From Gracilibacillus salitolerans (lineage in GTDB: Bacteria; Bacillota; Bacilli; Bacillales; Amphibacillaceae), in assembly GCF_009650095.1 (NCBI RefSeq), contig NZ_CP045915.1, positions 1,054,001 to 1,118,000 on the forward strand: a stretch of DNA of 64,000 bases. The letters are read 5' to 3'. The translations under genes were made by a program, and so were the position numbers. Shown in pieces: positions 1 to 64,000 of this stretch (its first letter is position 1; each line of letters opens with the position of its first letter). Below the pieces are notes generated by a model, which was given only the letters and a program-made list of their open reading frames with translations, ran no database searches and had not been told where the DNA came from.

Positions 1-1
1 A

Positions 2-697
2 AAAGCAGCAAAAGAAGAAGGATACTATGCATATAGCTATCAAGGCGGAGGATCCATGAATGGAACATTATATCCTTTCATTTGGCAAGCAGGTGGAAAA
101 GTTATAACAGAAGATGATGAAGTAATGATAAATAATGTGGAAAGTGTAAAAGCTTTTGAGTTCGTCAATAACATGTATGAAAAAAATTGGATTCCTGAAG
201 ATTCAATTACTGCTATGAATCATGACGCAATTTGGAATGCGGGAGAGATGTTAGCTGTACTGGGTTCAGGCATCTCATTAACGAATTTACAGGAAAGTGG
301 TTTGGATTTCGTGATTGCACCACCTCTTAAAAATAAGGAGCAAAAAACATACGGTACCACAGGGATGTTCGTTGTTCCAACAAATAGTGACAATCCTAAT
401 GCAGCAGCAGAATTTGTAAAGACAGTTACCAATGCAGAAAATCAAAGGAAATTTAATACAATCACTCAATATATCCCTACTAGGGAATCTGCAAAAAATA
501 TTTTTGATGATCAGCAGTATTTAAAACAACTATCAGAATACACACAATATGCTTTACCTGGAGTGATTCATCCAAAGGGGCGTAACATAATGCCGATGAT
601 CCAAGCTGAAGTGCAAACGATGATGGAAGGAGAAAAAACTCCACAAGAGGCTGCAGATGCAGCAGCAGAAGCTATAGAGGCTGAAATTGCCAAATAA
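2..697 (+). CDS. Sugar ABC transporter extracellular solute-binding protein, 3' part
   Basis: The reading frame is open from base 2, so this is the C-terminal 231 residues of a gene that begins outside the window; the internal ATG at 56 is not the start. The residues resemble the C-terminal lobe of family 1 (CUT1) extracellular sugar-binding proteins: the GMFVVPTNSDNP segment followed by AAAEFVKTVTN and an alanine-rich tail ending in AEIAK are typical. The protein would bind a sugar outside the membrane and deliver it to the two permeases encoded just downstream. The family call is by recognition of sequence pattern; the substrate cannot be read from the sequence. Confidence 0.85.
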   Translation, partial: KAAKEEGYYAYSYQGGGSMNGTLYPFIWQAGGKVITEDDEVMINNVESVKAFEFVNNMYEKNWIPEDSITAMNHDAIWNAGEMLAVLGSGISLTNLQESGLDFVIAPPLKNKEQKTYGTTGMFVVPTNSDNPNAAAEFVKTVTNAENQRKFNTITQYIPTRESAKNIFDDQQYLKQLSEYTQYALPGVIHPKGRNIMPMIQAEVQTMMEGEKTPQEAADAAAEAIEAEIAK

Positions 698-875
698 TAT
701 GGTATAGATAGAACAGGGAGTTTGGCTGATGCTTCTAGTAATGGATATTTTCAGATTTTATTGTTATTAAATAAAGAAGCCATGCAACGTCTTGTCCACT
801 GCAATTGATGAACCATTGTCCTTACTAAAAGAATTTTAGTCAAATTCTCTGTTAATAACTTACAATTGAAATAAG

Positions 876-1898
876 GTGATTACACTGAATAATGTAGATA
901 AGATCAACGAAGAAATGGAATACCATTATAAAAAGAATCTCTCTTTAAAAGACCGGTTGAAGAGAAATAAAGATAGTTATTCTAATTTCAATAAGCCAAA
1001 GCAGCCATTTAAAGAAAGAGTGAAAAAGCAATGGGATCGAAATGCGATTGTATATATTTTTCTTGTACCTACATTAATTCATTTCTTGATTTTTCAAGTA
1101 TTCCCATTTGCGTTCAGCTTTGTTCTGACATTTATGGATTGGAAAGTAATTGGTGATCCAGAATTTGTGGGATTTAAACATTGGATAGCGTTTATAAATG
1201 ATAAATTAGCTTGGAGAGCAATTTGGAATACCATACTATTTTCCATTTATTATATCGTACCTACTATGGCACTTGGATTGATCTTAGCTTTAATCATTAA
1301 CTCAGGGGTGAAAGCGGCAGGGTTGTTTAAAGGAATCTTTTTCTTACCAGTAGTTACATCCTTTGTAATTATAGCTGGTATCTGGGGATGGTTATTCCGA
1401 GGTACAGAATCAGGCATGGTGAACTATCTGTTAAGTTTCCTTGGAATAGATACTCAATTATTTTTAGCAGACTCTGGTCAGGCTCTAATGGTGTTGGCAG
1501 GATTAAGTATCTTTAAGGTTGCCGGAAGTACAATGATCTATTATTTTGCAGGGCTGCAATCAGTTGATAGACAACTGTATGAAGCAGCACGGATAGATGG
1601 AGCAACTCCTTTACGGATATTTTGGACAATAACCTTTCCGTTGCTAAAGCCGATCCATTTTTACGTGGCCATTATTACAACTATAGGTTCCTTCCAGATT
1701 TTCGATTCCACATTTTTACTTACAGGTGGAGGACCAAATTACTCAACAACGACAATTGTATTCTACTTATACCAACAAGGGTTTGCTGGTCTTAACTTAA
1801 GCTATGGTGCTGTTTTATCCTATGTATTGTTCTTTATAATTTTGGTTATTTCACTAATCCAAAGAAAGTATTTGGGACAAGAGACGAATTATTATTAA
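876..1898 (+). CDS. Sugar ABC transporter permease, MalF/UgpA type
   Basis: 340 residues with an unusually long, charged N-terminal tail (about 65 residues) before the first membrane segment (YIFLVPTLIHFLIFQVFPF), and the permease EAA loop near residue 230 (YEAARIDGATPLRIFWTITFP), which contacts the ATPase. It pairs with the next gene to form the membrane channel for the sugar bound by the protein at 2-697. The start is uncertain: GTG 876 overlaps the best Shine-Dalgarno-like stretch (AAGGTGAT at 874-881), so CTG 885 or ATG 915 could be the true start. No ATPase gene follows, as usual for CUT1 systems that share MsmX. Confidence 0.9.
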   Translation: MITLNNVDKINEEMEYHYKKNLSLKDRLKRNKDSYSNFNKPKQPFKERVKKQWDRNAIVYIFLVPTLIHFLIFQVFPFAFSFVLTFMDWKVIGDPEFVGFKHWIAFINDKLAWRAIWNTILFSIYYIVPTMALGLILALIINSGVKAAGLFKGIFFLPVVTSFVIIAGIWGWLFRGTESGMVNYLLSFLGIDTQLFLADSGQALMVLAGLSIFKVAGSTMIYYFAGLQSVDRQLYEAARIDGATPLRIFWTITFPLLKPIHFYVAIITTIGSFQIFDSTFLLTGGGPNYSTTTIVFYLYQQGFAGLNLSYGAVLSYVLFFIILVISLIQRKYLGQETNYY

Positions 1899-1931
1899 TC
1901 AGCAGGTCTTACAGGAAGGGAGATTAGAGAA

Positions 1932-2735
1932 TTGAAAAAAACGATCACATATACAGCACTGTTCCTATTAGCCTTTTGTTTTCTCCTGCCGTTTATTATT
2001 ATGGCTCTGGGATCATTTAAAGAGATGAAATATGCTTTGCTGGATCCGCTTTTTTGGATACCTGAAGATCCTACATTTAGTAACTACATCTATCTGTTTA
2101 ATGACGGAATTTTTCTGAGGTGGATTTTTAATTCCTTGGTTATTACCATCATTCCTGTCTTCAGTCAGATGTTCTTTTGTGCAGTATTGGGATATATTTT
2201 TGCCAAGAAAAAATTTCTGGGCAGGGAAGTAATCTTTTGGGTGTTTATGGGCGTAATAATGATTCCGCAACAGCTGCTAATTATTCCAAAATATATTATG
2301 TTTGCAGATTTCGGTTGGATCAATACGTACTGGGCTTTAATTGTACCCGAACTTTGGGGGATTATGGGTGTGTTTTTGGTACGGCAATTCCTGCAAAATA
2401 TCCCGAATGACCTGGAAGAGGCGGCACGCATAGATGGTGCTAATGATATTACAGTTTTCTTCAAGGTTATTTTGCCACTATCGATACCAGTAGTTGCAAC
2501 AGTAGGAACATTCTCGTTTATCTCAAACTGGAATGACTTATTCCAGCCTTTGATTTATATGACGAAGGAAGAGATGTTTCCTGTGACAGTTGGTTTAGCC
2601 TCGCTGCTCGGGAAAGAAGGTGATTTTGGGATAGAAATGGCCGGATCGACACTTTCATTTGTTCCTACCTTTATAATATTCCTGTTCTTTCAGCGTTATT
2701 TTACTGAGGGAATTCAGATGTCGGGCTTAAAGTAG
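1932..2735 (+). CDS. Sugar ABC transporter permease, MalG/UgpE type
   Basis: 267 residues with six predicted hydrophobic segments and an EAA loop (LEEAARIDGANDITVFFKVI) around residue 160. It is the second half of the CUT1 permease heterodimer, 33 bases after its partner. TTG 1932 is chosen as start because it lies a normal distance after AGGAAGGGAG (1912-1921). The gene is followed after 37 bases by an oxidoreductase, suggesting import and first oxidation of the sugar are co-expressed. Confidence 0.92.
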   Translation: MKKTITYTALFLLAFCFLLPFIIMALGSFKEMKYALLDPLFWIPEDPTFSNYIYLFNDGIFLRWIFNSLVITIIPVFSQMFFCAVLGYIFAKKKFLGREVIFWVFMGVIMIPQQLLIIPKYIMFADFGWINTYWALIVPELWGIMGVFLVRQFLQNIPNDLEEAARIDGANDITVFFKVILPLSIPVVATVGTFSFISNWNDLFQPLIYMTKEEMFPVTVGLASLLGKEGDFGIEMAGSTLSFVPTFIIFLFFQRYFTEGIQMSGLK

Positions 2736-2772
2736 TAAAAGATATTATTGCTAATCTGGAAGGAGGGGAAAA

Positions 2773-3678
2773 ATGTCAGGCAATTTGAAGGTAGGCATTA
2801 TCGGATTAGATACTTCACATGCTGTAGTTTTTACAAAATTACTTAATGACCCTTCAGAAAAACATCATGTCCCTGGAGGGAAAGTTGTAATAGCTTTTCC
2901 TGGAGGTTCACCTGATTTTGATCTAAGTATTTCACGCGTGGAGGGTTTTACAAACGAGCTTAGAAGTATATTTAATGTCAAAATTACTGAATCTATTGAA
3001 CAAGTAGCGGAAAAAAGTGATGCAATTTTATTAGAGTCAGTAGATGGAAGAGTTCATTTAGAACAGTTGCGAAGAGTAATTTCTTATAGGAAACCAATTT
3101 TTATTGATAAACCTTTTAGCCTAAAGACGGAAACGGCCGCTGAGATGGTAAAACTAGCTTCAGTTTATCAAACTCCAGTTATGAGTACGTCTGCTCTTCG
3201 TTATGCGGACAATTTAATTGAGATACTATCAAAGTCTGACAAAGGAGAAATAATAGGTGCTGATTGTTTCGGTCCGATGGAAATGCAGGTGAAACAGCCG
3301 GGCTTTTTTTGGTATGGCATTCATTCGGTTGAAATGCTGTTCGTAATTTTAGGTAAGGACTTCGAGTATGTAACCACCATAACGAACGATGACCATGATG
3401 TAATTATAGGGCAGCGACACGATGGGCTACTGGGAACTATCCGGGGGAATCGCAAAGGTAACAATCAATTTGGAGCATTAATTCATTTTGAACAGGGGAC
3501 GGAATATGTCGATGTAACTGCTGCAGAAAAGCCTTATTATGCTAGTTTACTAGCCCAAATAATGGATTTCTTTCAGGATGGAGTACCTAGAGTTTCGTTA
3601 GCCGAAACCAGAGAGGTTATTCGGTTTATTGAAGCGGCAAACGAAAGCAGAATTACTGGAAAACAGGTTTTAATATAA
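2773..3678 (+). CDS. Gfo/Idh/MocA-family oxidoreductase
   Basis: 301 residues. The N-terminal Rossmann fold starts with VGIIGLDTSHAVVF, and the usual EKP active-site signature appears as DKPFSL near residue 115, keeping the lysine. These enzymes oxidise or reduce sugars and related polyols with NAD(P). The DTSH variant of the first loop and the short C-terminal half put it in a divergent branch whose substrate I cannot name. A strong AGGAGGGG precedes the ATG. It lies last in the transporter operon and 15 bases before an extended -10 promoter for the structured intergenic segment. Confidence 0.8.
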   Translation: MSGNLKVGIIGLDTSHAVVFTKLLNDPSEKHHVPGGKVVIAFPGGSPDFDLSISRVEGFTNELRSIFNVKITESIEQVAEKSDAILLESVDGRVHLEQLRRVISYRKPIFIDKPFSLKTETAAEMVKLASVYQTPVMSTSALRYADNLIEILSKSDKGEIIGADCFGPMEMQVKQPGFFWYGIHSVEMLFVILGKDFEYVTTITNDDHDVIIGQRHDGLLGTIRGNRKGNNQFGALIHFEQGTEYVDVTAAEKPYYASLLAQIMDFFQDGVPRVSLAETREVIRFIEAANESRITGKQVLI

Positions 3679-3693
3679 TAGTAGGTAATAAAT

Positions 3694-3701
3694 GGTATAA
3701 T
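3694..3701 (+). promoter_or_regulatory. Extended -10 promoter element
   Basis: TGGTATAAT-type extended -10 (TG, one base, TATAAT at 3696-3701) in the intergenic space after the oxidoreductase gene. There is no good -35 hexamer, as expected for extended -10 promoters. Transcription would start near 3708 and run into the structured segment described next. No open reading frame follows it on this strand. Confidence 0.45.
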
Positions 3702-3707
3702 CGTTAG

Positions 3708-3951
3708 GACTTTAAGCGTGTGCCTAGTTGCTACACTCTAGGGGATCAACATCCAAGGAGTTGAATGGCCTGTTATTTGGCGAATGATCCCTCTAAGGTA
3801 GGCTAAGTACGAACATCACGAAGTATTACTTCCTAGTGGGTTAGGCGTCGGATACGAAGTTGAGCCAGCTATGGTTGAAAGACTATCAGTTTAGCAGTTT
3901 CCTGCCAGTTGGATAGGATGCCTCAGCCCAACTTCGAGCGGTGATACACCA
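3708..3951 (+). ncRNA. Candidate structured non-coding RNA, class not recognised
   Basis: About 240 bases without a reading frame, markedly richer in GC and in paired segments than neighbouring intergenic DNA. Visible helices: TAGGGGATCA (3739-3748) with TGATCCCTCTA (3785-3795); CGAAGTTG (3855-3862) with CAACTTCG (3929-3936), enclosing further pairing such as ATGGTT/GACTAT closed by a GAAA loop; GCCTA (3722-3726) can pair with TAGGC at 3799-3803 or at 3842-3846. A small GGTG/CACC hairpin then ATTATTTT forms the 3' end, next to the stop codon of the convergent regulator gene. It begins with GTGTGCC, reminiscent of group II introns, but no domain V or reverse transcriptase is visible. Strand is inferred from the upstream promoter. 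Confidence 0.5.
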
Positions 3952-5310
3952 TTATTTTAATTGTTCTTCCGTTATAAAAGTGAGTCGATAAATCCGGCGA
4001 GGTCTCCCTTTATACGTTACTTTTTCTTCGCCAATGATCTCTACAAGTTCGGCATCCATCCATTTTAACAGGATACGATGAGCGCTTCTAATCGTAATTT
4101 TGAGGGTAGATGCTAATTCCTGTGCAGTATAATCGATGATTCCGTACCGGGCAACACGAGCCATTAGCTTTGTCATATAGGATGCAGACATGCCAGCTTT
4201 TTCAGCTCGTTCTAATAGTTTAGCGTCTGTAATAGCTAAATCATACCGCTCGTATTGTGTGTGGGTAGTAATATCAACTGGTCCTAGAACACTCTTATCT
4301 TCCCTAACAATATAACATACATCACCACCCAGTTCCTTGGATTGACGTAATGCTAATCGTGCATGGCTGCCTGCTTCAGCAGCTGTACTTCCAAAGCCAA
4401 CACCAATACTTAGCGTTATGCCAATGGCATTATTTGTATCCTGAAGTAAGGGGATGAACTTATACCCTCTGGTTTCTCGTTCAAATATGCCACGCGTCGT
4501 GATAAATGAATATTCTTCGCCACCGAGATTGATTAGATGGCCATCAAGCTGTTTTATGTAATCAAGGAGAATTTGTTGAATGTTTAATTTTAGTAATTGT
4601 ACATCGTGTTCCGATGTATATTTTTCTGTAACTCTCTTAAAATTGTCCACATTTATTAACCCAAAAACAATTTGCGATTCTTTGTTTCGACGGGTTTTTG
4701 TTGCAAGTAAAGCACGTTCTAAGGAAACAATCATGTCCTGTTGTGTAGGTGTTACCCATTCGTTAGGTATATTCATTTCTGATAATCTAACAGAAACTTC
4801 CTGTATACCTGTAAGTGCAATAGAGCCATCAGAATTATAGTTATCAATGTGGAAGTTTATAATGTCTTCAATCAATTTTGGTTTCGAGTGGTTAGGAATT
4901 ATTTTAAGTTTATAGTCTTCTTCTCCTAACTCAGCGAGGATTTTTATGACATACTTTTCTTCAATGGTATCAACTGATAAACGTGTTAAACCGTAGCGGT
5001 TTTTAATAAGGAATAATGACCTATACAGTCCGGTACCCATCAATGGGACATGATGAACAGGGATTGAAAAATCTATTGACTGCTTGGCAAGATTGTATAA
5101 ATGATACTCTGTAAAAACTAATACATCAACACCATCCATTAGCTTTATTGCTAAATCTGTAATAGCGGTGTCAGGTTCAATAACACCAAAGACGGGTTTG
5201 AAGTTTGGAAAGGATTTTAACGTTTCTTTGGTCTGGTCTATGAGAGACTTTGATCCAATAATGCCAATATTAATTTCAGAGCTATCATGAACACGTTTAT
5301 TACTTTGCAT
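3952..5310 (-). CDS. Transcriptional regulator with degenerate GGDEF-like domain and winged helix
   Basis: 452 residues. The N-terminal ~170 residues look like a Rossmann-type effector domain (INIGIIGSKSLIDQ). The middle (about 195-345) resembles a GGDEF/nucleotide-cyclase fold: it holds GGEEYSF in place of GGDEF, and LSIGVGFG. The C-terminal ~90 residues form a winged helix (YTAQELASTLKITIRSAHRILLKWMD) suited to DNA binding. The ATG is preceded by AAGGGAG on this strand. It is divergent from the catabolic operon starting at 5594 and most likely controls it through the repeats between them. The precise family name is not known to me; the GGDEF similarity is by motif only. Confidence 0.75.
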   Translation of the reverse strand: MQSNKRVHDSSEINIGIIGSKSLIDQTKETLKSFPNFKPVFGVIEPDTAITDLAIKLMDGVDVLVFTEYHLYNLAKQSIDFSIPVHHVPLMGTGLYRSLFLIKNRYGLTRLSVDTIEEKYVIKILAELGEEDYKLKIIPNHSKPKLIEDIINFHIDNYNSDGSIALTGIQEVSVRLSEMNIPNEWVTPTQQDMIVSLERALLATKTRRNKESQIVFGLINVDNFKRVTEKYTSEHDVQLLKLNIQQILLDYIKQLDGHLINLGGEEYSFITTRGIFERETRGYKFIPLLQDTNNAIGITLSIGVGFGSTAAEAGSHARLALRQSKELGGDVCYIVREDKSVLGPVDITTHTQYERYDLAITDAKLLERAEKAGMSASYMTKLMARVARYGIIDYTAQELASTLKITIRSAHRILLKWMDAELVEIIGEEKVTYKGRPRRIYRLTFITEEQLK

Positions 5311-5377
5311 ATAGACATCTCCCTTAAAAATCTTTTATTTAAGCTGAATTCAATGGCGAATACCTTAAATACAAACA

Positions 5378-5513
5378 GACAATTGAATAGACATGTCTTT
5401 TAATAGTTAATGTATCTATAATACTTTTAAGAATCAAATTTGTCAAAATTCAACTCTAGTTTAATTTTTAGAGCGTTTCTAATAAAGACACATTCAAGAC
5501 TTGTCTTTTAATA
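5378..5513. promoter_or_regulatory. Paired operator-like repeats in the divergent promoter region
   Basis: Two copies of one pattern lie 108 bases apart between the divergent regulator and the epimerase gene. Copy 1 holds the palindrome AGACATGTCT (5389-5398) and copy 2 the near-palindrome AAGACTTGTCTT (5496-5507). Both continue into the identical GTCTTTTAATA (5395-5405 and 5503-5513), and each has an extra GAC eight or nine bases before the palindrome. The arrangement suggests binding of a dimeric regulator, probably the adjacent winged-helix protein. No convincing -35/-10 pair was picked out here. Confidence 0.5.
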
Positions 5514-5593
5514 AGGTTATTCATAGACTAATAAATATATTGTAAAAAATTTCAATCGAAAGAAAAAAACATAATTTAAAAAGGAGTAGTTTT

Positions 5594-6610
5594 ATGAAAA
5601 CAATCTCGGAGCTAGAAAAGTTAATGACTGAACCATCGGAGGAGTTAATTAAAGACCTTTCAAAATTGGAAGGTGATATTATGATATTAGGTGTTGGCGG
5701 TAAAATGGGCCCGACAATGGCAAAATTAACGAAAAGGGCTATAGATGAAGGCGGTTTAAATAAAAAAGTAATTGGGGTATCAAGATTTTCTTCTGGTTCA
5801 TTAAAAAAAGAACTAGAAGAATTCGGTATCGAAACAATTGCAGCTGATTTGTTAGATGAGTCCGACCTTCAATCACTCCCAACTGTCAAAAATGTTATTT
5901 ATATGGTTGGCAATAAGTTTGGTACGGTTGGAAATGAATATTTCACCTGGGCAATGAATGCATATTTACCAGGTACGCTTGCAGAAAAGTTTGCTGCCTC
6001 GAGTATGGTAGTGTTTTCAACTGGGAATGTATATCCATTCGTAAATGTATTAAGCAGTAGCTGCTCTGAAGAAACACCTGTTAATCCAGTTGGGGAATAC
6101 GCACAATCCTGTTTAGGAAGAGAACGTGTACTAACCTATTTTTCACATAAAAATAAAACACCGATGCTGCTATTCAGATTAAATTATGCGATTGATCTCC
6201 GATATGGGGTGTTACTAGAAATCGCCAAACAAGTGTATCACGGACAGTCCATTGATCTTGAAATGGGAAATGTCAATGTCATTTGGCAGGGTGATGCAAA
6301 CGAATACGCTATACGTGCATTGTTACATACGGAAACACCACCCAAAATATTAAATGTAACTGGTCCGGAAACAGTATCAGTTCGCTGGCTTGCAGAGGAA
6401 TTTGCTAAGCGTTTTAATAAAGTTGCAAACTTTTATAATGAGGAAAATCCTACTGCATTATTAAACAATGCCTCTCAAGCACATAAGTTATTTGGATATC
6501 CAACAGTAACAATACAGCAAATGATTGACATGACAGCAGATTGGTTGATGAATGATGGTTTTACATATGACAAACCAACTCACTTCCAAGAGCGGCAAGG
6601 GGCATTTTAA
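5594..6610 (+). CDS. NAD-dependent epimerase/dehydratase family protein
   Basis: 338 residues of extended short-chain dehydrogenase type. The nucleotide-binding loop is IMILGVGGKMGPTMAKL near residue 35, after an N-terminal extension of about 25 residues. VIYMVGNKFG and VVFSTGNVYPF correspond to the central strands of the fold; the usual YxxxK catalytic pair is not clear (GEYAQSCLGRER replaces it). It starts a long operon, with AAAAAGGAG before the ATG, and its stop codon abuts the next start. It probably acts on a nucleotide-free sugar or sugar acid; no specific reaction can be assigned. Confidence 0.8.
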   Translation: MKTISELEKLMTEPSEELIKDLSKLEGDIMILGVGGKMGPTMAKLTKRAIDEGGLNKKVIGVSRFSSGSLKKELEEFGIETIAADLLDESDLQSLPTVKNVIYMVGNKFGTVGNEYFTWAMNAYLPGTLAEKFAASSMVVFSTGNVYPFVNVLSSSCSEETPVNPVGEYAQSCLGRERVLTYFSHKNKTPMLLFRLNYAIDLRYGVLLEIAKQVYHGQSIDLEMGNVNVIWQGDANEYAIRALLHTETPPKILNVTGPETVSVRWLAEEFAKRFNKVANFYNEENPTALLNNASQAHKLFGYPTVTIQQMIDMTADWLMNDGFTYDKPTHFQERQGAF

Positions 6611-7663
6611 ATGTTAAAAGAATCCGTAAAAATCAATCTACATGAAGGCGCATTTATACCAGCTCATCCATTAGCTTTAACAAAAGAAAGAGAGCTTGAT
6701 GAACAAAGCCAGCGAGCACTTACCCGCTATTATATTGATGCGGGAGTAGGGGGCTTGGCAGTTGGCGTACACACAACCCAGTTTGAGATTCGTGACCCTG
6801 CATTCGATTTATTTGAAAGAGTGTTAAAACTTGCGATGGAGGAAATGAAAATGGCCCAGGTACCAAATTCATTTATTAAAATTGCTGGAATTTGCGGACC
6901 TTTACATCAAGCAGTTAAAGAAGCGGAATTTGCTAAAAAAATTGGCTATGATCTTGGATTAGTAAGTATGGGAGGATTACAGTCTCTGACTGAGGATGAA
7001 TTGCTTGAAAGAACAAAAAAAGTAGCTGAGATCATCCCAGTCATCGGATTTTACCTTCAACCCGCTGTAGGAGGGAGAGTTCTTTCATATGACTTCTGGA
7101 AAAAATTTGCGGATATTCCTAATGTGCATGCGATTAAGATTGCACCGTTTAATCGCTACCTTTCACTTGATGTGGTAAGGGCAGTATGCAATTCACAAAG
7201 AAATGCAGAGATTGCATTATACACCGGAAATGACGACAATATCGTGAATGACCTGCTAACTGTCTACCACGTAAATGTTGATGGCAAAAAAGTAGAAAAG
7301 AGGATTGTCGGAGGTTTACTGGGACACTGGTCAGTATGGACAAAAAAAGCAGTAGAAATATTTAATGAAATAAAAAAAGTGCAGCATCATAACCATATCC
7401 CAAGTGAGTTTTTAACATTAGCACAAGAGATTACCGATATAAATGCTGCCTTCTTTGATGCTAAAAATAATTTTAAAGGAAGTATTGCAGGGATTAATGA
7501 AGTGTTAGCCAGACAAGGTTTGCTTCAAGGAAGATGGTGCTTACTGGAAGAGGAAGATCTTGGACCTAATCAAGGGGAAGAAATAAATCGTGTATATGCA
7601 GCATACCCGCATTTACATGATGATGAATTCGTGGAAGAGAATCTTTCAAAGTGGTTCAGCTAA
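6611..7663 (+). CDS. Dihydrodipicolinate synthase (DapA/NanA) family aldolase, long form
   Basis: 350 residues, about 50 longer than DapA. TIM-barrel class I aldolase or dehydratase pattern, with the likely Schiff-base lysine in NVHAIKIAPFNRY near residue 180 and the barrel strand PVIGFYLQPAVGG before it. The GVGGLAVGVHTTQFE segment matches the GxxGTTGE region of the family but is altered, so the keto-acid donor is probably not pyruvate bound in the usual way. It follows the epimerase with no gap, so the two are translationally coupled and likely act in sequence. Substrate unknown. Confidence 0.78.
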   Translation: MLKESVKINLHEGAFIPAHPLALTKERELDEQSQRALTRYYIDAGVGGLAVGVHTTQFEIRDPAFDLFERVLKLAMEEMKMAQVPNSFIKIAGICGPLHQAVKEAEFAKKIGYDLGLVSMGGLQSLTEDELLERTKKVAEIIPVIGFYLQPAVGGRVLSYDFWKKFADIPNVHAIKIAPFNRYLSLDVVRAVCNSQRNAEIALYTGNDDNIVNDLLTVYHVNVDGKKVEKRIVGGLLGHWSVWTKKAVEIFNEIKKVQHHNHIPSEFLTLAQEITDINAAFFDAKNNFKGSIAGINEVLARQGLLQGRWCLLEEEDLGPNQGEEINRVYAAYPHLHDDEFVEENLSKWFS

Positions 7664-7708
7664 ATAGATAATGACTGAAAAAATTTTTCTGGAAGGAGTA
7701 ATAGAATA

Positions 7709-8713
7709 ATGCGAAAAATTATTGCAAATAACAAACAAGTTGAAATAATTGAGGATGAATTACCGGCAGTAAAACCTTCTTACTTATTAATAAAGACAAT
7801 GTACTCGATTATTTCACCTGGTACTGAATTAACAATTATTGAAAATAGTACCGATAGGCCAATTACATTAGGCTATAGTGCAATGGGAGTAGTCGAGGAG
7901 TGTGGTAGTGATATTACCGATGTAGAGGTCGGTGATTTAGTTGCTGTTTATGGTGCTCCTTATGTGCAGCATTCGGATTATTTATTAGTTCCGAAAACCC
8001 TGTATGCAAGGATTCCTTCGAATGTTAAACCGAAAGAAGCGGCGCTTGCTGGTATTGGTGCGATTGCTATTCATGCACTGCGGATTGCAAATCTTCAATT
8101 TGGTGAGACAGTTTCTATTGTAGGGTTAGGATTACTCGGACAAATGATTGCAAAAATTGCAGATGCTTCTGCTTATAATGTTATAGCTTATGACATTCAT
8201 GAAGAACGGGCATCAATGCTACAGGAAGAAACGAATATAAAGTCATTTTCTACTCTTAACGGCATGAAAAATGCTATAAAAAGTGATACCAGCGGGTATG
8301 GGGCAGATGCTGTACTTCTATGCGCTGGTGGAAAGAAATCACCCTTAACAGGACAAAGTCTTGAATGGATAAGAAATAAAGGAAAAGTTGTTATCGTCGG
8401 TGACATTGAACCAGATTTTCCGAGAAGCCTGATGTTTAGCAAAGAAGCGCAAATTCTTATTTCCCGAGCAGGAGGTCCAGGCAGATACGATAAGAATTAT
8501 GAGGCAGAAGCCAATGATTATCCATATGGATTTGTTCGCTGGACAGAAGGGAGAAATATAGCAGAATATATTAGACTAGTAAGCGAAAAAAGAATTAATG
8601 TAAGCCCTTTTATAAAGGAAGAGGTAAACTTCAGCGATGTATCTACCGCGTTTGATGAGCTAGTAAATAAAAAATCAACCATGTTAACAAAGGTAATGAA
8701 TTTCTCAAAATAA
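7709..8713 (+). CDS. Medium-chain (MDR) dehydrogenase, alcohol dehydrogenase-like
   Basis: 334 residues. An N-terminal GroES-like part (IISPGTELTI, GYSAMGVVEECGSDI, GDLVAVYG) is followed by a Rossmann domain (VSIVGLGLLGQMIAKIA). The cysteine cluster for a structural zinc is absent, as in many sugar-oxidising MDR relatives. It would oxidise a hydroxyl of the pathway intermediate with NAD(P). GGAAGGAG precedes the ATG. It sits 45 bases after the aldolase in the same operon. Confidence 0.82.
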   Translation: MRKIIANNKQVEIIEDELPAVKPSYLLIKTMYSIISPGTELTIIENSTDRPITLGYSAMGVVEECGSDITDVEVGDLVAVYGAPYVQHSDYLLVPKTLYARIPSNVKPKEAALAGIGAIAIHALRIANLQFGETVSIVGLGLLGQMIAKIADASAYNVIAYDIHEERASMLQEETNIKSFSTLNGMKNAIKSDTSGYGADAVLLCAGGKKSPLTGQSLEWIRNKGKVVIVGDIEPDFPRSLMFSKEAQILISRAGGPGRYDKNYEAEANDYPYGFVRWTEGRNIAEYIRLVSEKRINVSPFIKEEVNFSDVSTAFDELVNKKSTMLTKVMNFSK

Positions 8714-8893
8714 AGTGCTAGGGATCGAAAATTTAAATGTAGAATATGTATCTAATATGAAGGGTTACAGGTTCCGACTGAATATACTTTTAAAAAAAGT
8801 CTAGTTTTATTATTGGCGATTCCTTAGTTTACAGTATTTATGATTCATCAGAAATCAGTATTTACTAATTTATCAAAAGAGGGAGCTAATTAT

Positions 8894-9946
8894 ATGTTGA
8901 AAGTTGGAGTAATAGGAGTAGGATCGATATCAGAATTTCATATTAAGCCTTATCTTGAAAGCGAGCAAGTGGAATTAGTTGCTTTATGTGATAGCAATCA
9001 AAACCGTCTGAACGAAAAAGGGAAATTGTATGGAGTAACCCAGTTGTACAGTGACTACCAGCAGCTATTGCAGAATGATGAAATTAACGCTGTCAGTATT
9101 TGTACATGGAATAACACGCACGCAATAATTGCTATCGCAGCGCTGGAAGCTGGCAAACATGTATTGGTAGAAAAGCCGTTAAGCATGACAACTGAGGAAG
9201 CTTTAGCAATCGAAGCGGCAGTTAAGAAATCTGGTAAGGTATTACAGGTTGGTTTTGTAAGACGGCATGGTGATAATGTTAAGCTATTAAAAACGTTTAT
9301 AGATAATAATCAATTAGGTGAAATTTATTATGCTAAAGCCTCATGTTTAAGAAGACTTGGTAACCCTGGAGGCTGGTTTAGTGATAGCTCTAAATCTGGT
9401 GGTGGCCCATTAATCGACTTAGGCGTTCATATGATAGATATCTGCTGGTACATGATGGGAAAACCTCGCCCAATATCAGTCAGTGGCAATACCTATTCAA
9501 AATTAGGGAATCGGAGTAACATTCAGAATCTATCATTCTACAAGGCAGCTGATTATGATCCGACATTGAATGACGTAGAAGATTTAACAAATGCATTAAT
9601 CCGTTTTGAAAATGGAGCATCTCTTTTTGTAGATGTTAGCTTTACTTTACAAGCTCAAAAAGACGAATTAAATGTTAAGTTATACGGGGATAAGGGCGGA
9701 GCTGAAATTGAACCAGAGTTAGCACTGGTTACAGAGAAAAATAATACCATTCTAAATGTTACACCACAGGTGGATACACTCACATTCGATGTCCATAAAG
9801 CCTTTGTGAATGAGATTAATCATTTTGTTTCGTGCTGTAAAGATGGGAAAGAAACAATCGCGCCTGTTGCAGATGGAGTTCAGGTCATGAAAATGCTCAA
9901 CGCAGTTTATGAATCAGCAAAAAGTGGGAAAGAGACTTATCTGTAG
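8894..9946 (+). CDS. Gfo/Idh/MocA-family oxidoreductase
   Basis: 350 residues from the chosen start. ATG 8894 follows AAAGAGGGA at a normal distance and begins directly with the Rossmann fold (MLKVGVIGVGSISEFHIKPY); the upstream ATG at 8840 would add 18 unrelated residues. EKPLSMTTEEA carries the catalytic lysine and IDLGVHMIDICWYMMG the D-x3-H catalytic pair. GGWFSDSSKSGGGP is typical of the sugar-oxidising branch (inositol, scyllo-inosose, 3-keto sugars). It is one of three Gfo/Idh-like proteins in this operon, which suggests a transient keto-sugar. Confidence 0.88.
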   Translation: MLKVGVIGVGSISEFHIKPYLESEQVELVALCDSNQNRLNEKGKLYGVTQLYSDYQQLLQNDEINAVSICTWNNTHAIIAIAALEAGKHVLVEKPLSMTTEEALAIEAAVKKSGKVLQVGFVRRHGDNVKLLKTFIDNNQLGEIYYAKASCLRRLGNPGGWFSDSSKSGGGPLIDLGVHMIDICWYMMGKPRPISVSGNTYSKLGNRSNIQNLSFYKAADYDPTLNDVEDLTNALIRFENGASLFVDVSFTLQAQKDELNVKLYGDKGGAEIEPELALVTEKNNTILNVTPQVDTLTFDVHKAFVNEINHFVSCCKDGKETIAPVADGVQVMKMLNAVYESAKSGKETYL

Positions 9947-9948
9947 AT

Positions 9949-10132
9949 GGAAGTTCACTAGTAATCGTTGGCGGAGGTTTTCGTGGTTGTGCGGGAGCAC
10001 TAGCCATCTGTGAAAGTGGACTGAATGTGCTGTTGACAGAAGAGATTAACTGGCTAGGCGGTCAGGTGACATCACAAGAAGTCCCTCCGCGGGTTTGAAC
10101 TTGAATGGCTTGATGAATTTTATGAAGAATAA
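9949..10132 (+). pseudogene. Remnant of an FAD-dependent oxidoreductase
   Basis: Directly after the oxidoreductase stop, one frame encodes SLVIVGGGFRGCAGALA, then GLNVLLTEE and NWLGGQVTSQEVPP: the FAD-binding dinucleotide loop and the GGQ-TSQ-VPP motif of FAD-dependent oxidoreductases of the FAD_oxidored type. After a frameshift near 10092 the adjacent frame reads GFELEWLDEFYEE and stops. The rest of the ~450-residue gene is missing, so this is a truncated relic. It shows that the operon once carried another redox step. Confidence 0.75.
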
Positions 10133-10234
10133 TGTGAGGAGTCTTTATGGAAGCGGCAGGCGACTTTACTATCCTTAAGAAAACTAAAACTTTGAATGCT
10201 CAAAATAATGTAACTATACACAAGGAGGTTAATA

Positions 10235-11077
10235 ATGAATATTAGTGTCAGCATGTACAGTTTAATTTCAACCGTCAATGCAGAAAAGTGGTCAACGGTC
10301 GATTTTATCGATTATGCCCATCGCATTTCACTGGATGGCGTCGAACTGCTCGATATGTTTTGGCAGAATAAAGATGATATTAGTAAGGAGCTTGAGCAAG
10401 TGACAATGGCACTAAAAAAACATAATTTAAAAGTTTCCGCCTATGATGTTACGAATAATTTTGTCAAAGAATCAAATGAAGATCGTGCAAAAGAAGTCAA
10501 TAAAGTAAAAGATGCTATTCAGATAGCTAAACAGTTAAATACAAATATACTCCGTGTATTTTGCGGCGACATACATGATGACTTAACATATGAGGATGGT
10601 CAAGGCTGGATTGTTGATAGTTTGAAGCAATGTGCTGAAGCTGCTGAAAAAGAGCAGATTTATTTAGCAATTGAAAATCATGGTCTGTTAGCTGGAAAGA
10701 GTGAGCAGGTTGAGGAAATTATTGAGAAAGTAAACAGCCCATTTGTGAAATCCACGTTTGATACAGGCAACTTTTTACTAGTACATGAGAAACCTCAACA
10801 GGCATTTGACCGATTAAAAGATAAAATTGTCCATGTCCACTTTAAGGACTTCCGAGAAAAAGAAGCTGACGAAGATATTAAAGGATTCCATTCTACAAAA
10901 GATGTCGAGTTAATTGGTACCATTCCAGGAGATGGGGAGGTAGATTTATCGTACATTGTTCAAGGTTTAAAAGAAATAAATTATGAAGGATGGCTTTCCA
11001 TTGAATATGAAGGTAAGGATGATGCTAAGGAAGCTAATGAAGAAGCGGTCAATCGTCTAAGGAACTTACTTCAGTAG
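10235..11077 (+). CDS. Sugar phosphate isomerase/epimerase (xylose isomerase-like TIM barrel)
   Basis: 280 residues of the AP_endonuc_2 / IolE-IolI-like TIM-barrel family. Metal-ligand strands are visible: LAIENHG near residue 148, KSTFDTGNF near 175, and IVHVHFKDFR near 202, with the C-terminal WLSIEYEGKDD. Members isomerise, epimerise or dehydrate keto sugars and inosoles. AAGGAGG lies just before the ATG. Its position between Gfo/Idh genes fits rearrangement of a keto-sugar made by them. Confidence 0.87.
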   Translation: MNISVSMYSLISTVNAEKWSTVDFIDYAHRISLDGVELLDMFWQNKDDISKELEQVTMALKKHNLKVSAYDVTNNFVKESNEDRAKEVNKVKDAIQIAKQLNTNILRVFCGDIHDDLTYEDGQGWIVDSLKQCAEAAEKEQIYLAIENHGLLAGKSEQVEEIIEKVNSPFVKSTFDTGNFLLVHEKPQQAFDRLKDKIVHVHFKDFREKEADEDIKGFHSTKDVELIGTIPGDGEVDLSYIVQGLKEINYEGWLSIEYEGKDDAKEANEEAVNRLRNLLQ

Positions 11078-11088
11078 GAGGGAGAAGA

Positions 11089-11775
11089 ATGGGGAATATT
11101 GTATTTGCAAGGTTAGATAAAATTGATTATCAGGCAACTGTACGAACCATTGTAGATTCCGTAGAACAACTGGCAGAACCTAATGAAACGGCATTATTCC
11201 CTTTAAGTAAAACTAAACTGGATGCTGTTTTAAATGAAAATAATAATATATTTATTCCGGCGACCTTACTCCTGGAAAATGCCGCAAAGGAGGTAAATGT
11301 ATATTTTGATTTGGAAAATTACCACTTTTTTCAAAAAATAAAAGAGGTTATTGAAAAGGAAAATAAACCAAAAGGTGTTTTTCGGTTAAGAAGAATCATG
11401 GGTAATGATGATAATAAGAAGCTGATTGCTACTGATTTATATGTTCTTTCCCTGTCACTAGGTGAACCACTGGATGTACAAGTTAAACAAACAAATCAAA
11501 CGGTTTCTCCTTATCATGTAATAGTCACTGTCGATTTTGGAGGTGGAGCAATGGCACATATGGAGTATACATTTTCTGATCAGGATGAACGAATTGAACT
11601 TGAGTGGAGTGGGATAAAAACAATCCTGGAATTCGATAGTGAAACGATGAATTCATTAGAGTCGTCATTAACTTATTCAGTAGATGCCATTATTGATAAT
11701 GCTCATAAAGTGGATCAGAGTTTAATCAAAAGATTGACCAACTATGAGCAGCTCGTAGATGGAGGTGCTCATTAA
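11089..11775 (+). CDS. Protein resembling the C-terminal half of a Gfo/Idh/MocA enzyme, no NAD domain
   Basis: 228 residues with no name I can give securely. Its order of elements parallels the C-terminal domain of the oxidoreductase encoded next: KGVFRLRRI aligns with DIVAFRTTNR, ATDLYVLSLSLGEPLDVQV with DHTVHMVDIMRWYLGKEITEV, and FGGGAMAHMEYTF with FENGVVASHDASW. The Rossmann loop, EKP motif and catalytic D-x3-H histidine are absent. It is preceded by AGGAGGGAG, and its stop overlaps the next start (TAATG), so it is translated together with that enzyme. I infer a non-catalytic partner or scaffold; it could also be an unrelated beta-sheet protein. Confidence 0.55.
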   Translation: MGNIVFARLDKIDYQATVRTIVDSVEQLAEPNETALFPLSKTKLDAVLNENNNIFIPATLLLENAAKEVNVYFDLENYHFFQKIKEVIEKENKPKGVFRLRRIMGNDDNKKLIATDLYVLSLSLGEPLDVQVKQTNQTVSPYHVIVTVDFGGGAMAHMEYTFSDQDERIELEWSGIKTILEFDSETMNSLESSLTYSVDAIIDNAHKVDQSLIKRLTNYEQLVDGGAH

Positions 11776-12749
11776 TGAAAATTGGAATAATGAGTTTCGC
11801 GCATATGCATGCATATAGTTATGCCGATGGATTAAAGAAAATGCCTAATGTTGAATTAGTTGGCATTTTTGATGATGATTCAGAAAGAGGCAAAAAAGCA
11901 GCCGAAAAGTATCATACAAAGCATTTTATTGATCAGAAATCCTTTCTCGCTATGGATATGGATGCTGTCATTATATGCAGTGAAAACTTTCGCCATAAAG
12001 AAATGGTCTTAAATGCTGCAAAAGCTAAAAAGCATATTTTATGCGAAAAACCGATCGCCACAACAGTAGAAGATGCGCAAGAAATGATCAATGTTTGTGA
12101 CGAAAATAAGGTCATTTTACAAACAGCATTTCCGGTAAGATTCAGCTCACCAATGCGTCAGCTGAAAAAAATGATTGATGATGGTGAACTTGGTGACATT
12201 GTTGCTTTTCGTACAACGAACAGAGGCCAAAATCCTGGGGGCTGGTTTATCGATAAACAGCAATCTGGTGGAGGTGCTGTATTAGATCATACAGTACATA
12301 TGGTTGACATAATGCGCTGGTATTTAGGAAAGGAAATTACCGAAGTACATGCGATTGTAGACTCTTATTTTCATGATATCGCTATTGATGATGCAGGGTT
12401 GCTCACATTGAAATTTGAAAATGGTGTGGTCGCCTCTCATGATGCCAGCTGGTCCCGGTTTAAAGAATATCCAATCTGGGGAGATGCAACAATTGAAGTC
12501 GTTGGCACAAAGCAGACGGTAAAGGCTGATGCATTTAAAGAGCATTTTAGAATATTTACAAGTAGGTCTAAATCGTTAAGTTATGTTTTTTTTGGGAATG
12601 ATATGGATTTTGACCTCATACGGGATTTTGTTAAATGTGTAGAAGAGAAAAGAGAACCATCTATTTCTGGATGGGATGGTTTAAAGGCATTGGAAGTAGC
12701 TTTAGCAGCGTATGAGTCCAGTGAAAAGAAAGCTGCAGTAAATCTATAA
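11775..12749 (+). CDS. Gfo/Idh/MocA-family oxidoreductase
   Basis: 324 residues. IGIMSFAHMHAYSYADGL replaces the usual GxGxxG loop with an FAHMH version; CEKPIATT carries the catalytic lysine near residue 93, and DHTVHMVDIMRWYLG the D-x3-H pair near 175. GGWFIDKQQSGGGAV is the usual substrate loop. Its start overlaps the stop of the preceding protein, implying a stable stoichiometric pair. It is likely an NAD(P)-dependent sugar dehydrogenase acting in the cytoplasm on the imported compound. Confidence 0.88.
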   Translation: MKIGIMSFAHMHAYSYADGLKKMPNVELVGIFDDDSERGKKAAEKYHTKHFIDQKSFLAMDMDAVIICSENFRHKEMVLNAAKAKKHILCEKPIATTVEDAQEMINVCDENKVILQTAFPVRFSSPMRQLKKMIDDGELGDIVAFRTTNRGQNPGGWFIDKQQSGGGAVLDHTVHMVDIMRWYLGKEITEVHAIVDSYFHDIAIDDAGLLTLKFENGVVASHDASWSRFKEYPIWGDATIEVVGTKQTVKADAFKEHFRIFTSRSKSLSYVFFGNDMDFDLIRDFVKCVEEKREPSISGWDGLKALEVALAAYESSEKKAAVNL

Positions 12750-12756
12750 ACAGTAC

Positions 12757-12777
12757 GGGCACCTGTATAAGGTGTCC
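12757..12777 (+). terminator. Short hairpin between oxidoreductase and kinase genes
   Basis: GGGCACC (12757-12763) can pair with GGTGTCC (12771-12777) with one G-U pair, followed by ACTTTTATAAG. It is a weak terminator or a stability hairpin inside the operon and may lower expression of the last two genes. Confidence 0.3.
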
Positions 12778-12806
12778 ACTTTTATAAGAGGGAGGTGTCA
12801 AGCGAG

Positions 12807-13682
12807 GTGTACACGATAGGAATTGACATCGGAGGTACCAAGATTAAATTTGGCATGTTTGATGGAGTTAGTAAACTAGTAAAAGAAGATCAAATAAGCA
12901 CCCCTAAGGAAGCAATTGTAGAAAAATTGATTGCTGCAATAAAAGAAATGATTCAGGACCAGGAGATTCATGGTATTGGAGTTGCTTCAGCTGGTATAGT
13001 TGATTTTCAAAATGGTGTGGTTAGAAGTTGTCCTAATTTGGATGCTTTAGCAAATATACCAATACAGGATATGCTGGAAGATGCTTTTCATGTTCCCGTT
13101 GTGATAAGTAATGATGCGAATTGTGCTACCATGGCAGAGGGAACTGCAGGAGTTGCTAAAACTGTCAGCAGTTACATATGTATCACATTGGGAACAGGAA
13201 TTGGTGGTGGAATCGTCCATAATAATGAGCTGGTCCATGGAAATAGTGGGTACGGCGGTGAGGTTGGTCATATGATACTTGTGCCGAATGGAATAATTTG
13301 TGGATGTGGACGCAAAGGCTGCTGGGAGGCATATGCTTCTGGCAAAGCACTGGAAAGAATGATATCAGAGGCCCCTGAATTGGCTTCAAAAAATTATCAA
13401 CCAAAAGATGTATTTCAAAACTATACTTTCGACACATCCTGTAAATGTGTTGTTGATCAATATTTAGAATACCTGTCAATTGGACTTATAAATCTGCAAT
13501 ATTTATTTGATCCGGAAATGATTGTTATCGGTGGCGGTGTGATTGATTCCAGCAAGTATTGGTGGAGCGAATTGGAAGGGAAAATGGCAGCAGCATCTGT
13601 TCCGATAGTATTACAACAGGCACATCTGAAAAATAATGCGAGCATGATTGGAGCTAGTTTGCTAGTCAAACAAGATAAGTGA
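12807..13682 (+). CDS. ROK-family sugar kinase (glucokinase / N-acetylmannosamine kinase type)
   Basis: 291 residues from GTG 12807, chosen because GAGGGAGG (12788-12795) lies about 11 bases upstream; GTG 12795 overlaps that site. MYTIGIDIGGTKIKFGMFD is the phosphate-binding loop, GTGIGGGI the second ATP loop, and CGCGRKGCWEAYASG the ROK zinc motif; EVGHMIL supplies the substrate-contacting glutamate and histidine. Next to NagA it most likely phosphorylates an N-acetylated hexosamine, though glucose is also possible. Confidence 0.88.
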   Translation: MYTIGIDIGGTKIKFGMFDGVSKLVKEDQISTPKEAIVEKLIAAIKEMIQDQEIHGIGVASAGIVDFQNGVVRSCPNLDALANIPIQDMLEDAFHVPVVISNDANCATMAEGTAGVAKTVSSYICITLGTGIGGGIVHNNELVHGNSGYGGEVGHMILVPNGIICGCGRKGCWEAYASGKALERMISEAPELASKNYQPKDVFQNYTFDTSCKCVVDQYLEYLSIGLINLQYLFDPEMIVIGGGVIDSSKYWWSELEGKMAAASVPIVLQQAHLKNNASMIGASLLVKQDK

Positions 13683-13691
13683 GGGATTGAT

Positions 13692-14852
13692 ATGTATTAT
13701 TTAAAAGGTGATGTTATTACGGATGAACGTATTATAAAGGATTGTTTTGTTGAAATAACAGAAGGTAAAATAACCTGGGTTGGAAACCAGAAGAAAAACA
13801 ATCATGGTGCCATATATGAAGTCAATGATGGTTTTATCTGTCCAGGATTAACAGATATTCACATACATGGTGTAAATGGATTTGATTTTATGGACAATCA
13901 GGAAGCATTTTTTGAAATTGCAAAAAGTCTGCCAAGTTATGGGGTAACTTCTTTTCTGGCAACCTCCAGAACAGGTGCAATTAACGATGTGAAAAAGTTT
14001 CTTGAGGGTGCCCAATCATATCAGGATAATTCGGCTATTGGTGCTAACTGTCTTGGAGTTCATTTAGAAGGGCCTTGGATAAGTCCGAAGTATAGCGGAG
14101 CCCAAAGCAAGTCTCATATACGGAAGCTAACCTGGGATGATGTTAGCAATATTTTACATTCTTTTTTAGATATTATTTCTGTTATTACATTGGCCCCTGA
14201 GGAAGTGGAAGATTACGCAATACTAAATCATTTAAGAGCCAACGACATCCATATTTCAGCTGGACATACGAACGCAACAATTGAGGAGATAGGAATAGCG
14301 ATAGAGTATGGCTTGACCCAAATAACTCATACATTCAACGCGATGAGTACTGTACACCATCGAACACCTGGAACTGCTGCAGCTTCTTTGTATTATGATA
14401 ACGTAACATGCGAAATTATTACAGATGGGGTGCATATACATCCCAAGATGATTGAGCTTTTATATAAGGTGAAGAACAGTGAACGAATGGTCCTTATATC
14501 TGATTGTACGGGATATAATGAGTTAACAGATGGAGAATATTTTTTCCGGGAAAAGAACCTCATTAAAACCGGCAATAAAGTAACCTTGGATAACGGTCAG
14601 TTAGCTGGAAGTACAATTACACTGGATAAAGGAATTAAGTATATAGTGGAAGAGTGCAATATTCCATTGGAAAAGGCTGTTTACATGGCAACACAGGCAC
14701 CACTTAATGCAATAGATCATGGGGGAAATAGAGGGAGGATTGCCGCAGGTTACAAAGCCGACATTATGATTCTAAACGACAAGTTAACTGTTGATCAAAC
14801 GATTATTAATGGGGAAATAGTATACTGTTGCACTTCCACTGGAAAGAAATAA
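13692..14852 (+). CDS. nagA: N-acetylglucosamine-6-phosphate deacetylase
   Basis: 386 residues, normal length for NagA. Metal and substrate motifs appear in order: HIHGVNGFDFMD near residue 57, HLEGPWISPKYSGAQ with the metal-binding glutamate near 125, SAGHTNATIEE near 190, THTFNAMSTVHHRTPG near 210, IITDGVHIHP near 240, and LISDCTGYNE, where the catalytic aspartate sits before a cysteine rather than alanine. It removes the acetyl group from GlcNAc-6-P in the cytoplasm. It ends the operon; no nagB-type deaminase follows. Confidence 0.93.
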   Translation: MYYLKGDVITDERIIKDCFVEITEGKITWVGNQKKNNHGAIYEVNDGFICPGLTDIHIHGVNGFDFMDNQEAFFEIAKSLPSYGVTSFLATSRTGAINDVKKFLEGAQSYQDNSAIGANCLGVHLEGPWISPKYSGAQSKSHIRKLTWDDVSNILHSFLDIISVITLAPEEVEDYAILNHLRANDIHISAGHTNATIEEIGIAIEYGLTQITHTFNAMSTVHHRTPGTAAASLYYDNVTCEIITDGVHIHPKMIELLYKVKNSERMVLISDCTGYNELTDGEYFFREKNLIKTGNKVTLDNGQLAGSTITLDKGIKYIVEECNIPLEKAVYMATQAPLNAIDHGGNRGRIAAGYKADIMILNDKLTVDQTIINGEIVYCCTSTGKK

Positions 14853-14899
14853 ATACAAAGATTTCAGTGCATGATAGTCGACAAGAGTTACTTCATCTG

Positions 14900-14945
14900 A
14901 AGAGACTCAATGTGACAAAGAACGTACATTGAGTCTCTTCTTATT
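14900..14945 (+). terminator. Terminator after nagA
   Basis: A perfect 14-base inverted repeat (AAGAGACTCAATGT at 14900-14913 and its complement at 14926-14939) with a 12-base loop, followed by CTTATT. It is the likely end of the operon that starts at 5594. Confidence 0.7.
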
Positions 14946-14997
14946 GCCCGAGGATGAGCAATGCGCCCAGAATTTTGTTCTTATTCTCAGCTATTTA

Positions 14998-15040
14998 TGT
15001 CCCATCCTGTGTTAAAAGAGCTTTTTTAGGACAGCCACTT
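14998..15040. repeat. TGTCCCA...TTTTAGGACA intergenic hairpin repeat, copy 1
   Basis: TGTCC pairs with GGACA around an inner AT-rich stem, followed by GCCACT. The same pattern (TGTCCCA, about 18 bases, TTTTAGGACA, then TGCACT) recurs at 26364-26402. Here it abuts the stop codon of the HxlR gene and may serve as its terminator. Confidence 0.4.
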
Positions 15041-15357
15041 TACGTCCATTGAGCACCCCATAATTTCATTTCTTTTAGGATTTTATGTAAAGCATGCCCT
15101 TTTTTAGTTAATGAATATTCAACCGTTACAGGTACAGTTGGATACGCCTTTCTGATAACGATTTCATTTCCTTCTAAATGACGTAACGTATCTGTTAATG
15201 CTTTTGGACTAATGTTATGAATCGCTTTTTGTAATTCTCCAAATCGTTTCGTTCCTTCAAATAATTCTCGTAACACTAGAAATGACCATTTTCCCCCGAT
15301 AATATTAAGTGCTTTTTCAATGGAACATTCCATGTTTTGTTCTACTACATTTTCCAC
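15040..15357 (-). CDS. HxlR-family transcriptional regulator
   Basis: 105 residues, the usual HxlR size. CSIEKALNIIGGKWSFLVLRELFEGTKRFGELQKAIHNISPKALT is the characteristic winged-helix signature, with a single cysteine at the usual position near the N terminus that in some relatives senses electrophiles such as aldehydes. It is transcribed away from the dehydrogenase cluster, which encodes aldehyde- and ketone-reducing enzymes, so control of that cluster by a reactive carbonyl is a reasonable inference. The start has GGGAGGGAATT upstream. Confidence 0.9.
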   Translation of the reverse strand: MENVVEQNMECSIEKALNIIGGKWSFLVLRELFEGTKRFGELQKAIHNISPKALTDTLRHLEGNEIVIRKAYPTVPVTVEYSLTKKGHALHKILKEMKLWGAQWT

Positions 15358-15532
15358 TTAATTCCCTCCCCTACACTGATGATAGTTACTATAAATTTTA
15401 TATTACATAACCTATTTATTATTATATCAAAAATAATTCAGTACTTTAAATGGATAGCTTTACTATTTATACTTAAAATACAAGGTTATTAATTTACTTA
15501 ATAATCAATAGAATGAATTAGGAGGATAATGA

Positions 15533-15919
15533 ATGAAAAAAGTTGTTTCCATGCGATTAGGAAACGTCATTTCACCTGAAATGTACGATAACTTCCTTGG
15601 GTTCATCCATGATCCAGAACAACGCAAGCGAATCCTTTGGAGCTATATTGATACAAGAGACGCTGCTAGTGCATTTCGTTTAGCTGTTGAAACAGATGGA
15701 TTAGGGGCAGTTCCATTAAACATTGCTGCTGATGAAACGAGCATGGATATTAAAAGTAAAGAATTAATGACAAAGGTATTTCCAAATGTAACAGATATTC
15801 GTGAAGAACTTGATGGCTTTGTAAGTCTATTAAACAATAAAAAAGCGAAAGAACTACTAAACTGGCAACCTATTCATTCATGGAGAAGCTATGTTCAAGT
15901 AGAATCACTTAACACATAA
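15533..15919 (+). pseudogene. NAD-dependent epimerase/dehydratase, C-terminal fragment
   Basis: 128 residues matching only the C-terminal substrate-binding part of an extended SDR epimerase: RLGNVISPEMYDNF, RILWSYIDTRDAASAFRLAV, LNIAADETSMDIKS and AKELLNWQPIHSWR are typical. The Rossmann domain and YxxxK catalytic pair are missing, so it cannot bind NAD. A good AGGAGGA and ATG have ended up in front of the fragment, so a short protein could still be made. It is probably an internal deletion that joined the promoter to the 3' part of the gene. Confidence 0.75.
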
Positions 15920-15924
15920 GAAAA

Positions 15925-16035
15925 GCACAAGCGCTTTAGTCACCCTAGGGCAATAAGTCTAGCCTCTATTTTGCCACAAAGAGATTGTCTTAAGGTCTCG
16001 AGGAGATAAGTGCTGGAGCTAGACAGCGAAGCGTA
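15925..16035. repeat. Bacillaceae-type intergenic repeat
   Basis: GC-richer block containing CACAAGCGCTTTAGTCACC, later AAGTGCTGGAGCTAGACAGCGAAGCG. This word pair, with GCTGGAGCTAGACA at the 3' side, is a familiar dispersed intergenic repeat in Bacillus genomes and can fold on itself. No function is assigned. Confidence 0.5.
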
Positions 16036-16070
16036 AATTTTTCTTATCTTAAAATAAAAGGAGGATATAA

Positions 16071-16961
16071 ATGAAAAAAATTGGCTTTATCGGTTTAGGT
16101 ACAATGGGCCTTCCAATGGCAGGGCATTTATTAAACAACGGCTATGAAGTTATTGTGTATAATCGTACGAGAAATAAAGCCGACTCCCTTGAAAAGGAAG
16201 GAGCAATCATTACATCCTCACCTAAAGAGGTTGCTGAAAAAAGCGATATCGTTTTCACTATGCTAACTGCGGATCAGGCTGTTGAAGAAGTTATTTTAGG
16301 CGAAACAGGCATTATTAAAGGAGCACATGCCGGCTTAATTGTTGTTGATAGCAGTACAATATCACCGAATACAAGTAAAAAAGTAGCAGCTATCCTTTTA
16401 AATGAGGGCATTGAAATGTTAGATGCACCTGTTACAGGTAGTGAACCTCAAGCCATTGAAGGTATATTAACTTTTATGGTTGGAGGAAAGAAAGAAGTTT
16501 ATGAAAAATGTGAGCCTCTATTTTATGTGATGGGAAAACAAGCATATTATATGGGGGACAATGGAGCAGGTTCCTATACGAAATTAGCTAATAATACAAT
16601 GGGAGCTATTAATCTATTATCCTTTTCAGAAGCCATCACGATGGCAGCAAAATCTGGGATTGACCCTGAGCTATTTATAAAAGTCGTCAGTGGCGGTGGT
16701 GCTAGAAGCGGGATGATGGATAATAAAGGCCCGAAAGTATTAAATAGAGATTTTTCTCCTCATTTTATGACTGATCTTATTTATAAAGATCTAGGATTAG
16801 CAGCTGATGTTGCAAAAGAACTTGAACTACCTACCCCTGTCTTATCATTAGTAAAAGAAATGTTTCAAATGGCAAGAGCAAAAGGATTTGGGGAAGAAGA
16901 TATGAGCGCAATAATAAAATGTTATGAAGAATTAGCAGGAATCGAAGTGAAAAAGAAGTAA
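16071..16961 (+). CDS. NAD(P)-dependent beta-hydroxyacid dehydrogenase (GarR/3-hydroxyisobutyrate dehydrogenase family)
   Basis: 296 residues. GFIGLGTMGLPMAGHLLNNGYEV is the family's nucleotide-binding signature, DAPVTGSEPQAIEG the substrate-binding loop near residue 122, and YTKLANNTMGAINL carries the catalytic lysine near 170. These enzymes reduce tartronate semialdehyde, succinic semialdehyde or similar beta-keto/hydroxy acids. AAAGGAGG precedes the ATG. It heads a run of three reductases. Confidence 0.9.
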   Translation: MKKIGFIGLGTMGLPMAGHLLNNGYEVIVYNRTRNKADSLEKEGAIITSSPKEVAEKSDIVFTMLTADQAVEEVILGETGIIKGAHAGLIVVDSSTISPNTSKKVAAILLNEGIEMLDAPVTGSEPQAIEGILTFMVGGKKEVYEKCEPLFYVMGKQAYYMGDNGAGSYTKLANNTMGAINLLSFSEAITMAAKSGIDPELFIKVVSGGGARSGMMDNKGPKVLNRDFSPHFMTDLIYKDLGLAADVAKELELPTPVLSLVKEMFQMARAKGFGEEDMSAIIKCYEELAGIEVKKK

Positions 16962-17021
16962 ACTTCTCTAGGATCAAAATTTTTGATAATAAACTAAAAA
17001 TCATGACAGGAGTGTCTCAGA

Positions 17022-17996
17022 ATGAAATATCGTCGTTTAGGTAATAGTGGGTTGAAAGTTAGTGAAATTGGACTTGGTAGCTGGCTAACTTATGGAGAAA
17101 CGATAGGGAACCAAAATGCCATTGATTGTATTCACCGGGCATATGAGCTTGGTATTAATTTTTTCGATACCGCAAACGCATACAATCGTGGCGAATCTGA
17201 AAAAGTGGTTGGTGAAGCCCTTAAATCTTTTTCTAGAGAAAGCTATGTGCTTGCAACAAAAGTATTTTTTCCTATGGGAGAGGGCCCGAATGATCGAGGT
17301 CTTTCAAGAAAGCACATCATTGAACAATGCGATGCGAGCTTAAAACGATTAGGTGTAGATTATCTTGATCTTTATCAATGTCATCGATTTGATGAAGAAA
17401 CACCAACAGAAGAAACGTTACGTGCATTAGATGATTTAGTTCAGCAAGGAAAAATCTTATATTACGGTGTTAGTGAATGGACTGCAGCACAGATTACGGA
17501 TGCTGTACACATAACAAAAGAAAAAAATCTACGACCACTCGTTTCAAATCAACCAATTTATAACATGCTTGTACGCTATATCGAAAAAGAAGTTTTACCT
17601 GTTTCTGAAAAAGCAGGGATTGGACAAATTGTCTTTTCACCTTTAGCTCAAGGAATTCTTACAGGTAAATATAAACCAGGTCAAGAAATCCCTTCCGACA
17701 CTCGTGCAGCAAATGAAAACATCAATCGTTGGATTAAAAGCTATTTAAATGATGATGTTTTACAACGAGTTGCCCGTTTGGAAGGAATTGCAAGTGATTT
17801 AGGTATTAAATTATCCCAATTGGCCGTTGCCTGGATCTTAAGACAACCTGGAGTTAGCTCTGCAATTGTTGGAGCAAGCCGCCCTGAACAGGTAACTGAA
17901 AATGTGAAAGCCTCTGAAGTTGAGCTTTCTAATGATGTATTAACTGAAATTGAATCGATTTTAAAAGAAATTGATGGATTTGTACCTATTTGGTAA
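17022..17996 (+). CDS. Aldo/keto reductase
   Basis: 324 residues of the voltage-gated-channel beta-subunit/YghZ type. The catalytic tetrad is visible: FFDTANAYNRGESE (Asp, Tyr), LATKVFF (Lys) and LYQCHRFD (His). The C-terminal IVGASRPEQV binds NADPH phosphate. It shares [16 protein letters not shown] with the next gene, so the two are paralogues from duplication. Reduction of a short sugar aldehyde or detoxification of a reactive carbonyl is likely. Confidence 0.92.
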   Translation: MKYRRLGNSGLKVSEIGLGSWLTYGETIGNQNAIDCIHRAYELGINFFDTANAYNRGESEKVVGEALKSFSRESYVLATKVFFPMGEGPNDRGLSRKHIIEQCDASLKRLGVDYLDLYQCHRFDEETPTEETLRALDDLVQQGKILYYGVSEWTAAQITDAVHITKEKNLRPLVSNQPIYNMLVRYIEKEVLPVSEKAGIGQIVFSPLAQGILTGKYKPGQEIPSDTRAANENINRWIKSYLNDDVLQRVARLEGIASDLGIKLSQLAVAWILRQPGVSSAIVGASRPEQVTENVKASEVELSNDVLTEIESILKEIDGFVPIW

Positions 17997-18071
17997 TAGG
18001 ACGAACTGGCATTGGGACAGGGATGATCTCCCTGTCTTAAAATAAACTATTATACGAGGAGTGGAGAATCA

Positions 18072-19088
18072 ATGGAATATCGTTATCTAGGGAAAACGGG
18101 TTTACGAGTAAGTGAGCTTTGTCTTGGTACGATGACATTAGGTCGTGAAACGAGTGAAAAAGATAGTTTTAGCATTTTAGATCGTTATGTGGAAGAAGGC
18201 GGGAATTTTATTGATACAGCAGATGTCTATTCACGTGGGGGTTCTGAAGAAATCGTCGGTAAGTGGTTAAAGAACCAAAATCGTGATGACTATGTTGTTG
18301 CAACAAAGGTTCGTTTCCCTATGGGTGAAGGACCGAATGATATTGGTCTGAGCAGAAAACATATTATCTCTGGTGTTAAAGAAAGCCTACGCCGACTTGG
18401 TACCGATTATATTGATCTTTATCAGGTTCACGCATGGGATCCTCGAACACCGTTAGAAGAAACGTTAAGCACGTTAAATGATCTTGTTCGTGAAGGCCTT
18501 GTACGTTACATTGGAGCAAGTAACTTTAAAGGCTGGCAACTTCAAAAAGCAATAGACTTAAGTAAACAAAAAGGTTGGGAACAGTTTGTTTGTCTACAAC
18601 CTCAATACAATTTGCTATGTCGCGCTACCGAATACGAATTAATTGATGTTTGTGAAAATGAAGGGTTAGGCGTCATCCCATGGAGCCCACTTCGCGGAGG
18701 GTGGTTAAGCGGGAAGTTCACACGTGACATGGTTAAGCCACCAGAAAATTCTCGTATATCAGTTGCTGAAGAAAAAGGTTATAGCGAGACATGGGATAAG
18801 TACAATAACAATTTTACATGGAATTTGTTAGATACGTTATACAGTGTTGCAGAAGAAGCGGGTAAGACTCCAGCTCAGACGGCAATCAACTGGCTTCTAA
18901 ACAGCCGTGGTGTTACGGCCCCAATTATCGGTGCACGTACAATGGAGCAGCTTGAAGCTAACTTAGGTTCTGCTGGCTGGTCTTTAACCAAAGATCAACT
19001 AGATCGCTTAAATAAAGCGAGTGAATTGTTTGTAAGCTATCCTTATGATATCGATGCAATAAATCAGCGGACAAAAGGTAGAGAGTAA
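18072..19088 (+). CDS. Aldo/keto reductase, paralogue of the preceding gene
   Basis: 338 residues. Tetrad residues lie in [25 protein letters not shown] and LYQVHAWD, and the cofactor loop in [28 protein letters not shown] precedes the ATG. The 75-base gap from the preceding gene holds a small GGGACAGGGA/TCCCTGTC inverted repeat that could reduce read-through. Confidence 0.92.
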
Positions 19089-19181
19089 AGAGACAACTAA
19101 ATGCAATGGGATTATTAGGGCACACTTACGGTGTTATCAATTAATATATAGCATTTTCGTTTCAGTATCTGTATTACTCTA

Positions 19182-19290
19182 ACGAGTTTTATACGCGGTA
19201 TCCCTTATACAGTAGAAGATTCCACTAAAATAGATGGAGCAAGTAGGTTTAAAATGTTTTGGAAAAATAATCAACTTTTATTAAGGATTC
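19182..19290 (+). pseudogene. Remnant of a MalG-type sugar permease
   Basis: One frame reads SFIRGIPYTVEDSTKIDGA followed by SRFKMFWK, the EAA loop of a CUT1 permease (normally GIP-x-LEEAAKIDGAS-x-FxxFWKI). Upstream and downstream sequence does not continue the protein. It is a relic of a lost sugar transporter. The rest of 19089-19406 shows no gene. Confidence 0.65.
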
Positions 19291-19406
19291 CATTTCATAG
19301 ATGGTATATGAAATCTGGGCTATTCCGATTCAAGGTGTAACCTTAGTTGTCTACATATGAGGAAACTAACGAAATAGAGAAACACTATTTCCTATCGACT
19401 AAAAAG

Positions 19407-19460
19407 CACGAGTCAAAATCGTGTTCCTCAGGAGTGTCGGTTCGAACCCGACCACCGGTA
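19407..19460 (+). other. 3' half of a tRNA-Leu(CAA) gene, att-site-like
   Basis: A complete anticodon arm (CACGA stem, loop GTCAAAA with anticodon CAA, stem TCGTG), a leucine-type variable arm (CCT-C-AGG), a perfect T arm (GTCGG, TTCGAAC, CCGAC) and the 3' acceptor strand CACCGGT plus discriminator A. No CCA is encoded. The 5' acceptor strand and D arm are absent upstream. Such 3' tRNA halves are left as attR when a mobile element integrates into a tRNA gene and restores it at the other end. The intact gene is not in this window. Confidence 0.8.
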
Positions 19461-19480
19461 TTTGTTAATAGCGATATGAA

Positions 19481-19513
19481 GCGATTTCCAGACGTTTTGG
19501 AAGTCGCTTTTTT
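19481..19513 (+). terminator. Terminator after the tRNA-Leu fragment
   Basis: GCGATTTCCA pairs with TGGAAGTCGC (one wobble pair) and is followed by TTTTTTAC. It sits where a tRNA terminator would, suggesting the fragment keeps its native downstream flank. Confidence 0.7.
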
Positions 19514-19786
19514 ACGTTCATAAGCACGTTTTAGTCGTGCGAACTGATAATGGAAGTCAAAGCACGTCCTATTGTTCGAAATATCAGTCCGAAAGGGGTT
19601 TTTCGAATGGGAACGATTTGAATGAACACAAAAATCGAAACAACGTCAATTCGTTATTATTCGGCATTTTTGGAAATATTTTGAAATAGGGGAAATTGTT
19701 TATTTCGTACCCCTCGATAATAATTGTATTTGTTTTAATTGTCGTAAGAAAATTGATGAAATAACAGAAAAAAGGAAGTTATTATC

Positions 19787-19988
19787 ATGAACGAAACATT
19801 TGAAATTATTGCGGAACAATTGGCGGAAGCAAGATACCTTCTTGAATTCTTCCAACGTACAGGTAATAGTGAAGATATGACGTTTTGAAGCCACCACCGA
19901 ATTAGCTACTTCGTTAGGATTCAACCTTGACGAATTGAACGAACGGGCGAAGGAAATCGAAATTGAACCGATTTCTATTCTCGGATAA
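19787..19988 (+). pseudogene. Small hypothetical gene with a one-base frameshift
   Basis: The ATG with AAAGGAAG upstream starts MNETFEIIAEQLAEARYLLE and stops at TGA 19886. Removing one T from the TTTT run at 19883-19886 joins it to EATTELATSLGFNLDELNERA and ends at TAA 19988, giving a plausible 66-residue acidic helical protein. I do not recognise it; small size and location beside the att-like site suggest a phage or ICE gene. A sequencing error in the homopolymer is possible. Confidence 0.5.
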
Positions 19989-20093
19989 ATAATAAGACTT
20001 GTGGCGTAAGGGGGGGATTCCGCGCTTTACGTCGTTTTTATGATTTGATACAGTAGTATTGTTGATATTTTCCAAAATTGGGGGTAAATAAAA

Positions 20094-20771
20094 TTGAATA
20101 AAAAGAAAATAACGGGAATTTTGGCGGTTGTTCTTGCCGCTTCTGCTATAGGTTTCGTTCCTGTCTTGTCGCAAGGTAACGGAAATGATGAGGTGGAAGC
20201 GGAAGCAAAAGAAACGAAGGAAGCTCCGAAGGTTGAAAACGTCGAAAAAGAAGAAAAGTCGGAATCAATCAAAATAACAAAAGTATCATTAAAAAACGAA
20301 GAACTAGCGAAATTCTTTGCGGAACAATCCGATAGTTTTTTGGAACAATCAGCCGACCCAAGATTGAAAGAAACGAATTATGACGAAGGATTCAATTACT
20401 ACTTGAGAGCGGAGGAATATACTGAGGATTTGCGAGAATTCATAAAGAAATACGATTTGGAATTACAGGAAGAAAGCGAAGTTCTCATTGACGATTTTGA
20501 AAACCTTGGAAAAATGAGAGCCGTTATTGGTCATCTTCAATTTGTAAGGACGTCCCACCTTGGAAGACAAGGGCAAGCAAAAGAAGATATTGAACGTTTC
20601 GACAAATGGGAAGAAACTGACGGTGACATGAAGAAGGCTTACGAATATATGGAACAAATAATTCACGACCTTGATGTTGCGTTGAACCATGATGGCGAAG
20701 GTGATACGTATGGTGTTACACATACACTGAACGGCAACAAAGCGTCTGAAATTGATAACTCTTTTCGGTAG
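20094..20771 (+). CDS. Hypothetical secreted protein
   Basis: 225 residues from TTG 20094 (GGGGG shortly upstream). A lysine-rich start and hydrophobic stretch (ITGILAVVLAASAIGFVPVLS) form a signal peptide. A low-complexity acidic/lysine linker (about residues 30-60) follows, then a charged helical domain of about 150 residues rich in Glu, Asp and Lys. There are no cysteines and no motif I know. It is the only apparently intact gene in the remnant island between the tRNA fragment and the next transporter. Confidence 0.6.
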   Translation: MNKKKITGILAVVLAASAIGFVPVLSQGNGNDEVEAEAKETKEAPKVENVEKEEKSESIKITKVSLKNEELAKFFAEQSDSFLEQSADPRLKETNYDEGFNYYLRAEEYTEDLREFIKKYDLELQEESEVLIDDFENLGKMRAVIGHLQFVRTSHLGRQGQAKEDIERFDKWEETDGDMKKAYEYMEQIIHDLDVALNHDGEGDTYGVTHTLNGNKASEIDNSFR

Positions 20772-20905
20772 AGGATAGACGAAGAATTCGAAAAGATTGC
20801 GGCCATAAAATAAACGATTCAATTAGGCGATTCCGGGGTCGTCTCTTTGTGTTATTATCGATATAATTGACGTATAATCTTGTTGAACGGAAGGGAATGC
20901 CGCCA

Positions 20906-21153
20906 TTGTCAAAGGTAAAAACATATTCGAAAGATAGGGCGTTGAATCAATCTATCAATGCACACAAACGGATAATTAACGGGCGAATTCCGAAGACCTT
21001 GCTTCGTTTGGATATAAAGCGGAAGCACCTATTGACCGAATCTATTTGCACAATTAATTTACGGTCATATCGTCATTAGATTTCAACTTCGAAGAATCGA
21101 CTAATCCCGAAAGTGAATCACGTAAATATTTTGATGACCTTATGAGCGGGTAA
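20906..21153 (+). pseudogene. Degraded small hypothetical gene
   Basis: TTG 20906 with GGAAGGGA upstream starts LSKVKTYSKDRALNQSINAH and reads to RIPKTL; a +1 shift near 21000 then gives ASFGYKAEAPIDRIYLHN, an in-frame TAA, and FTVISSLDFNFEES ending at 21153. The three pieces join into a coherent protein of about 80 residues, so this is a decayed gene rather than noise. Family unknown. Confidence 0.45.
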
Positions 21154-21489
21154 GTTACTTGTTAAGGCGTCTTTTTTATTGCCTAAAAACGTGCGATCAT
21201 ACGGAAATAAGGCTCTATATTAAATGTGGTGGTGCTTCCTGGAGTGAAGGTGGTTGGAAGATAAGCAAAATATCCACTCATACTCCCTCTTAATTTACTC
21301 TATAGGCGAAAAAAGCCCCGCATTGGATGAGATAAAGAGAAAATTTTAAAATAAACGAAGAAATTGCTGAGTCCAATAAATAAGCAAATGACAATTATGA
21401 GTTTAAAAGGAAGTAATATTTATCCTAATTTACCTTCCTTACAATATATAACTTATATAGTCTATTTTTCAAAAAATTACAATTCTATG

Positions 21490-21518
21490 TTGACTTTACA
21501 TTTACCATAGTATATGAT
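21490..21518 (+). promoter_or_regulatory. SigA-type promoter
   Basis: TTGACT (21490-21495), a 17-base spacer and TATGAT (21513-21518) form a near-consensus vegetative promoter. About 240 bases separate it from the binding-protein gene, leaving room for control sites, including the cre at 21623. Confidence 0.65.
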
Positions 21519-21622
21519 TTTATACTAAGTTAGTTCGATCGATAAACAATGAATAATTAGTTCTTCACTTCTTAATCTGGTACCTCACTTCTATGTAAAG
21601 AAGTGCTTAATTTTTTGTTGAA

Positions 21623-21636
21623 TGATAGCGTTTACA
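21623..21636 (+). promoter_or_regulatory. cre site for CcpA
   Basis: TGATAGCGTTTACA matches the 14-base cre consensus TGWNANCGNTNWCA at every position. It lies about 105 bases downstream of the promoter -10 and 120 bases before the binding-protein gene, a roadblock-type position that fits carbon catabolite repression of this sugar transporter. Confidence 0.75.
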
Positions 21637-21757
21637 AATTATCTGATATCTAAATGAAGGGAGATGCCTATGGTATGTGTAGAATGAATTAAGAGCATGA
21701 ATACAGTAATTAATACTTTTTGGAATTTTAAAATATTGGATAGGTGGTGTAAGCGAA

Positions 21758-23032
21758 GTGAATATGAAACCTAGTGTATTAAGAATGATAATGTATTGTA
21801 TTCTTGCTTCTATTCTTTTTGGTTGTTCTTCATCATCTTCATCTAAGCAAAAAGAGGAATTGACGATTTGGACATTTACAGAAGAAGCTAGATATGCAGT
21901 AGAAAAATTTGAAGAACGTTATCCGGAGATCGATGTGAATTTATTATTTATTAACAACGATAACTATTTGCAAAAGCTCATCTCTGTTTTACAAGTGGAA
22001 AAAAATGTTCCGGATGTTTTCTTTGTGGAACGAACCTATTGGCCTCAGATCAGAGACATTCCAAGACTAGAAAATCTGTCTCAGAACCCCTACAATGCAG
22101 AAGAAATTTTAGAACAACAATTTGAATATATTCAAGCTGAAGAAAGAGACGACGATGGAATCGTAAGAGGTCTAGGCTATCAAGGAACGCCAGGTGGCTT
22201 TTATTATCGTCGGGATTTAACCAAGGAATATTTAGGTACTGATGATCCAGAAGAGGTAGGTGAGTTGATATCTAGTTGGGATAAAATTATGGATATTGGT
22301 GAAAGAGTGGTAGAAGAAAGTAACGGAGAGATACATGCCTTGTCTAGTTGGAGCGCGATTAATAATGTAGAAAGTTCTAATATTGAGGAACCTTGGATTG
22401 TAGATGAAAAGTTAACCATTGATGAAGCCAGAATTAATACTTTAGATTTAGCTAAGGAAGCTAGAGAACGTCAGGTAGAAGCAAAATTTGAATCTTGGGG
22501 TCCTGCTTGGACAGCTTCCATGCAGCAAGGAACCGTTATGTTTTATCCAGAACCTACATGGGGACTTCCACACATATTTAAAAATAATGCTCCGGAAACA
22601 GCTGGAAATTGGGGATTAGCTCATGGACCGAAACCCTTTAGCGGTGGAGGGACTTTCCTTGCAATGTATAAAGAAAGTCAAAAAAAAGATCTGGCATGGA
22701 AGTTTATGAAATTCTACACAACGGATGAGGAGTTTTTAAAAGAATTGGCAGAAAGTCAGCAATATTTTTTGAGTAATAAAAATATTAATCAAGAATTAGC
22801 GCCAACGTTAACTTCTGAGTTTCTAGGCAATCAAAAATATTTTGATTTTTTTGTAGAAGCTGGAGAACAGGTCTCCTCTGCACCACAAACAAAATACGAT
22901 AATGATATCAATAGTATTTGGGAAGAAAAAGTAAACGATTTTCTTAATGGTAGGTTCAAATCTAAAGAAACAATGCTTGAATCATTTAAAACAGAAGTTG
23001 GCCATCATTTCCCAGAAATTCAAGTGGATTAA
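21758..23032 (+). CDS. Sugar ABC transporter solute-binding lipoprotein
   Basis: 424 residues, family 1 extracellular binding protein. The signal peptide ends in the lipobox LFGC (cysteine near residue 23), followed by a serine-rich linker. ELTIWTFTEEARYAVEKFEERYPEIDV is the classic start of the mature domain. GTG 21758 is favoured (AGGTGGTG upstream), with ATG 21764 as alternative. It heads an operon with two permeases and a YesL-like protein under a cre site. Substrate is unknown but nearby arabinan/xylan-type enzymes suggest a plant oligosaccharide. Confidence 0.9.
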   Translation: MNMKPSVLRMIMYCILASILFGCSSSSSSKQKEELTIWTFTEEARYAVEKFEERYPEIDVNLLFINNDNYLQKLISVLQVEKNVPDVFFVERTYWPQIRDIPRLENLSQNPYNAEEILEQQFEYIQAEERDDDGIVRGLGYQGTPGGFYYRRDLTKEYLGTDDPEEVGELISSWDKIMDIGERVVEESNGEIHALSSWSAINNVESSNIEEPWIVDEKLTIDEARINTLDLAKEARERQVEAKFESWGPAWTASMQQGTVMFYPEPTWGLPHIFKNNAPETAGNWGLAHGPKPFSGGGTFLAMYKESQKKDLAWKFMKFYTTDEEFLKELAESQQYFLSNKNINQELAPTLTSEFLGNQKYFDFFVEAGEQVSSAPQTKYDNDINSIWEEKVNDFLNGRFKSKETMLESFKTEVGHHFPEIQVD

Positions 23033-23067
23033 TAGTTTGAAATCATCCCTAAAAAGGAGGCAATTTA

Positions 23068-23967
23068 ATGTTTTCAAAGTCTATACGAAAAGATCATTAT
23101 GGATATTTGTTTATTGCTCCATTTTTTCTTATATTTTTTATATTTGGTCTATATCCCATTGTGTATTCCTTGTATTTAAGCTTTACTGATTGGGATGGAT
23201 TTGGCCAGCCAGTTCTTGTAGGATTTCAAAATTATCAAAGAATTATAGGAGATTTTTTCTTTTACAAATCTTTATTTAATACTTTATTAATATGGGGAGC
23301 ATCCGTTATCCCTCAGTTGACAATTAGTTTAATATTAGCAGTGATATTACATGAAAAATTTGTTAAGGGGAAAAGCTTTTTTAGAGCAGTATTTTTCTTT
23401 CCAAACATTGTTACAGCAGCATCCTTAGGACTCCTGGTAGGATTAATCTTCAGCTGGCAAACAGGTAGTTTTAATCAATTTCTTATGAGTATAGGCATCA
23501 TTAGTGATCCAATAAATTGGGCTGATAAACCAAACTTTATGAGAGGATTGGTGTCTTCCATCCTTTTTTGGCAGTACTTCGGTTATTCTATGATTATCTA
23601 TATAGCAGGCCTTCAAGGTATATCAAAGGATATATTAGAAGCAGCTGAGATCGATGGCGCTTCCAAAGTGAAAGTATTTTTTAATATTACATTGCCTTTA
23701 CTTCGTCCCATTATCCTTTTTCAAGTTGTTACCTCTATAATAGGAGGAATGCAGATTTTTGATCAACCCTACACGTTGACAGATGGATCAGGTAACCCAG
23801 ACAATGCTACATTAACAAGTGTTATGTATTTATATGATACCGCTTTCACTCGTTATCAGTATGGTTATGGTTCTGCGATTGCGTTTGGTTTATTTATTGT
23901 GATTGTTATATTTTCTATCATTTCCTTTACGACGATGAATCTTAAAACGAAACAAGGAAAGGCTTAA
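23068..23967 (+). CDS. Sugar ABC transporter permease, MalF type
   Basis: 299 residues with about six membrane segments beginning YLFIAPFFLIFFIFGLYPIV, and the EAA loop ILEAAEIDGASKVKVFFNI near residue 190. AAAGGAGG precedes the ATG. It pairs with the following gene. Confidence 0.94.
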   Translation: MFSKSIRKDHYGYLFIAPFFLIFFIFGLYPIVYSLYLSFTDWDGFGQPVLVGFQNYQRIIGDFFFYKSLFNTLLIWGASVIPQLTISLILAVILHEKFVKGKSFFRAVFFFPNIVTAASLGLLVGLIFSWQTGSFNQFLMSIGIISDPINWADKPNFMRGLVSSILFWQYFGYSMIIYIAGLQGISKDILEAAEIDGASKVKVFFNITLPLLRPIILFQVVTSIIGGMQIFDQPYTLTDGSGNPDNATLTSVMYLYDTAFTRYQYGYGSAIAFGLFIVIVIFSIISFTTMNLKTKQGKA

Positions 23968-23982
23968 AGGGGGGTATTTCTT

Positions 23983-24852
23983 ATGTTACAAACAAGTGTT
24001 GATAATGTACGTGAAAAAGCAGTAAAGGCAAAGAACAAGAAACTAAGCCATCTATTTGTTCATCTGTTTCTTATTCTTCTAGCTATCATTTGTATTGTGC
24101 CTTTCTACATTATGATTATTTATGGAACACACACGAATGCAGATATTGCATCGGAATTTATTTTTCTTCCGGGACAAGCGCTTTTAGAAAATTATCAGTC
24201 CATGAGGGAAAACATGAATATCTGGAGAGGTTTCTTAAATAGTCTTATTATTGCAGGCTGTTCGACGGCTCTTACCCTTTATTTTGGGGCATTAAATGCT
24301 TATGGTTTCGCTAAATACAAATTTAAAGGCAATAAATTATTGTTCTGGTTTGTATTGGCAACCATGATGGTTCCACAGCAATTAGGTTTGGTTGGTACTT
24401 TTCGTATTATGTATATTCTAAACCTTCTTGACACATATGCAGCCTTGATATTACCAGCTGCCGCCAATGCTTTTGCTGTCTTTTTTGTGAAACAGTTTAT
24501 AGATGGTACGATTCCAGATGAAATTATAGAGTCAGCTAGAGTAGATGGAGCTAGTGAATTCAAAACGTTTAACAAAATTATCCTTCCGATGTTAGCACCT
24601 GCTTTGGCTGCACTAGGAATATTTGCATTTATCGGGTCATGGAATAATTTTATTGGACCTTTAGTTTTGTTATTTACTAATGATAAATATCCCTTACCAC
24701 TGCTTGTTCAGTTACTTCAGGGATACTATGGAACAAATTATGGTGTTCAGTATCTCGGGGTTGCATTATCGGTTCTGCCAATCATTATCGTCTTTGCAAT
24801 ATTCTCAAAACGCATCATAGGCAGTGTGGCAATTGGAGCAGTGAAAGGGTAA
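23983..24852 (+). CDS. Sugar ABC transporter permease, MalG type
   Basis: 289 residues. A short charged N terminus precedes the first membrane span (LFVHLFLILLAIICIVPFYI); the EAA loop reads IIESARVDGASEFKTFNKI near residue 180. It starts 15 bases after its partner with AAAGGGGGG upstream. Like the other permease pairs here it has no cognate ATPase gene. Confidence 0.94.
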   Translation: MLQTSVDNVREKAVKAKNKKLSHLFVHLFLILLAIICIVPFYIMIIYGTHTNADIASEFIFLPGQALLENYQSMRENMNIWRGFLNSLIIAGCSTALTLYFGALNAYGFAKYKFKGNKLLFWFVLATMMVPQQLGLVGTFRIMYILNLLDTYAALILPAAANAFAVFFVKQFIDGTIPDEIIESARVDGASEFKTFNKIILPMLAPALAALGIFAFIGSWNNFIGPLVLLFTNDKYPLPLLVQLLQGYYGTNYGVQYLGVALSVLPIIIVFAIFSKRIIGSVAIGAVKG

Positions 24853-24885
24853 GAAGAATTCTAATACAAGAAGGGTGACTACAAT

Positions 24886-25512
24886 ATGCAATTAAATGGA
24901 TTGACAGGAATCATCTACAAAACTGGTGTATGGACAATCAGACTTTTCTATACAAATCTATTATGGATCGTTTTCACCCTTCTAGGATTAGGTGTTTTTG
25001 GGCTTATGCCCGCTACAGTGAGTCTCTTTGCCGTATTGCGTCAATGGATTATAAAAAAGGAAGATTTTCCGATATTTAAAAACTTTCTATACTATTATCG
25101 GAAGGAATTTATCAAGTCGAATTTGTTTGGTCTATTGTTTTTAGTTGTTGGATTTATTATCAGGGTAGACATTATATTCTTAAAAGAATCATCAACTCTT
25201 TTCCTTCAGATTCTTTCAGGGGTAATGTTGTGTATAGGATTACTATTTTTCATCATACTTCTTTATTTCTTTCCGGTTTATGTACATTTTGATATTTCTT
25301 TTACTCAACACTTAAAGTATGCCTTAATTATAGGTGTTTCACAGGTTTCATCAACTATCATAATGGTACTAGGCCTTGCATTAGTCTTTTGTTTATATTG
25401 GTATATTTCTGGGCTTATTCCTTTGTTTTTTATGAGTCTATTTAGTTTAAACCTGATGTGGTTTGGATATAGGTCATTTGTGAAAATTGAGTATGAGCAG
25501 CAACAGGTGTAA
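24886..25512 (+). CDS. YesL/DUF624-family membrane protein
   Basis: 208 residues, at least five hydrophobic segments. IYKTGVWTIRLFYTNLLWIVF and LGVFGLMPATVSLFAVLRQW are the DUF624 hallmark, as in B. subtilis YesL of the rhamnogalacturonan cluster. The family's role is unknown; it is repeatedly found with CUT1 oligosaccharide transporters, as here, 33 bases after the permease. Confidence 0.9.
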   Translation: MQLNGLTGIIYKTGVWTIRLFYTNLLWIVFTLLGLGVFGLMPATVSLFAVLRQWIIKKEDFPIFKNFLYYYRKEFIKSNLFGLLFLVVGFIIRVDIIFLKESSTLFLQILSGVMLCIGLLFFIILLYFFPVYVHFDISFTQHLKYALIIGVSQVSSTIIMVLGLALVFCLYWYISGLIPLFFMSLFSLNLMWFGYRSFVKIEYEQQQV

Positions 25513-25788
25513 TTTATTTTTGTTCTCATCATTTTAACTTGTCACTAAAAAATATTCTCGTATGTTCCTAGTTTTTTACTTGTTTTTATATAAAGTGAAT
25601 TGAAATGATAGAATATTAGTTTTTAAATAATATTTTTAGAGGGAAAATTATTCTTAGTAGTGTCCTGGTATTTAAGTTAACTCGGTTTACCAGGAGTTTT
25701 AGTCTTTTCTCATTGAAGAAGACCCCTTCTACAGGAAGGGACAAGTTAAAGAAAAAAGCAACTAAGAAAGCTGCTTTTAGATGACCTA

Positions 25789-25953
25789 TCATTGAAGGTT
25801 AGGATTTTCTTTTTTTGCTTCTTTTACTTTAGGTTTTCGATATCCACCAGCAATATCTGCTTTTTAAAATTCTTTTGCATAAATGACTTCCTGAGCGGCT
25901 GATGGTTCGTTCCCATTTCCTCCTATAGGTTGATACTGTGCTTTTTTGGACAT
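25789..25953 (-). pseudogene. Small hypothetical gene interrupted by a stop codon
   Basis: On the minus strand, GAAAGGA then ATG starts MSKKAQYQPIGGNGNEPSAA, continuing QEVIYAKEF, an in-frame TAA (25864-25866), and KADIAGGYRKPKVKEAKKEN before the natural stop: 55 codons in all. The coherent reading on both sides of the stop suggests a real, recently broken gene. It resembles short, basic Bacillus spore or stress proteins (YfhE-like), but that identity is a weak impression. Confidence 0.4.
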
Positions 25954-26363
25954 AGTGCTCATCCTTTCTAATGGAATTGGGTTATATATATTTACCCTTT
26001 ATATCCAAGTGATAAACAACGTGTCTGAATATTCTCTGGTCATGTTTTAGAACAACAAGTCGACAGCCCTTTCTTTTAGGATAGTGGTCATCCCTATTCT
26101 AATGTTAATTTTTATGATAAGGATACTATCTCGATATATATTTTTTTATAAATCACGTAAAAAGGTTTATAACAACAATTAATAATTCCACAGCCTTCTC
26201 AATTGCTTTATATATGTTACCTTAAAATGTCCCATAGTCATATCTAGTACAATATATTGGCACTTCCTTCGGGAATGACGGTTGAAACAACGAAGGAAAT
26301 ATGTGAATAGTAAGCAGTATACATATAGAATGACTGTTTGTTGCACTTGTCTACTTTAATTTG

Positions 26364-26402
26364 TGTCCCAGTTAATCTAAAAAAGATTTTAGGACATGCA
26401 CT
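26364..26402. repeat. TGTCCCA...TTTTAGGACA intergenic hairpin repeat, copy 2
   Basis: Second copy of the element at 14998-15040: TGTCCCA, an ATCT/AGAT inner stem, TTTTAGGACA and TGCACT. It lies about 130 bases before the esterase gene and has no gene of its own. Confidence 0.4.
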
Positions 26403-26535
26403 GTTCGATATTTTGTTCAAAATATGTTTGTTGTATTGAATCTATTAAAAATTGGGAGGGGGTGTATAAATAGTTTGTTGTTAAATGATCAATATTATTA
26501 AAGCGTTTATATTGAAGAAGGGAGTTCTATGAAAA

Positions 26536-28233
26536 ATGTTAAAGAAAATATTAGTTGTGAGTTTCCCAGTTTGCTTTATGGTGTTGTTAAACTTACCTTC
26601 AGTCTTCGCAGCAGAAGAAACGACAGAAACCATTTTACCGTTTATTCTCAAAAATGAAAATTTTGCCTTTCACGAGCGTACTGATGCCCTCGTTATTGAT
26701 GCAGGCAAAGAGGTAGATGGCTCATCACTTGCTATATCTGATTTCGATGTACATGTGATCACAACAAGAAAAGTCGATCCGAATTATGTGGGGTATGAAG
26801 GTCCTCGAGAGGTGATTGATGTTTATACCAGTGACGTGAATGATTCTGGTTATCCTTCCGATACTGGAAGATATATCATTGTTGATTTTCCTGACGTTGG
26901 GTGGGATGACGGTGGAGCCACGATCGAAGACGGCTATACATTTGATTCAGAGTACACGATAACTTATAAGGGTGACGAAATGGCCTTTGTGAATGGATCC
27001 TCAATGGTGCCTGAGGGATTTACTCAGAATGGTGTTGTCAGTCCCGTCCTTGACAAATATCAATATGCAAACTATGACGGACTTGATTATAGTTATTTTT
27101 ATAATGAGGATGCTGATGAGCCCCTGCCTCTAGTAGTTTTCTTTCACGGTGGTGGACAGGGGAACGATATCTATACCCCTATCAGATTTAGTAACGGCGG
27201 CACCGTTTGGGCCAACCCTGAAAATCAGGCCGAGTATCCCAGTCATGTACTGGCCCCTCGTAATGCTACAACGCCAGAAAACATGCATAAAGTCAAGGGA
27301 ATCATCGATGACATGATAGCTGAGGGCAAAGTAGATCCTAACCGAGTCTATATTACTGGATTCTCAATGGGCGGAGGCTCCACATGGACCTTCCTGAAAA
27401 CTTTCCCTGACTTCGCTGCAGCGGCTGCACCTCTTTGTCCAGCCAGTGGACCTGATGATGTGGAAGATGCCAGAGCAGTAGCATATTTGCCTATTTGGTC
27501 TTTTGTAGATGAAGGGGATTTTCTGTATGATGCTGTTGTTGAAATTGACAGGACTTACGGACCATATATGAACGATTCCTTGTTGACCATACTGCCGGAA
27601 AATAGGTTGGATGAACCACCATATAATGGCCACGTGTTTGATGGGCATGCAGTATGGCTTCCGGTCTATAATGAGTATGTCCACCCTGAGCGTGGCATGC
27701 TTATCGATTGGTTATTTTCGAAAAGTAAAATTAGATATATATCTGTTGTAGAAGTTAATACTGTGTCTGGGGTTGCTCCAACTTTACCTGAAACAGTATC
27801 TGTAAATGTCAATTACAGCTCTACAGGGGTTGTATCAGAAGAACGAGCAGTAATCTGGGAAGAGATTGACCCACTTAACTATGGTTACGATGGACCAGGA
27901 GTCTTTGAGGTAGAGGGAGTGATAGAGGGTTCTGTTGAAAAGGTCATAGCGACTGTAACTGTTGAATACAGAAACCGAATTGCTGATCTTAAAGAAACTG
28001 TTGCAGGTCTGGATATTGTGCATGGAAATAAGAATGCTCTGATGGTAAAGCTGAATAAGGCAGAAGATTTCCTGTCTGATACAAGACATGACAAATCTGC
28101 ACAAGCAGTCAAACAATTTAACGCCTTTATCCTGCAGGTCAATAACTTTGTGAAACCGGGTAAACTGACTGAAGAACAGGCGATAGAGATGATTAAAGCA
28201 GCGGAAGAATCAATTAGGAATATTACAGATTAA
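26536..28233 (+). CDS. Secreted alpha/beta-hydrolase esterase with Ig-like and FIMAH domains
   Basis: 565 residues. Signal peptide (VSFPVCFMVLLNLPSVFA); an Ig-like N-terminal domain to about 165; an alpha/beta hydrolase domain (about 170-400) with oxyanion loop FFHGGGQG and nucleophile GFSMGGG (Ser277), and a late histidine in NGHVFDGHAVW; a group 4 Ig-like domain (VNVNYSSTGVVSEERAVIWEEI); and a C-terminal helical FIMAH-like domain (RIADLKETVAGLDIV ... LTEEQAIEMIKAAEESI). The hydrolase resembles acetyl-xylan/feruloyl esterases of the PHB-depolymerase-like group, so removal of acyl groups from plant polysaccharide outside the cell is likely. AGAAGGGAG lies 12 bases before the ATG. Confidence 0.82.
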   Translation: MLKKILVVSFPVCFMVLLNLPSVFAAEETTETILPFILKNENFAFHERTDALVIDAGKEVDGSSLAISDFDVHVITTRKVDPNYVGYEGPREVIDVYTSDVNDSGYPSDTGRYIIVDFPDVGWDDGGATIEDGYTFDSEYTITYKGDEMAFVNGSSMVPEGFTQNGVVSPVLDKYQYANYDGLDYSYFYNEDADEPLPLVVFFHGGGQGNDIYTPIRFSNGGTVWANPENQAEYPSHVLAPRNATTPENMHKVKGIIDDMIAEGKVDPNRVYITGFSMGGGSTWTFLKTFPDFAAAAAPLCPASGPDDVEDARAVAYLPIWSFVDEGDFLYDAVVEIDRTYGPYMNDSLLTILPENRLDEPPYNGHVFDGHAVWLPVYNEYVHPERGMLIDWLFSKSKIRYISVVEVNTVSGVAPTLPETVSVNVNYSSTGVVSEERAVIWEEIDPLNYGYDGPGVFEVEGVIEGSVEKVIATVTVEYRNRIADLKETVAGLDIVHGNKNALMVKLNKAEDFLSDTRHDKSAQAVKQFNAFILQVNNFVKPGKLTEEQAIEMIKAAEESIRNITD

Positions 28234-28360
28234 AATAACATAACGGGTAGTTGAAAAGCCAGTATAGAATTTAAATTTCTTTGTTACAGCAATACCATGA
28301 TGGATGCTAACATATGAAAAAACGTAGGAAAAGTTACTGGTTCTTTGGGTTACTAAAATG

Positions 28361-28400
28361 GACCGCATAAATTCAAAAGATTTTTGCGGTCTATTTTATT
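28361..28400 (+). terminator. Terminator after the esterase gene
   Basis: GACCGCA pairs with TGCGGTC around an AT-rich loop and is followed by TATTTTATTT. A closely related hairpin (GACCACATAAAAT/ATTTTATGCGGCC) ends the broken FIMAH gene at 52663, so the two genes share ancestry down to the terminator. Confidence 0.65.
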
Positions 28401-28580
28401 TAACACGGTACTAAACGTCTGTAATATATTCATAACAACTCGATTAAAATAAGGAAGCTAAGTAGGGCTAAGCAGACGCTAACATCCTTCGTTAATGATC
28501 AGTGGGTGTAAAAAACTGATTATTGTCACACTTTATAACAAAATACTGCCTTTAATATTAACTTTCAACCTCCTAATCCT

Positions 28581-28645
28581 CAACACCTTTATTCTCCTAA
28601 CCTATTATAGTATAATTCCATCTTACATGTTAAAAAATAGGGTGG
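28581..28645 (+). repeat. Duplicated promoter-like segment, copy 1
   Basis: About 65 bases closely match 54222-54288: CAACACCTTTATTCTCCT, a TATAGTATAATT -10 region, CATCTTAC-TGTTAAAAAAT and a GGGTGG ribosome site. At 54295 it drives a (now broken) DUF4011 gene; here the gene is gone. Confidence 0.65.
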
Positions 28646-28728
28646 CCATGATTTTCGTTTTTGGAATCAATGGATAGAACCATCGATGAGATGGTTACTT
28701 AACCAATAAGCAAAATGTAAACAATAAG

Positions 28729-28763
28729 CGCTAAATACTCATCACTGAGGTTTAGCGTTTTTT
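28729..28763 (+). terminator. Rho-independent terminator
   Basis: CGCTAAA (28729-28735) pairs with TTTAGCG (28751-28757), followed by TTTTTTATT. It would block transcription from upstream remnants before the GH43 gene. Confidence 0.65.
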
Positions 28764-28867
28764 ATTCAAAATTATCTAAGCATTACCGGGTTTAATCTAT
28801 ATTTCAACCGGTTGTTGAATCGTATGTAAGGCTTTACAATAGGAGGAGAGATTGTTAGATTACTAGA

Positions 28868-30346
28868 ATGGAGTTGACTTTAATAATGAATCAGTCTAAT
28901 AAAAGTATTTCAGAATTAACGAAAGTTTTGAAAGAAGCTATTGGTAAGACACCACCAAATGGAAATCCGCTTGTTTCGCATAAATTTGGTGCTGATCCTT
29001 ACCCACTTATTTATCAAGATCGTGTTTATTTATATGCAACGAATGATGAGATTGAGTATGATGAGAATGGCAATGTGACGGACAATACATATGCAGGCAT
29101 TAACACGTTAACAGTTATTTCTTCATCCGATCTTGTTAACTGGACAGATCATGGAGAGATTCTAGCTGCGGGACCAGATGGAGCGGCTAAATGGGCTAAA
29201 AATTCGTGGGCACCTGCTATTACTCAAAAAGTCATTGATGGAAAGGATAAGTTCTTCCTTTACTTTGCGAATAATGGTAGTAACATCGGAGTTTTGACTG
29301 CAGATTCCCCACTAGGTCCATGGACAGATCCGATTGATCAACCAATCATTTCAAGGGAAACGCCTGGTGTGGATGGTGTACCTTGGATTTTTGACCCGGC
29401 GGTTTTAGTGGATGATGATGGTACGGGCTATCTGTACTTTGGTGGTGGAATTCCGGATGAAGAATACGAGATGCCAAATACTGCTCGTGTGATTCAGCTT
29501 AGTGATGATATGATTCTTACGGTTGGAGAAGCGAAGCCGATTCCAGCACCATTTATGTTTGAAAGTGGTGGTATTAATAAATACAATGGGCGATACTATT
29601 ACTCCTATTGCTCTAACTTCTACACTGGTGACCGTCCGGCGGGAGTTCCAGGAGCAGGGGAGATTGCTTACCTAACGAGTGATCATCCAAAGGGACCATG
29701 GACATACCAACATGCGATTCTAAAAAATCCAGGATATTTTTTTAATGTATCTGGAAATAATCATCACGCGATGTTTGAATTCAAAGGCACATGGTATATT
29801 TCATATCATGCACAAACATTATCGGCAGCGATGGGGATTGAGAAGGGCTACCGTTCGACTCATTTAAATGAAATATATTTTGATGAAGAAGGTCAAATTG
29901 AACCTATTCAGGCTGATCTGCAGGGAGTAGAAAAGGTTAAGAATTTAAATCCATATGAAACGACGGAAGCAGTAACGATGGCTTGGCAAGCAGGAATTAA
30001 TGTGAGCAAACCATCAGATACTAACTTTGATGAGCAAGACCGAGTTGTATCTGAAATTAAGCAAGGTGCTTGGCTAGCTGTTTCATCGGCTGATTTTGAG
30101 CATGCGGCTAAAGAATGTGTGGTTCATCTCGCAAGTGAAACAGAGGGTGCTTCGATTGAAGTACGTTTAGATTCGATAGACGGTGAGATTGTTGGCCAGA
30201 TTGACGTTCCAAACACAGGCGGAAAGTGGATAGAGCTATCCTTCCCTGTAGAAGTGGATAAAGGTATACATGGTGTATACTTTGTGTTTAAAGGAGATTC
30301 TAATCAATCATTATTCGAACTTGCAAGTTGGTCATTTAATAAATAG
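28868..30346 (+). CDS. Glycoside hydrolase family 43 protein with C-terminal beta-sandwich domain
   Basis: 492 residues. Five-bladed propeller GH43 with all three acidic positions visible: base Asp43 in FGADPYPLIY, pKa-tuning Asp176 in WIFDPAVLVD, and acid Glu232 in PFMFESGGIN. The C-terminal ~120 residues (WLAVSSADFEHAAKE ... GVYFVFKGDS) look like a CBM6-type module. Family members cleave arabinosyl or xylosyl linkages. There is no signal peptide, so it probably acts inside the cell on imported oligosaccharides. AGGAGGAGAG at 28840-28849 lies rather far (18 bases) from ATG 28868; ATG 28886 is even farther, so the start is not certain. A dead, exported paralogue lies at 31457. Confidence 0.9.
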   Translation: MELTLIMNQSNKSISELTKVLKEAIGKTPPNGNPLVSHKFGADPYPLIYQDRVYLYATNDEIEYDENGNVTDNTYAGINTLTVISSSDLVNWTDHGEILAAGPDGAAKWAKNSWAPAITQKVIDGKDKFFLYFANNGSNIGVLTADSPLGPWTDPIDQPIISRETPGVDGVPWIFDPAVLVDDDGTGYLYFGGGIPDEEYEMPNTARVIQLSDDMILTVGEAKPIPAPFMFESGGINKYNGRYYYSYCSNFYTGDRPAGVPGAGEIAYLTSDHPKGPWTYQHAILKNPGYFFNVSGNNHHAMFEFKGTWYISYHAQTLSAAMGIEKGYRSTHLNEIYFDEEGQIEPIQADLQGVEKVKNLNPYETTEAVTMAWQAGINVSKPSDTNFDEQDRVVSEIKQGAWLAVSSADFEHAAKECVVHLASETEGASIEVRLDSIDGEIVGQIDVPNTGGKWIELSFPVEVDKGIHGVYFVFKGDSNQSLFELASWSFNK

Positions 30347-30370
30347 TTAACAAAAATCTTGATATTATAA

Positions 30371-30420
30371 GGGCTCCAATTCATTCGTTATGATTGAATT
30401 GGAGTCCTTTTTATCTTTTT
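30371..30420. terminator. Bidirectional terminator between convergent genes
   Basis: GGCTCCAATTCA pairs with TGAATTGGAGTCC around a short loop, with T-rich sequence (CTTTTTATCTTTTT) on the right and A-rich sequence on the left. It separates the GH43 gene from the convergent AraC regulator. Confidence 0.7.
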
Positions 30421-30439
30421 GGTAAAGCAAACTAACAAA

Positions 30440-31225
30440 TTAGTGTGCTTGAACTGCTTTTATGTTAACGCTTTCATTAAACTGGTAACGATAAGCTGAT
30501 GCGCTTAGACCTGTATGTTCCTTGAATTTTTTATAGAACCAATCTAAATCTGTGTAGCCCACCTGATAAGCAATTTCATAAATTTTTAAATCTGTATAAC
30601 GTAGTAAAAACTTAGTTTTTTCCATACGGCGATTTAATAAGTATTGATTAAATGTCATTTTTTCTTGTGATTTGAATTTTTGACCTAAATAAGAAGAATT
30701 GTAATGCAGATCATTAGAAATATCTTTGAGAGTGATATTTTCATGAATGCATTGTTCTACATAGTCTTTCACAACCTCAATAATATTCGATGCGTTATTC
30801 TGTTGAGTAGATCCAGGCTTTTTTGTAGTGTAAGTAATGGTTTTTGTCTTTTTTTCTTCTATTACATCTTTAATGTTTAATAAGCTTTCAATTAATTCTT
30901 CCGTGTTCAAAGGTTCAGGTAAATAACTACTAACCTGTAAACTAATAGCTCTTTGAACCATCTCAAAATCCTTATCTCCTTCAATAAGTAAAATTGGGTT
31001 CGATGTTTTTCCTCGTATTTGTCTACAAAGCTCAAAGCCAAAAGTATTTAGATGTCTTAAATTTAACAAGTAGAGATCATAAGTGTTTTTCTTAATAATA
31101 GATAATGTATCTGCCATTTTGAAGACGGAATCTTGGATAATAAAACCATAATATGACCAATCAATTTCCCTTTTTAGTTTCTCTATTGATTGTTGATCCG
31201 CATCAATCAATAAAATTCTACGCAT
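30440..31225 (-). CDS. AraC-family regulator with degenerate receiver domain (YesN-like)
   Basis: 261 residues from ATG 31225, placed after AGGGGGGAG; the longer frame to 31315 adds an unlikely leader. The N-terminal ~125 residues have the receiver fold (MRRILLIDADQQ), but the phospho-acceptor position in YDLYLLNLRHL is Asn55 instead of Asp, the Thr position is Glu82 and the conserved Lys in YLPEPL is Glu104, so phosphorylation is not expected. The C-terminal ~100 residues are a double AraC helix-turn-helix (ISNDLHYNSSYLGQKFKSQE and IAYQVGYTDLDWFYKKFKEH). There is no sensor kinase nearby. It may sense a ligand directly and control the GH43 and adjacent genes. Confidence 0.85.
   Translation of the reverse strand: MRRILLIDADQQSIEKLKREIDWSYYGFIIQDSVFKMADTLSIIKKNTYDLYLLNLRHLNTFGFELCRQIRGKTSNPILLIEGDKDFEMVQRAISLQVSSYLPEPLNTEELIESLLNIKDVIEEKKTKTITYTTKKPGSTQQNNASNIIEVVKDYVEQCIHENITLKDISNDLHYNSSYLGQKFKSQEKMTFNQYLLNRRMEKTKFLLRYTDLKIYEIAYQVGYTDLDWFYKKFKEHTGLSASAYRYQFNESVNIKAVQAH
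30463..30476 (-). promoter_or_regulatory. cre-like site inside the AraC regulator gene
   Basis: On the minus strand TGAAAGCGTTAACA fits TGWNANCGNTNWCA completely. It lies within the last 40 bases of the coding region, where it could only act as an internal roadblock, so it may be fortuitous. Confidence 0.3.
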
Positions 31226-31456
31226 GAATATCTCCCCCCTGTTGTAATATTTAACTATTTTCATTTTATCTGACGGTATGACAATCAAGAATGTGCAAAT
31301 CTTTGTATTTAACACAAATTTTTGTTTCTTATCTTTTTCTCAGTGAATTATTTCCAATAAATAGAATTAGTCAGGTTATTTAATTATATAAAACAGGTTA
31401 TGAAGAAGAATGAAAAAATTTATATTCTTACTGTATTCATAAAAGGAGGTAATTCT

Positions 31457-33033
31457 TTGTTGAAAATTATAAGGGTATTAATGTTTCACTTATTTTTCTA
31501 ACTGCATGTCAAACTATGAATGAATCGGACGAGGTATTAGAGCAAAATGAAAGTCAAGTAGTAAAAGAAAATGAAGAGGGAGCCAGTTTAGATAATGCTA
31601 CCCAAGTAATTCCGAAAGAACCTATAGGGAAAGTACCACCTAATCATAATCCGATTTTAGCTCATCAATTCGGTGCAGATCCTTATGTCCTCGTTTTTGA
31701 GGATCGTGTGTATCTTTATAATACGTATGATCAATTTGAGTATGATGCAGAAGGTAATATTATAGAAAATTCATATGCAGGTATTAATCAATTATCGGTT
31801 GTTTCATCCGCTGATTTAGTTAACTGGACAGATCATGGTTTGATTAATGTTGCAGGGCAAAAAGGAGCTGCAAAATGGGCAACTCAATCATGGGCACCAG
31901 CAGCAGCTCACAAGGTAATCGAAGGGGAAGACCGCTTCTTTCTCTATTTTGCGAAATAATGCAAGTGTATTGGTGTTTTAACTAGTGATAGTCCAATTGG
32001 GCCGTTTGAAGATCCAATTAATGAACCATTAATTTCATGGTCAACTCCAGGAGTAGAAGGTGTAACATGGCTATTTGATCCAGAAGTAATCGTGGACGAT
32101 GATCAGACAAGCTATTTATATTTTGGTGGTGGAATTCCTGAGGAAGAATTTGCGATGCCAAACACAGCACGTGTCATTCAATTAGGTGAAGATATGATTA
32201 GTGTTCAAGGGGAAGCAGAAATGATACCAAGTCCATTTATGTTTGAAAGTGCAGGTATTAATAAATGGAACGACACTTATTATTACACGTATAGTACTAA
32301 CTTTTATGATGGTGAACGTCCAGAAGGTAGTCCAGATGGCGGGGAAATTGCTTATATGACGAGTGATCAGCCAATGGGTCCATGGGAATACAAAGGTACC
32401 ATCTTGAAAAATCCAGGTCATTTTTTTGAAGTTGGAGGCAATAATCATCAAGTATTATTTGATTTTCATGATCAAACCTATATCGCTTATCACGCACAAA
32501 CACTTGCTGATGCACAAGGTGTTGCTCTAGGTTATCGTTCCACACACTTTAATCAAGTGTTTTTTAACGAAGATGGGTCCATTCAAGAGATTGAAGCGAA
32601 TTTATCAGGTGTTGAATCGATTAAAACGTTAAATCCTTATGAAAATGTTCAAGCTGAAACTATGGCATCGAGTACGGGGATTACAGTTCAAGACTTCGAG
32701 ACGGATGAGAATGGCTTTGGATTAGCTGTGACAGAGATTGAAGCGGGTGATTGGATTGCCGTTTCATCCGTTGATTTTGAAAATGGTGCAAATGAAATTT
32801 CTGCTACCGTTGCAAGTGACTCAGAAGGTGGAATGATAGAAATTATATTGGATGACCCAACTGGATAGTTACTAGGAACCATCGAAGTTCCGATAACTGA
32901 CGGATGGGAAGAATGGCAAACGATAACGACGGATATTACATCAGTTGATGGGGTGCATGATGTCTATTTTGTATTCGATGGCACAGAAGAAACGCTATTA
33001 TTTAATTTTGATTATTGGTATTTCATTAAGTAG
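31457..33033 (+). pseudogene. Inactivated GH43 lipoprotein, paralogue of the intact GH43 enzyme
   Basis: Begins at TTG with AAAGGAGG upstream. The protein aligns along its length with the enzyme at 28868 (FGADPYVLVF, WLFDPEVIVDDD, PFMFESAGIN), but carries three lesions: a frameshift near 31470 between the signal start LLKIIRVLM and the in-frame lipobox FLTACQTMNE; TAA at 31957, where FANNGSNIGV has become FAK-stop-CKCIGV by compensating indels; and TAG at 32866 in DDPTG-stop-LLGTIEV. The frame then continues to 33033. It was originally a surface-anchored version of the cytoplasmic enzyme. Confidence 0.85.
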
Positions 33034-33148
33034 TTTATAAAAATTAATGTCATCCATACTTTTATCCTGATTAAATCCATAAAATTATTCCAGAAAGTAA
33101 TCTTTATTATTTACAAATCATATAAGATTTTTATTTTAGATTGAATAG

Positions 33149-33256
33149 CAGGCGACGACACCTGCAGGAAAAGCATGAGTCTTGAGTCACCGCAGTGAGT
33201 GGAGCGATCGAGGAGGCTCAAACCATGCCTTTGGAAAGCGTTCGCCTGAAGTGATT
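33149..33256. repeat. Bacillaceae dispersed intergenic repeat (GCGACGAC/CCTGCAGG/GGAGGCTCA type)
   Basis: The ordered words GCAGGCGACGACACCTGCAGG, CACCGCAGTGAGTGGAGCGA, GAGGAGGCTCA and GGAAAGCGTTCGCCTGAAG match a well-known family of roughly 100-base GC-rich repeats in Bacillus-group intergenic regions. The ends (AGGCGA/TTCGCCT) are inverted. Not coding. Confidence 0.65.
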
Positions 33257-33374
33257 AGCATACTTCTTTCAGATTTAAATATAAAAATGGTTAAATAACC
33301 GATTAAAACCTATTTTTTATTGTTTCATTATTTAATTAGACCTCGAAATTTAGATAAATCTAGAGTTTCCCAGG

Positions 33375-33425
33375 TAATTAAGCTTAATTATCACAGGTTG
33401 TTTACCTGCTATGAAAGCGCTATAT
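33375..33425. promoter_or_regulatory. Operator cluster: palindrome, inverted repeat and cre-like word
   Basis: Three adjacent elements: a perfect 16-base palindrome TAATTAAGCTTAATTA (33375-33390); CAGGT-TGTTT-ACCTG (33394-33408); and TGAAAGCGCTATAT (33412-33425), a cre-like word with two mismatches at its right end. They lie 47-97 bases before the first gene of the large transport operon. YesN-type regulator and CcpA control are plausible; which protein binds which element is not shown. Confidence 0.45.
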
Positions 33426-33471
33426 TTAACGCAAGGAATTCCGAAATCATTTATTAATGGGAGGTATTTAA

Positions 33472-34833
33472 GTGAAAAAGCTCATCATATCTATCTTTTT
33501 ATTGCTTTTGTTTACCCTTGTTGCATGTAGTAGTAACGATGATACCGCTAGTGAAGATGTGGAAACAGATGATACGGAAACAACAGAAGAAGTATCGGAT
33601 GAAGGGGAAGAAACGGAAGAGACAGTCGACTATTATCAGACTCCTGAAATGGACTTTGACTTAGGTGGTCAAACAATAAAGGTTGTTGCTTGGTGGGATA
33701 TGGAGATTACAGGTGAAGATCCAGACAGTATTCAAGCACGTGAAAATTTAGAAGCATTAAAGGAAAAACACAATTTTGATATCGAATATATCACCATTGA
33801 TTTTGGTGAATATCAAGAGCGAATTACTGCTTCTTTATTAGCAAATGAACCAGTTGGTGATCTTATACGTGTAGGTAAGAAATACACTATCCCTTCATTT
33901 GCTCAGCAGGATTTAGTGTGGGCGGTTGATGAATGGGTTAAAAATGAAAATGTATTTAACTTACAATTCACAGAAGATATTTTTCAATATGAAGGACAGG
34001 GATATGCTTTTACCGACGCAAAAGCTAATATAGTTCAAGGTCTATTTTATAATCGTACATTAATGGATGAATTAGGTTTGGATCCGATTCAAAATTACAT
34101 TGATGAAGGTAACTGGAATTGGGATACATTTGCGGAAGTTGTGGCATCAGCAAATCTAGATACAAACAATGATGGCCAAATTGATACTTGGGGATTAGCG
34201 AATCCATCCGTTTTAGAAAGAGCATTGGCGTCTAATGATGCAGCGTTAACGGCCGGAAATGAGCAAACATTAGATGCTCCCGCAACAGTTGAAGCATTAG
34301 AATTTACAGCTTCTATATTCGAACTAGCGCGACCAACGGAAGGTGGCGATTGGACGGAGCCAGAACAATTCTTCCGTGAAGGAAATACATTGTTTTTTAC
34401 TGGAGCAGACTTCCATTATAACGGTATTGTAAATGACATGCCTAATTATGACATTGGTTTTGTTCCATTCCCTATTGGTCCAAATGCTGATGGATATAGA
34501 ACGTATGAGGCTGATATTCAAGCAATCGCCATTCCTAAATCGGTAGAAAATCCTGAACAACTACTTTATATTTGGGAGAAAATTTTCGATGTTCAATCTA
34601 TCTATGATTATCCTGGTCAAGCGCAATTAGAATCCATGTTTGCCAATAAAGATGATATCGAGAATGCTAGATTAGTTATGGAAAATTTAAATGTACTTGA
34701 TCACTTTACGTTTAATAATGATGTTTATTGGAACTTTGAAGCTGAATTATTAGAGGGCACAGCAATTTCAACTCTCATCGAAAGTCATGCACCAGCCTTC
34801 CAGGCAGCAATAGACGAAGTTTACGCTGAGTAA
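33472..34833 (+). CDS. Sugar ABC transporter solute-binding lipoprotein
   Basis: 453 residues from GTG 33472 (GGGAGG nine bases upstream). Lipobox LVAC near residue 19, then an acidic Thr/Glu-rich linker of about 35 residues. The mature domain is a family 1 binding protein (IKVVAWWDMEITG, PVGDLIRVGKKYTIPSF), with a calcium-like acidic loop DTNNDGQIDTWG near residue 237. It is first in the large operon, separated from the next gene by a hairpin, which should keep it at higher level than the membrane components. Confidence 0.9.
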   Translation: MKKLIISIFLLLLFTLVACSSNDDTASEDVETDDTETTEEVSDEGEETEETVDYYQTPEMDFDLGGQTIKVVAWWDMEITGEDPDSIQARENLEALKEKHNFDIEYITIDFGEYQERITASLLANEPVGDLIRVGKKYTIPSFAQQDLVWAVDEWVKNENVFNLQFTEDIFQYEGQGYAFTDAKANIVQGLFYNRTLMDELGLDPIQNYIDEGNWNWDTFAEVVASANLDTNNDGQIDTWGLANPSVLERALASNDAALTAGNEQTLDAPATVEALEFTASIFELARPTEGGDWTEPEQFFREGNTLFFTGADFHYNGIVNDMPNYDIGFVPFPIGPNADGYRTYEADIQAIAIPKSVENPEQLLYIWEKIFDVQSIYDYPGQAQLESMFANKDDIENARLVMENLNVLDHFTFNNDVYWNFEAELLEGTAISTLIESHAPAFQAAIDEVYAE

Positions 34834-34856
34834 CTGTACATTCAATAAAGCTGGAT

Positions 34857-34890
34857 AAGTGCCTACTAATAAAATGTAGGCACTTTATCT
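34857..34890 (+). terminator. Intra-operon hairpin after the binding-protein gene
   Basis: Perfect 10-base stem AAGTGCCTAC/GTAGGCACTT followed by TATCTTCT. It is a partial terminator or mRNA-protecting hairpin, typical after binding-protein genes. Confidence 0.65.
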
Positions 34891-34923
34891 TCTAACAAAG
34901 AAAAGATAAAGGGAGGGAAAATA

Positions 34924-37842
34924 GTGCGTATATTCAAAAGCAATATATTTCGTATTATTTTAGTCCTTATCATCTTTATTTCTTCAATATGGATCTATGA
35001 TTCTAGAAATAAAGCCAATCAGCATTATTCACAAGCCATTACGGACTTTGAAGCAGTAAACTCGGATAAAAGTGAGGCAAGTTATGATAACTATCTAGAA
35101 AACTATTCGACTGAGAGTAAACCTGATCAAGTGATACGAATAGAAGGTGAGGATTTTGTAGAAGCAGATGTCAATGATTTTAAAGTGATGGATGATTTTA
35201 ATGGCTTAGATGGACCATCTATTTTTACTCCAGAACAAGGTTCCATATCATGGGAAGTGAATATTGAAGATGCTGGCTTGTATAATATACGGATCCATTA
35301 TTACCCGATTGAAGGAAAGAGCTCAGCCATTCAACGAGAAATAAATATTAATAATGAATTACCATTTATGGGTGCTGATTATGTCCTTTTTGATCGTATT
35401 TGGGTAGATCGGGATGAGGAAATACTACGAGATGAAAATGATAATGAAATTCGTCCGAGACAAGCAGAACAGCCTGAATGGGTTCTTGCATCATTTAAAG
35501 ATAGTGAAGGTTATTTTAATGAACCTTATCTTTTTTATTTTGAAGAAGGAACCCAAAGAATAACGTTAACTTCAAAACGAGAACCGATGGTCATTGATTA
35601 TATAGAGCTCTATCAAGATCCAGTAGCACCAACATATGAAGAAAAGAAGTCAGAGTATGAACAGAATGGGTTGAAATCAACAACTGATCAGTTCATTAAA
35701 GTCCAGGCAGAAGATGCTGTTAGAAAATCCTCAGCAACTTTATTTCCTTTAACAGATCGAACAAGTCCAACTGTTGAACCTTACCATGTATCGAAATTAC
35801 GGGTGAACGCGATCGGCGGACAAAATTGGAAAATGCCAGGCCAATGGATTGAATGGGAAGTCGAAGTAGAAGAGGAAGGCCTTTACCAAATTGCATTCAA
35901 AAGAAAGCAAGATTTATTAAGAGGGGTATATTCATCTCGAACACTAACGATAAATGGTGAAGTTCCTTTTCAAGAGATGAATGTTATCCGATTTAACTAC
36001 AACTTAGATTGGACGACAGATATATTAGGCAAATCAGATGATGCACCTTATTTATTTCATTTAAAAGAAGGGACCAACACGATTCGATTGAGTGTAACAT
36101 TAGGAGATATTTCTCCATTATTGAGAACTATTGAATCCAGTGTACTCGAACTTAATGAAATGTATCGGAAAATATTAATGATTACATCAAATACACCTGA
36201 TCCATTGAGAGATTATCAATTGGAAAAACGAATTCCAGACATGCTAGATGTTTTCGAAGAACAGGCTGAAATTATTAAAAGTGTAGCCGACCATTTAGAA
36301 ATGATAACAGGAGAACGTAGTGATAAAGTTGCTGTTATTCACTCTACTGTTAGCCAATTAGAGAAGATGGTTGCTAAGCCAGAAACAGTTGCACGTCAAC
36401 TGGACTCCTTCAAAATGAATGTTGGTGGGTTAGGTACATGGATACAAACTGTTCGTGAACAACCGATGACGTTAGATTATTTAATTATATCCTCTCCTAA
36501 TGTGGAAATGCCGAGGCCAAGTGCAACAACATTTGAAAAAGCAAAACATGAAGTTGGGGCTTTTTTTGCATCTTATTCTGAGGATTATGACAATATTGGC
36601 AGTACAAAAGATTATCGTAACGTTGATGAAGAAATCACTGTATGGGTGACAACAGGTCGTGACCAGGCTCAAATCTTAAAAGGAATGGCGGATGATTTGT
36701 TTACCCCTGACACTGGTATTTCAGTTAACGTTCGTCTCGTTCAACCTGATGTTCTTTTACCAGCCACGTTAGCAAATGAAGGTCCTGATGTTGCTTTAAA
36801 TTTGGGCGAAGATGTTCCCGTAAACTATGCGATGCGTAATGCTGCGCAAGATTTAACAATTTTTGACGACTATGAGGAAATTGTGACGCGTTTTCACGAA
36901 AGTGCCGTACTACCTTTTGCATTTAATGAAGGCGTTTATGCTCTACCTGAGCAACAAATGTTTCCGGTTATGTTTTATCGCTCAGATATCTTAAAAGAAT
37001 TAGAATTAGAGCCGCCAAAGACATGGGATGATGTGTATAACATTATTTCTGTCTTACAACGAAATAACTTAGAGTTTTATTTACCGATTGATGATCCAAT
37101 GGCGCAAAATCAAACATTGCTTGCTCCTAATCAAGCATTCGGTATGCTTCTTTATCAAAAAGATGGTGAATTTTATGCAGACGATGAAAAATCGACTGCT
37201 TTAGACGATGAAATCTCGATTGATGCCTTTAATCAATGGACACAATTTTATACCAACTATAAGTTTCCATTGATGGCTGACTTTCCGAACCGATTGAGAA
37301 TTGGAGAAATGCCTATCGGAATCGCTGATTATACAACCTATAATATGCTAACTGTTTTAGCCCCTGAAATAAGAGGATTATGGGAGTTTACGACAGTTCC
37401 AGGAACGGTACAAGAGAATGGAGCGATTGATCATACGGTACCAAGTACGAGTATCGCTTCTATGATGCTAGAAAACTCTGAGAATAAAGAAGCAGCATGG
37501 GCATTTTTAAAATGGTGGACGGAGAAAGAAATACAACTAACTTTTGGTCGGGAAATGGAGAGTATTTTAGGAGAGGCAGCACGTTATCCAACAGCTAATA
37601 TCGAAGCGTTAGCCGAATTACCATGGCCAGTTGAAGATTATCAAAATCTTGCAAGTCAGTGGCAATGGGTCCAAGGAGTTCCCCAAGTTCCAGGAGGCTA
37701 TTTTACGGGGAGACACCTTGATAATGCTTTTAGGCGTGTGGTTAATGCTAATGAAAATCCTCGAGAAGCTATACAAGACTACGCACGGTATATAAACGAT
37801 GAGATTGAAATTAAACGGAAAGAATTTGACTTACCTTACTAG
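34924..37842 (+). CDS. Membrane-anchored fusion of carbohydrate-binding-like domains and an ABC solute-binding domain
   Basis: 972 residues, more than twice a normal binding protein. A single N-terminal membrane span (IILVLIIFISSIWIY), no lipobox; two beta-sandwich segments each opening with a CBM6/35-like phrase (VIRIEGEDFVEADV near 70; FIKVQAEDAVRKSS near 258) and ending VIDYIELYQ or NTIRLSVTLGD; a helical linker (about 415-560) resembling coiled coil; and from about 568 a family 1 binding domain (EEITVWVTTGRDQAQILKGMADDLF ... WAFLKWWTEKE). It probably captures a polymer or long oligosaccharide at the membrane and hands it to the permeases that follow after 18 bases. The domain names are by pattern. 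Confidence 0.8.
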   Translation: MRIFKSNIFRIILVLIIFISSIWIYDSRNKANQHYSQAITDFEAVNSDKSEASYDNYLENYSTESKPDQVIRIEGEDFVEADVNDFKVMDDFNGLDGPSIFTPEQGSISWEVNIEDAGLYNIRIHYYPIEGKSSAIQREININNELPFMGADYVLFDRIWVDRDEEILRDENDNEIRPRQAEQPEWVLASFKDSEGYFNEPYLFYFEEGTQRITLTSKREPMVIDYIELYQDPVAPTYEEKKSEYEQNGLKSTTDQFIKVQAEDAVRKSSATLFPLTDRTSPTVEPYHVSKLRVNAIGGQNWKMPGQWIEWEVEVEEEGLYQIAFKRKQDLLRGVYSSRTLTINGEVPFQEMNVIRFNYNLDWTTDILGKSDDAPYLFHLKEGTNTIRLSVTLGDISPLLRTIESSVLELNEMYRKILMITSNTPDPLRDYQLEKRIPDMLDVFEEQAEIIKSVADHLEMITGERSDKVAVIHSTVSQLEKMVAKPETVARQLDSFKMNVGGLGTWIQTVREQPMTLDYLIISSPNVEMPRPSATTFEKAKHEVGAFFASYSEDYDNIGSTKDYRNVDEEITVWVTTGRDQAQILKGMADDLFTPDTGISVNVRLVQPDVLLPATLANEGPDVALNLGEDVPVNYAMRNAAQDLTIFDDYEEIVTRFHESAVLPFAFNEGVYALPEQQMFPVMFYRSDILKELELEPPKTWDDVYNIISVLQRNNLEFYLPIDDPMAQNQTLLAPNQAFGMLLYQKDGEFYADDEKSTALDDEISIDAFNQWTQFYTNYKFPLMADFPNRLRIGEMPIGIADYTTYNMLTVLAPEIRGLWEFTTVPGTVQENGAIDHTVPSTSIASMMLENSENKEAAWAFLKWWTEKEIQLTFGREMESILGEAARYPTANIEALAELPWPVEDYQNLASQWQWVQGVPQVPGGYFTGRHLDNAFRRVVNANENPREAIQDYARYINDEIEIKRKEFDLPY

Positions 37843-37860
37843 GATAGGAGGTGTGTATAA

Positions 37861-38841
37861 ATGAAAGCAAAGTCAATAGAACAACCCGTAAAGGACATTG
37901 TCTATCCGAAACAAGAAGTAGCTCGTAATTCAAATAGAAACAATAAGTGGCAACGTTTAAAGCGAGATATGAAGAAGGCTAAACACTATTATCTTTTGAT
38001 GGCACCTTTTATGGTTATTTTTCTATTGTTTACGATAGTGCCTGTTGTTGCCTCGTTTGTCTTAAGTTTTTTCTCCTTTAACATGTTAGAAATGCCGAAA
38101 TTTGTTGGCTGGGATAATTATTCGAGGTTGTTTCTAAGTGATGATGTATTTATGACAGCTTTGCGAAATACGCTTGTGTTTGCCGCCATTACCGGACCAC
38201 TAAGTTACATTGCCTGTTTTATTTTTGCTTGGATCATTAATGAGTTATCACCGAAGATTAGAGCTTTTATGACGGTTATCTTCTATGCCCCTTCCATTGC
38301 AGGGAACGTATTTTTTATTTGGTTAATCATTTTCTCAGGTGACGCTTATGGTTATTTAAATGGATTCTTAATGGAATTTGGGATTATTTTAGAATCGATT
38401 CAATGGTTAAGAGACGAACAATACGTTCTAGGAGTAGTTATACTAGTGCAGTTGTGGCTGAGCTTAGGAACAAGTTTCATCGCCTTTATTGCCGGTCTCC
38501 AAACTCTTGATAAGTCTTTAATTGAAGCAGGTGCAATTGATGGAATAAGAAACAGATGGCAAGAACTTTGGTATATCACCTTGCCATCGATGAAGCCACA
38601 GTTGTTATTCGGTGCTGTTATGCAAATCACTCAGTCATTTGCTGTTGCTGATATTTCCATTGCACTTGCAGGGTTTCCGAGTGTCAATTATGCAGCACAC
38701 ACGGTCGTTACACACTTAATGGATTACGGGACGATCCGTTTTGAAATGGGTTATGCTTCAGCGATAGCCACCGTCCTATTCCTATTAATGGTTGGTACAA
38801 ATATACTCGTTCAAAAACTACTGAGAAAGGTGGGAACATAG
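37861..38841 (+). CDS. Sugar ABC transporter permease, MalF type (first pair)
   Basis: 326 residues; a basic cytoplasmic tail of about 45 residues, six membrane segments (YYLLMAPFMVIFLLFTIVPV first) and the EAA loop LIEAGAIDGIRNRWQELWYI, where the usual Ala-Ala is Ala-Gly and IDGAS is IDGIR. ATAGGAGG precedes the ATG. It pairs with the next gene, which starts one base after its stop. Confidence 0.93.
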   Translation: MKAKSIEQPVKDIVYPKQEVARNSNRNNKWQRLKRDMKKAKHYYLLMAPFMVIFLLFTIVPVVASFVLSFFSFNMLEMPKFVGWDNYSRLFLSDDVFMTALRNTLVFAAITGPLSYIACFIFAWIINELSPKIRAFMTVIFYAPSIAGNVFFIWLIIFSGDAYGYLNGFLMEFGIILESIQWLRDEQYVLGVVILVQLWLSLGTSFIAFIAGLQTLDKSLIEAGAIDGIRNRWQELWYITLPSMKPQLLFGAVMQITQSFAVADISIALAGFPSVNYAAHTVVTHLMDYGTIRFEMGYASAIATVLFLLMVGTNILVQKLLRKVGT

Positions 38842-38842
38842 G

Positions 38843-39697
38843 ATGCGGCTATTTAACAAACGGCTCAACCGTTCATTACCAGTTACGACTTTATTATTCT
38901 TATTTTTAGCGGTTTTTGGAATGTTTATGGCATTACCACTTGTTTACGCAGTAAATAATGCTTTTAAACCGTTAGATGAGCTCTTTATTTTTCCACCAAG
39001 ATTTTTTGTCCGAAATCCAACCTTAGATAACTTTTATGATTTAGTAGCCGTAATGGGTGATTCATGGGTCCCTATTTCACGTTATTTCTTTAATACGATA
39101 CTGATTACCGTATTTGGTACGGGTGGTCACATTATATTTGCATCAATGGCTGCTTATCCATTAGCAAAATATAAATTTCCAGGTTCAAAAGTTATCTTTC
39201 AAATTGTTATTTTAGCTTTAATGTTCTCTCCTCATGTAACAGCAATTCCGAACTATTTGGTAATGTCAGGTCTAGGCTGGATTGATTCCTATCTATCGCT
39301 CATTATTCCAGCAATGGCATTCCCGTTAGGATTATTCTTAATGAAGCAGTTTATGGAACAAATTCCAGATGCCATGTTAGAGGCAGCCAAGATTGATGGT
39401 GCCAGTGAATTTCATATTTTTTGGAAAATAGTGATGCCTAACGTAAAGCCAGCATGGTTAACGTTACTCATTCTCCAATTTCCAATCCTTTGGGGGACAA
39501 ATGGTGGAAACTTTATTTATAGCGAAGAATTAAAAACGTTAAATTATGCGTTAGAACAAATTACTGAAGCAGGTATAGCTCGTGCAGGTGTTGGTGCAGC
39601 AGTTGCGCTGATTTTAATGAGTGTACCAATTATTCTATTTATTGTTTCCCAAAGTAAAGTAATAGAGACGATGTCAAGCTCAGGTATGAAGGATTAG
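38843..39697 (+). CDS. Sugar ABC transporter permease, MalG type (first pair)
   Basis: 284 residues with the EAA loop MLEAAKIDGASEFHIFWKIV near residue 180 and a typical six-span profile. Translational coupling to the partner gene is implied by the one-base gap. Confidence 0.94.
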   Translation: MRLFNKRLNRSLPVTTLLFLFLAVFGMFMALPLVYAVNNAFKPLDELFIFPPRFFVRNPTLDNFYDLVAVMGDSWVPISRYFFNTILITVFGTGGHIIFASMAAYPLAKYKFPGSKVIFQIVILALMFSPHVTAIPNYLVMSGLGWIDSYLSLIIPAMAFPLGLFLMKQFMEQIPDAMLEAAKIDGASEFHIFWKIVMPNVKPAWLTLLILQFPILWGTNGGNFIYSEELKTLNYALEQITEAGIARAGVGAAVALILMSVPIILFIVSQSKVIETMSSSGMKD

Positions 39698-39709
39698 AAG
39701 GGGGTTAAT

Positions 39710-41167
39710 ATGATGTTAATAAGATTAAGAAAAATATGTCTATCCCTTCTTGCTACTTTTGTTATCTATTCGACGTTTTGTTTAGATATGGTCACTGTTC
39801 AAGCAAGTGCAGATCAATCTTCATACAATTACTCATATTGGGAAGAAGCTGTACCAGCGCCTCCCGCCTACTTACCAACAATGGTTATAAATGGACATGA
39901 TCTTGGGATTGACACCTTTAATATACCGAATGATATTCATGTATCTTCTGAACATGATATTTATATAGCAGATACAGGTAATAACCAAGTTGTTATTTTA
40001 AATGAGGTGTTTGAGTATAAAAATACAATTGATTCCTTCACAAATGAAGGTGCACAGGAAACATTTTCGAGTCCTGAAGGTGTATATGTAACAAATGAAA
40101 ACCATGTCTACGTAGCAGATACAGGTAATAACCGTGTTGTTCATTTAGATGAAAAGTTTGATTTGGTCAAGATTATTGATGCTCCAGAGTCAGAAATGTT
40201 GTCCAATACATTTTCTTTTCGACCAAAAAAAGTAGCAGTAGATGATGCGGGCCGAACTTTTATTCTTTCAGAAGGCGTCTTTGATGGATTCATGGAGTTT
40301 TCGGTTGATGGTTATTTTACGACGTTTATAGGTGCGAATCGAGTGCAAGTTGACTCAATAGATTATTTATGGCGTCGATTTGCTACTCGTGAACAGCGAA
40401 GTCAAATGGTTATGTTTATTCCAACTGAATTTACTAGTTTAGACCTTGATGAAGATGGCTTTATATATGCAACGAATATAGATAATACAGATGACGTGAT
40501 TAAAAAAATTAATGCAAGAGGCGATGACATTTTAAGAAGGGAAGGCTATTTTGATCCAATCGGTGATATTGATTACGACAGGGATCAAGGACCTTCACGA
40601 CTAATTGATATTGCTGTTGCTGATCATGGAATTTATTCCGCATTAGATTCAACAAGAGGAAGAATTTTCACCTATAACAATGATGGATTCCTCATGTATG
40701 TTTTTGGAGGGTTAGGAAATAAAATGGGTGAATTCCATACTCCGATAGCTATAGACCGATTTGATGAATTTTTTCTTGTATTGGATCGAGAACTTGGGGA
40801 GATTACAGTCTTCCATTCAACAGCATATGGTAATTCAATTGATGAAGCGGTAAGGAGTTATGAACAAGGTGATGAAGAAAGAGCGCAAGCATTATATGAA
40901 GATATCACCAATATGAATATTAATTTAGAGTTTGCCTACACAGGTATTGGAAAAGCTCTGTTGCGTAAAGATGAATTCGAGGAAGCGATATATCATTTTG
41001 AACAGAGTCTTGATCAAGCAAATTATTCTAAAGCTTACCTACTATATCGGAATGAAGTATTACGTGAGAACTTCTCATTAATGATGGGCATTATCTTTTT
41101 AGTGATTGGCTTATCGATTGGTTTTTCTGTTTATCGGAAAAAATCAAAAAGAAAGAGGGTGTCTTAA
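39710..41167 (+). CDS. Extracytoplasmic NHL-repeat protein with TPR-like segment and C-terminal membrane anchor
   Basis: 485 residues. Signal peptide (LSLLATFVIYSTFCLDMVTVQA), then NHL beta-propeller repeats (IYIADTGNNQVVIL, VYVADTGNNRVVHL, SRLIDIAVADHGIYSAL) to about residue 375, a TPR-like pair of helices (SYEQGDEERAQALYEDI; EEAIYHFEQSLDQANYSKA), and a C-terminal membrane span (LMMGIIFLVIGLSIGFSVY) with a basic tail. It would expose a binding propeller on the outside. It is tightly packed between a permease and a Yip1 protein, so it is likely a structural partner of the transporter. Molecular role unknown. Confidence 0.82.
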   Translation: MMLIRLRKICLSLLATFVIYSTFCLDMVTVQASADQSSYNYSYWEEAVPAPPAYLPTMVINGHDLGIDTFNIPNDIHVSSEHDIYIADTGNNQVVILNEVFEYKNTIDSFTNEGAQETFSSPEGVYVTNENHVYVADTGNNRVVHLDEKFDLVKIIDAPESEMLSNTFSFRPKKVAVDDAGRTFILSEGVFDGFMEFSVDGYFTTFIGANRVQVDSIDYLWRRFATREQRSQMVMFIPTEFTSLDLDEDGFIYATNIDNTDDVIKKINARGDDILRREGYFDPIGDIDYDRDQGPSRLIDIAVADHGIYSALDSTRGRIFTYNNDGFLMYVFGGLGNKMGEFHTPIAIDRFDEFFLVLDRELGEITVFHSTAYGNSIDEAVRSYEQGDEERAQALYEDITNMNINLEFAYTGIGKALLRKDEFEEAIYHFEQSLDQANYSKAYLLYRNEVLRENFSLMMGIIFLVIGLSIGFSVYRKKSKRKRVS

Positions 41168-41794
41168 ATGGAAAAAGAGATGATAAAAAACCCTTTTCAG
41201 TTAATAGTTCGTCCTTTTCAAAGTTTTTGGGAATTAAAATACGAATTAAATCGAAAAGAGAATATAATTCTGTCTTTCATCATTTTAATTGCCTTAATTA
41301 TTACCAATATATTAAGTAGTCAATACGCTGGCTTTGTCGTTAATATATACAATCCAAATGAAATGAACAGCATCATGGAAATCGTTTATGTAGTTGTTCC
41401 ACTATTATTCTGGTGTATAGCAAATTGGTCATTAACAACATTGATGGATGGAGAAGGAAAGTTTGTGGAAATTTTTATCGCAACATGCTTTGCGTTAACT
41501 CCACTAGTCATTATTAATTTTCCGTGGATACTACTTAGCAATTTTCTATCCCATCAAGAAGCGATGTTCTATTATTTATCACAAAGTTTTGCTGTCATTT
41601 GGTTTATCTTTCTAATTTATGTCGGGACGATGACCGTGCACCAGTATACACCAGGAAAGACAACAATAACGATATTTCTAATCATTATAGCCATGGGGTT
41701 TCTCGCCTTCTTAAGTTTACTGTTTTTTAGTTTGATACAACAAATAAGTTCATTTCTTATTACAATTTACCGAGAGTTTGTCTTAAGGTACTAA
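41168..41794 (+). CDS. Yip1-family membrane protein
   Basis: 208 residues, five hydrophobic spans. MIKNPFQLIVRPFQSFWELKYE followed by NIILSFIILIALIITNILSS is the bacterial Yip1-domain pattern. It starts immediately after the NHL gene's stop. The bacterial family has no established role; constant pairing with NHL and DUF5696 genes next to CUT1 permeases points to a membrane platform. Confidence 0.8.
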   Translation: MEKEMIKNPFQLIVRPFQSFWELKYELNRKENIILSFIILIALIITNILSSQYAGFVVNIYNPNEMNSIMEIVYVVVPLLFWCIANWSLTTLMDGEGKFVEIFIATCFALTPLVIINFPWILLSNFLSHQEAMFYYLSQSFAVIWFIFLIYVGTMTVHQYTPGKTTITIFLIIIAMGFLAFLSLLFFSLIQQISSFLITIYREFVLRY

Positions 41795-41810
41795 GGGGGG
41801 AGAGTCAAAA

Positions 41811-44360
41811 ATGAGCAAAGTCATAATGAGAAGCCTACTTGCTTTGTTTCTAGTGCCGATCCTAATATCTGGCTGTTCTAATACGAATACGGCTGATGTA
41901 GATGAAGTAGATTTATCAGATATGGAAGTGACGCAAGACCAGCCTATAAAGGCAGCTTTTGATGATCGTCGATTAAAAGGGATGATTGGAATTGCTGAGA
42001 ATGATTATTTACAGCTATTTGTAGATAAAGAGACAGCTAGTATTGCCGTTATCAATAAACAAAATGATGAAATTTGGTACAGTAATCCACCGGATAGAGA
42101 CAAGGATCCGATTGTATCTGGTATTAATAGTGATATTTTGTCTTCACAAATGCAATTAAGTTTCTATAATAATTTTGGCCAAAGTAGTAATATGAATTCC
42201 TATTCGGACAGTGTTGTTTATGAGCAATTTAGCATTGAGCCGATTGAAGATGGAGCTAAAGTTCGTTATCAATTTGGAACAAATGAACGTACAGCGGCTG
42301 ATTTACCATTGATGTTAAGCAAAGAGAGATTCGAAGAATTATCTGGTCAACTTGATGGAACAGGACAACGAGCATTAATGATTGCCTATCGAGAGAATGC
42401 AGAGACTGGAATATATGAAAGAAACGATGGAGCATTAACAGGTATGCAGTTAGAACGTGCTTTTCAAGCTTTTGAAGATGCAGGCTATACCGAGGAAGAT
42501 CTTGAAGAAGATAGGAATGAATTAAACTTTACTCAAGAAAGTGAAAATAATCGTGTTTTTATTGCCGCTGTTGAATATGAGCTTGAAGATGATAGTTTAC
42601 TAGTTAAAGTTCCTACAGAGGAGATTTATTATACACCTGACTTTCCGATTCATAGTATCTCATTTTTAAGATACTTTGGGGCGGCTGGGACAGAAGAAAC
42701 AGGCTCTATCTTCGTTCCTGATGGATCTGGTTCATTAATCCATTTCAACAATGGTAAGACAAATGTACCTTCTTACCAACAGTCGGTTTATGGTCAAGAC
42801 TTAGCACTACTTGAGTCCAATGATGCGAGAACAAATGAAGTAATTAGACTTCCTGTTTTTGGTTTGATAAAAGAGGAATCAGCGATGCTAGCAATTATTG
42901 AGGAAGGTGCAGCAAGTGCAACAATTAGAGCTGATGTAAGTGGCAGACTGAATAGTTATAATTTCGTATATCCTAGCTTTACAGTAATTAATAAGGATGA
43001 TGTCTCTTTACAGGCAGAGGACCAAGAACGTTCTTTACCTAGATTTCAAGAAGAAAAAATGAAATCGGATTTTTCCGTTAGGTATGTATTTTTAAGCGAT
43101 AACGATGCTAACTATAGTGGAATGGCGCGTTACTACCAAAATTACTTAGTAGAAAACGATCTAATTAGAAGTAATCAGCAGTCAGAACAATTAGATGATA
43201 TTCCGTTTTATGTTCAACTCGTAGGAAGTGTTAATAAGCAACAACATTTTGCGGGTGTTCCTTATCAAGCATTACAACCATTAACGACGTTTGAGCAAGC
43301 AGAACATATTTTTGAGGAATTGACGGCTCGTGATGTAAACAATTTAAAGGTAAATTATATTGGTTGGTTTAATAAAGGTATGAACCATAGTGTTCCGTCC
43401 AAGGTTCGTGTGGATCGAGCTATTGGTGGTGAAAAAGGATTTAAAAACTTTATAGATTATGCTGAGGAACAAGGTATTCGTGTCTTTCCTGAAACGGCAT
43501 TATTACAAGTTCATAATGATTCAGGTTTTAAGTCTCGAACAGAAGCCTCTCGTACGTTAACAAATTTACCAGCATCAACTTATCCGATTAACCGAGCATT
43601 AAATAAAAGAGACCGATCAAAAGATCCGCAATATTCGTTATCACCAAGATATGTGGAAGAATATACAAGCCAGTTTGTAGAAGAACTTATTCCGTTTGAT
43701 ACAACAGGTGTAACGTTAAGAGATTTGGCTGATGTCTTAAATAGTGATTTTAGAAGGAATGAGCAAATAGATCGTATTGAGTCTGAAGAAATATCCGTTC
43801 ATGCTTTAGAAATGCTCTATGAGAAAGATTTAGAGATGATGGCACATGGCGGTAATTTATATTCATTACCGTATTTAACGGATGTAATCAATGTACCACT
43901 TGGTCATACAGGTTTTAAAATTCAAGATGAAGCGATCCCATTCTATCAAATGGTCTTACGTGGCTATGTTGATTATGCTTCAACGCCTTTTAATTTATCG
44001 ACTTATTTAAATGATCAAGATTATATATTAAACGTACTTGAATACGGGTCCAATATAAACTTTCAATGGATTTATGAATCGAATGATGAATTAAAAAATA
44101 CGAGCTTTGATCATTTATATGCTGTTAATTATGAACGTTGGGTCGATCAAGCAACAGAAATTTATCATGAAGTTAATGAGGTGCTTAGGCAAACAAAAGG
44201 TGAAACGATTCGTTCACATGAAAGCCTAGAAGAAAATGTTTATAAAACTACTTATAATAATGATTTCTACATCATCGTAAATTATGGTCTAGAGCCAGTT
44301 ACAATCGATGGTTATACGGTTGAACCTCAAAGTTATTTAACGGGAGGTGAAGATGGATGA
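41811..44360 (+). CDS. Large DUF5696-type surface lipoprotein
   Basis: 849 residues. Lipobox LISGC near residue 22. The first ~400 residues look like beta-sandwich (SIAVINKQNDEIWYSNPP; IFVPDGSGSLIHFNNGK). From about 460 a region with barrel-like strand-helix alternation (VNNLKVNYIGWFNKGM; KNFIDYAEEQGIRVFPETALL; VTLRDLADVLNSDF) resembles glycoside-hydrolase TIM barrels with a preceding sandwich domain, so a surface glycosidase is possible; no catalytic pair is proved. AGGGGGGAG lies before the ATG and its stop overlaps the next permease start by four bases. Confidence 0.78.
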   Translation: MSKVIMRSLLALFLVPILISGCSNTNTADVDEVDLSDMEVTQDQPIKAAFDDRRLKGMIGIAENDYLQLFVDKETASIAVINKQNDEIWYSNPPDRDKDPIVSGINSDILSSQMQLSFYNNFGQSSNMNSYSDSVVYEQFSIEPIEDGAKVRYQFGTNERTAADLPLMLSKERFEELSGQLDGTGQRALMIAYRENAETGIYERNDGALTGMQLERAFQAFEDAGYTEEDLEEDRNELNFTQESENNRVFIAAVEYELEDDSLLVKVPTEEIYYTPDFPIHSISFLRYFGAAGTEETGSIFVPDGSGSLIHFNNGKTNVPSYQQSVYGQDLALLESNDARTNEVIRLPVFGLIKEESAMLAIIEEGAASATIRADVSGRLNSYNFVYPSFTVINKDDVSLQAEDQERSLPRFQEEKMKSDFSVRYVFLSDNDANYSGMARYYQNYLVENDLIRSNQQSEQLDDIPFYVQLVGSVNKQQHFAGVPYQALQPLTTFEQAEHIFEELTARDVNNLKVNYIGWFNKGMNHSVPSKVRVDRAIGGEKGFKNFIDYAEEQGIRVFPETALLQVHNDSGFKSRTEASRTLTNLPASTYPINRALNKRDRSKDPQYSLSPRYVEEYTSQFVEELIPFDTTGVTLRDLADVLNSDFRRNEQIDRIESEEISVHALEMLYEKDLEMMAHGGNLYSLPYLTDVINVPLGHTGFKIQDEAIPFYQMVLRGYVDYASTPFNLSTYLNDQDYILNVLEYGSNINFQWIYESNDELKNTSFDHLYAVNYERWVDQATEIYHEVNEVLRQTKGETIRSHESLEENVYKTTYNNDFYIIVNYGLEPVTIDGYTVEPQSYLTGGEDG

Positions 44361-45271
44361 AAATCACGAGCAAATTAACAAAATCATTACAGTCATACGA
44401 AGGTCAAAAGGCATTTTGGGGATTTATATTTGTTTCACCATGGTTGTTAGGGTTTGTGTTTTTTTTCCTAGTTCCATTACTCACGTCTCTTCGATATAGT
44501 TTTAGCAAAGTAGAGGCGAGTTCTTCAGGTATCCAAACAACCTTTGTTGGACTCTCTAATTATATGGAAGCGATTCTTGTTAATCCGAATTTTAATAGGC
44601 AATTAATAGAATCTATTTTAGATATTGTTATTGATGTTCCTCTAATATTGATCTTTAGCTTGTTTGTATCTGTAATCTTAAATCAGCAATTTCTCGGTCG
44701 CTCTGTTGCACGTTCCATCTTCTTTCTCCCTGTTATCTTAGCTTCAGGCGTCATTATTAATTTAGAGGCAGAAAGTCTTGTGCAAGCAATTAATCAGCAA
44801 CAAGCTACAAGTGGAGGATTATCGAATGCATTAGGATCGTTTGAATTAGCAAGAATTATGCTGGGAGCCGGTGTTAATCCAACAATCGTAGAGTATCTAA
44901 CAGGATCAGTAGGGCGAATATATGAAATTGTACGACTTTCTGGTGTCCAGATTTTAATTTTCTTAGCAGGTATTCAAACTATTTCACCATCTGTTTATGA
45001 AGCGGCAAAAACGGAAGGTGCAACAGGTTATGAAGCATTCTGGAAAATCACATTACCAATGGTTAGTCCGCTCATTCTTGTAAATCTTGTTTATACCATC
45101 ATAGATTCATTTGCTAGAAGTCCAGTGACAGATTTGATTTTGGAAACTGGCTTTGATGCCTTCAACTTTGGTCTAAGTTCTGCGATGGCATGGGTCTACT
45201 TTATCTCCATTATGTTGATATTAGGCGTTAGCTCCTATATCATTTCGAAAAAAGTTTTCTATCAAGAATAA
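44357..45271 (+). CDS. Sugar ABC transporter permease, MalF type (second pair)
   Basis: 304 residues, opening FWGFIFVSPWLLGFVFFFLVP. The EAA loop (VYEAAKTEGATGYEAFWKI) is near residue 213; TEGAT replaces the common IDGAS. The extracellular loop before it is longer than usual (QQATSGGLSNALGSFELARI). It overlaps the DUF5696 gene, so that protein and this channel are made together. Confidence 0.92.
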   Translation: MKITSKLTKSLQSYEGQKAFWGFIFVSPWLLGFVFFFLVPLLTSLRYSFSKVEASSSGIQTTFVGLSNYMEAILVNPNFNRQLIESILDIVIDVPLILIFSLFVSVILNQQFLGRSVARSIFFLPVILASGVIINLEAESLVQAINQQQATSGGLSNALGSFELARIMLGAGVNPTIVEYLTGSVGRIYEIVRLSGVQILIFLAGIQTISPSVYEAAKTEGATGYEAFWKITLPMVSPLILVNLVYTIIDSFARSPVTDLILETGFDAFNFGLSSAMAWVYFISIMLILGVSSYIISKKVFYQE

Positions 45272-45368
45272 AGTTAAATGGACGAATAGGAAATGAATCA
45301 TTCGATATTGGATTACTATGTATGGAGGTTTGGAGAATATTAAAATTTCTATAAAAAGGATGAGTTCT

Positions 45369-46313
45369 ATGACTATATGGAATACTATCACGTTTGACAA
45401 GATTAAACGTTGGAGTTGGTCGTTTGTCCGTTTTGTATTAATGGCGGGGTTATCATTTGTGATTCTTTATCCAATTTTACAAAAGATTTCAACAGCAATT
45501 AAACATCAGAGTGATTTATATTCACCAATAGTAATTTGGATTCCAGAAAATTTCACTTTAGAAAACTTTATTAGTGCCATGTCGATTATGAATTATTGGG
45601 AGACCCTTTTCAATACAACGATTTTGGCGACAGTAACAACGATTTTAACGACAGCATCCTGTGCGCTTGCAGGCTATGCCTTTGCAAGACTTAGATTTAA
45701 AGGAAGTAAAATTCTTTTTGCCGGTGTGGTTATGACTATTTTGGTTCCACCAACAACGATATTGATTCCAATGTATATGAACTTAAGGGATTTTAGCTTG
45801 GGAGGTATCATTCCTTTATTAACAGGAGATACGGTCAATTTACTCGATTCTTATTGGCCATTTATTTTAACTTCAATTACGGCAAACTCATTAAAAGCCG
45901 GTCTGTACATTTTTATATTCACCCAATTTTTTAGAGGTATTCCGAAAGCGATTGAAGAAGCGGCATATATAGATGGTGCAAGTGTGGGAAAAACATTTTT
46001 TAGAATAATGTTACCGAATGCAAAACCAGCGATTGTTACAGTTATGTTGTTCTCCTTTGTTTGGCAATGGAACGACAGTTTTTATACAACAACATATTTG
46101 ACATCAGCAAATGTAATGTCAACGCAGCTTTCATCATTACCTCATAATTTAGCCATATACTTAGAAGGTTCTACTTCCAGTGTTGATCCCTTCTACTTGA
46201 GTATGGTGCAAGATACAGGTATTTTATTAGGCATGCTACCTTTAATTATTCTTTATTTATTTGTCCAACGTCATTTTGTTGAAAGTGTTAAACAAACAGG
46301 AATTGTTGGTTAA
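45369..46313 (+). CDS. Sugar ABC transporter permease, MalG type (second pair)
   Basis: 314 residues from ATG 45369, chosen for AAAAGG about nine bases upstream; ATG 45360 and 45318 are in frame but poorly spaced. EAA loop IEEAAYIDGASVGKTFFRIM near residue 215. It is the last gene of the large operon, 97 bases after its partner. Confidence 0.92.
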   Translation: MTIWNTITFDKIKRWSWSFVRFVLMAGLSFVILYPILQKISTAIKHQSDLYSPIVIWIPENFTLENFISAMSIMNYWETLFNTTILATVTTILTTASCALAGYAFARLRFKGSKILFAGVVMTILVPPTTILIPMYMNLRDFSLGGIIPLLTGDTVNLLDSYWPFILTSITANSLKAGLYIFIFTQFFRGIPKAIEEAAYIDGASVGKTFFRIMLPNAKPAIVTVMLFSFVWQWNDSFYTTTYLTSANVMSTQLSSLPHNLAIYLEGSTSSVDPFYLSMVQDTGILLGMLPLIILYLFVQRHFVESVKQTGIVG

Positions 46314-46337
46314 AAGAGAGATAGAAAATAAGTAAAT

Positions 46338-46385
46338 ACACTTCTTATTCATTTGTTATAATGGAAGAAGTGTTATTTTCTTTTA
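46338..46385 (+). terminator. Terminator of the large transport operon
   Basis: ACACTTCTT (46338-46346) pairs with AAGAAGTGT (46365-46373), then TATTTTCTTTT. It separates the permease operon from the third binding protein. Confidence 0.7.
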
Positions 46386-46570
46386 AGTATTTTAAGTATA
46401 CAAGTTTTATAGTTCGATAACATATTATTGTAATATGTATATCTTTTATCAATTCCTGCGTTTATTAGTTTATTAAGGCTACTGCAGGGTGAAATGAACG
46501 GGAGAAAAACCGTACACGTATTGGTAAGTTATATCATTAAATTTACTTTGGGGAGGCGTGCGGTTTACAA

Positions 46571-48232
46571 ATGAAAAAGCATTTAGAGTTATGGGGTTTG
46601 GTTACATGTTTAATAGGTTGTTTTTTAATAGGTTGTAATCCGGAAGAATCAGATAATGAAGAATTAGATACCACTAATACTCAGGTAGAAACTGTTTATC
46701 AACATAAGGGTTTAAACCGTTACGAAGAACCAATTGTTCTAAAAATAATCGGTGAGATAAGTGATAATGTTAGGGGGCTAGAAGATCAGTTTCCAGGCGA
46801 AACATTAAGAGATAATCGTTGGACAAAGCTTTATAACGACATGCTAGGTATTGAAATACAATACGAATGGATTGTAGAAAGCCCTTTTTACTATCAAAGG
46901 TTAGCAAATGAGATTGCTTCTGGTAATTTACCGGATGTAGTGAAGGTTGATGCAGTACAAATGAGACAATTAGCGAATGCAGGATTAATACAAGATTTGA
47001 CGACTGTTTTTGAATCATATGCTACACCTTTCACCAAATATGTTATGAGCCAAGAAAGTATAGATCCGTTTGAAGCAGCTAGGATGGATGAAAAATTAAT
47101 GGGGATCCCAGAAGTTATATCTGACCTTGATACAATGCAGTATATTTGGATTCGTACAGATTGGTTAGAAAATCTAGATTTAGATCCACCGAACACAATG
47201 GAGGATTTATTAGTTATTTCGAAAGCGTTTACACATAATGACCCAGACCAAAATGGAGAAGATGATACGTATGGTTTAGCCGTTACTAATTATTTATGGA
47301 ATAACATTGGTGGTTTAACTGGTTTTATGGCAGGCTTCCAAGCATATCCCACAACTTGGTTAGAAACGAAAGATGGCCAATTAGTATACGGGGGGATACA
47401 GCCCGAAGTAAAAGAAGCTTTAAGTGTACTACAAGATATGTATCATGACGGTCAGATTGATAGTGAATTTATGTTTAAGGACGGTAATAAAATTAAAGAA
47501 CAAGTGAAAAATGGTGAAATTGGAATGCTATTCGGAGAGCAATGGGCCTCTTTCTTTGTAGAGGATAGTCTAAATGCAAATCTAAAAGCAGATTGGCAAG
47601 CCTTTCCGATTGTATCAGCAACAGGTGAGCCGCCTAAAATGCCAATTAGTCACCAAGTAGATTATTTCTGGGTAGTTCGAGCAGACTTTGAATATCCCGA
47701 AGCTCTTGTGAAATTGATTAATTTGCATTTAGAAAAGAATTGGGGAGAAACTGCTGATTATGAGTATTATTATAGCACCCCTTATCCTGTTTGGCAGTTT
47801 TCACCTGTAACACCGTATCCGGTATTGAAAAATTTAGAAGCATATCGAGATTTAGAATATGCAAGACAGACAGGGAATAATAGCAATCTCTATGGGGAAG
47901 CAAAAGCTATTCATGAAAGAATAGAAGCCTATCTAAATGAAGGTGAAAAAACTGGCTGGGGTTGGTATAAAACTTATTCTTCAGATGGTGCTTACTCGAT
48001 TTTGGATAAGTTTTTGAAAAATGATCAAATTTTATTTGACAAATTTATATCACCACCAACTGAAACGATGATTGAAATGGATACTATCTTAATGAACCGC
48101 CAATTGGATTATTATCAAAATATAATATTAGGAAATCCGACTAGTGAGTTTGATAGATTTGTGAATGACTGGAAAGAAGTTGGCGGCAATATTATGACAG
48201 AAGAAATAAATAACATATACCGAAATGACTAA
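46571..48232 (+). CDS. Sugar ABC transporter solute-binding lipoprotein, LplA type
   Basis: 553 residues, long form of the family 1 binding proteins. Lipobox LIGC at about residue 22 and again nearby; mature domain with NDPDQNGEDDTYGLAVTNY (acidic calcium-like loop near 220) and GEIGMLFGEQWASFF. It lies directly before a YesM/YesN pair, an arrangement in which binding protein, sensor and regulator form one sensing and uptake unit. GGGGAGG precedes the ATG. Confidence 0.9.
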   Translation: MKKHLELWGLVTCLIGCFLIGCNPEESDNEELDTTNTQVETVYQHKGLNRYEEPIVLKIIGEISDNVRGLEDQFPGETLRDNRWTKLYNDMLGIEIQYEWIVESPFYYQRLANEIASGNLPDVVKVDAVQMRQLANAGLIQDLTTVFESYATPFTKYVMSQESIDPFEAARMDEKLMGIPEVISDLDTMQYIWIRTDWLENLDLDPPNTMEDLLVISKAFTHNDPDQNGEDDTYGLAVTNYLWNNIGGLTGFMAGFQAYPTTWLETKDGQLVYGGIQPEVKEALSVLQDMYHDGQIDSEFMFKDGNKIKEQVKNGEIGMLFGEQWASFFVEDSLNANLKADWQAFPIVSATGEPPKMPISHQVDYFWVVRADFEYPEALVKLINLHLEKNWGETADYEYYYSTPYPVWQFSPVTPYPVLKNLEAYRDLEYARQTGNNSNLYGEAKAIHERIEAYLNEGEKTGWGWYKTYSSDGAYSILDKFLKNDQILFDKFISPPTETMIEMDTILMNRQLDYYQNIILGNPTSEFDRFVNDWKEVGGNIMTEEINNIYRND

Positions 48233-48268
48233 TAATAGCTTTTTTGACAAATACGAGGTGCATGCAAT

Positions 48269-50038
48269 ATGGTAGGAGGAACATTTCAATCATTTAGAAA
48301 ACATTTATTTACCCGCTTATTAACGATGTACCATATTGTTATTCTTCCTATTATTATTTTGGGAATCTATCTTTATATATGGAGCTATAATTATGCAAGC
48401 GAAGAAATTTCCCGACATACCGAAAGTCAATTGAAGGTATATTTGGAGAACTTAAATCGAGAGCTGACATGGATGGAAACACAACAATATAATTTATTGC
48501 AAGATAATGAGTTACAGACTGTCGCTTTGACATGGGACTTAATGAATAACGTGGAAAGAAAAGAAAGTATGCAATACTTGTTTGATCGTTTAATGACGAT
48601 TAAAACTACGAGTGCGTATATTGAAGATATTTTCATTCATATCCGTTCAATTGATCGATCTGTTTCTGCTTTAGGGCATGTCCAGAATTATAATGCTGAT
48701 TATTATACTTCCATTTATTCTGAATTGATGGAAGATACCTATCTTATAAATGTGATTGATGATTCTTTAAGGCTAATTGTTGGCAACATGAACAGAGACA
48801 CGGATGGGCTGCCTTTCTTCTTTGTTGAGATTATGCTCGATAAAGATAAATTAGAAAATTCACTTGATTCTATAAATTTATATGAGAATAATGGATTTTT
48901 CTTACTGTCAAATGAAGAGGATCTGTTGTGGCAATCCTCAGAAGCCTCCGAGGATATACTAATAGAATATTTAAGTACGATGGGTTTAAATGAACAAGAA
49001 AATAAACGAATGTTAACAATTGGAGATGAAAAGTACCAATTTAATCAAGCGTATGACGAAATGCGTAACTTCACGGTCATTAGTTATTTGCCTGAAGAAG
49101 AGGTGGAGCGGCCATTAGGTATTTTTAGAAATTGGGTTTGGTTATTTGGACTATTCGTTATTTTTGCCATCATTATTTATGCATATAGCACCTATCGACT
49201 TGTTCATCGACCTTTAGTTGTCCTAGTAGATGCATTTAGGCGAATAGAAAAAGGTGATTTAAATCAACCAATTCAACACAATAACGAAGGTGAATTTGGC
49301 TATCTGTATAATCGATTTAATAAAATGATTGGTAGATTAAAAGTATTAATTGATCGAAATTATAAACAAACCTTAATGGTACAAAAAGCAGAATTAAAAC
49401 AATTACAATCGCAGATTAATCCGCACTTCTTATATAACAGTTTTTTTATTTTAAATTCATTAGCTCAAACAGAAGATATCTCCCGTCTAGAACAATTCAC
49501 CCAAATGCTTGGTGAATATTATAAATTCATTACACGTACTGATGAGAATACCATTGACTTAAAAAATGAAGTTAAACATGCTCGTATGTATACAGATATT
49601 CAAAATATGCGCTTTTCTCGCCGAATAAAAGTTGAATTTCAGGAATTGCCAGAAGAATTAAACCAGATCAAAGTACCTAAATTAATTGTCCAACCTATTA
49701 TTGAAAATGCTTACAAGTATAGTTTAGAAGATAAAACGGAAGCAGGACTTTTAAGTGTCACATTTACAAGCACGGAAAATGAAGTAGAGATCATCATCGA
49801 AGATAACGGTGAAAAACTTACAAAAGAAGAGATAGAAAAGTTAGAAGAGCGAATTAAAAATCCTAAAAAGGCGCAAGAAATAACGGGTTTAATAAATATT
49901 CATCGTCGATTGGTCCTTAGCTTTGCAAGTGGCAGTGGCTTGTATTTATCACAAAGTGACCTAGGCGGATTGAAGGTAAAGGTTCGGCTTGTATGTAAGG
50001 AGGACTATAAACATGTATCGCTTACTAATAGTAGATGA
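48269..50038 (+). CDS. Sensor histidine kinase, YesM type
   Basis: 589 residues. First membrane span at about 17-38 (VILPIIILGIYLYIWSY), extracellular sensor domain to about 290, second span (WVWLFGLFVIFAIIIYAYS), HAMP domain, then LQSQINPHFLYNSFFILNSL with the phosphorylated His386, and a C-terminal ATPase domain (VQPIIENAYKYSL, IIIEDNG). It senses an external signal, probably an oligosaccharide or loaded binding protein, and phosphorylates the regulator whose gene overlaps it. Confidence 0.93.
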   Translation: MVGGTFQSFRKHLFTRLLTMYHIVILPIIILGIYLYIWSYNYASEEISRHTESQLKVYLENLNRELTWMETQQYNLLQDNELQTVALTWDLMNNVERKESMQYLFDRLMTIKTTSAYIEDIFIHIRSIDRSVSALGHVQNYNADYYTSIYSELMEDTYLINVIDDSLRLIVGNMNRDTDGLPFFFVEIMLDKDKLENSLDSINLYENNGFFLLSNEEDLLWQSSEASEDILIEYLSTMGLNEQENKRMLTIGDEKYQFNQAYDEMRNFTVISYLPEEEVERPLGIFRNWVWLFGLFVIFAIIIYAYSTYRLVHRPLVVLVDAFRRIEKGDLNQPIQHNNEGEFGYLYNRFNKMIGRLKVLIDRNYKQTLMVQKAELKQLQSQINPHFLYNSFFILNSLAQTEDISRLEQFTQMLGEYYKFITRTDENTIDLKNEVKHARMYTDIQNMRFSRRIKVEFQELPEELNQIKVPKLIVQPIIENAYKYSLEDKTEAGLLSVTFTSTENEVEIIIEDNGEKLTKEEIEKLEERIKNPKKAQEITGLINIHRRLVLSFASGSGLYLSQSDLGGLKVKVRLVCKEDYKHVSLTNSR

Positions 50039-51626
50039 TGAAGAACTTATAACGGATGGTCTTTATGATGTCTTCAGTCGATTAATGCCAGAACATTTAG
50101 ATGTTTATAAAGCATATTCAGGTAAAGAAGCGCTTGATTGGATGTCACGTACAAGAATTGATATTATTCTGACCGATATCTCTATGCCTGGCTTATCAGG
50201 GTTAGAATTAATCGAACGCGTGCAATCCTTATGGCCACATTGTAGGGTAATTTTTTTAACAGGGTATGATTATTTTGATTACGTATATCAAGCGATTCAG
50301 ATGAACGATGTAAAATATATATTAAAAACAGAAGGATATGCGAAAGTAGTGGAAACAGTAAAAGGAATTTTAGTGGAGCTGAAACAATCCTCCTTAAAAA
50401 GCCAATTGCCAGAGTTAACAGATCAGGAAAAGCATGCGTATGAACTGATGGCACAAAGTGATTTTATGAGACATGTCATTCAAAAAAGTAATCTAAGTGT
50501 TCGAGACTTTGATAATCTTGATGAAGAATTTCATAATTTAAATATTCCGCTAAAAACAAGTGAGCAAGTCTACTTAGTCCTTGGGAATTTAACCTATCCA
50601 AAGAATACAACATATACAAAACAAACTAACATTTTACAATATGTCCGATCTTATTGGGAACAGAAATTTTTTACGCAACTAAAGAGTCTCAGTATTATGG
50701 ACCGTTACGGTGATCTAGTTTGGTTTATACAAATGAAAGAAAATAAACCTTTTACACCACAACATTTAATGGACTATTTAGAAGGAAATTTAGAAATGTT
50801 TCAGGATGATTGTTTGCAAATAATGGATCTAACGATTCAATTTACAATGAGTAATGGGCCAGTTGATTGGCAATCTGTATCAGGAAAGTATGAATATTTA
50901 CGGCAATTACAACAACTGAAACTAGACAGCAAATATCCAAGTATTATTAAGGAACAACCTAATCAAGCGGAAACATTAGAGACTTTAAATCCAATTCCAA
51001 AAATGGATTTACTGACGGCCCACTTGTCGGCGAATCGAAGAGAGGAATTTTTTGAAGAATTCTATGAACTAATAAATTCAGTACAAAAAGAAAGCTATCA
51101 CCAAATGACAAAAGTTTATTACTCTGTTGCACTAGTACTATATGTTGACATAAGTCAAAATCAATTACAAAATCGGATGGATGATCTTGATAGAACTTTT
51201 AAAATAGATGAGCATGCGTCCTTAACAAGTAGTTTTAACTACTTAGAAAAGGTAGCGAATCAATTATTTGCCTTGAAAAAAGCAGATGGCCAAGATCGGG
51301 CCTCACAAGTTATTGAAGGAATTTGTCAGTATATTGAAAACCATTTAGATGAAGATTTATCTTTAGTAAGACTAGCGGAAATTCATTATTTTAATCCATC
51401 GTATCTATCCTATTTTTTTAAACAAGAACAAGGAATTAACTTATCGGAATATATTGATCGTTGTAGAATTAGAAAGGCTCGTGAACTCCTAAGCCATAGT
51501 GATTTAAAAGTTCGGGAGGTAAGTGAAAAAGTGGGGTATCACACTGCACATTCGTTCACACGCTTTTTTAAGAAAATGACTGGTATGACACCAAAAGAGT
51601 ACCGTGGTAGTTTAAGTAAACAGTAG
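50013..51626 (+). CDS. Response regulator, AraC type (YesN-like)
   Basis: 538 residues from ATG 50013, which follows AAGGAGG at a proper distance and overlaps the kinase gene by 26 bases. A canonical receiver (MYRLLIVDDEE, phospho-acceptor Asp55 in IILTDISMPGL, Lys in YILKTEGY), a long middle domain, and a C-terminal AraC DNA-binding domain (LAEIHYFNPSYLSYFFKQEQ; VSEKVGYHTAHSFTRFFKKM). It probably activates the transport operons 33472-46313 and 46571. Confidence 0.94.
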   Translation: MYRLLIVDDEELITDGLYDVFSRLMPEHLDVYKAYSGKEALDWMSRTRIDIILTDISMPGLSGLELIERVQSLWPHCRVIFLTGYDYFDYVYQAIQMNDVKYILKTEGYAKVVETVKGILVELKQSSLKSQLPELTDQEKHAYELMAQSDFMRHVIQKSNLSVRDFDNLDEEFHNLNIPLKTSEQVYLVLGNLTYPKNTTYTKQTNILQYVRSYWEQKFFTQLKSLSIMDRYGDLVWFIQMKENKPFTPQHLMDYLEGNLEMFQDDCLQIMDLTIQFTMSNGPVDWQSVSGKYEYLRQLQQLKLDSKYPSIIKEQPNQAETLETLNPIPKMDLLTAHLSANRREEFFEEFYELINSVQKESYHQMTKVYYSVALVLYVDISQNQLQNRMDDLDRTFKIDEHASLTSSFNYLEKVANQLFALKKADGQDRASQVIEGICQYIENHLDEDLSLVRLAEIHYFNPSYLSYFFKQEQGINLSEYIDRCRIRKARELLSHSDLKVREVSEKVGYHTAHSFTRFFKKMTGMTPKEYRGSLSKQ

Positions 51627-51715
51627 CTTGTTTTAGCTTACACCTAAGATAAAAAGAGAAAAACTGATTATTATTATGCTATATAAGCTCTAAATTATTT
51701 TGGAAGCTAATTATA

Positions 51716-52054
51716 ATGAATAAAAAGTTATTCAGTATGATGATCGGTTTAGTTAGTTTGTTATATTTTATTTATGGAGGAAGTGTTTTATCAGCGCAAG
51801 ATGCAAATCTTGCTTTATTTGACTTTAAAGATACCGCAGCAAATCCAACACCTGAAATTGAAGATTTGCCTGCGCCTAAGGATGCGTATGCTGATTATTT
51901 CCATACAGGGGCTGCTCTCGCTCCAAGTCAGATATTGGGAAAACACGCTGAGTTACTCCAAAAACATTATAATATGATCGTGGCGGAAAATGTGATGACC
52001 GCCGGTATCTTTAGTATTTTATTAGCTAATTTAAAAATTAGTATTTTGCGTTAG
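51716..52054 (+). pseudogene. N-terminal fragment of a secreted GH10 xylanase
   Basis: Signal peptide (LVSLLYFIYGGSVLSA) followed by PAPKDAYADYFHTGAALAPSQ and LQKHYNMIVAENVM, the start of a GH10 barrel up to the AEN strand. It then turns into unrelated TAGIFSILLANLK and stops. About 300 residues including both catalytic glutamates are missing, so no enzyme is made. It shows that xylan is or was a target substrate. Confidence 0.8.
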
Positions 52055-52090
52055 AATGTTGATATATCAATGTTCTAACACTTTTTTTTA
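52049..52090 (+). terminator. Terminator after the xylanase fragment
   Basis: GTTAGAATGTTGAT pairs with ATCAATGTTCTAAC (two G-U type mismatches), followed by a run of eight T. Probably the original xylanase terminator left in place by an internal deletion. Confidence 0.7.
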
Positions 52091-52662
52091 TTTACGATTG
52101 AAAACATATATTTTGGTTCTAAAATACATGTTGGGGTAGAGGGAAAATTCAGACAAATAAAAACACGCAATCTCCTCATTTTGTTAAACTTTGTTTTATA
52201 AACAGATTGCAAGAGCCACTGGTAATAGAAGAGTTATATAATACTCTTAGATATCATAGTTATTCAAAGAGGTTAGAATATCGTGAAATATTACATTCTG
52301 TTTTAGTGAAAAAGTACTTAGCTTATTAAGTTCTTTTGGTTTTAGGGTTTCAATAGATCAGAATGTAAATTTAGATGAAAAGTTAAAAGTTTACACTGAT
52401 GTTTTTCAAATAACTTCAACTAACCAATATAGTGATCTTGAAAACAATAGCGAAAAGAATATTAAAAATGGAATGATAACAAATAAAGATATTGATTATA
52501 TTAAACAATAGGTTTATCACCATCGGAAATTTCATCTTTTACAGATGGAAATCATTCTAGCTCCAGTGAGATAAGCTGGATATTAAACGGCAATTAAAGA
52601 TGTATTATGAACAAGCCAAGCGCTAATTTTTATGATGGGTACACCTACTTGAATCAAAAGAA
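52091..52662. other. Decayed region without a recognisable gene
   Basis: One frame between about 52300 and 52511 reads KVLSLLSSFGFRVSIDQNVN, then LDEKLKVYTDVFQI and IKNGMITNKDIDYIKQ before a stop, perhaps the tail of a lost protein; nearby SPSEISSFTDGNHSSSSEIS may be another piece. I do not recognise either. Confidence 0.35.
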
Positions 52663-52699
52663 TAGACCACATAAAATCTAAGATATTTTATGCGGCCTA
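52663..52699 (-). terminator. Terminator of the broken FIMAH gene
   Basis: TAGaCCaCATAAAAT pairs with ATATTTTATGcGGcCTA in a long, slightly imperfect stem just past the minus-strand stop codon, and is T-rich on that strand. It resembles the terminator of the intact FIMAH esterase gene at 28361. Confidence 0.6.
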
Positions 52700-52736
52700 T
52701 ATAATTATCACATCTTTAAGTATCCCTGTATGTCTA

Positions 52737-53312
52737 TCATAAATTATTTATATAATTTATATATCTGATCGTCTCTTCTGCTGCGAAAATCATCTCTATT
52801 GCCTGCTCCTCAGTCAGTGTGTCTGAATTGACAAATGCATTGATCTGGCTGATAAAGGCGTTTAGCATATTGATGGCTTGTTCGTCATGTTTCGTATCCA
52901 ACAGAAATCTTTCTGCCTGATTTAGTTTTACCATCTGAGCATTCCTGTTGCCACCAACAATATCAAGGTCTGCAACAATCTCTTTAAGGTCGTCAATCCT
53001 GTTTTCGGCCCTGAACTGCGCGAACATCCAATCAAAGATGTTTTTATCTGCGTACTCTTCATGGCCTGCGCCATACCTGAAGCTGGCGTTTGATTGGCTG
53101 ATAAGGTTACTGAACACTTGGGCTTCGGTTTCGTGCGGCGTCCAGTCAAAGCCGTAGTATGGGAAATTAAAGGCCTGGTTGGTTTCCAGAACCGTCACGT
53201 TGGCTTCTGAATATAAGCCGCTGGCGCCAGCGCCAGCGCCTGTTGAGAAATAGTTTGTCCAAGTATTACCAGCGAAGTCATTCTTATGTGTATGCGCAAA
53301 AAGATAAGATTG
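52737..53312 (-). pseudogene. C-terminal remnant of a secreted esterase with FIMAH domain
   Basis: Minus-strand frame open from an in-frame stop at 53313 to 52737. The first ~100 residues (HKNDFAGNTWTNYFSTGAGA, ANVTVLETNQAFNFPYYGFD, FRYGAGHEEYADKNIFDWMF) look like the end of an alpha/beta hydrolase domain, and the rest is a FIMAH-like helical domain (DDLKEIVADLDIVGGNRNAQ; TLTEEQAIEMIFAAEETI), clearly homologous to the C terminus of the protein at 26536. There is no start, signal peptide or catalytic serine. A possible internal GTG at 53198 has no good ribosome site. Confidence 0.75.
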
Positions 53313-53384
53313 TTATGAGATTGTGTGAAAAAATTACTATTCATGGTTATGTAGAGATAGATTTGTGAAGGGAGTTTTGACCAA

Positions 53385-53834
53385 ATGAAGGATATTTTTA
53401 ATCAATTGCACACAGAGGAAACTTTAAACCGTATTGACAAATTAAGCCCAAATTCAAAACCGCAATGGGGTGAAATGGATGTTGCCCAAATGCTAGCACA
53501 TTGCTCATCTTTTCAAGACATTGCAATGGGAAATGCTTTTCCTGAGAGAGGTTGGTTAGGGATATTGATAGGGAAGTTTGTGAAACCAATTTTTTATAAC
53601 GACAAGCCATTCCCCCAAAGTATGTCCACAATCCCCACCATTTTGATTGTAGATGAAAAAGAATTTGAAATAGAAAAGGAAAAACTTAAACAAAAAATTA
53701 TAACTTTCCAAAATAATGGTGCACAGAAGTGTACAACTCATCCACATCCTTTTTTTGGAAAACTCACTTCCGATCAATGGGGAAAAGGAATTTATAAGCA
53801 CCTTGATCATCATTTAAAACAGTTTGGTGTTTAG
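53385..53834 (+). CDS. DUF1569 (DinB-like four-helix) protein
   Basis: 149 residues, complete. NRIDKLSPNSKPQWGEMDVAQMLAHC near the start and HPFFGKLTSDQWGKGIYKHLDHHLKQF at the end are the DUF1569 signature; the histidines at these ends fit the metal site of DinB-like folds. Function unknown in the family. GAAGGGAG precedes the ATG. It is the only intact-looking gene between 51.7 and 56.6 kb. Confidence 0.88.
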   Translation: MKDIFNQLHTEETLNRIDKLSPNSKPQWGEMDVAQMLAHCSSFQDIAMGNAFPERGWLGILIGKFVKPIFYNDKPFPQSMSTIPTILIVDEKEFEIEKEKLKQKIITFQNNGAQKCTTHPHPFFGKLTSDQWGKGIYKHLDHHLKQFGV

Positions 53835-53904
53835 TTAATCTGGAAACATAAATAAAAGATATCCAGAGTGAAAGTAAAGAAAGGGACAGGCGAGGTGTTT
53901 GAGT

Positions 53905-54102
53905 ATGTTTGAAAAGATAAATGAGAAGAAAGTAAGTTTGGATGCTTCACGTCCATTACTATCATATACTTTAAAAAGTTTGCAAGAGTAATTGTTTCTT
54001 GAATGGACATACTATACGAGTGCCATTGAAGGGAATACACTCACCTTAAATGAAAGACAAATTAAAAAACTTACACCAGTTAGTTTTAGGCAGAATAATT
54101 AA
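53905..54102 (+). pseudogene. Remnant of a Fic-domain protein
   Basis: ATG starts MFEKINEKKVSLDASRPLLS; after an in-frame TAA the same frame reads LFLEWTYYTSAIEGNTLTLN, the diagnostic S-x-I-EGN motif of Fic proteins, then ends. The catalytic HPFxxGNGR part is gone. Fic proteins AMPylate targets and often act as toxins. Confidence 0.75.
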
Positions 54103-54221
54103 AGCAACAGTCTTCTTCAACAAACTGGTGAAAGAGATTAACAAGAAGGTCGTCCATCGTGGCGATCTTTTAATATTTTTGTAGACTCGTGTTGAATACT
54201 TAACTATTAGTCATATCGAAC

Positions 54222-54288
54222 CAACACCTTTATTCTCCTCATCTAATATAGTATAATTGCACCATCTTACGTGTTAAAAAATGGGTGG
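54222..54288 (+). repeat. Duplicated promoter-like segment, copy 2
   Basis: Close copy of 28581-28645, with TATAGTATAATT as -10 region and ATGGGTGG as ribosome site. Here it precedes the DUF4011-type gene remnant at 54295, which suggests this is the original context. Confidence 0.65.
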
Positions 54289-54294
54289 TAAATA

Positions 54295-54733
54295 ATGAAG
54301 GATAAATTACAAGTATTAAGTGACCGGTTAAATGATATAAGCAGAAGTAATCGTTCAATACGTTTGCTGAAATTGTATAATAAATGGACATTTGATCTAA
54401 GTGAGCTAACTAAAGTAGAGAAAGATCCGATGGAAATATTGAAAGCACTTACGGATAACAAATCAACGCTCTTTACGAAAGAGAAAGCGGATAATCAAGT
54501 ATGTCGCTCTCACGAAAATTAACGACGCTTTTCCGTAACATTCGTTCTATTGAAGAGGAAACAGGACTTTATGATCTTTATCTGTGCTAACCGATGATGG
54601 AAGGGCCATGTCAGATGGTACATATGTCAGAGGCCATTGTTTTTATATCCTGTGCGTTTAGAAAGAAAAAAGCGAAATGGCGTGGAATGGCATGTCGATC
54701 CAATAAGCGATCAAGCCCCACAACTGTACAATA
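54295..54733 (+). pseudogene. N-terminal remnant of a DUF4011/AAA helicase-type protein
   Basis: Starts MKDKLQVLSDRLNDISRSNR then SIRLLKLYNKWTFDLSEL, the start of DUF4011-containing superfamily 1 helicase-like proteins. After frameshifts other frames continue SLSRKLTTLFRNIRSIEEET, DDGRAMSDGTYVRG and LYPVRLERKKRNGVEWHVDP. Less than 150 residues remain of a normally >1000-residue protein. Such proteins are often in defence islands. Confidence 0.7.
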
Positions 54734-55113
54734 GCTAATAAAGATAGTTATAGAGATTTATCATTATCCTCAAAAAAATTAAAACAATTTTCAGTGAAAC
54801 CTAAAGTAAAATATGGGAAGTTATTGTTTGATAAAAGACAACCGAATCACCGTTACATTGTAGATGAAGAATAAATACCTTTGTTTGATTTAGGAAACAA
54901 CTCTTATTTAAATGTTGCTTTCGAAGAAGATCCTTCAAAAGTATAAAATAGACCTGTAATTATTATTGGTGAAGATCAAGACGGTGTGAAACTAATAGTA
55001 TCTACTACCAGTAAAGAGCGAAACACCCCATTTAAAGCACATGATCATTACAAAATACCAATACACAATTGGAGAAAATCCTGTTTAGATAACCCACCGG
55101 CCCTAATACAATA
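54734..55113 (+). pseudogene. Degraded MazF/PemK-like gene
   Basis: One frame reads VKYGKLLFDKRQPNHRYIVD, an in-frame TAA, LFDLGNNSYLNVAFEEDPSK, a second TAA, then NRPVIIIGEDQDGVKLIVST and HYKIPIHNWRKSCLDNPPAL. The RPVIII-GED...HY-I-NW-K-SGL-KPS order resembles PemK/MazF-type endoribonuclease toxins. Two stops prevent expression. The identity is moderate. Confidence 0.45.
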
Positions 55114-55130
55114 AAAAAAGCACATAATAA

Positions 55131-55256
55131 TTATGCGCCATGGAGCTTCTCTAGCTCTTCTAAAATATAACTGAAATCCTCTGGTGTTTATTGTCCTATA
55201 TAATCTGTTTGGTTAACAGCTTTTTTAAGTTCTGAAATAGGTAAGTTTATCAACAC
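55131..55256 (-). pseudogene. Tiny minus-strand gene with internal stop
   Basis: GTG 55256 with AGGGG upstream reads VLINLPISELKKAVNQTDYI, GQ, a TAA, then TPEDFSYILEELEKLHGA and a stop, 42 codons in all. The coherent amphipathic reading suggests a former antitoxin-like small protein, but I do not recognise it. Confidence 0.3.
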
Positions 55257-55284
55257 CTTACCCCTACACCAAGAGGCTCTCAGA

Positions 55285-55519
55285 CCCTTCAAAAAAACAA
55301 ATGTCTACATATGGAGGACAAAAAAATTAAGAAATAATTGGGAGGGCAAATGATCATCAAATTTATCCCTCGTGTATAGCATGGTATAATAAAGCTAACA
55401 ATTTTGGAGGGAGTACTGAAATGCAAAAATATCTTAAACACTCAATTTCAGTAGATGAGTTCTTTCAAATTCGGGGTCGATGGGTCCCTCAAAAAACAAA
55501 TGTCAGCAGGTGGAGGACA
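55285..55519 (+). repeat. Pair of 35-base direct repeats
   Basis: 55285-55320 and 55485-55519 share CCCT-CAAAAAA(A)CAAATGTC, then GGAGGACA, at about 80 percent identity, 200 bases apart. The second copy lies in the middle of the small reading frame at 55421. They may mark a past recombination or insertion event. Confidence 0.45.
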
Positions 55520-55624
55520 TTAAAATATTGGCTGCCTGTTACCTGTCACTTCCCTCTAAGTAAATGTGGGGAACGGAAGCACCGATCCGTTATCAAGCTT
55601 GATATTAGAAAATGTTTTGATTGA
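55421..55624 (+). CDS. Hypothetical small protein, probably a gene fragment
   Basis: 67 residues starting MQKYLKHSISVDEFFQIRGR after a good TTTTGGAGGGAG and TATAAT (55385-55390). The first 20 residues look protein-like; from the direct repeat onward (PQKTNVSRWRTLKYW...) the sequence looks random and includes a REP-like word. Most likely the 5' end of a truncated gene. Confidence 0.3.
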   Translation: MQKYLKHSISVDEFFQIRGRWVPQKTNVSRWRTLKYWLPVTCHFPLSKCGERKHRSVIKLDIRKCFD

Positions 55625-55631
55625 TACAGAA

Positions 55632-55784
55632 TCAGCAGGTTGGAATTAATTTTGATTCATTAAGGTTTTCTAGTGTGAATACTTCTACACCATTTAGAAG
55701 GTCGATCGATATTTTAACGTCTTTTCTCGTTTGTTTATAATGGCAGTACTGAATGGTAGTTGTACCGTAATGAATACTTGGCAT
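55632..55784 (-). pseudogene. N-terminal remnant of a YgjP-like metallopeptidase
   Basis: Minus-strand ATG 55784 reads MPSIHYGTTTIQYCHYKQTR, KDVKISIDLLNGVEVFTLEN and LNESKL, matching the N-terminal beta-sheet of YgjP/DUF45 metallopeptidases. It stops after 50 residues, before the HExxH catalytic part. Confidence 0.55.
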
Positions 55785-55841
55785 AATAGGTTCTCTCTTT
55801 CTATTCATCATTTTATACCTCATCTTCTTCTTTTAACTTCT

Positions 55842-55901
55842 GGTGCCTGTCACTACCCGAATTTTGTCAATTTCGACATATTTCGGGTAGTGACAGGCAC
55901 C
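55842..55901. repeat. REP-like perfect palindrome with GGTGCCTGTCAC ends
   Basis: Two perfect 20-base inverted arms (55842-55861 and 55882-55901) beginning GGTGCCTGTCACTACCCG, with a 20-base loop that itself contains GTC-AATTTC-GAC. The GGTGCCTGTCAC word is typical of Bacillaceae REP elements mobilised by Y1 (TnpA-REP) transposases. Partial copies occur near 55541 (ACCTGTCACTTCCC) and 55975 (CAGGCACC). No transposase is in the window. Confidence 0.7.
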
Positions 55902-56633
55902 ATTTGTAAGTAAGACTTCTAAGTCAAGTTATTCAATTGAGATATTTATAGCTCTTGCGAAAGATAGTGGTATCAGGCACCGCATATGGACAAATGGGTT
56001 TATTTGTCTTTAATGGGTGGACTGGTATTGGGGGAGGGAGTCACGGTTGTTTGGTGACTCCTTCCTCTATCCCGTGTTGCTCAAATTCCAATTATAATTC
56101 TCTTCTCATTCAAATAGTCTTTAAGATAAGCGTCTGGATATATTTTTATTCAGAGGCAACCCGCATCTCACAACTAAACGAATCATTGGTTGAAAAATAA
56201 AACAACTGACCATTTTTAGGATATCAATTATTACAAGAAACAGCAGCTTTATTGATACTAGCGAAATATGATTTACCTGCTCACAAAATATCTATTTGTA
56301 ACACCAAGTCTTTTATAAAAACTTCAGAAGTGGAATGATTAATAGGCGTTAATATGTATTAAACCATACTTATTTATTATAATCTCTTCTCCTGTAGGAG
56401 ATAGATTAAAAAAATTAGAGTTTATAAAAAAACAGGTAACACACTTATCTAAAGAAACTGTTAAAACAGAAACTTAAACAATAAGTCTTTTTTTCTAGAC
56501 TATCTCCTGTTTCCAAGTTCGACGGACCTATCCCCGTGACACCTGAAGATTAGCTGTTCGTATTGCTCCTTTTATCGATTTAATATATAATCCTACTAAG
56601 GTATTGTATAAAATTGCAACGGTGGGTGATGGT
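55902..56633. other. Decayed intergenic region upstream of the PrpR-type regulator
   Basis: Contains a GGGGAGGGAGTCAC/GTGACTCCTTCCTC hairpin at 56033-56067 (possible terminator), a short fragment reading GYQLLQETAALLILAKYDLP from about 56220, and otherwise AT-rich sequence. No gene is supported. Confidence 0.5.
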
Positions 56634-58448
56634 ATGAAAAAGATTAACGTCCTAGTGGTAGCCCCATATCATGGATTAGTTGAATTGTTAAATACTCTTA
56701 AGCCACAATTAAAAGATATTTCACTAACCATTGAACAAGGAGATTTGGAAGAAAGCATATCCTTTTTACAAAAAAGTGCGCAGGGAATGTTTGATTTTAT
56801 TATTAGTAGAGGTGGAACAGCGAATTTAATAAGAAGAAATACAACTATACCAGTGGTCGATATTCATGTCTCAGGGTATGATGTTTTACGGATTTTGACA
56901 CTGCTTAAAGGATATCAATCTAGTATTGCAATGGTAGGCTTTCCGAATGTTATACAAAGCTTTGAGTCTGTGTCTAGTTTAATCGACATTGATATTTCTT
57001 ATCATGTAATCCATAAACAGAATGATGTACAACGAGCACTTGAAGAGACAAAAGCAAAGGGAGTAAAGGTGGTCGTTGGTGACACCATTACAGTTCGTCT
57101 TGCTAATCAATTAGGCCTCCAAGGGGTTTTGATCACGTCGGGTAAGGAATCTGTGATGGAAGCTTTTCATTCAGTTCGACAGATGCATCAATTAACACAG
57201 CAGTTTAAAGCTAAGACTAACCTATATGAACAAACATTAAGTGTGATAAAAGATGGCATTGCGATTGTAGATGAGCAAGGGCTAATTAAATATACAAACA
57301 ACACCTTTAGAGATATTGTTGGCGTTGGTGAGGACACCCTCGAAGATATTTCATTATTTCATCGTTTTCCATATTTACAATGGGTATCAGGATTAAATGG
57401 AACAGAGATTAAACACCAATTAGAAATAAATCGACAAGAACGTTATGAGGTACTATGTCTGCCAATTGAAAAGCAAGAATCACAGGAAGACTTATTCATT
57501 TTTGAATTAATTAAAGAGAGGGAAGTACGAGCACACCGACCTAACGAGGTGGATATAGTTTATCCTCAGAAGACGAGCGACCTCTTACCACAAATGGTTT
57601 TGTCAGAAAAGCAGATTACGCAGGCAAAAGAAATAGCACTTGAGCAAATTAAAAACAAAAAGCCGATTGTCCTGGTAGGGGAAAAGGGAACTGGGAAAAG
57701 TTTATTTATAGAATTACTAGCTAATTCAGTGCTAGGGACAAAAGAGAGCATCATGCATGTTGAAATAAAGAGTGTGAGTCAGCATACACTTGAGCAGTTG
57801 TTGACGATCCTTAAGCAAAAAGCAAATGCAAATTCTGTTATTCTGCTAAAAGGAATAGAAAACACAACCCCTACGCAACAGGCAAAACTTTATAATAACA
57901 TAGAAAAAATAAATGCGACGTTTGCTTTTGTATTGGAAGCACATCCGTCCTATTTCTTGGAAAATTCGTTCAAATTAGAGAATCAAACCTGGAAACTTAT
58001 GGAAATAAATCCGATATATTTTCATCCTGTCAGAGAAAATCTGAATGAAATAGACGAGTATATTCATAATTTAATAATTAATTACAATCAGAAATATGGA
58101 AAACAAGTTGTTGGACTCCGTATAAAAGCATTAGAAAAGCTTAGGTCGCATCATTGGGAAGGTAACTTTACGGAAATGGCTAGTGTCATAGAAAAGTTAA
58201 TTATGCATGCAGATGGTGCATATGTTGATGAAGATGATCTGGTGTTGCTAGAACTAGACAAGAAGTTGGATAGCAAAGGGCATATAGATAACGACAGCTA
58301 TGTTTCCATTAATATTGACCAGACTTTAGAGGAGATAGAAAGTGATGTCATCCATATTGTCTTGGAAAGGATGCAGAAGAATAAATCTAAGACTGCGGAA
58401 CACTTAGGTATGAATCGAGCAACGTTATGGAGAAAATTAAAAAATTAA
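56634..58448 (+). CDS. PrpR-type transcriptional regulator with PAS and degenerate AAA+ domain
   Basis: 604 residues from ATG 56634 (GGTGGGTGAT upstream); the ATG at 56604 has no site. Order: PrpR N-terminal sensor domain (about 1-190; FDFIISRGGTANLI, VVVGDTITVRLANQLG), a PAS domain (about 200-290; AIVDEQGLIKYTNNTFRDIV), an AAA+ region with intact Walker A GEKGTGKS near 350 but no GAFTGA loop and VILLKGIEN in place of the Walker B acidic pair, and a Fis-type helix-turn-helix at the end (SKTAEHLGMNRATLWRKLKN). It probably senses a carboxylic acid and controls the acid-sugar genes downstream through ordinary sigma factor. Confidence 0.87.
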   Translation: MKKINVLVVAPYHGLVELLNTLKPQLKDISLTIEQGDLEESISFLQKSAQGMFDFIISRGGTANLIRRNTTIPVVDIHVSGYDVLRILTLLKGYQSSIAMVGFPNVIQSFESVSSLIDIDISYHVIHKQNDVQRALEETKAKGVKVVVGDTITVRLANQLGLQGVLITSGKESVMEAFHSVRQMHQLTQQFKAKTNLYEQTLSVIKDGIAIVDEQGLIKYTNNTFRDIVGVGEDTLEDISLFHRFPYLQWVSGLNGTEIKHQLEINRQERYEVLCLPIEKQESQEDLFIFELIKEREVRAHRPNEVDIVYPQKTSDLLPQMVLSEKQITQAKEIALEQIKNKKPIVLVGEKGTGKSLFIELLANSVLGTKESIMHVEIKSVSQHTLEQLLTILKQKANANSVILLKGIENTTPTQQAKLYNNIEKINATFAFVLEAHPSYFLENSFKLENQTWKLMEINPIYFHPVRENLNEIDEYIHNLIINYNQKYGKQVVGLRIKALEKLRSHHWEGNFTEMASVIEKLIMHADGAYVDEDDLVLLELDKKLDSKGHIDNDSYVSINIDQTLEEIESDVIHIVLERMQKNKSKTAEHLGMNRATLWRKLKN

Positions 58449-58458
58449 TAGGTAAGTA

Positions 58459-58490
58459 AAAAAAGCGCCGTAATTGGTGCTTTTTTGTTT
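58459..58490 (+). terminator. Terminator after the PrpR-type gene
   Basis: AAAAAGCGCC pairs with GGTGCTTTTTT around TAATT, followed by T-rich sequence. Confidence 0.75.
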
Positions 58491-58538
58491 AAAAATGCAA
58501 CATATTTAAAAATATTTTAATAAACTTTTATGAAACCG

Positions 58539-58567
58539 TTGACATTTTAGGGATAATTGTTTAAATT
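58539..58567 (+). promoter_or_regulatory. Probable SigA promoter of the acid-sugar operon
   Basis: TTGACA (58539-58544), 17 bases, TAAATT (58562-58567). The -35 is perfect, the -10 moderate. No -24/-12 (sigma-54) element was found in this gap. Confidence 0.45.
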
Positions 58568-58662
58568 TTATGTATAAATAAATTATTAGTTGATTTATTT
58601 AATAAGTGTTTAAAAATGAAACGACGAAAGAGCGGGAATAGAAAGAGTTTTGCATTCATCTC

Positions 58663-58706
58663 GTTCTATCAAGGTCTCGAGTTGCAAACTCGATTAGTTC
58701 TAGAAC
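58663..58706. promoter_or_regulatory. Nested dyad-symmetry element before the kinase gene
   Basis: Inner arms TCGAGTT-GCA-AACTCGA (58677-58693) sit exactly centred in outer arms GTTCTA (58663-58668) and TAGAAC (58701-58706). It lies between the promoter and the start codon, so it is either an operator for the PrpR-type regulator or a leader hairpin in the mRNA. Confidence 0.5.
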
Positions 58707-58733
58707 AAAATGTACCAATGTTGGAGGTGACAT

Positions 58734-60050
58734 ATGAAAATAGCAGTGATAGCAGATGACTTAACAGGGGCGAATGACACAGGTGTTCAGTTTGCTAGAA
58801 ATGGATTGAAAACATCAGTACTTATTCAACCCAATGGTCAAATACTACCAGATCTTGATGTTGTCGTAATGGACACTGATAGCAGATCGGTTTCAGGTAA
58901 TGAAGCTTACCTTAGAGTGAAAGCCGCCTCTGAGTATTTGAGCAAATATCATTTTAATTTAGTGTATAAAAAAATAGATTCAACACTTAGAGGGAATATA
59001 GGTTCCGAGCTTGATGCAGTTTATCATGTTTACGCACCAGATTTTATTATTATTGCACCAGCCTATCCGAACAATAAACGAGTAGTGCGAAATGGACATT
59101 TGTTTGTAAAGGAAAGAGCTATTCATCAGACGGAATTTGCAAATGACCCCAAGACTCCTATTCATACATCCTATGTTCCTGACATCCTAAGGAAAGGCTC
59201 AAACCATGAAGTTGGAATAATTACTAAAGAGAACTTAGTTAGAGGTAAAACACACGTACTTAACCTTTTAAACGAGATGAAAGAGCAAAATATTCCATAC
59301 ATTTTATTCGATTCTGATCAGCAAAGCGATTTAGATGAGATTGTGACATACATCAATCAGTCAAGATTTAAGGTAGTGTGGTCAGGGAGTGCGGGTTTAG
59401 CCCACGCGCTAAAAATGAATTACCATCCATTAAAACAAAATGAAAAGTTGCATATCCAGTACAAAGATGCAACTATTTTAACAGTAATTGGTAGCGTTAA
59501 CAAAAGAACAAGAGAACAGTTAGATGTTTTAAGGGCAGATGAATCTAATAAATGCATTCGATTACAATCACATTTAATAGTTGGTAATGATCTAGATTGT
59601 GGGGCTGAAGTGAAACGGGTTATAGAAGAAACTCGGCTTGCTACTAAAGATTATAAAAGCGTTGTTATTTACTCAGCTGGAGATAAGGCTGAGATAGAGG
59701 AGGCAGTGAGAAAAGGCGTTGAACTTCAATTAACACCAACAATGGTAAGTGACAGAATCTCTCAAGTCTTAGGTCAAATTACGAATGAAATAATGGAAAA
59801 ACAAGAAGTGTATGGCCTTGTACTTACTGGTGGCGATACGGCAAGGCAAGTTTGTGTTTCTTTAGGTGTATCGGAGTTGAACTTGGTCGATGACATTGAG
59901 GAGGGGATACCTGTAGGGTTTCTACACTGGAAAAATAGAGATATTCTAACGATCACGAAAGCTGGTGGATTTGGAAGTAGAATGGTTTTAAAGGATGCTA
60001 TTAATTATTTGAAAGGGGGGGAAGTATCTTGCGCCCAATCATTGGAATAA
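58734..60050 (+). CDS. Four-carbon acid-sugar kinase (DUF1537 family)
   Basis: 438 residues. MKIAVIADDLTGANDTGVQFARNGL is the family signature; YKKIDSTLRGNIGSEL binds substrate and phosphate, WSGSAGLAHAL and LVLTGGDTARQV belong to the C-terminal nucleotide-binding domain. In characterised systems such kinases phosphorylate D-threonate or D-erythronate at O4. TTGGAGGTGA precedes the ATG. Its end overlaps the PdxA2 start by 22 bases. Exact substrate cannot be decided from sequence. Confidence 0.93.
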   Translation: MKIAVIADDLTGANDTGVQFARNGLKTSVLIQPNGQILPDLDVVVMDTDSRSVSGNEAYLRVKAASEYLSKYHFNLVYKKIDSTLRGNIGSELDAVYHVYAPDFIIIAPAYPNNKRVVRNGHLFVKERAIHQTEFANDPKTPIHTSYVPDILRKGSNHEVGIITKENLVRGKTHVLNLLNEMKEQNIPYILFDSDQQSDLDEIVTYINQSRFKVVWSGSAGLAHALKMNYHPLKQNEKLHIQYKDATILTVIGSVNKRTREQLDVLRADESNKCIRLQSHLIVGNDLDCGAEVKRVIEETRLATKDYKSVVIYSAGDKAEIEEAVRKGVELQLTPTMVSDRISQVLGQITNEIMEKQEVYGLVLTGGDTARQVCVSLGVSELNLVDDIEEGIPVGFLHWKNRDILTITKAGGFGSRMVLKDAINYLKGGEVSCAQSLE

Positions 60051-61027
60051 CGATGGGGGATGCAGCGGGTATTGGCCCTGAAATCATCGTTAAATCGCTG
60101 CAGCAACAGGATGTATATAAACGAGCAAAACCCTTAGTGATAGGAGATGTGAAGATATTAAAAAGAGAGGCTGCTCATATAGGTTCATTGGTCCAATTTA
60201 ATGTTATTGAAAAGCCAAGTCAAGGTCTATACGAGTCTGGTACAGTTGATTGTATTGACATAGATTTATTGCCACAAGATTTAGCTTATGGAAAAGTATC
60301 AGCAGAATCTGGTCATTCCGCTTTTTGTTTTATTGTGAAGGCGGTTCAACTCGCGCTTGAGAAAGAGATCGATGCGATATGTACAGCACCCCTAAACAAA
60401 GAAGCCTTGCATAAGGGAGGTCATCTGTACCCTGGTCATACTGAAATCTTAGCAGATCTCACAAATACCGAGGATTTCTCGATGATGCTCTCCACACCTA
60501 AGTTGAAGGTAATACATTTAACAACACATGTTGGATTGTTGGAAGCCATTGACAAAATTAATCCGGAAAGAACCTATAAAGTTATTAAACTAGCATATGA
60601 TACGTTTGCTAGAGCAGGTAACCCGGAAGTAAAAATTGCCGTTTGCGGTATAAACCCCCATGCTGGTGAAAATGGTTTGTTCGGAAATAGAGAGGAAGAG
60701 ATTAAGCTTCAACCCGGAATCGATCAGGCAAGGGCAGAAGGTATTGATGTAACGGGTCCTTATCCAGCAGATACATTATTTTACCGTGCGGGGCGAGGAG
60801 ATTTTGATATAGTAGTAGCTTGTTATCATGATCAAGGTCATGCTCCGATTAAAGTAATGGGTGTGGAAGATGGGGTCAACATTACTGTAGGCCTAAGAAA
60901 CGGAGTCATTCGAACATCGGTTGATCACGGAACTGCTTTTGATATTGCAGGTAAAAATATAGCCGATGAGCGATCCTTGTTAGAAGCATTAAAAGCAGCT
61001 GTTGATTTAGCACCAGTAAAAAAATAG
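60029..61027 (+). CDS. pdxA2: 4-phospho-D-threonate/erythronate dehydrogenase (PdxA2)
   Basis: 332 residues from TTG 60029, which follows AAAGGGGGGG inside the kinase gene. MRPIIGITMGDAAGIGPEII, TAPLNKEAL, GHTEILADL, the metal-site CYHDQGHAPIKV and VRTSVDHGTAFDIAG are PdxA motifs. Without other vitamin B6 genes and next to the kinase, it fits the PdxA2 role: oxidation and decarboxylation of the 4-phospho acid to dihydroxyacetone phosphate. Confidence 0.92.
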   Translation: MRPIIGITMGDAAGIGPEIIVKSLQQQDVYKRAKPLVIGDVKILKREAAHIGSLVQFNVIEKPSQGLYESGTVDCIDIDLLPQDLAYGKVSAESGHSAFCFIVKAVQLALEKEIDAICTAPLNKEALHKGGHLYPGHTEILADLTNTEDFSMMLSTPKLKVIHLTTHVGLLEAIDKINPERTYKVIKLAYDTFARAGNPEVKIAVCGINPHAGENGLFGNREEEIKLQPGIDQARAEGIDVTGPYPADTLFYRAGRGDFDIVVACYHDQGHAPIKVMGVEDGVNITVGLRNGVIRTSVDHGTAFDIAGKNIADERSLLEALKAAVDLAPVKK

Positions 61028-61045
61028 AGAAGTAGAGGTGAATAC

Positions 61046-61939
61046 ATGTTTAAACCAGAAGGAATTATACCAGCTTTAGTTACTCCTTTTGATGAAAAGG
61101 GGGCAGTTGATGAAGGTGCATTACGAACCTTGATTGATAATGTAATTGATGGAGGCTGTCATGGGATTTTTAGCTTAGGAAGTAATGGAGAGTTTTTCTC
61201 TCTTAGTGCTACTGAAAAGCTGCAAATTGCTAAAGTTGCAGTCGATCAAGCGCAAGGAAGAGTTCCGGTATATGTGGGTACGGGGTGTAATAGTACAAGG
61301 GAAACCATCGAACTAACCAATCAGATGGAAGAAATCGGTGTAAGTGCAGTATCAGTTATCACACCATATTTTGTAAAGCACTCACAGGATGAATTAATCA
61401 CGCACTATAAAAATATAGCAAATGAAACAAATCTACCAATTATTTTGTATAACATTCCTGGTTTAACCCAGAATGCCCTAACCCCGGAAACAGTTGCTGT
61501 TCTATCAAATGTTGACCGTATTGTTGCAATTAAAGATAGTAGCGGTAGCTTTGATAACGTGCTACAGTATATGGATGCTGTTGATAATAAATTCTCTGTA
61601 CTAGTTGGAACAGACTCACTGATTCTTTCCACGCTAATGGCAGGTGGTAGCGGAGCGATAGCTGCAACGGCTAACCTGTTACCAAAGACAGTGGTTTCTA
61701 TCTATGAAAAATGGAAGGAAAAAGATTATACTGGAGCAGCACAAGAGCAGCTAAAGTTAGGTCCAATCCGTTTTGTCTTCAAAAAAGGAACACTTCCATC
61801 TGTACTAAAGGAAGCGTTAAATCAAAGTGGCGTTCCAGTTGGAGCACCAAGGTTACCAGTAACATCTGTTTCTGCACAAGTAGAAGCAGAAATAATAGAT
61901 ATAATTAGCTTCTATGAGAAAAATGGGGACATCAAGTAG
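61046..61939 (+). CDS. Dihydrodipicolinate synthase-family aldolase
   Basis: 297 residues, standard length. GIIPALVTPFDEKGAVDEGAL start, SLGSNGEFFSLS in place of GTTGE, catalytic tyrosine in ILYNIPGLTQ and Schiff-base lysine in RIVAIKDSSGS near residue 165. It could be a keto-acid aldolase or dehydratase making or breaking an acid sugar. Location between PdxA2 and the transporter suggests a step before the kinase. Confidence 0.88.
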   Translation: MFKPEGIIPALVTPFDEKGAVDEGALRTLIDNVIDGGCHGIFSLGSNGEFFSLSATEKLQIAKVAVDQAQGRVPVYVGTGCNSTRETIELTNQMEEIGVSAVSVITPYFVKHSQDELITHYKNIANETNLPIILYNIPGLTQNALTPETVAVLSNVDRIVAIKDSSGSFDNVLQYMDAVDNKFSVLVGTDSLILSTLMAGGSGAIAATANLLPKTVVSIYEKWKEKDYTGAAQEQLKLGPIRFVFKKGTLPSVLKEALNQSGVPVGAPRLPVTSVSAQVEAEIIDIISFYEKNGDIK

Positions 61940-61979
61940 TTTTTTAGTTTACCCCTTAAGTAGAGGGGAGTGCTTTAAT

Positions 61980-61993
61980 TGAAAGCGCTATAT
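61980..61993 (+). promoter_or_regulatory. cre-like word before the TctC gene
   Basis: TGAAAGCGCTATAT, identical over 14 bases to the word at 33412-33425 and with two mismatches to the cre consensus. It may bring the transporter under catabolite control. Confidence 0.4.
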
Positions 61994-62047
61994 ATGATTT
62001 GAGTTTTCTTATTATTATAATTATTTTAAACAAAGGGGAGAGATTTG

Positions 62048-63103
62048 ATGAAAATTAAGTTAGCTTTCTTGCTGGTAGTTATGTTGTTGTTCGTGGGAAT
62101 TATTACTGGTTGTTCATCAAGTGGGGAGCAAGCAAGTGGGGATGATACATCAAATAGTGACACATCATCAAACAATGAATCATCGGAAGAAGGTTCTGTT
62201 GATTATCCGACACAGGATGTTCGAATTGTTGTACCTTATGATCCAGGTGGCTCGAGTGACTCAACAGCCAGAACGATCGGTAAGATAATAAAGGATGAAG
62301 GATTATTTTCTGAAAATATTCAAGTAACTAACTTGCCGGGTGCGAATACACGTATTGGTTTGGAAGAAGTGCTAGAAGCTAAGCCAGATGGTCACACATT
62401 GTTATTGCACCACACAACATTAAATGCAATGAATGCAGTAGGGCAAATTGATATCTCTTATGAAGACTATGATTTAATTGCACAAGTAGCTTATACACCA
62501 AACGTATTGGTAGGGCATGCGGATGCAGAATACCAAACATTTGATGACTACCTTCAAGCGGCAAAAGAAAACCCAGGTTCTATTTCCGTAGGGGTACCTG
62601 CAGTTGGCTCTACCACACACTTAGCTTTTGAAACAATGATGCAAAAGTCTGGAAATGAAGGTGTATTTGAAGTAATTCCTTTCCAAAGTGGTGCTGACTT
62701 AATTGCCGCGCACATGGGTGGTCAGGTAGATCTACGTATGGCATCAACCCCGGATTCCATTGAATATGTAAAATCAGGTGATGTAATACCTCTAGTTACT
62801 ACTAGCTATGAAAAGCACTGGGATCCAAATATTGAAAGTGCCATTTCATTTAAAGATCTTGGCATTGACACAGGTGTAGCTGTACGATATGGCTTATATG
62901 CGCCTAAAGATACACCAGCAGAAGTAATAGAAAAACTAGAGAGTACATTAAATCAAGTAGTAGAAGCAGAAGAATTCCAAACCTTCACAAGTAATAATGG
63001 TGCTCAAGCTGAGTTCCTTAGCACAGAAGAATTTATTGAGAATAACGAGAAAACGCAAGGTATCTTTGAAGATCTAGCAGATAACATTAATGTTTCTGAA
63101 TAA
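62048..63103 (+). CDS. tctC: Tripartite tricarboxylate transporter substrate-binding protein (TctC)
   Basis: 351 residues from ATG 62048 (AGGGGAGAG upstream; TTG 62045 is closer and less likely). Lipobox ITGCSSS near residue 22 and a Ser/Glu-rich linker; mature domain with VRIVVPYDPGGSSDSTART, the family's ligand loop, and GADLIAAHMGGQVDLRM. The protein binds a carboxylate outside the cell and delivers it to TctBA. With the upstream enzymes, a sugar acid such as threonate is likely. Confidence 0.93.
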   Translation: MKIKLAFLLVVMLLFVGIITGCSSSGEQASGDDTSNSDTSSNNESSEEGSVDYPTQDVRIVVPYDPGGSSDSTARTIGKIIKDEGLFSENIQVTNLPGANTRIGLEEVLEAKPDGHTLLLHHTTLNAMNAVGQIDISYEDYDLIAQVAYTPNVLVGHADAEYQTFDDYLQAAKENPGSISVGVPAVGSTTHLAFETMMQKSGNEGVFEVIPFQSGADLIAAHMGGQVDLRMASTPDSIEYVKSGDVIPLVTTSYEKHWDPNIESAISFKDLGIDTGVAVRYGLYAPKDTPAEVIEKLESTLNQVVEAEEFQTFTSNNGAQAEFLSTEEFIENNEKTQGIFEDLADNINVSE

Positions 63104-63125
63104 CAATAGTAAAGGATAGATTGAT

Positions 63126-63158
63126 AGTGTAATAGGGTTCACCTTAACCTATTACACT
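63126..63158 (+). terminator. Hairpin between tctC and tctB
   Basis: Perfect 11-base stem AGTGTAATAGG/CCTATTACACT with a short loop, followed by CATTCACTTTATTT. Probably a partial terminator or protective hairpin that raises the TctC level over the membrane subunits. Confidence 0.6.
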
Positions 63159-63186
63159 CATTCACTTTATTTAAGGATGGATGACG

Positions 63187-63699
63187 ATGAAAAAGATTGC
63201 TATCGAAATAATCATGTTCATTTCTGGAATCATCTTTCTTGTGACGGCTTTTCGTATTAAAGCAGGAGGTTTTTCTGGCGATGTGTTGAATCAACGAAAT
63301 TATGTACTAATTCTTGTTGGTCTACTACTTATATTGTCTGCAATTTCGATTGTAAGGACACTGCTTTGGGAACGTAACAAAAAAGCTGACAAAGTCAAGA
63401 AGACTGTGCAGGAAACAGAACAAGTAGTTGAATCTGCTGAAAACAAATCTAATAAGCCAGTAAATAAAAATATATACATTACGATTGGTTTAATACTTTT
63501 ATTTATTATTGGATTTACACATATCGGATTTTATGTTTCATCTTTTGTATTTGTGTTTGCGATGACATGGATGATGTTTAATTGGAAAAGAAACTTATGG
63601 ATCAGATCCCTTATTTTTAGTCTAGCTTTAAACGGAACATTTTTTATCCTATTCCAATTCATTAACGTGTACTTTCCGGATAACACATTGCTATTCTAA
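63187..63699 (+). CDS. tctB: Tripartite tricarboxylate transporter small membrane subunit (TctB)
   Basis: 171 residues from ATG 63187, nine bases after AAGGA; ATG 63181 is too close. Four hydrophobic spans (IIMFISGIIFLVTAF; YVLILVGLLLILSAI; IYITIGLILLFIIGF; FVFVFAMTWMMF) with a charged loop between spans two and three, as in TctB. Confidence 0.85.
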   Translation: MKKIAIEIIMFISGIIFLVTAFRIKAGGFSGDVLNQRNYVLILVGLLLILSAISIVRTLLWERNKKADKVKKTVQETEQVVESAENKSNKPVNKNIYITIGLILLFIIGFTHIGFYVSSFVFVFAMTWMMFNWKRNLWIRSLIFSLALNGTFFILFQFINVYFPDNTLLF

Positions 63700-63723
63700 T
63701 TATTTGGCAAGGGGGGTTATGTA

Positions 63724-64000
63724 GTGGATATTGCAAGTTTTTTTGATAGTATGATCGGAATAATGTTCAGTACAACAATTTTATTCGTTGCTCTTGGGGT
63801 TATTTTAGGAGTAGTATTTGGTGCTATACCAGGCTTAACTGCAACACTTGCTGTTGTTATTTTACTCCCTTTCACCTATGGTATGGATGCGGTATCAGGG
63901 CTTTCCACGCTTGTTGCGGCTTATATCGGGGGGATTTCCGGTGGAGTTGTTGCTGCTATTTTAATTGGGATGCCGGGTACACCTTCTTCCGTAACGACTG
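63724..64000 (+). CDS. tctA: Tripartite tricarboxylate transporter large membrane subunit (TctA), 5' part
   Basis: Starts at GTG 63724 after AAGGGGGG and runs off the window. The 92 residues seen include GVVFGAIPGLTATLAVVILL and GGISGGVVAAILIGMPGTPS, the two glycine/proline motifs typical of the TctA N terminus. It would be the transport channel of the TctABC system. Confidence 0.92.
   Translation, partial: MDIASFFDSMIGIMFSTTILFVALGVILGVVFGAIPGLTATLAVVILLPFTYGMDAVSGLSTLVAAYIGGISGGVVAAILIGMPGTPSSVTT

Follow-up and report, generated by a model that had tools for sequence, protein, structure and literature searches.

The closest described counterparts of the transport locus analysed here are CUT1 importers of the MalFGK2-E and MsmEFG-K type, with which it has SBP_bac_1 binding proteins, BPD_transp_1 permeases and EAA-type motifs in common. 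Operons without an ATPase gene of their own have a precedent in those served by the multitask ATPase MsmX, according to PMC5730181, and the cassette described below likewise carries none. One of its proteins has as the top PDB relative of its binding domain Lin1841 of Listeria innocua, part of an importer for beta-1,2-gluco-oligosaccharide and described in a section of PMC12369401 as the subunit that binds Sop3-5. The accounts of Lin1841, as far as the available portions of text go, speak of one binding subunit plus a transporter and do not mention NHL, Yip1 or DUF5696 proteins. Among enzymes, the GH129 alpha-N-acetylgalactosaminidase NagBb and the GH129-like DagB are related to DUF5696 by profile and hhalign comparisons; in the relevant part of PMC5698469, NagBb is credited with two catalytic residues, Asp435 among them, and DagB is argued to fall outside GH129 proper. 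Finally, CuaD-type SBP-dependent two-component sensors, with CuaD and its own two-component system as precedent (PMC10384115), resemble a binding protein-kinase-regulator set that adjoins the cassette.

What sets the cassette apart from ordinary CUT1 importers is that it travels as a unit of two permease pairs, an anchored binding protein of 972 aa and three additional envelope proteins. The term 'DUF5696' occurred in no paper of the open-licence literature searched, and combined searches of mainly open-licence papers, covering Yip1, NHL, xylan, sophoro-oligosaccharides and CUT1, turned up no description of the cassette. Nor is it described in the available portions of PMC13084667, PMC12102758, PMC8106489, PMC11842490, PMC4757417, PMC5698469 and PMC12369401.

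Nine collinear genes in Gracilibacillus salitolerans

The locus lies in a 64-kb stretch of Gracilibacillus salitolerans DNA, which was analysed as a whole and is referred to as the window. Nine collinear ORFs, all on the + strand, span positions 33472-46313 and are separated by 90, 18, 1, 12, 0, 16, -4 and 46 bases. A first-pass annotation had placed these genes, named their families and described the gaps as mostly 0-18 bases or overlaps; placement and naming match the coordinates and the Pfam results, and the spacing holds with the exception of the 90- and 46-base gaps.

The first gene (33472..34833) encodes an ordinary solute-binding lipoprotein (SBP) of 453 aa with a lipobox-like LVAC motif, for which the arabino-oligosaccharide-binding protein 6rjy is a weak PDB relative (E 2e-7). 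It is followed by the fused binding protein of 972 aa (34924..37842), which starts with a membrane segment, continues with two weakly CBM-like stretches and a helical stretch, and ends in an SBP domain. Both proteins match SBP_bac_1 in Pfam, as is required of a CUT1 importer, and the SBP domain of the 972 aa protein is related to Lin1841 (5ysb) with E-values of 6.4e-14 by sequence and 1.5e-21 by profile. The earlier label of a CBM fusion is weak for its CBM part: no CBM model scored above its cut-off in Pfam for the window protein; at E-values up to 0.1, Golvesin_C was matched in 23 of 31 orthologues and CBM_35 in 11 of 31.

The permeases form two heterodimeric pairs, P1A (37861..38841; motif EAGAIDG) with P1B (38843..39697; EAAKIDG) and P2A (44357..45271; EAAKTEG) with P2B (45318..46313; EAAYIDG). 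All four belong to BPD_transp_1 by Pfam and carry, as judged by eye, the EAA-type loop typical of CUT1 permeases, which is the coupling motif. The MalK-type ATPase that such importers need is represented in the genome by two PF17912 genes, both located outside the window, one of them without an adjoining permease ORF within the 3 kb examined. Given four EAA-motif permeases and a cassette devoid of an ATPase gene, both pairs are probably energised by an MsmX-type ATPase whose gene lies elsewhere, and a single ATPase common to the two is plausible.

Three further envelope proteins are encoded between the pairs. The first is an NHL propeller plus TPR protein of 485 aa (39710..41167) with a membrane segment at each terminus, in which the NHL model was matched and the TPR match stayed under its cut-off. 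The second is a Yip1 membrane protein of 208 aa (41168..41794; PF04893, 56.8 bits, above cut-off) with five membrane segments. The two genes share one frame and are parted by nothing but a stop codon, with TAAATG at 41165-41170 and a single TAA codon within their joint match. The third is the GH129-like DUF5696 lipoprotein of 849 aa (41811..44360; lipobox-like ISGC), whose gene overlaps that of P2A by four bases, as had been pointed out in the first-pass annotation.

On the same strand, a GH43-CBM6 enzyme gene upstream (28868..30346) hints at a pentose-polymer substrate, and a further set of genes lies downstream (46571..51626), made up of a binding protein (46571-48232), a YesM-like histidine kinase (48269-50038) and a response regulator ending at 51626. 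Relatives of this set were found at loci L032, L033 and L035 and, without the regulator, at L036. Unlike the cassette members it is a neighbour outside the eight conserved genes, and it is likely to be a substrate sensor. The Rfam scan of the window returned no matches. Since promoter and terminator scans yielded fewer sites than shuffled sequences, we claim no operon boundary. A stretch at 33148-33255, considered as a dispersed repeat, was rejected because its sole copy in the genome is itself.

Conservation and co-evolution of an eight-gene cassette

Among 299 genomes of the order-level sample, 58 full-length DUF5696 matches were found in 44. A forty-fifth genome (G060) exceeded the cut-off through a 71-residue match inside a GH129 gene, and 14 others had weaker partial matches; these were left out. 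Profile searches with the NHL and fused binding proteins each recovered 44 genomes, identical to those with DUF5696, although they scored three and two candidates per genome, respectively, so that additional copies are under-represented and a genome may have been missed. The gene order, namely fused SBP, P1A, P1B, NHL, (Yip1), DUF5696, P2A and P2B, was preserved at all 58 loci. A strict rescan resolved 57 of them into 16 with a separate Yip1 gene and 41 with NHL-Yip1 as one gene, the remaining locus, L071, having its NHL-Yip1 portion broken into two ORFs. The cassette was also complete at 75 of 80 loci on genome contigs (67 with separate and eight with fused Yip1), a set consisting of the best 80 of 581 relatives and hence biased towards close ones; of the other five loci, four sit at the end of a contig and the ORFs of one are broken. 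The first-pass annotation had made its proposal depend on the fused binding protein being regularly linked elsewhere to the second permease pair and the three envelope genes, and this all-or-none presence in 44 of 299 genomes, with the order kept at 58/58 and 75/80 loci, bears it out. A chance neighbourhood is rejected on the same grounds, the components being shared by the same 44 genomes and their order recurring at every locus.

Beyond the order, conservation of the arrangement holds in part. In a phylum-level sample, 39 of 398 genomes exceeded the DUF5696 cut-off, two of them with partial matches, leaving 37 with a full or near-full match. Of the 56 matches, 54 were new, and 40 loci were examined. 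Twenty retain the order (one is cut by a contig end), but six are rotated, with NHL-DUF5696-P2A-P2B preceding fused SBP-P1A-P1B, and at ten only NHL-DUF5696-P2A-P2B is present within the stretch examined; four are too short to classify. The seven genomes behind the ten separated loci all carry relatives of the fused SBP elsewhere. In Clostridia the cassette thus resolves into two submodules that depend on one another at the genome level, the fused binding protein with pair 1 and NHL-Yip1-DUF5696 with pair 2, and their separation in 10/40 loci means that production from a single operon is not required.

The ordinary SBP proved more loosely attached. It lies upstream at 46 of 58 order-level and 72 of 76 contig loci, but at only 5 of the 25 phylum loci with both ends present; near the separated blocks, an ordinary SBP occurs within two genes in seven of ten cases (three confirmed by Pfam) and not in the other three. 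Evolutionary distances point the same way. Mirror-tree correlations among seven cassette components ranged from 0.93 to 0.97 over 155 loci, values that still include the species background, and from 0.91 to 0.97 for 33 pairs of cassettes within the same genome, where this background is removed and the pairs are not mutually independent. The neighbouring ordinary SBP gave 0.86-0.90 over 118 loci, below the cassette components. For pair 1 against pair 2, r was 0.94-0.96 over the 155 loci and 0.94-0.95 within genomes; nearest neighbours, by contrast, agreed between components in only 57-74% of cases (155 loci). The cassette components therefore co-evolve, and they do so even when paralogous cassettes from a single genome are compared. 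The nine-gene unit proposed initially is accordingly reduced to eight, with the ordinary SBP, less regularly present and co-varying more weakly, set apart: the genes from the fused SBP to P2B are a conserved cassette.

Within this cassette, NHL and Yip1 form a single gene at 41 of 58 order-level and 8 of 80 contig loci, and Pfam detected Yip1 in all five of the long, fused forms scanned, in one of them under the cut-off. On a tree built with FastTree (155 rows, of which 93 are separate, 60 fused and two unassigned), the state switches at least six times; many branches of this tree are weak, and long-branch warnings were raised.

Kinship of DUF5696 with GH129 glycosidases

The window protein belongs to DUF5696 (PF18952) with 715 bits against a cut-off of 25.6, and its nearest named relative, from Gracilibacillus thailandensis, is 96% identical. 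A lipobox was present at 8 of 58 order-level loci, most of the others having a different membrane or signal segment at the N-terminus. Searching with a profile built from 57 members gave matches to 5wzn (E 1e-6) as well as 8rzg and 5opq (about 2e-5), and hhalign aligned the family with 18 GH129 proteins over 316 columns (probability 78.5, E 1.7e-5, 17% identity), the control alignment of the fused SBP giving a probability of 0.8. Moreover, by hand count, at least 37 GH129 relatives among the 120 listed carry both PF18952 and PF11308. In terms of sequence homology, recovered by profile search and hhalign alike, DUF5696 is thus a distant relative of GH129 glycosidases. PF11308 was absent from the window protein's own Pfam table and from the 25 families listed for the 57 members at E-values up to 1 (15 others were each matched in at most one member).

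We compared seven acids that are invariant in the 18-protein GH129 set with 144 non-redundant DUF5696 proteins. At the position of D535, Ser occurs 86 times, Ala 35 times and Asp twice; at D537, Arg in 69, Asp in 22 and Glu in seven (an acid in 29/144); E541 corresponds to mixed residues, D544 to Ser in 123 and D583 to Ala in 86. The E579 position holds Glu in 33, Asp in 28, Asn in 25 and Tyr in 22 (an acid in 61/144), and only the Asp of D545 is widely retained (127/144). The window protein keeps one of the seven, on an alignment of 17% identity, and no acid column of the barrel-like part exceeds 130/144. Catalysis has probably been lost, judging from the acid pattern as a whole rather than from the position of NagBb Asp435, and some members may be active given the acids at the E579 and D537 positions. 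Because most GH129-invariant acids are replaced, a role for DUF5696 in binding glycans as a receptor is more likely than one in trimming them, and the initial idea of a surface domain that trims an oligosaccharide is not supported. Two features distinguish DUF5696 from NagBb and DagB: the replacement of most of these acids and, at the loci examined, its invariable position within a transporter cassette.

Substrate genes and possible modes of action

The genes beside the cassette change while the cassette itself persists, in settings that include xylan, beta-1,2-glucan and other polysaccharides. Genes of the beta-1,2-glucan type, namely SOGP or PF10091 genes (the latter being the GH144 family), occur at 30 of 41 order-level loci of the fused type versus none of 16 of the separate type. 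GH10 genes were found at four of the 16 separate order-level loci plus L071 and at 35 of 71 separate contig loci, and further neighbours encode GH43, GH127, GH42, GH5, GH9, GH38, GH28, GH31 and GH26 enzymes and a pullulanase-like protein. The SOGP/GH3 genes adjoining fused-type cassettes recall the lin1839-1840 cluster, as outlined in parts of PMC4757417 and PMC12369401. Under a crude hydropathy criterion, a signal-peptide-like start is missing from 145 of the 184 enzyme ORFs matched; such starts were called in 0/14 SOGP, 0/21 GH35-like, 3/19 PF10091, 3/38 GH43, 5/25 GH3, 28/58 GH10, 0/5 GH127 and 0/4 further GH43 proteins, and in 101/115 and 37/40 SBPs used as positive controls. Most enzymes thus appear to point inwards, to the cytoplasm, GH10 excepted; cytoplasmic xylanases are compatible with ordinary oligosaccharide import as well.

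We give about an even chance to the reading that the products of the cassette are two CUT1 importers, obligately paired and served by a common envelope apparatus, which supply enzymes of the cytoplasm with glycan fragments. One importer would combine the membrane-anchored fused binding protein, with its glycan-binding-like modules and SBP domain, with P1A/P1B, and the other would combine an ordinary lipoprotein SBP with P2A/P2B, both pairs probably being powered by an MsmX-type ATPase from elsewhere. DUF5696, GH129-like and probably non-catalytic, would act as an additional surface glycan receptor, organised by the NHL-TPR-TM-Yip1 protein as a membrane scaffold, and the parts may assemble into one physical complex. 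The cargo, glycan fragments that are probably long or cyclic, would enter the cytoplasm to be broken down by enzymes without signal peptide, and specificity would come from the SBPs and enzymes beside the cassette, which are interchangeable.

A possible but less probable explanation is that of two ordinary, independent CUT1 importers, co-regulated for different products of one polysaccharide, with NHL, Yip1 and DUF5696 as accessories of pair 2 only. Each submodule has its own locus in some Clostridia, an ordinary SBP sits beside seven of the ten separated blocks and both pairs have EAA motifs; the all-or-none presence in the 44 order-level genomes and the close co-variation of pair 1 with pair 2, maintained within genomes and across unrelated substrates, argue against independence. 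It is quite unlikely that DUF5696 and NHL-TPR-Yip1 form a sensing or control complex that measures glycan and gates or signals via pair 2, leaving import to pair 1 and the fused SBP. The NHL ectodomains are akin in sequence to the PknD sensor propeller (1rwi), but many non-sensor propellers were matched too, and the separate SBP-kinase-regulator set, which adjoins the cassette in the window and some relatives and might suggest a sensory context, already provides a sensor. An active DUF5696 glycosidase trimming the substrate at the surface before import is similarly improbable: its homology to GH129 proteins, the single-position acids kept in some members and the Asp at window D646, kept in 127/144, would suit an enzyme, yet the window protein's single retained acid out of seven, the near-absence of Asp at D535 (2/144), the absence of an acid column above 130/144 in the barrel-like part and the occurrence of the same gene beside chemically unrelated substrates, odd for a specific hydrolase, speak against it.

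A more far-reaching version of the importer-pair reading is unlikely, namely that the cassette is a monoderm counterpart of SusCD/TonB, in which two ABC engines, a CBM-bearing fused SBP, a pseudo-glycosidase receptor and an NHL-TPR-Yip1 scaffold would import whole or cyclic polysaccharide chains beyond the reach of ordinary CUT1 importers for depolymerisation in the cytoplasm. The eight-gene transport unit is widespread: it is present in 44 of the 299 order-level genomes, and full-length DUF5696 in 37 of the 398 sampled across the phylum. If the paired importers proposed here exist, they would account for the uptake of large hemicellulose or beta-1,2-glucan fragments by many Bacillota, give roles to DUF5696 and to a bacterial Yip1, and provide a two-engine ABC system for study.

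Genes upstream of the cassette

Close upstream of the eight-gene cassette, the window carries a second GH43-CBM6 gene (31460-33034), the reading frame of which appears to be broken by in-frame stops; its sole open part is an ORF at 32092-32868. An additional solute-binding protein (SBP) gene lies 10 kb upstream of the cassette, and after it come two ORFs, each of approximately 290–300 aa (21758-24852 in all); this arrangement would resemble that of an ordinary single-pair importer.

The junction of the NHL and Yip1 genes

Within the cassette, the NHL and Yip1 genes, which are both in the same frame, meet at a TAAATG sequence (window 41165-41170). Across the NHL/Yip1 family, fusion and separation of the two genes have occurred repeatedly.

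Relatives of the cassette and of DUF5696

Lederbergia-type cassettes were present at loci L124 and L125; the titles of these two records name Bacillus subtilis DE0224 and Paenibacillus bovis DE0126 as the sources and may be wrong. DUF5696 proteins were also found in Listeria (P0225, P0226 and P0228; species including rocourtiae and booriae), sharing approximately 42% identity with the query DUF5696 protein, which is of the Sutcliffiella type. The Pfam model for DUF5696, PF18952, matched true GH129 proteins as well, and DUF5696 and GH129 are therefore mixed in database annotations.
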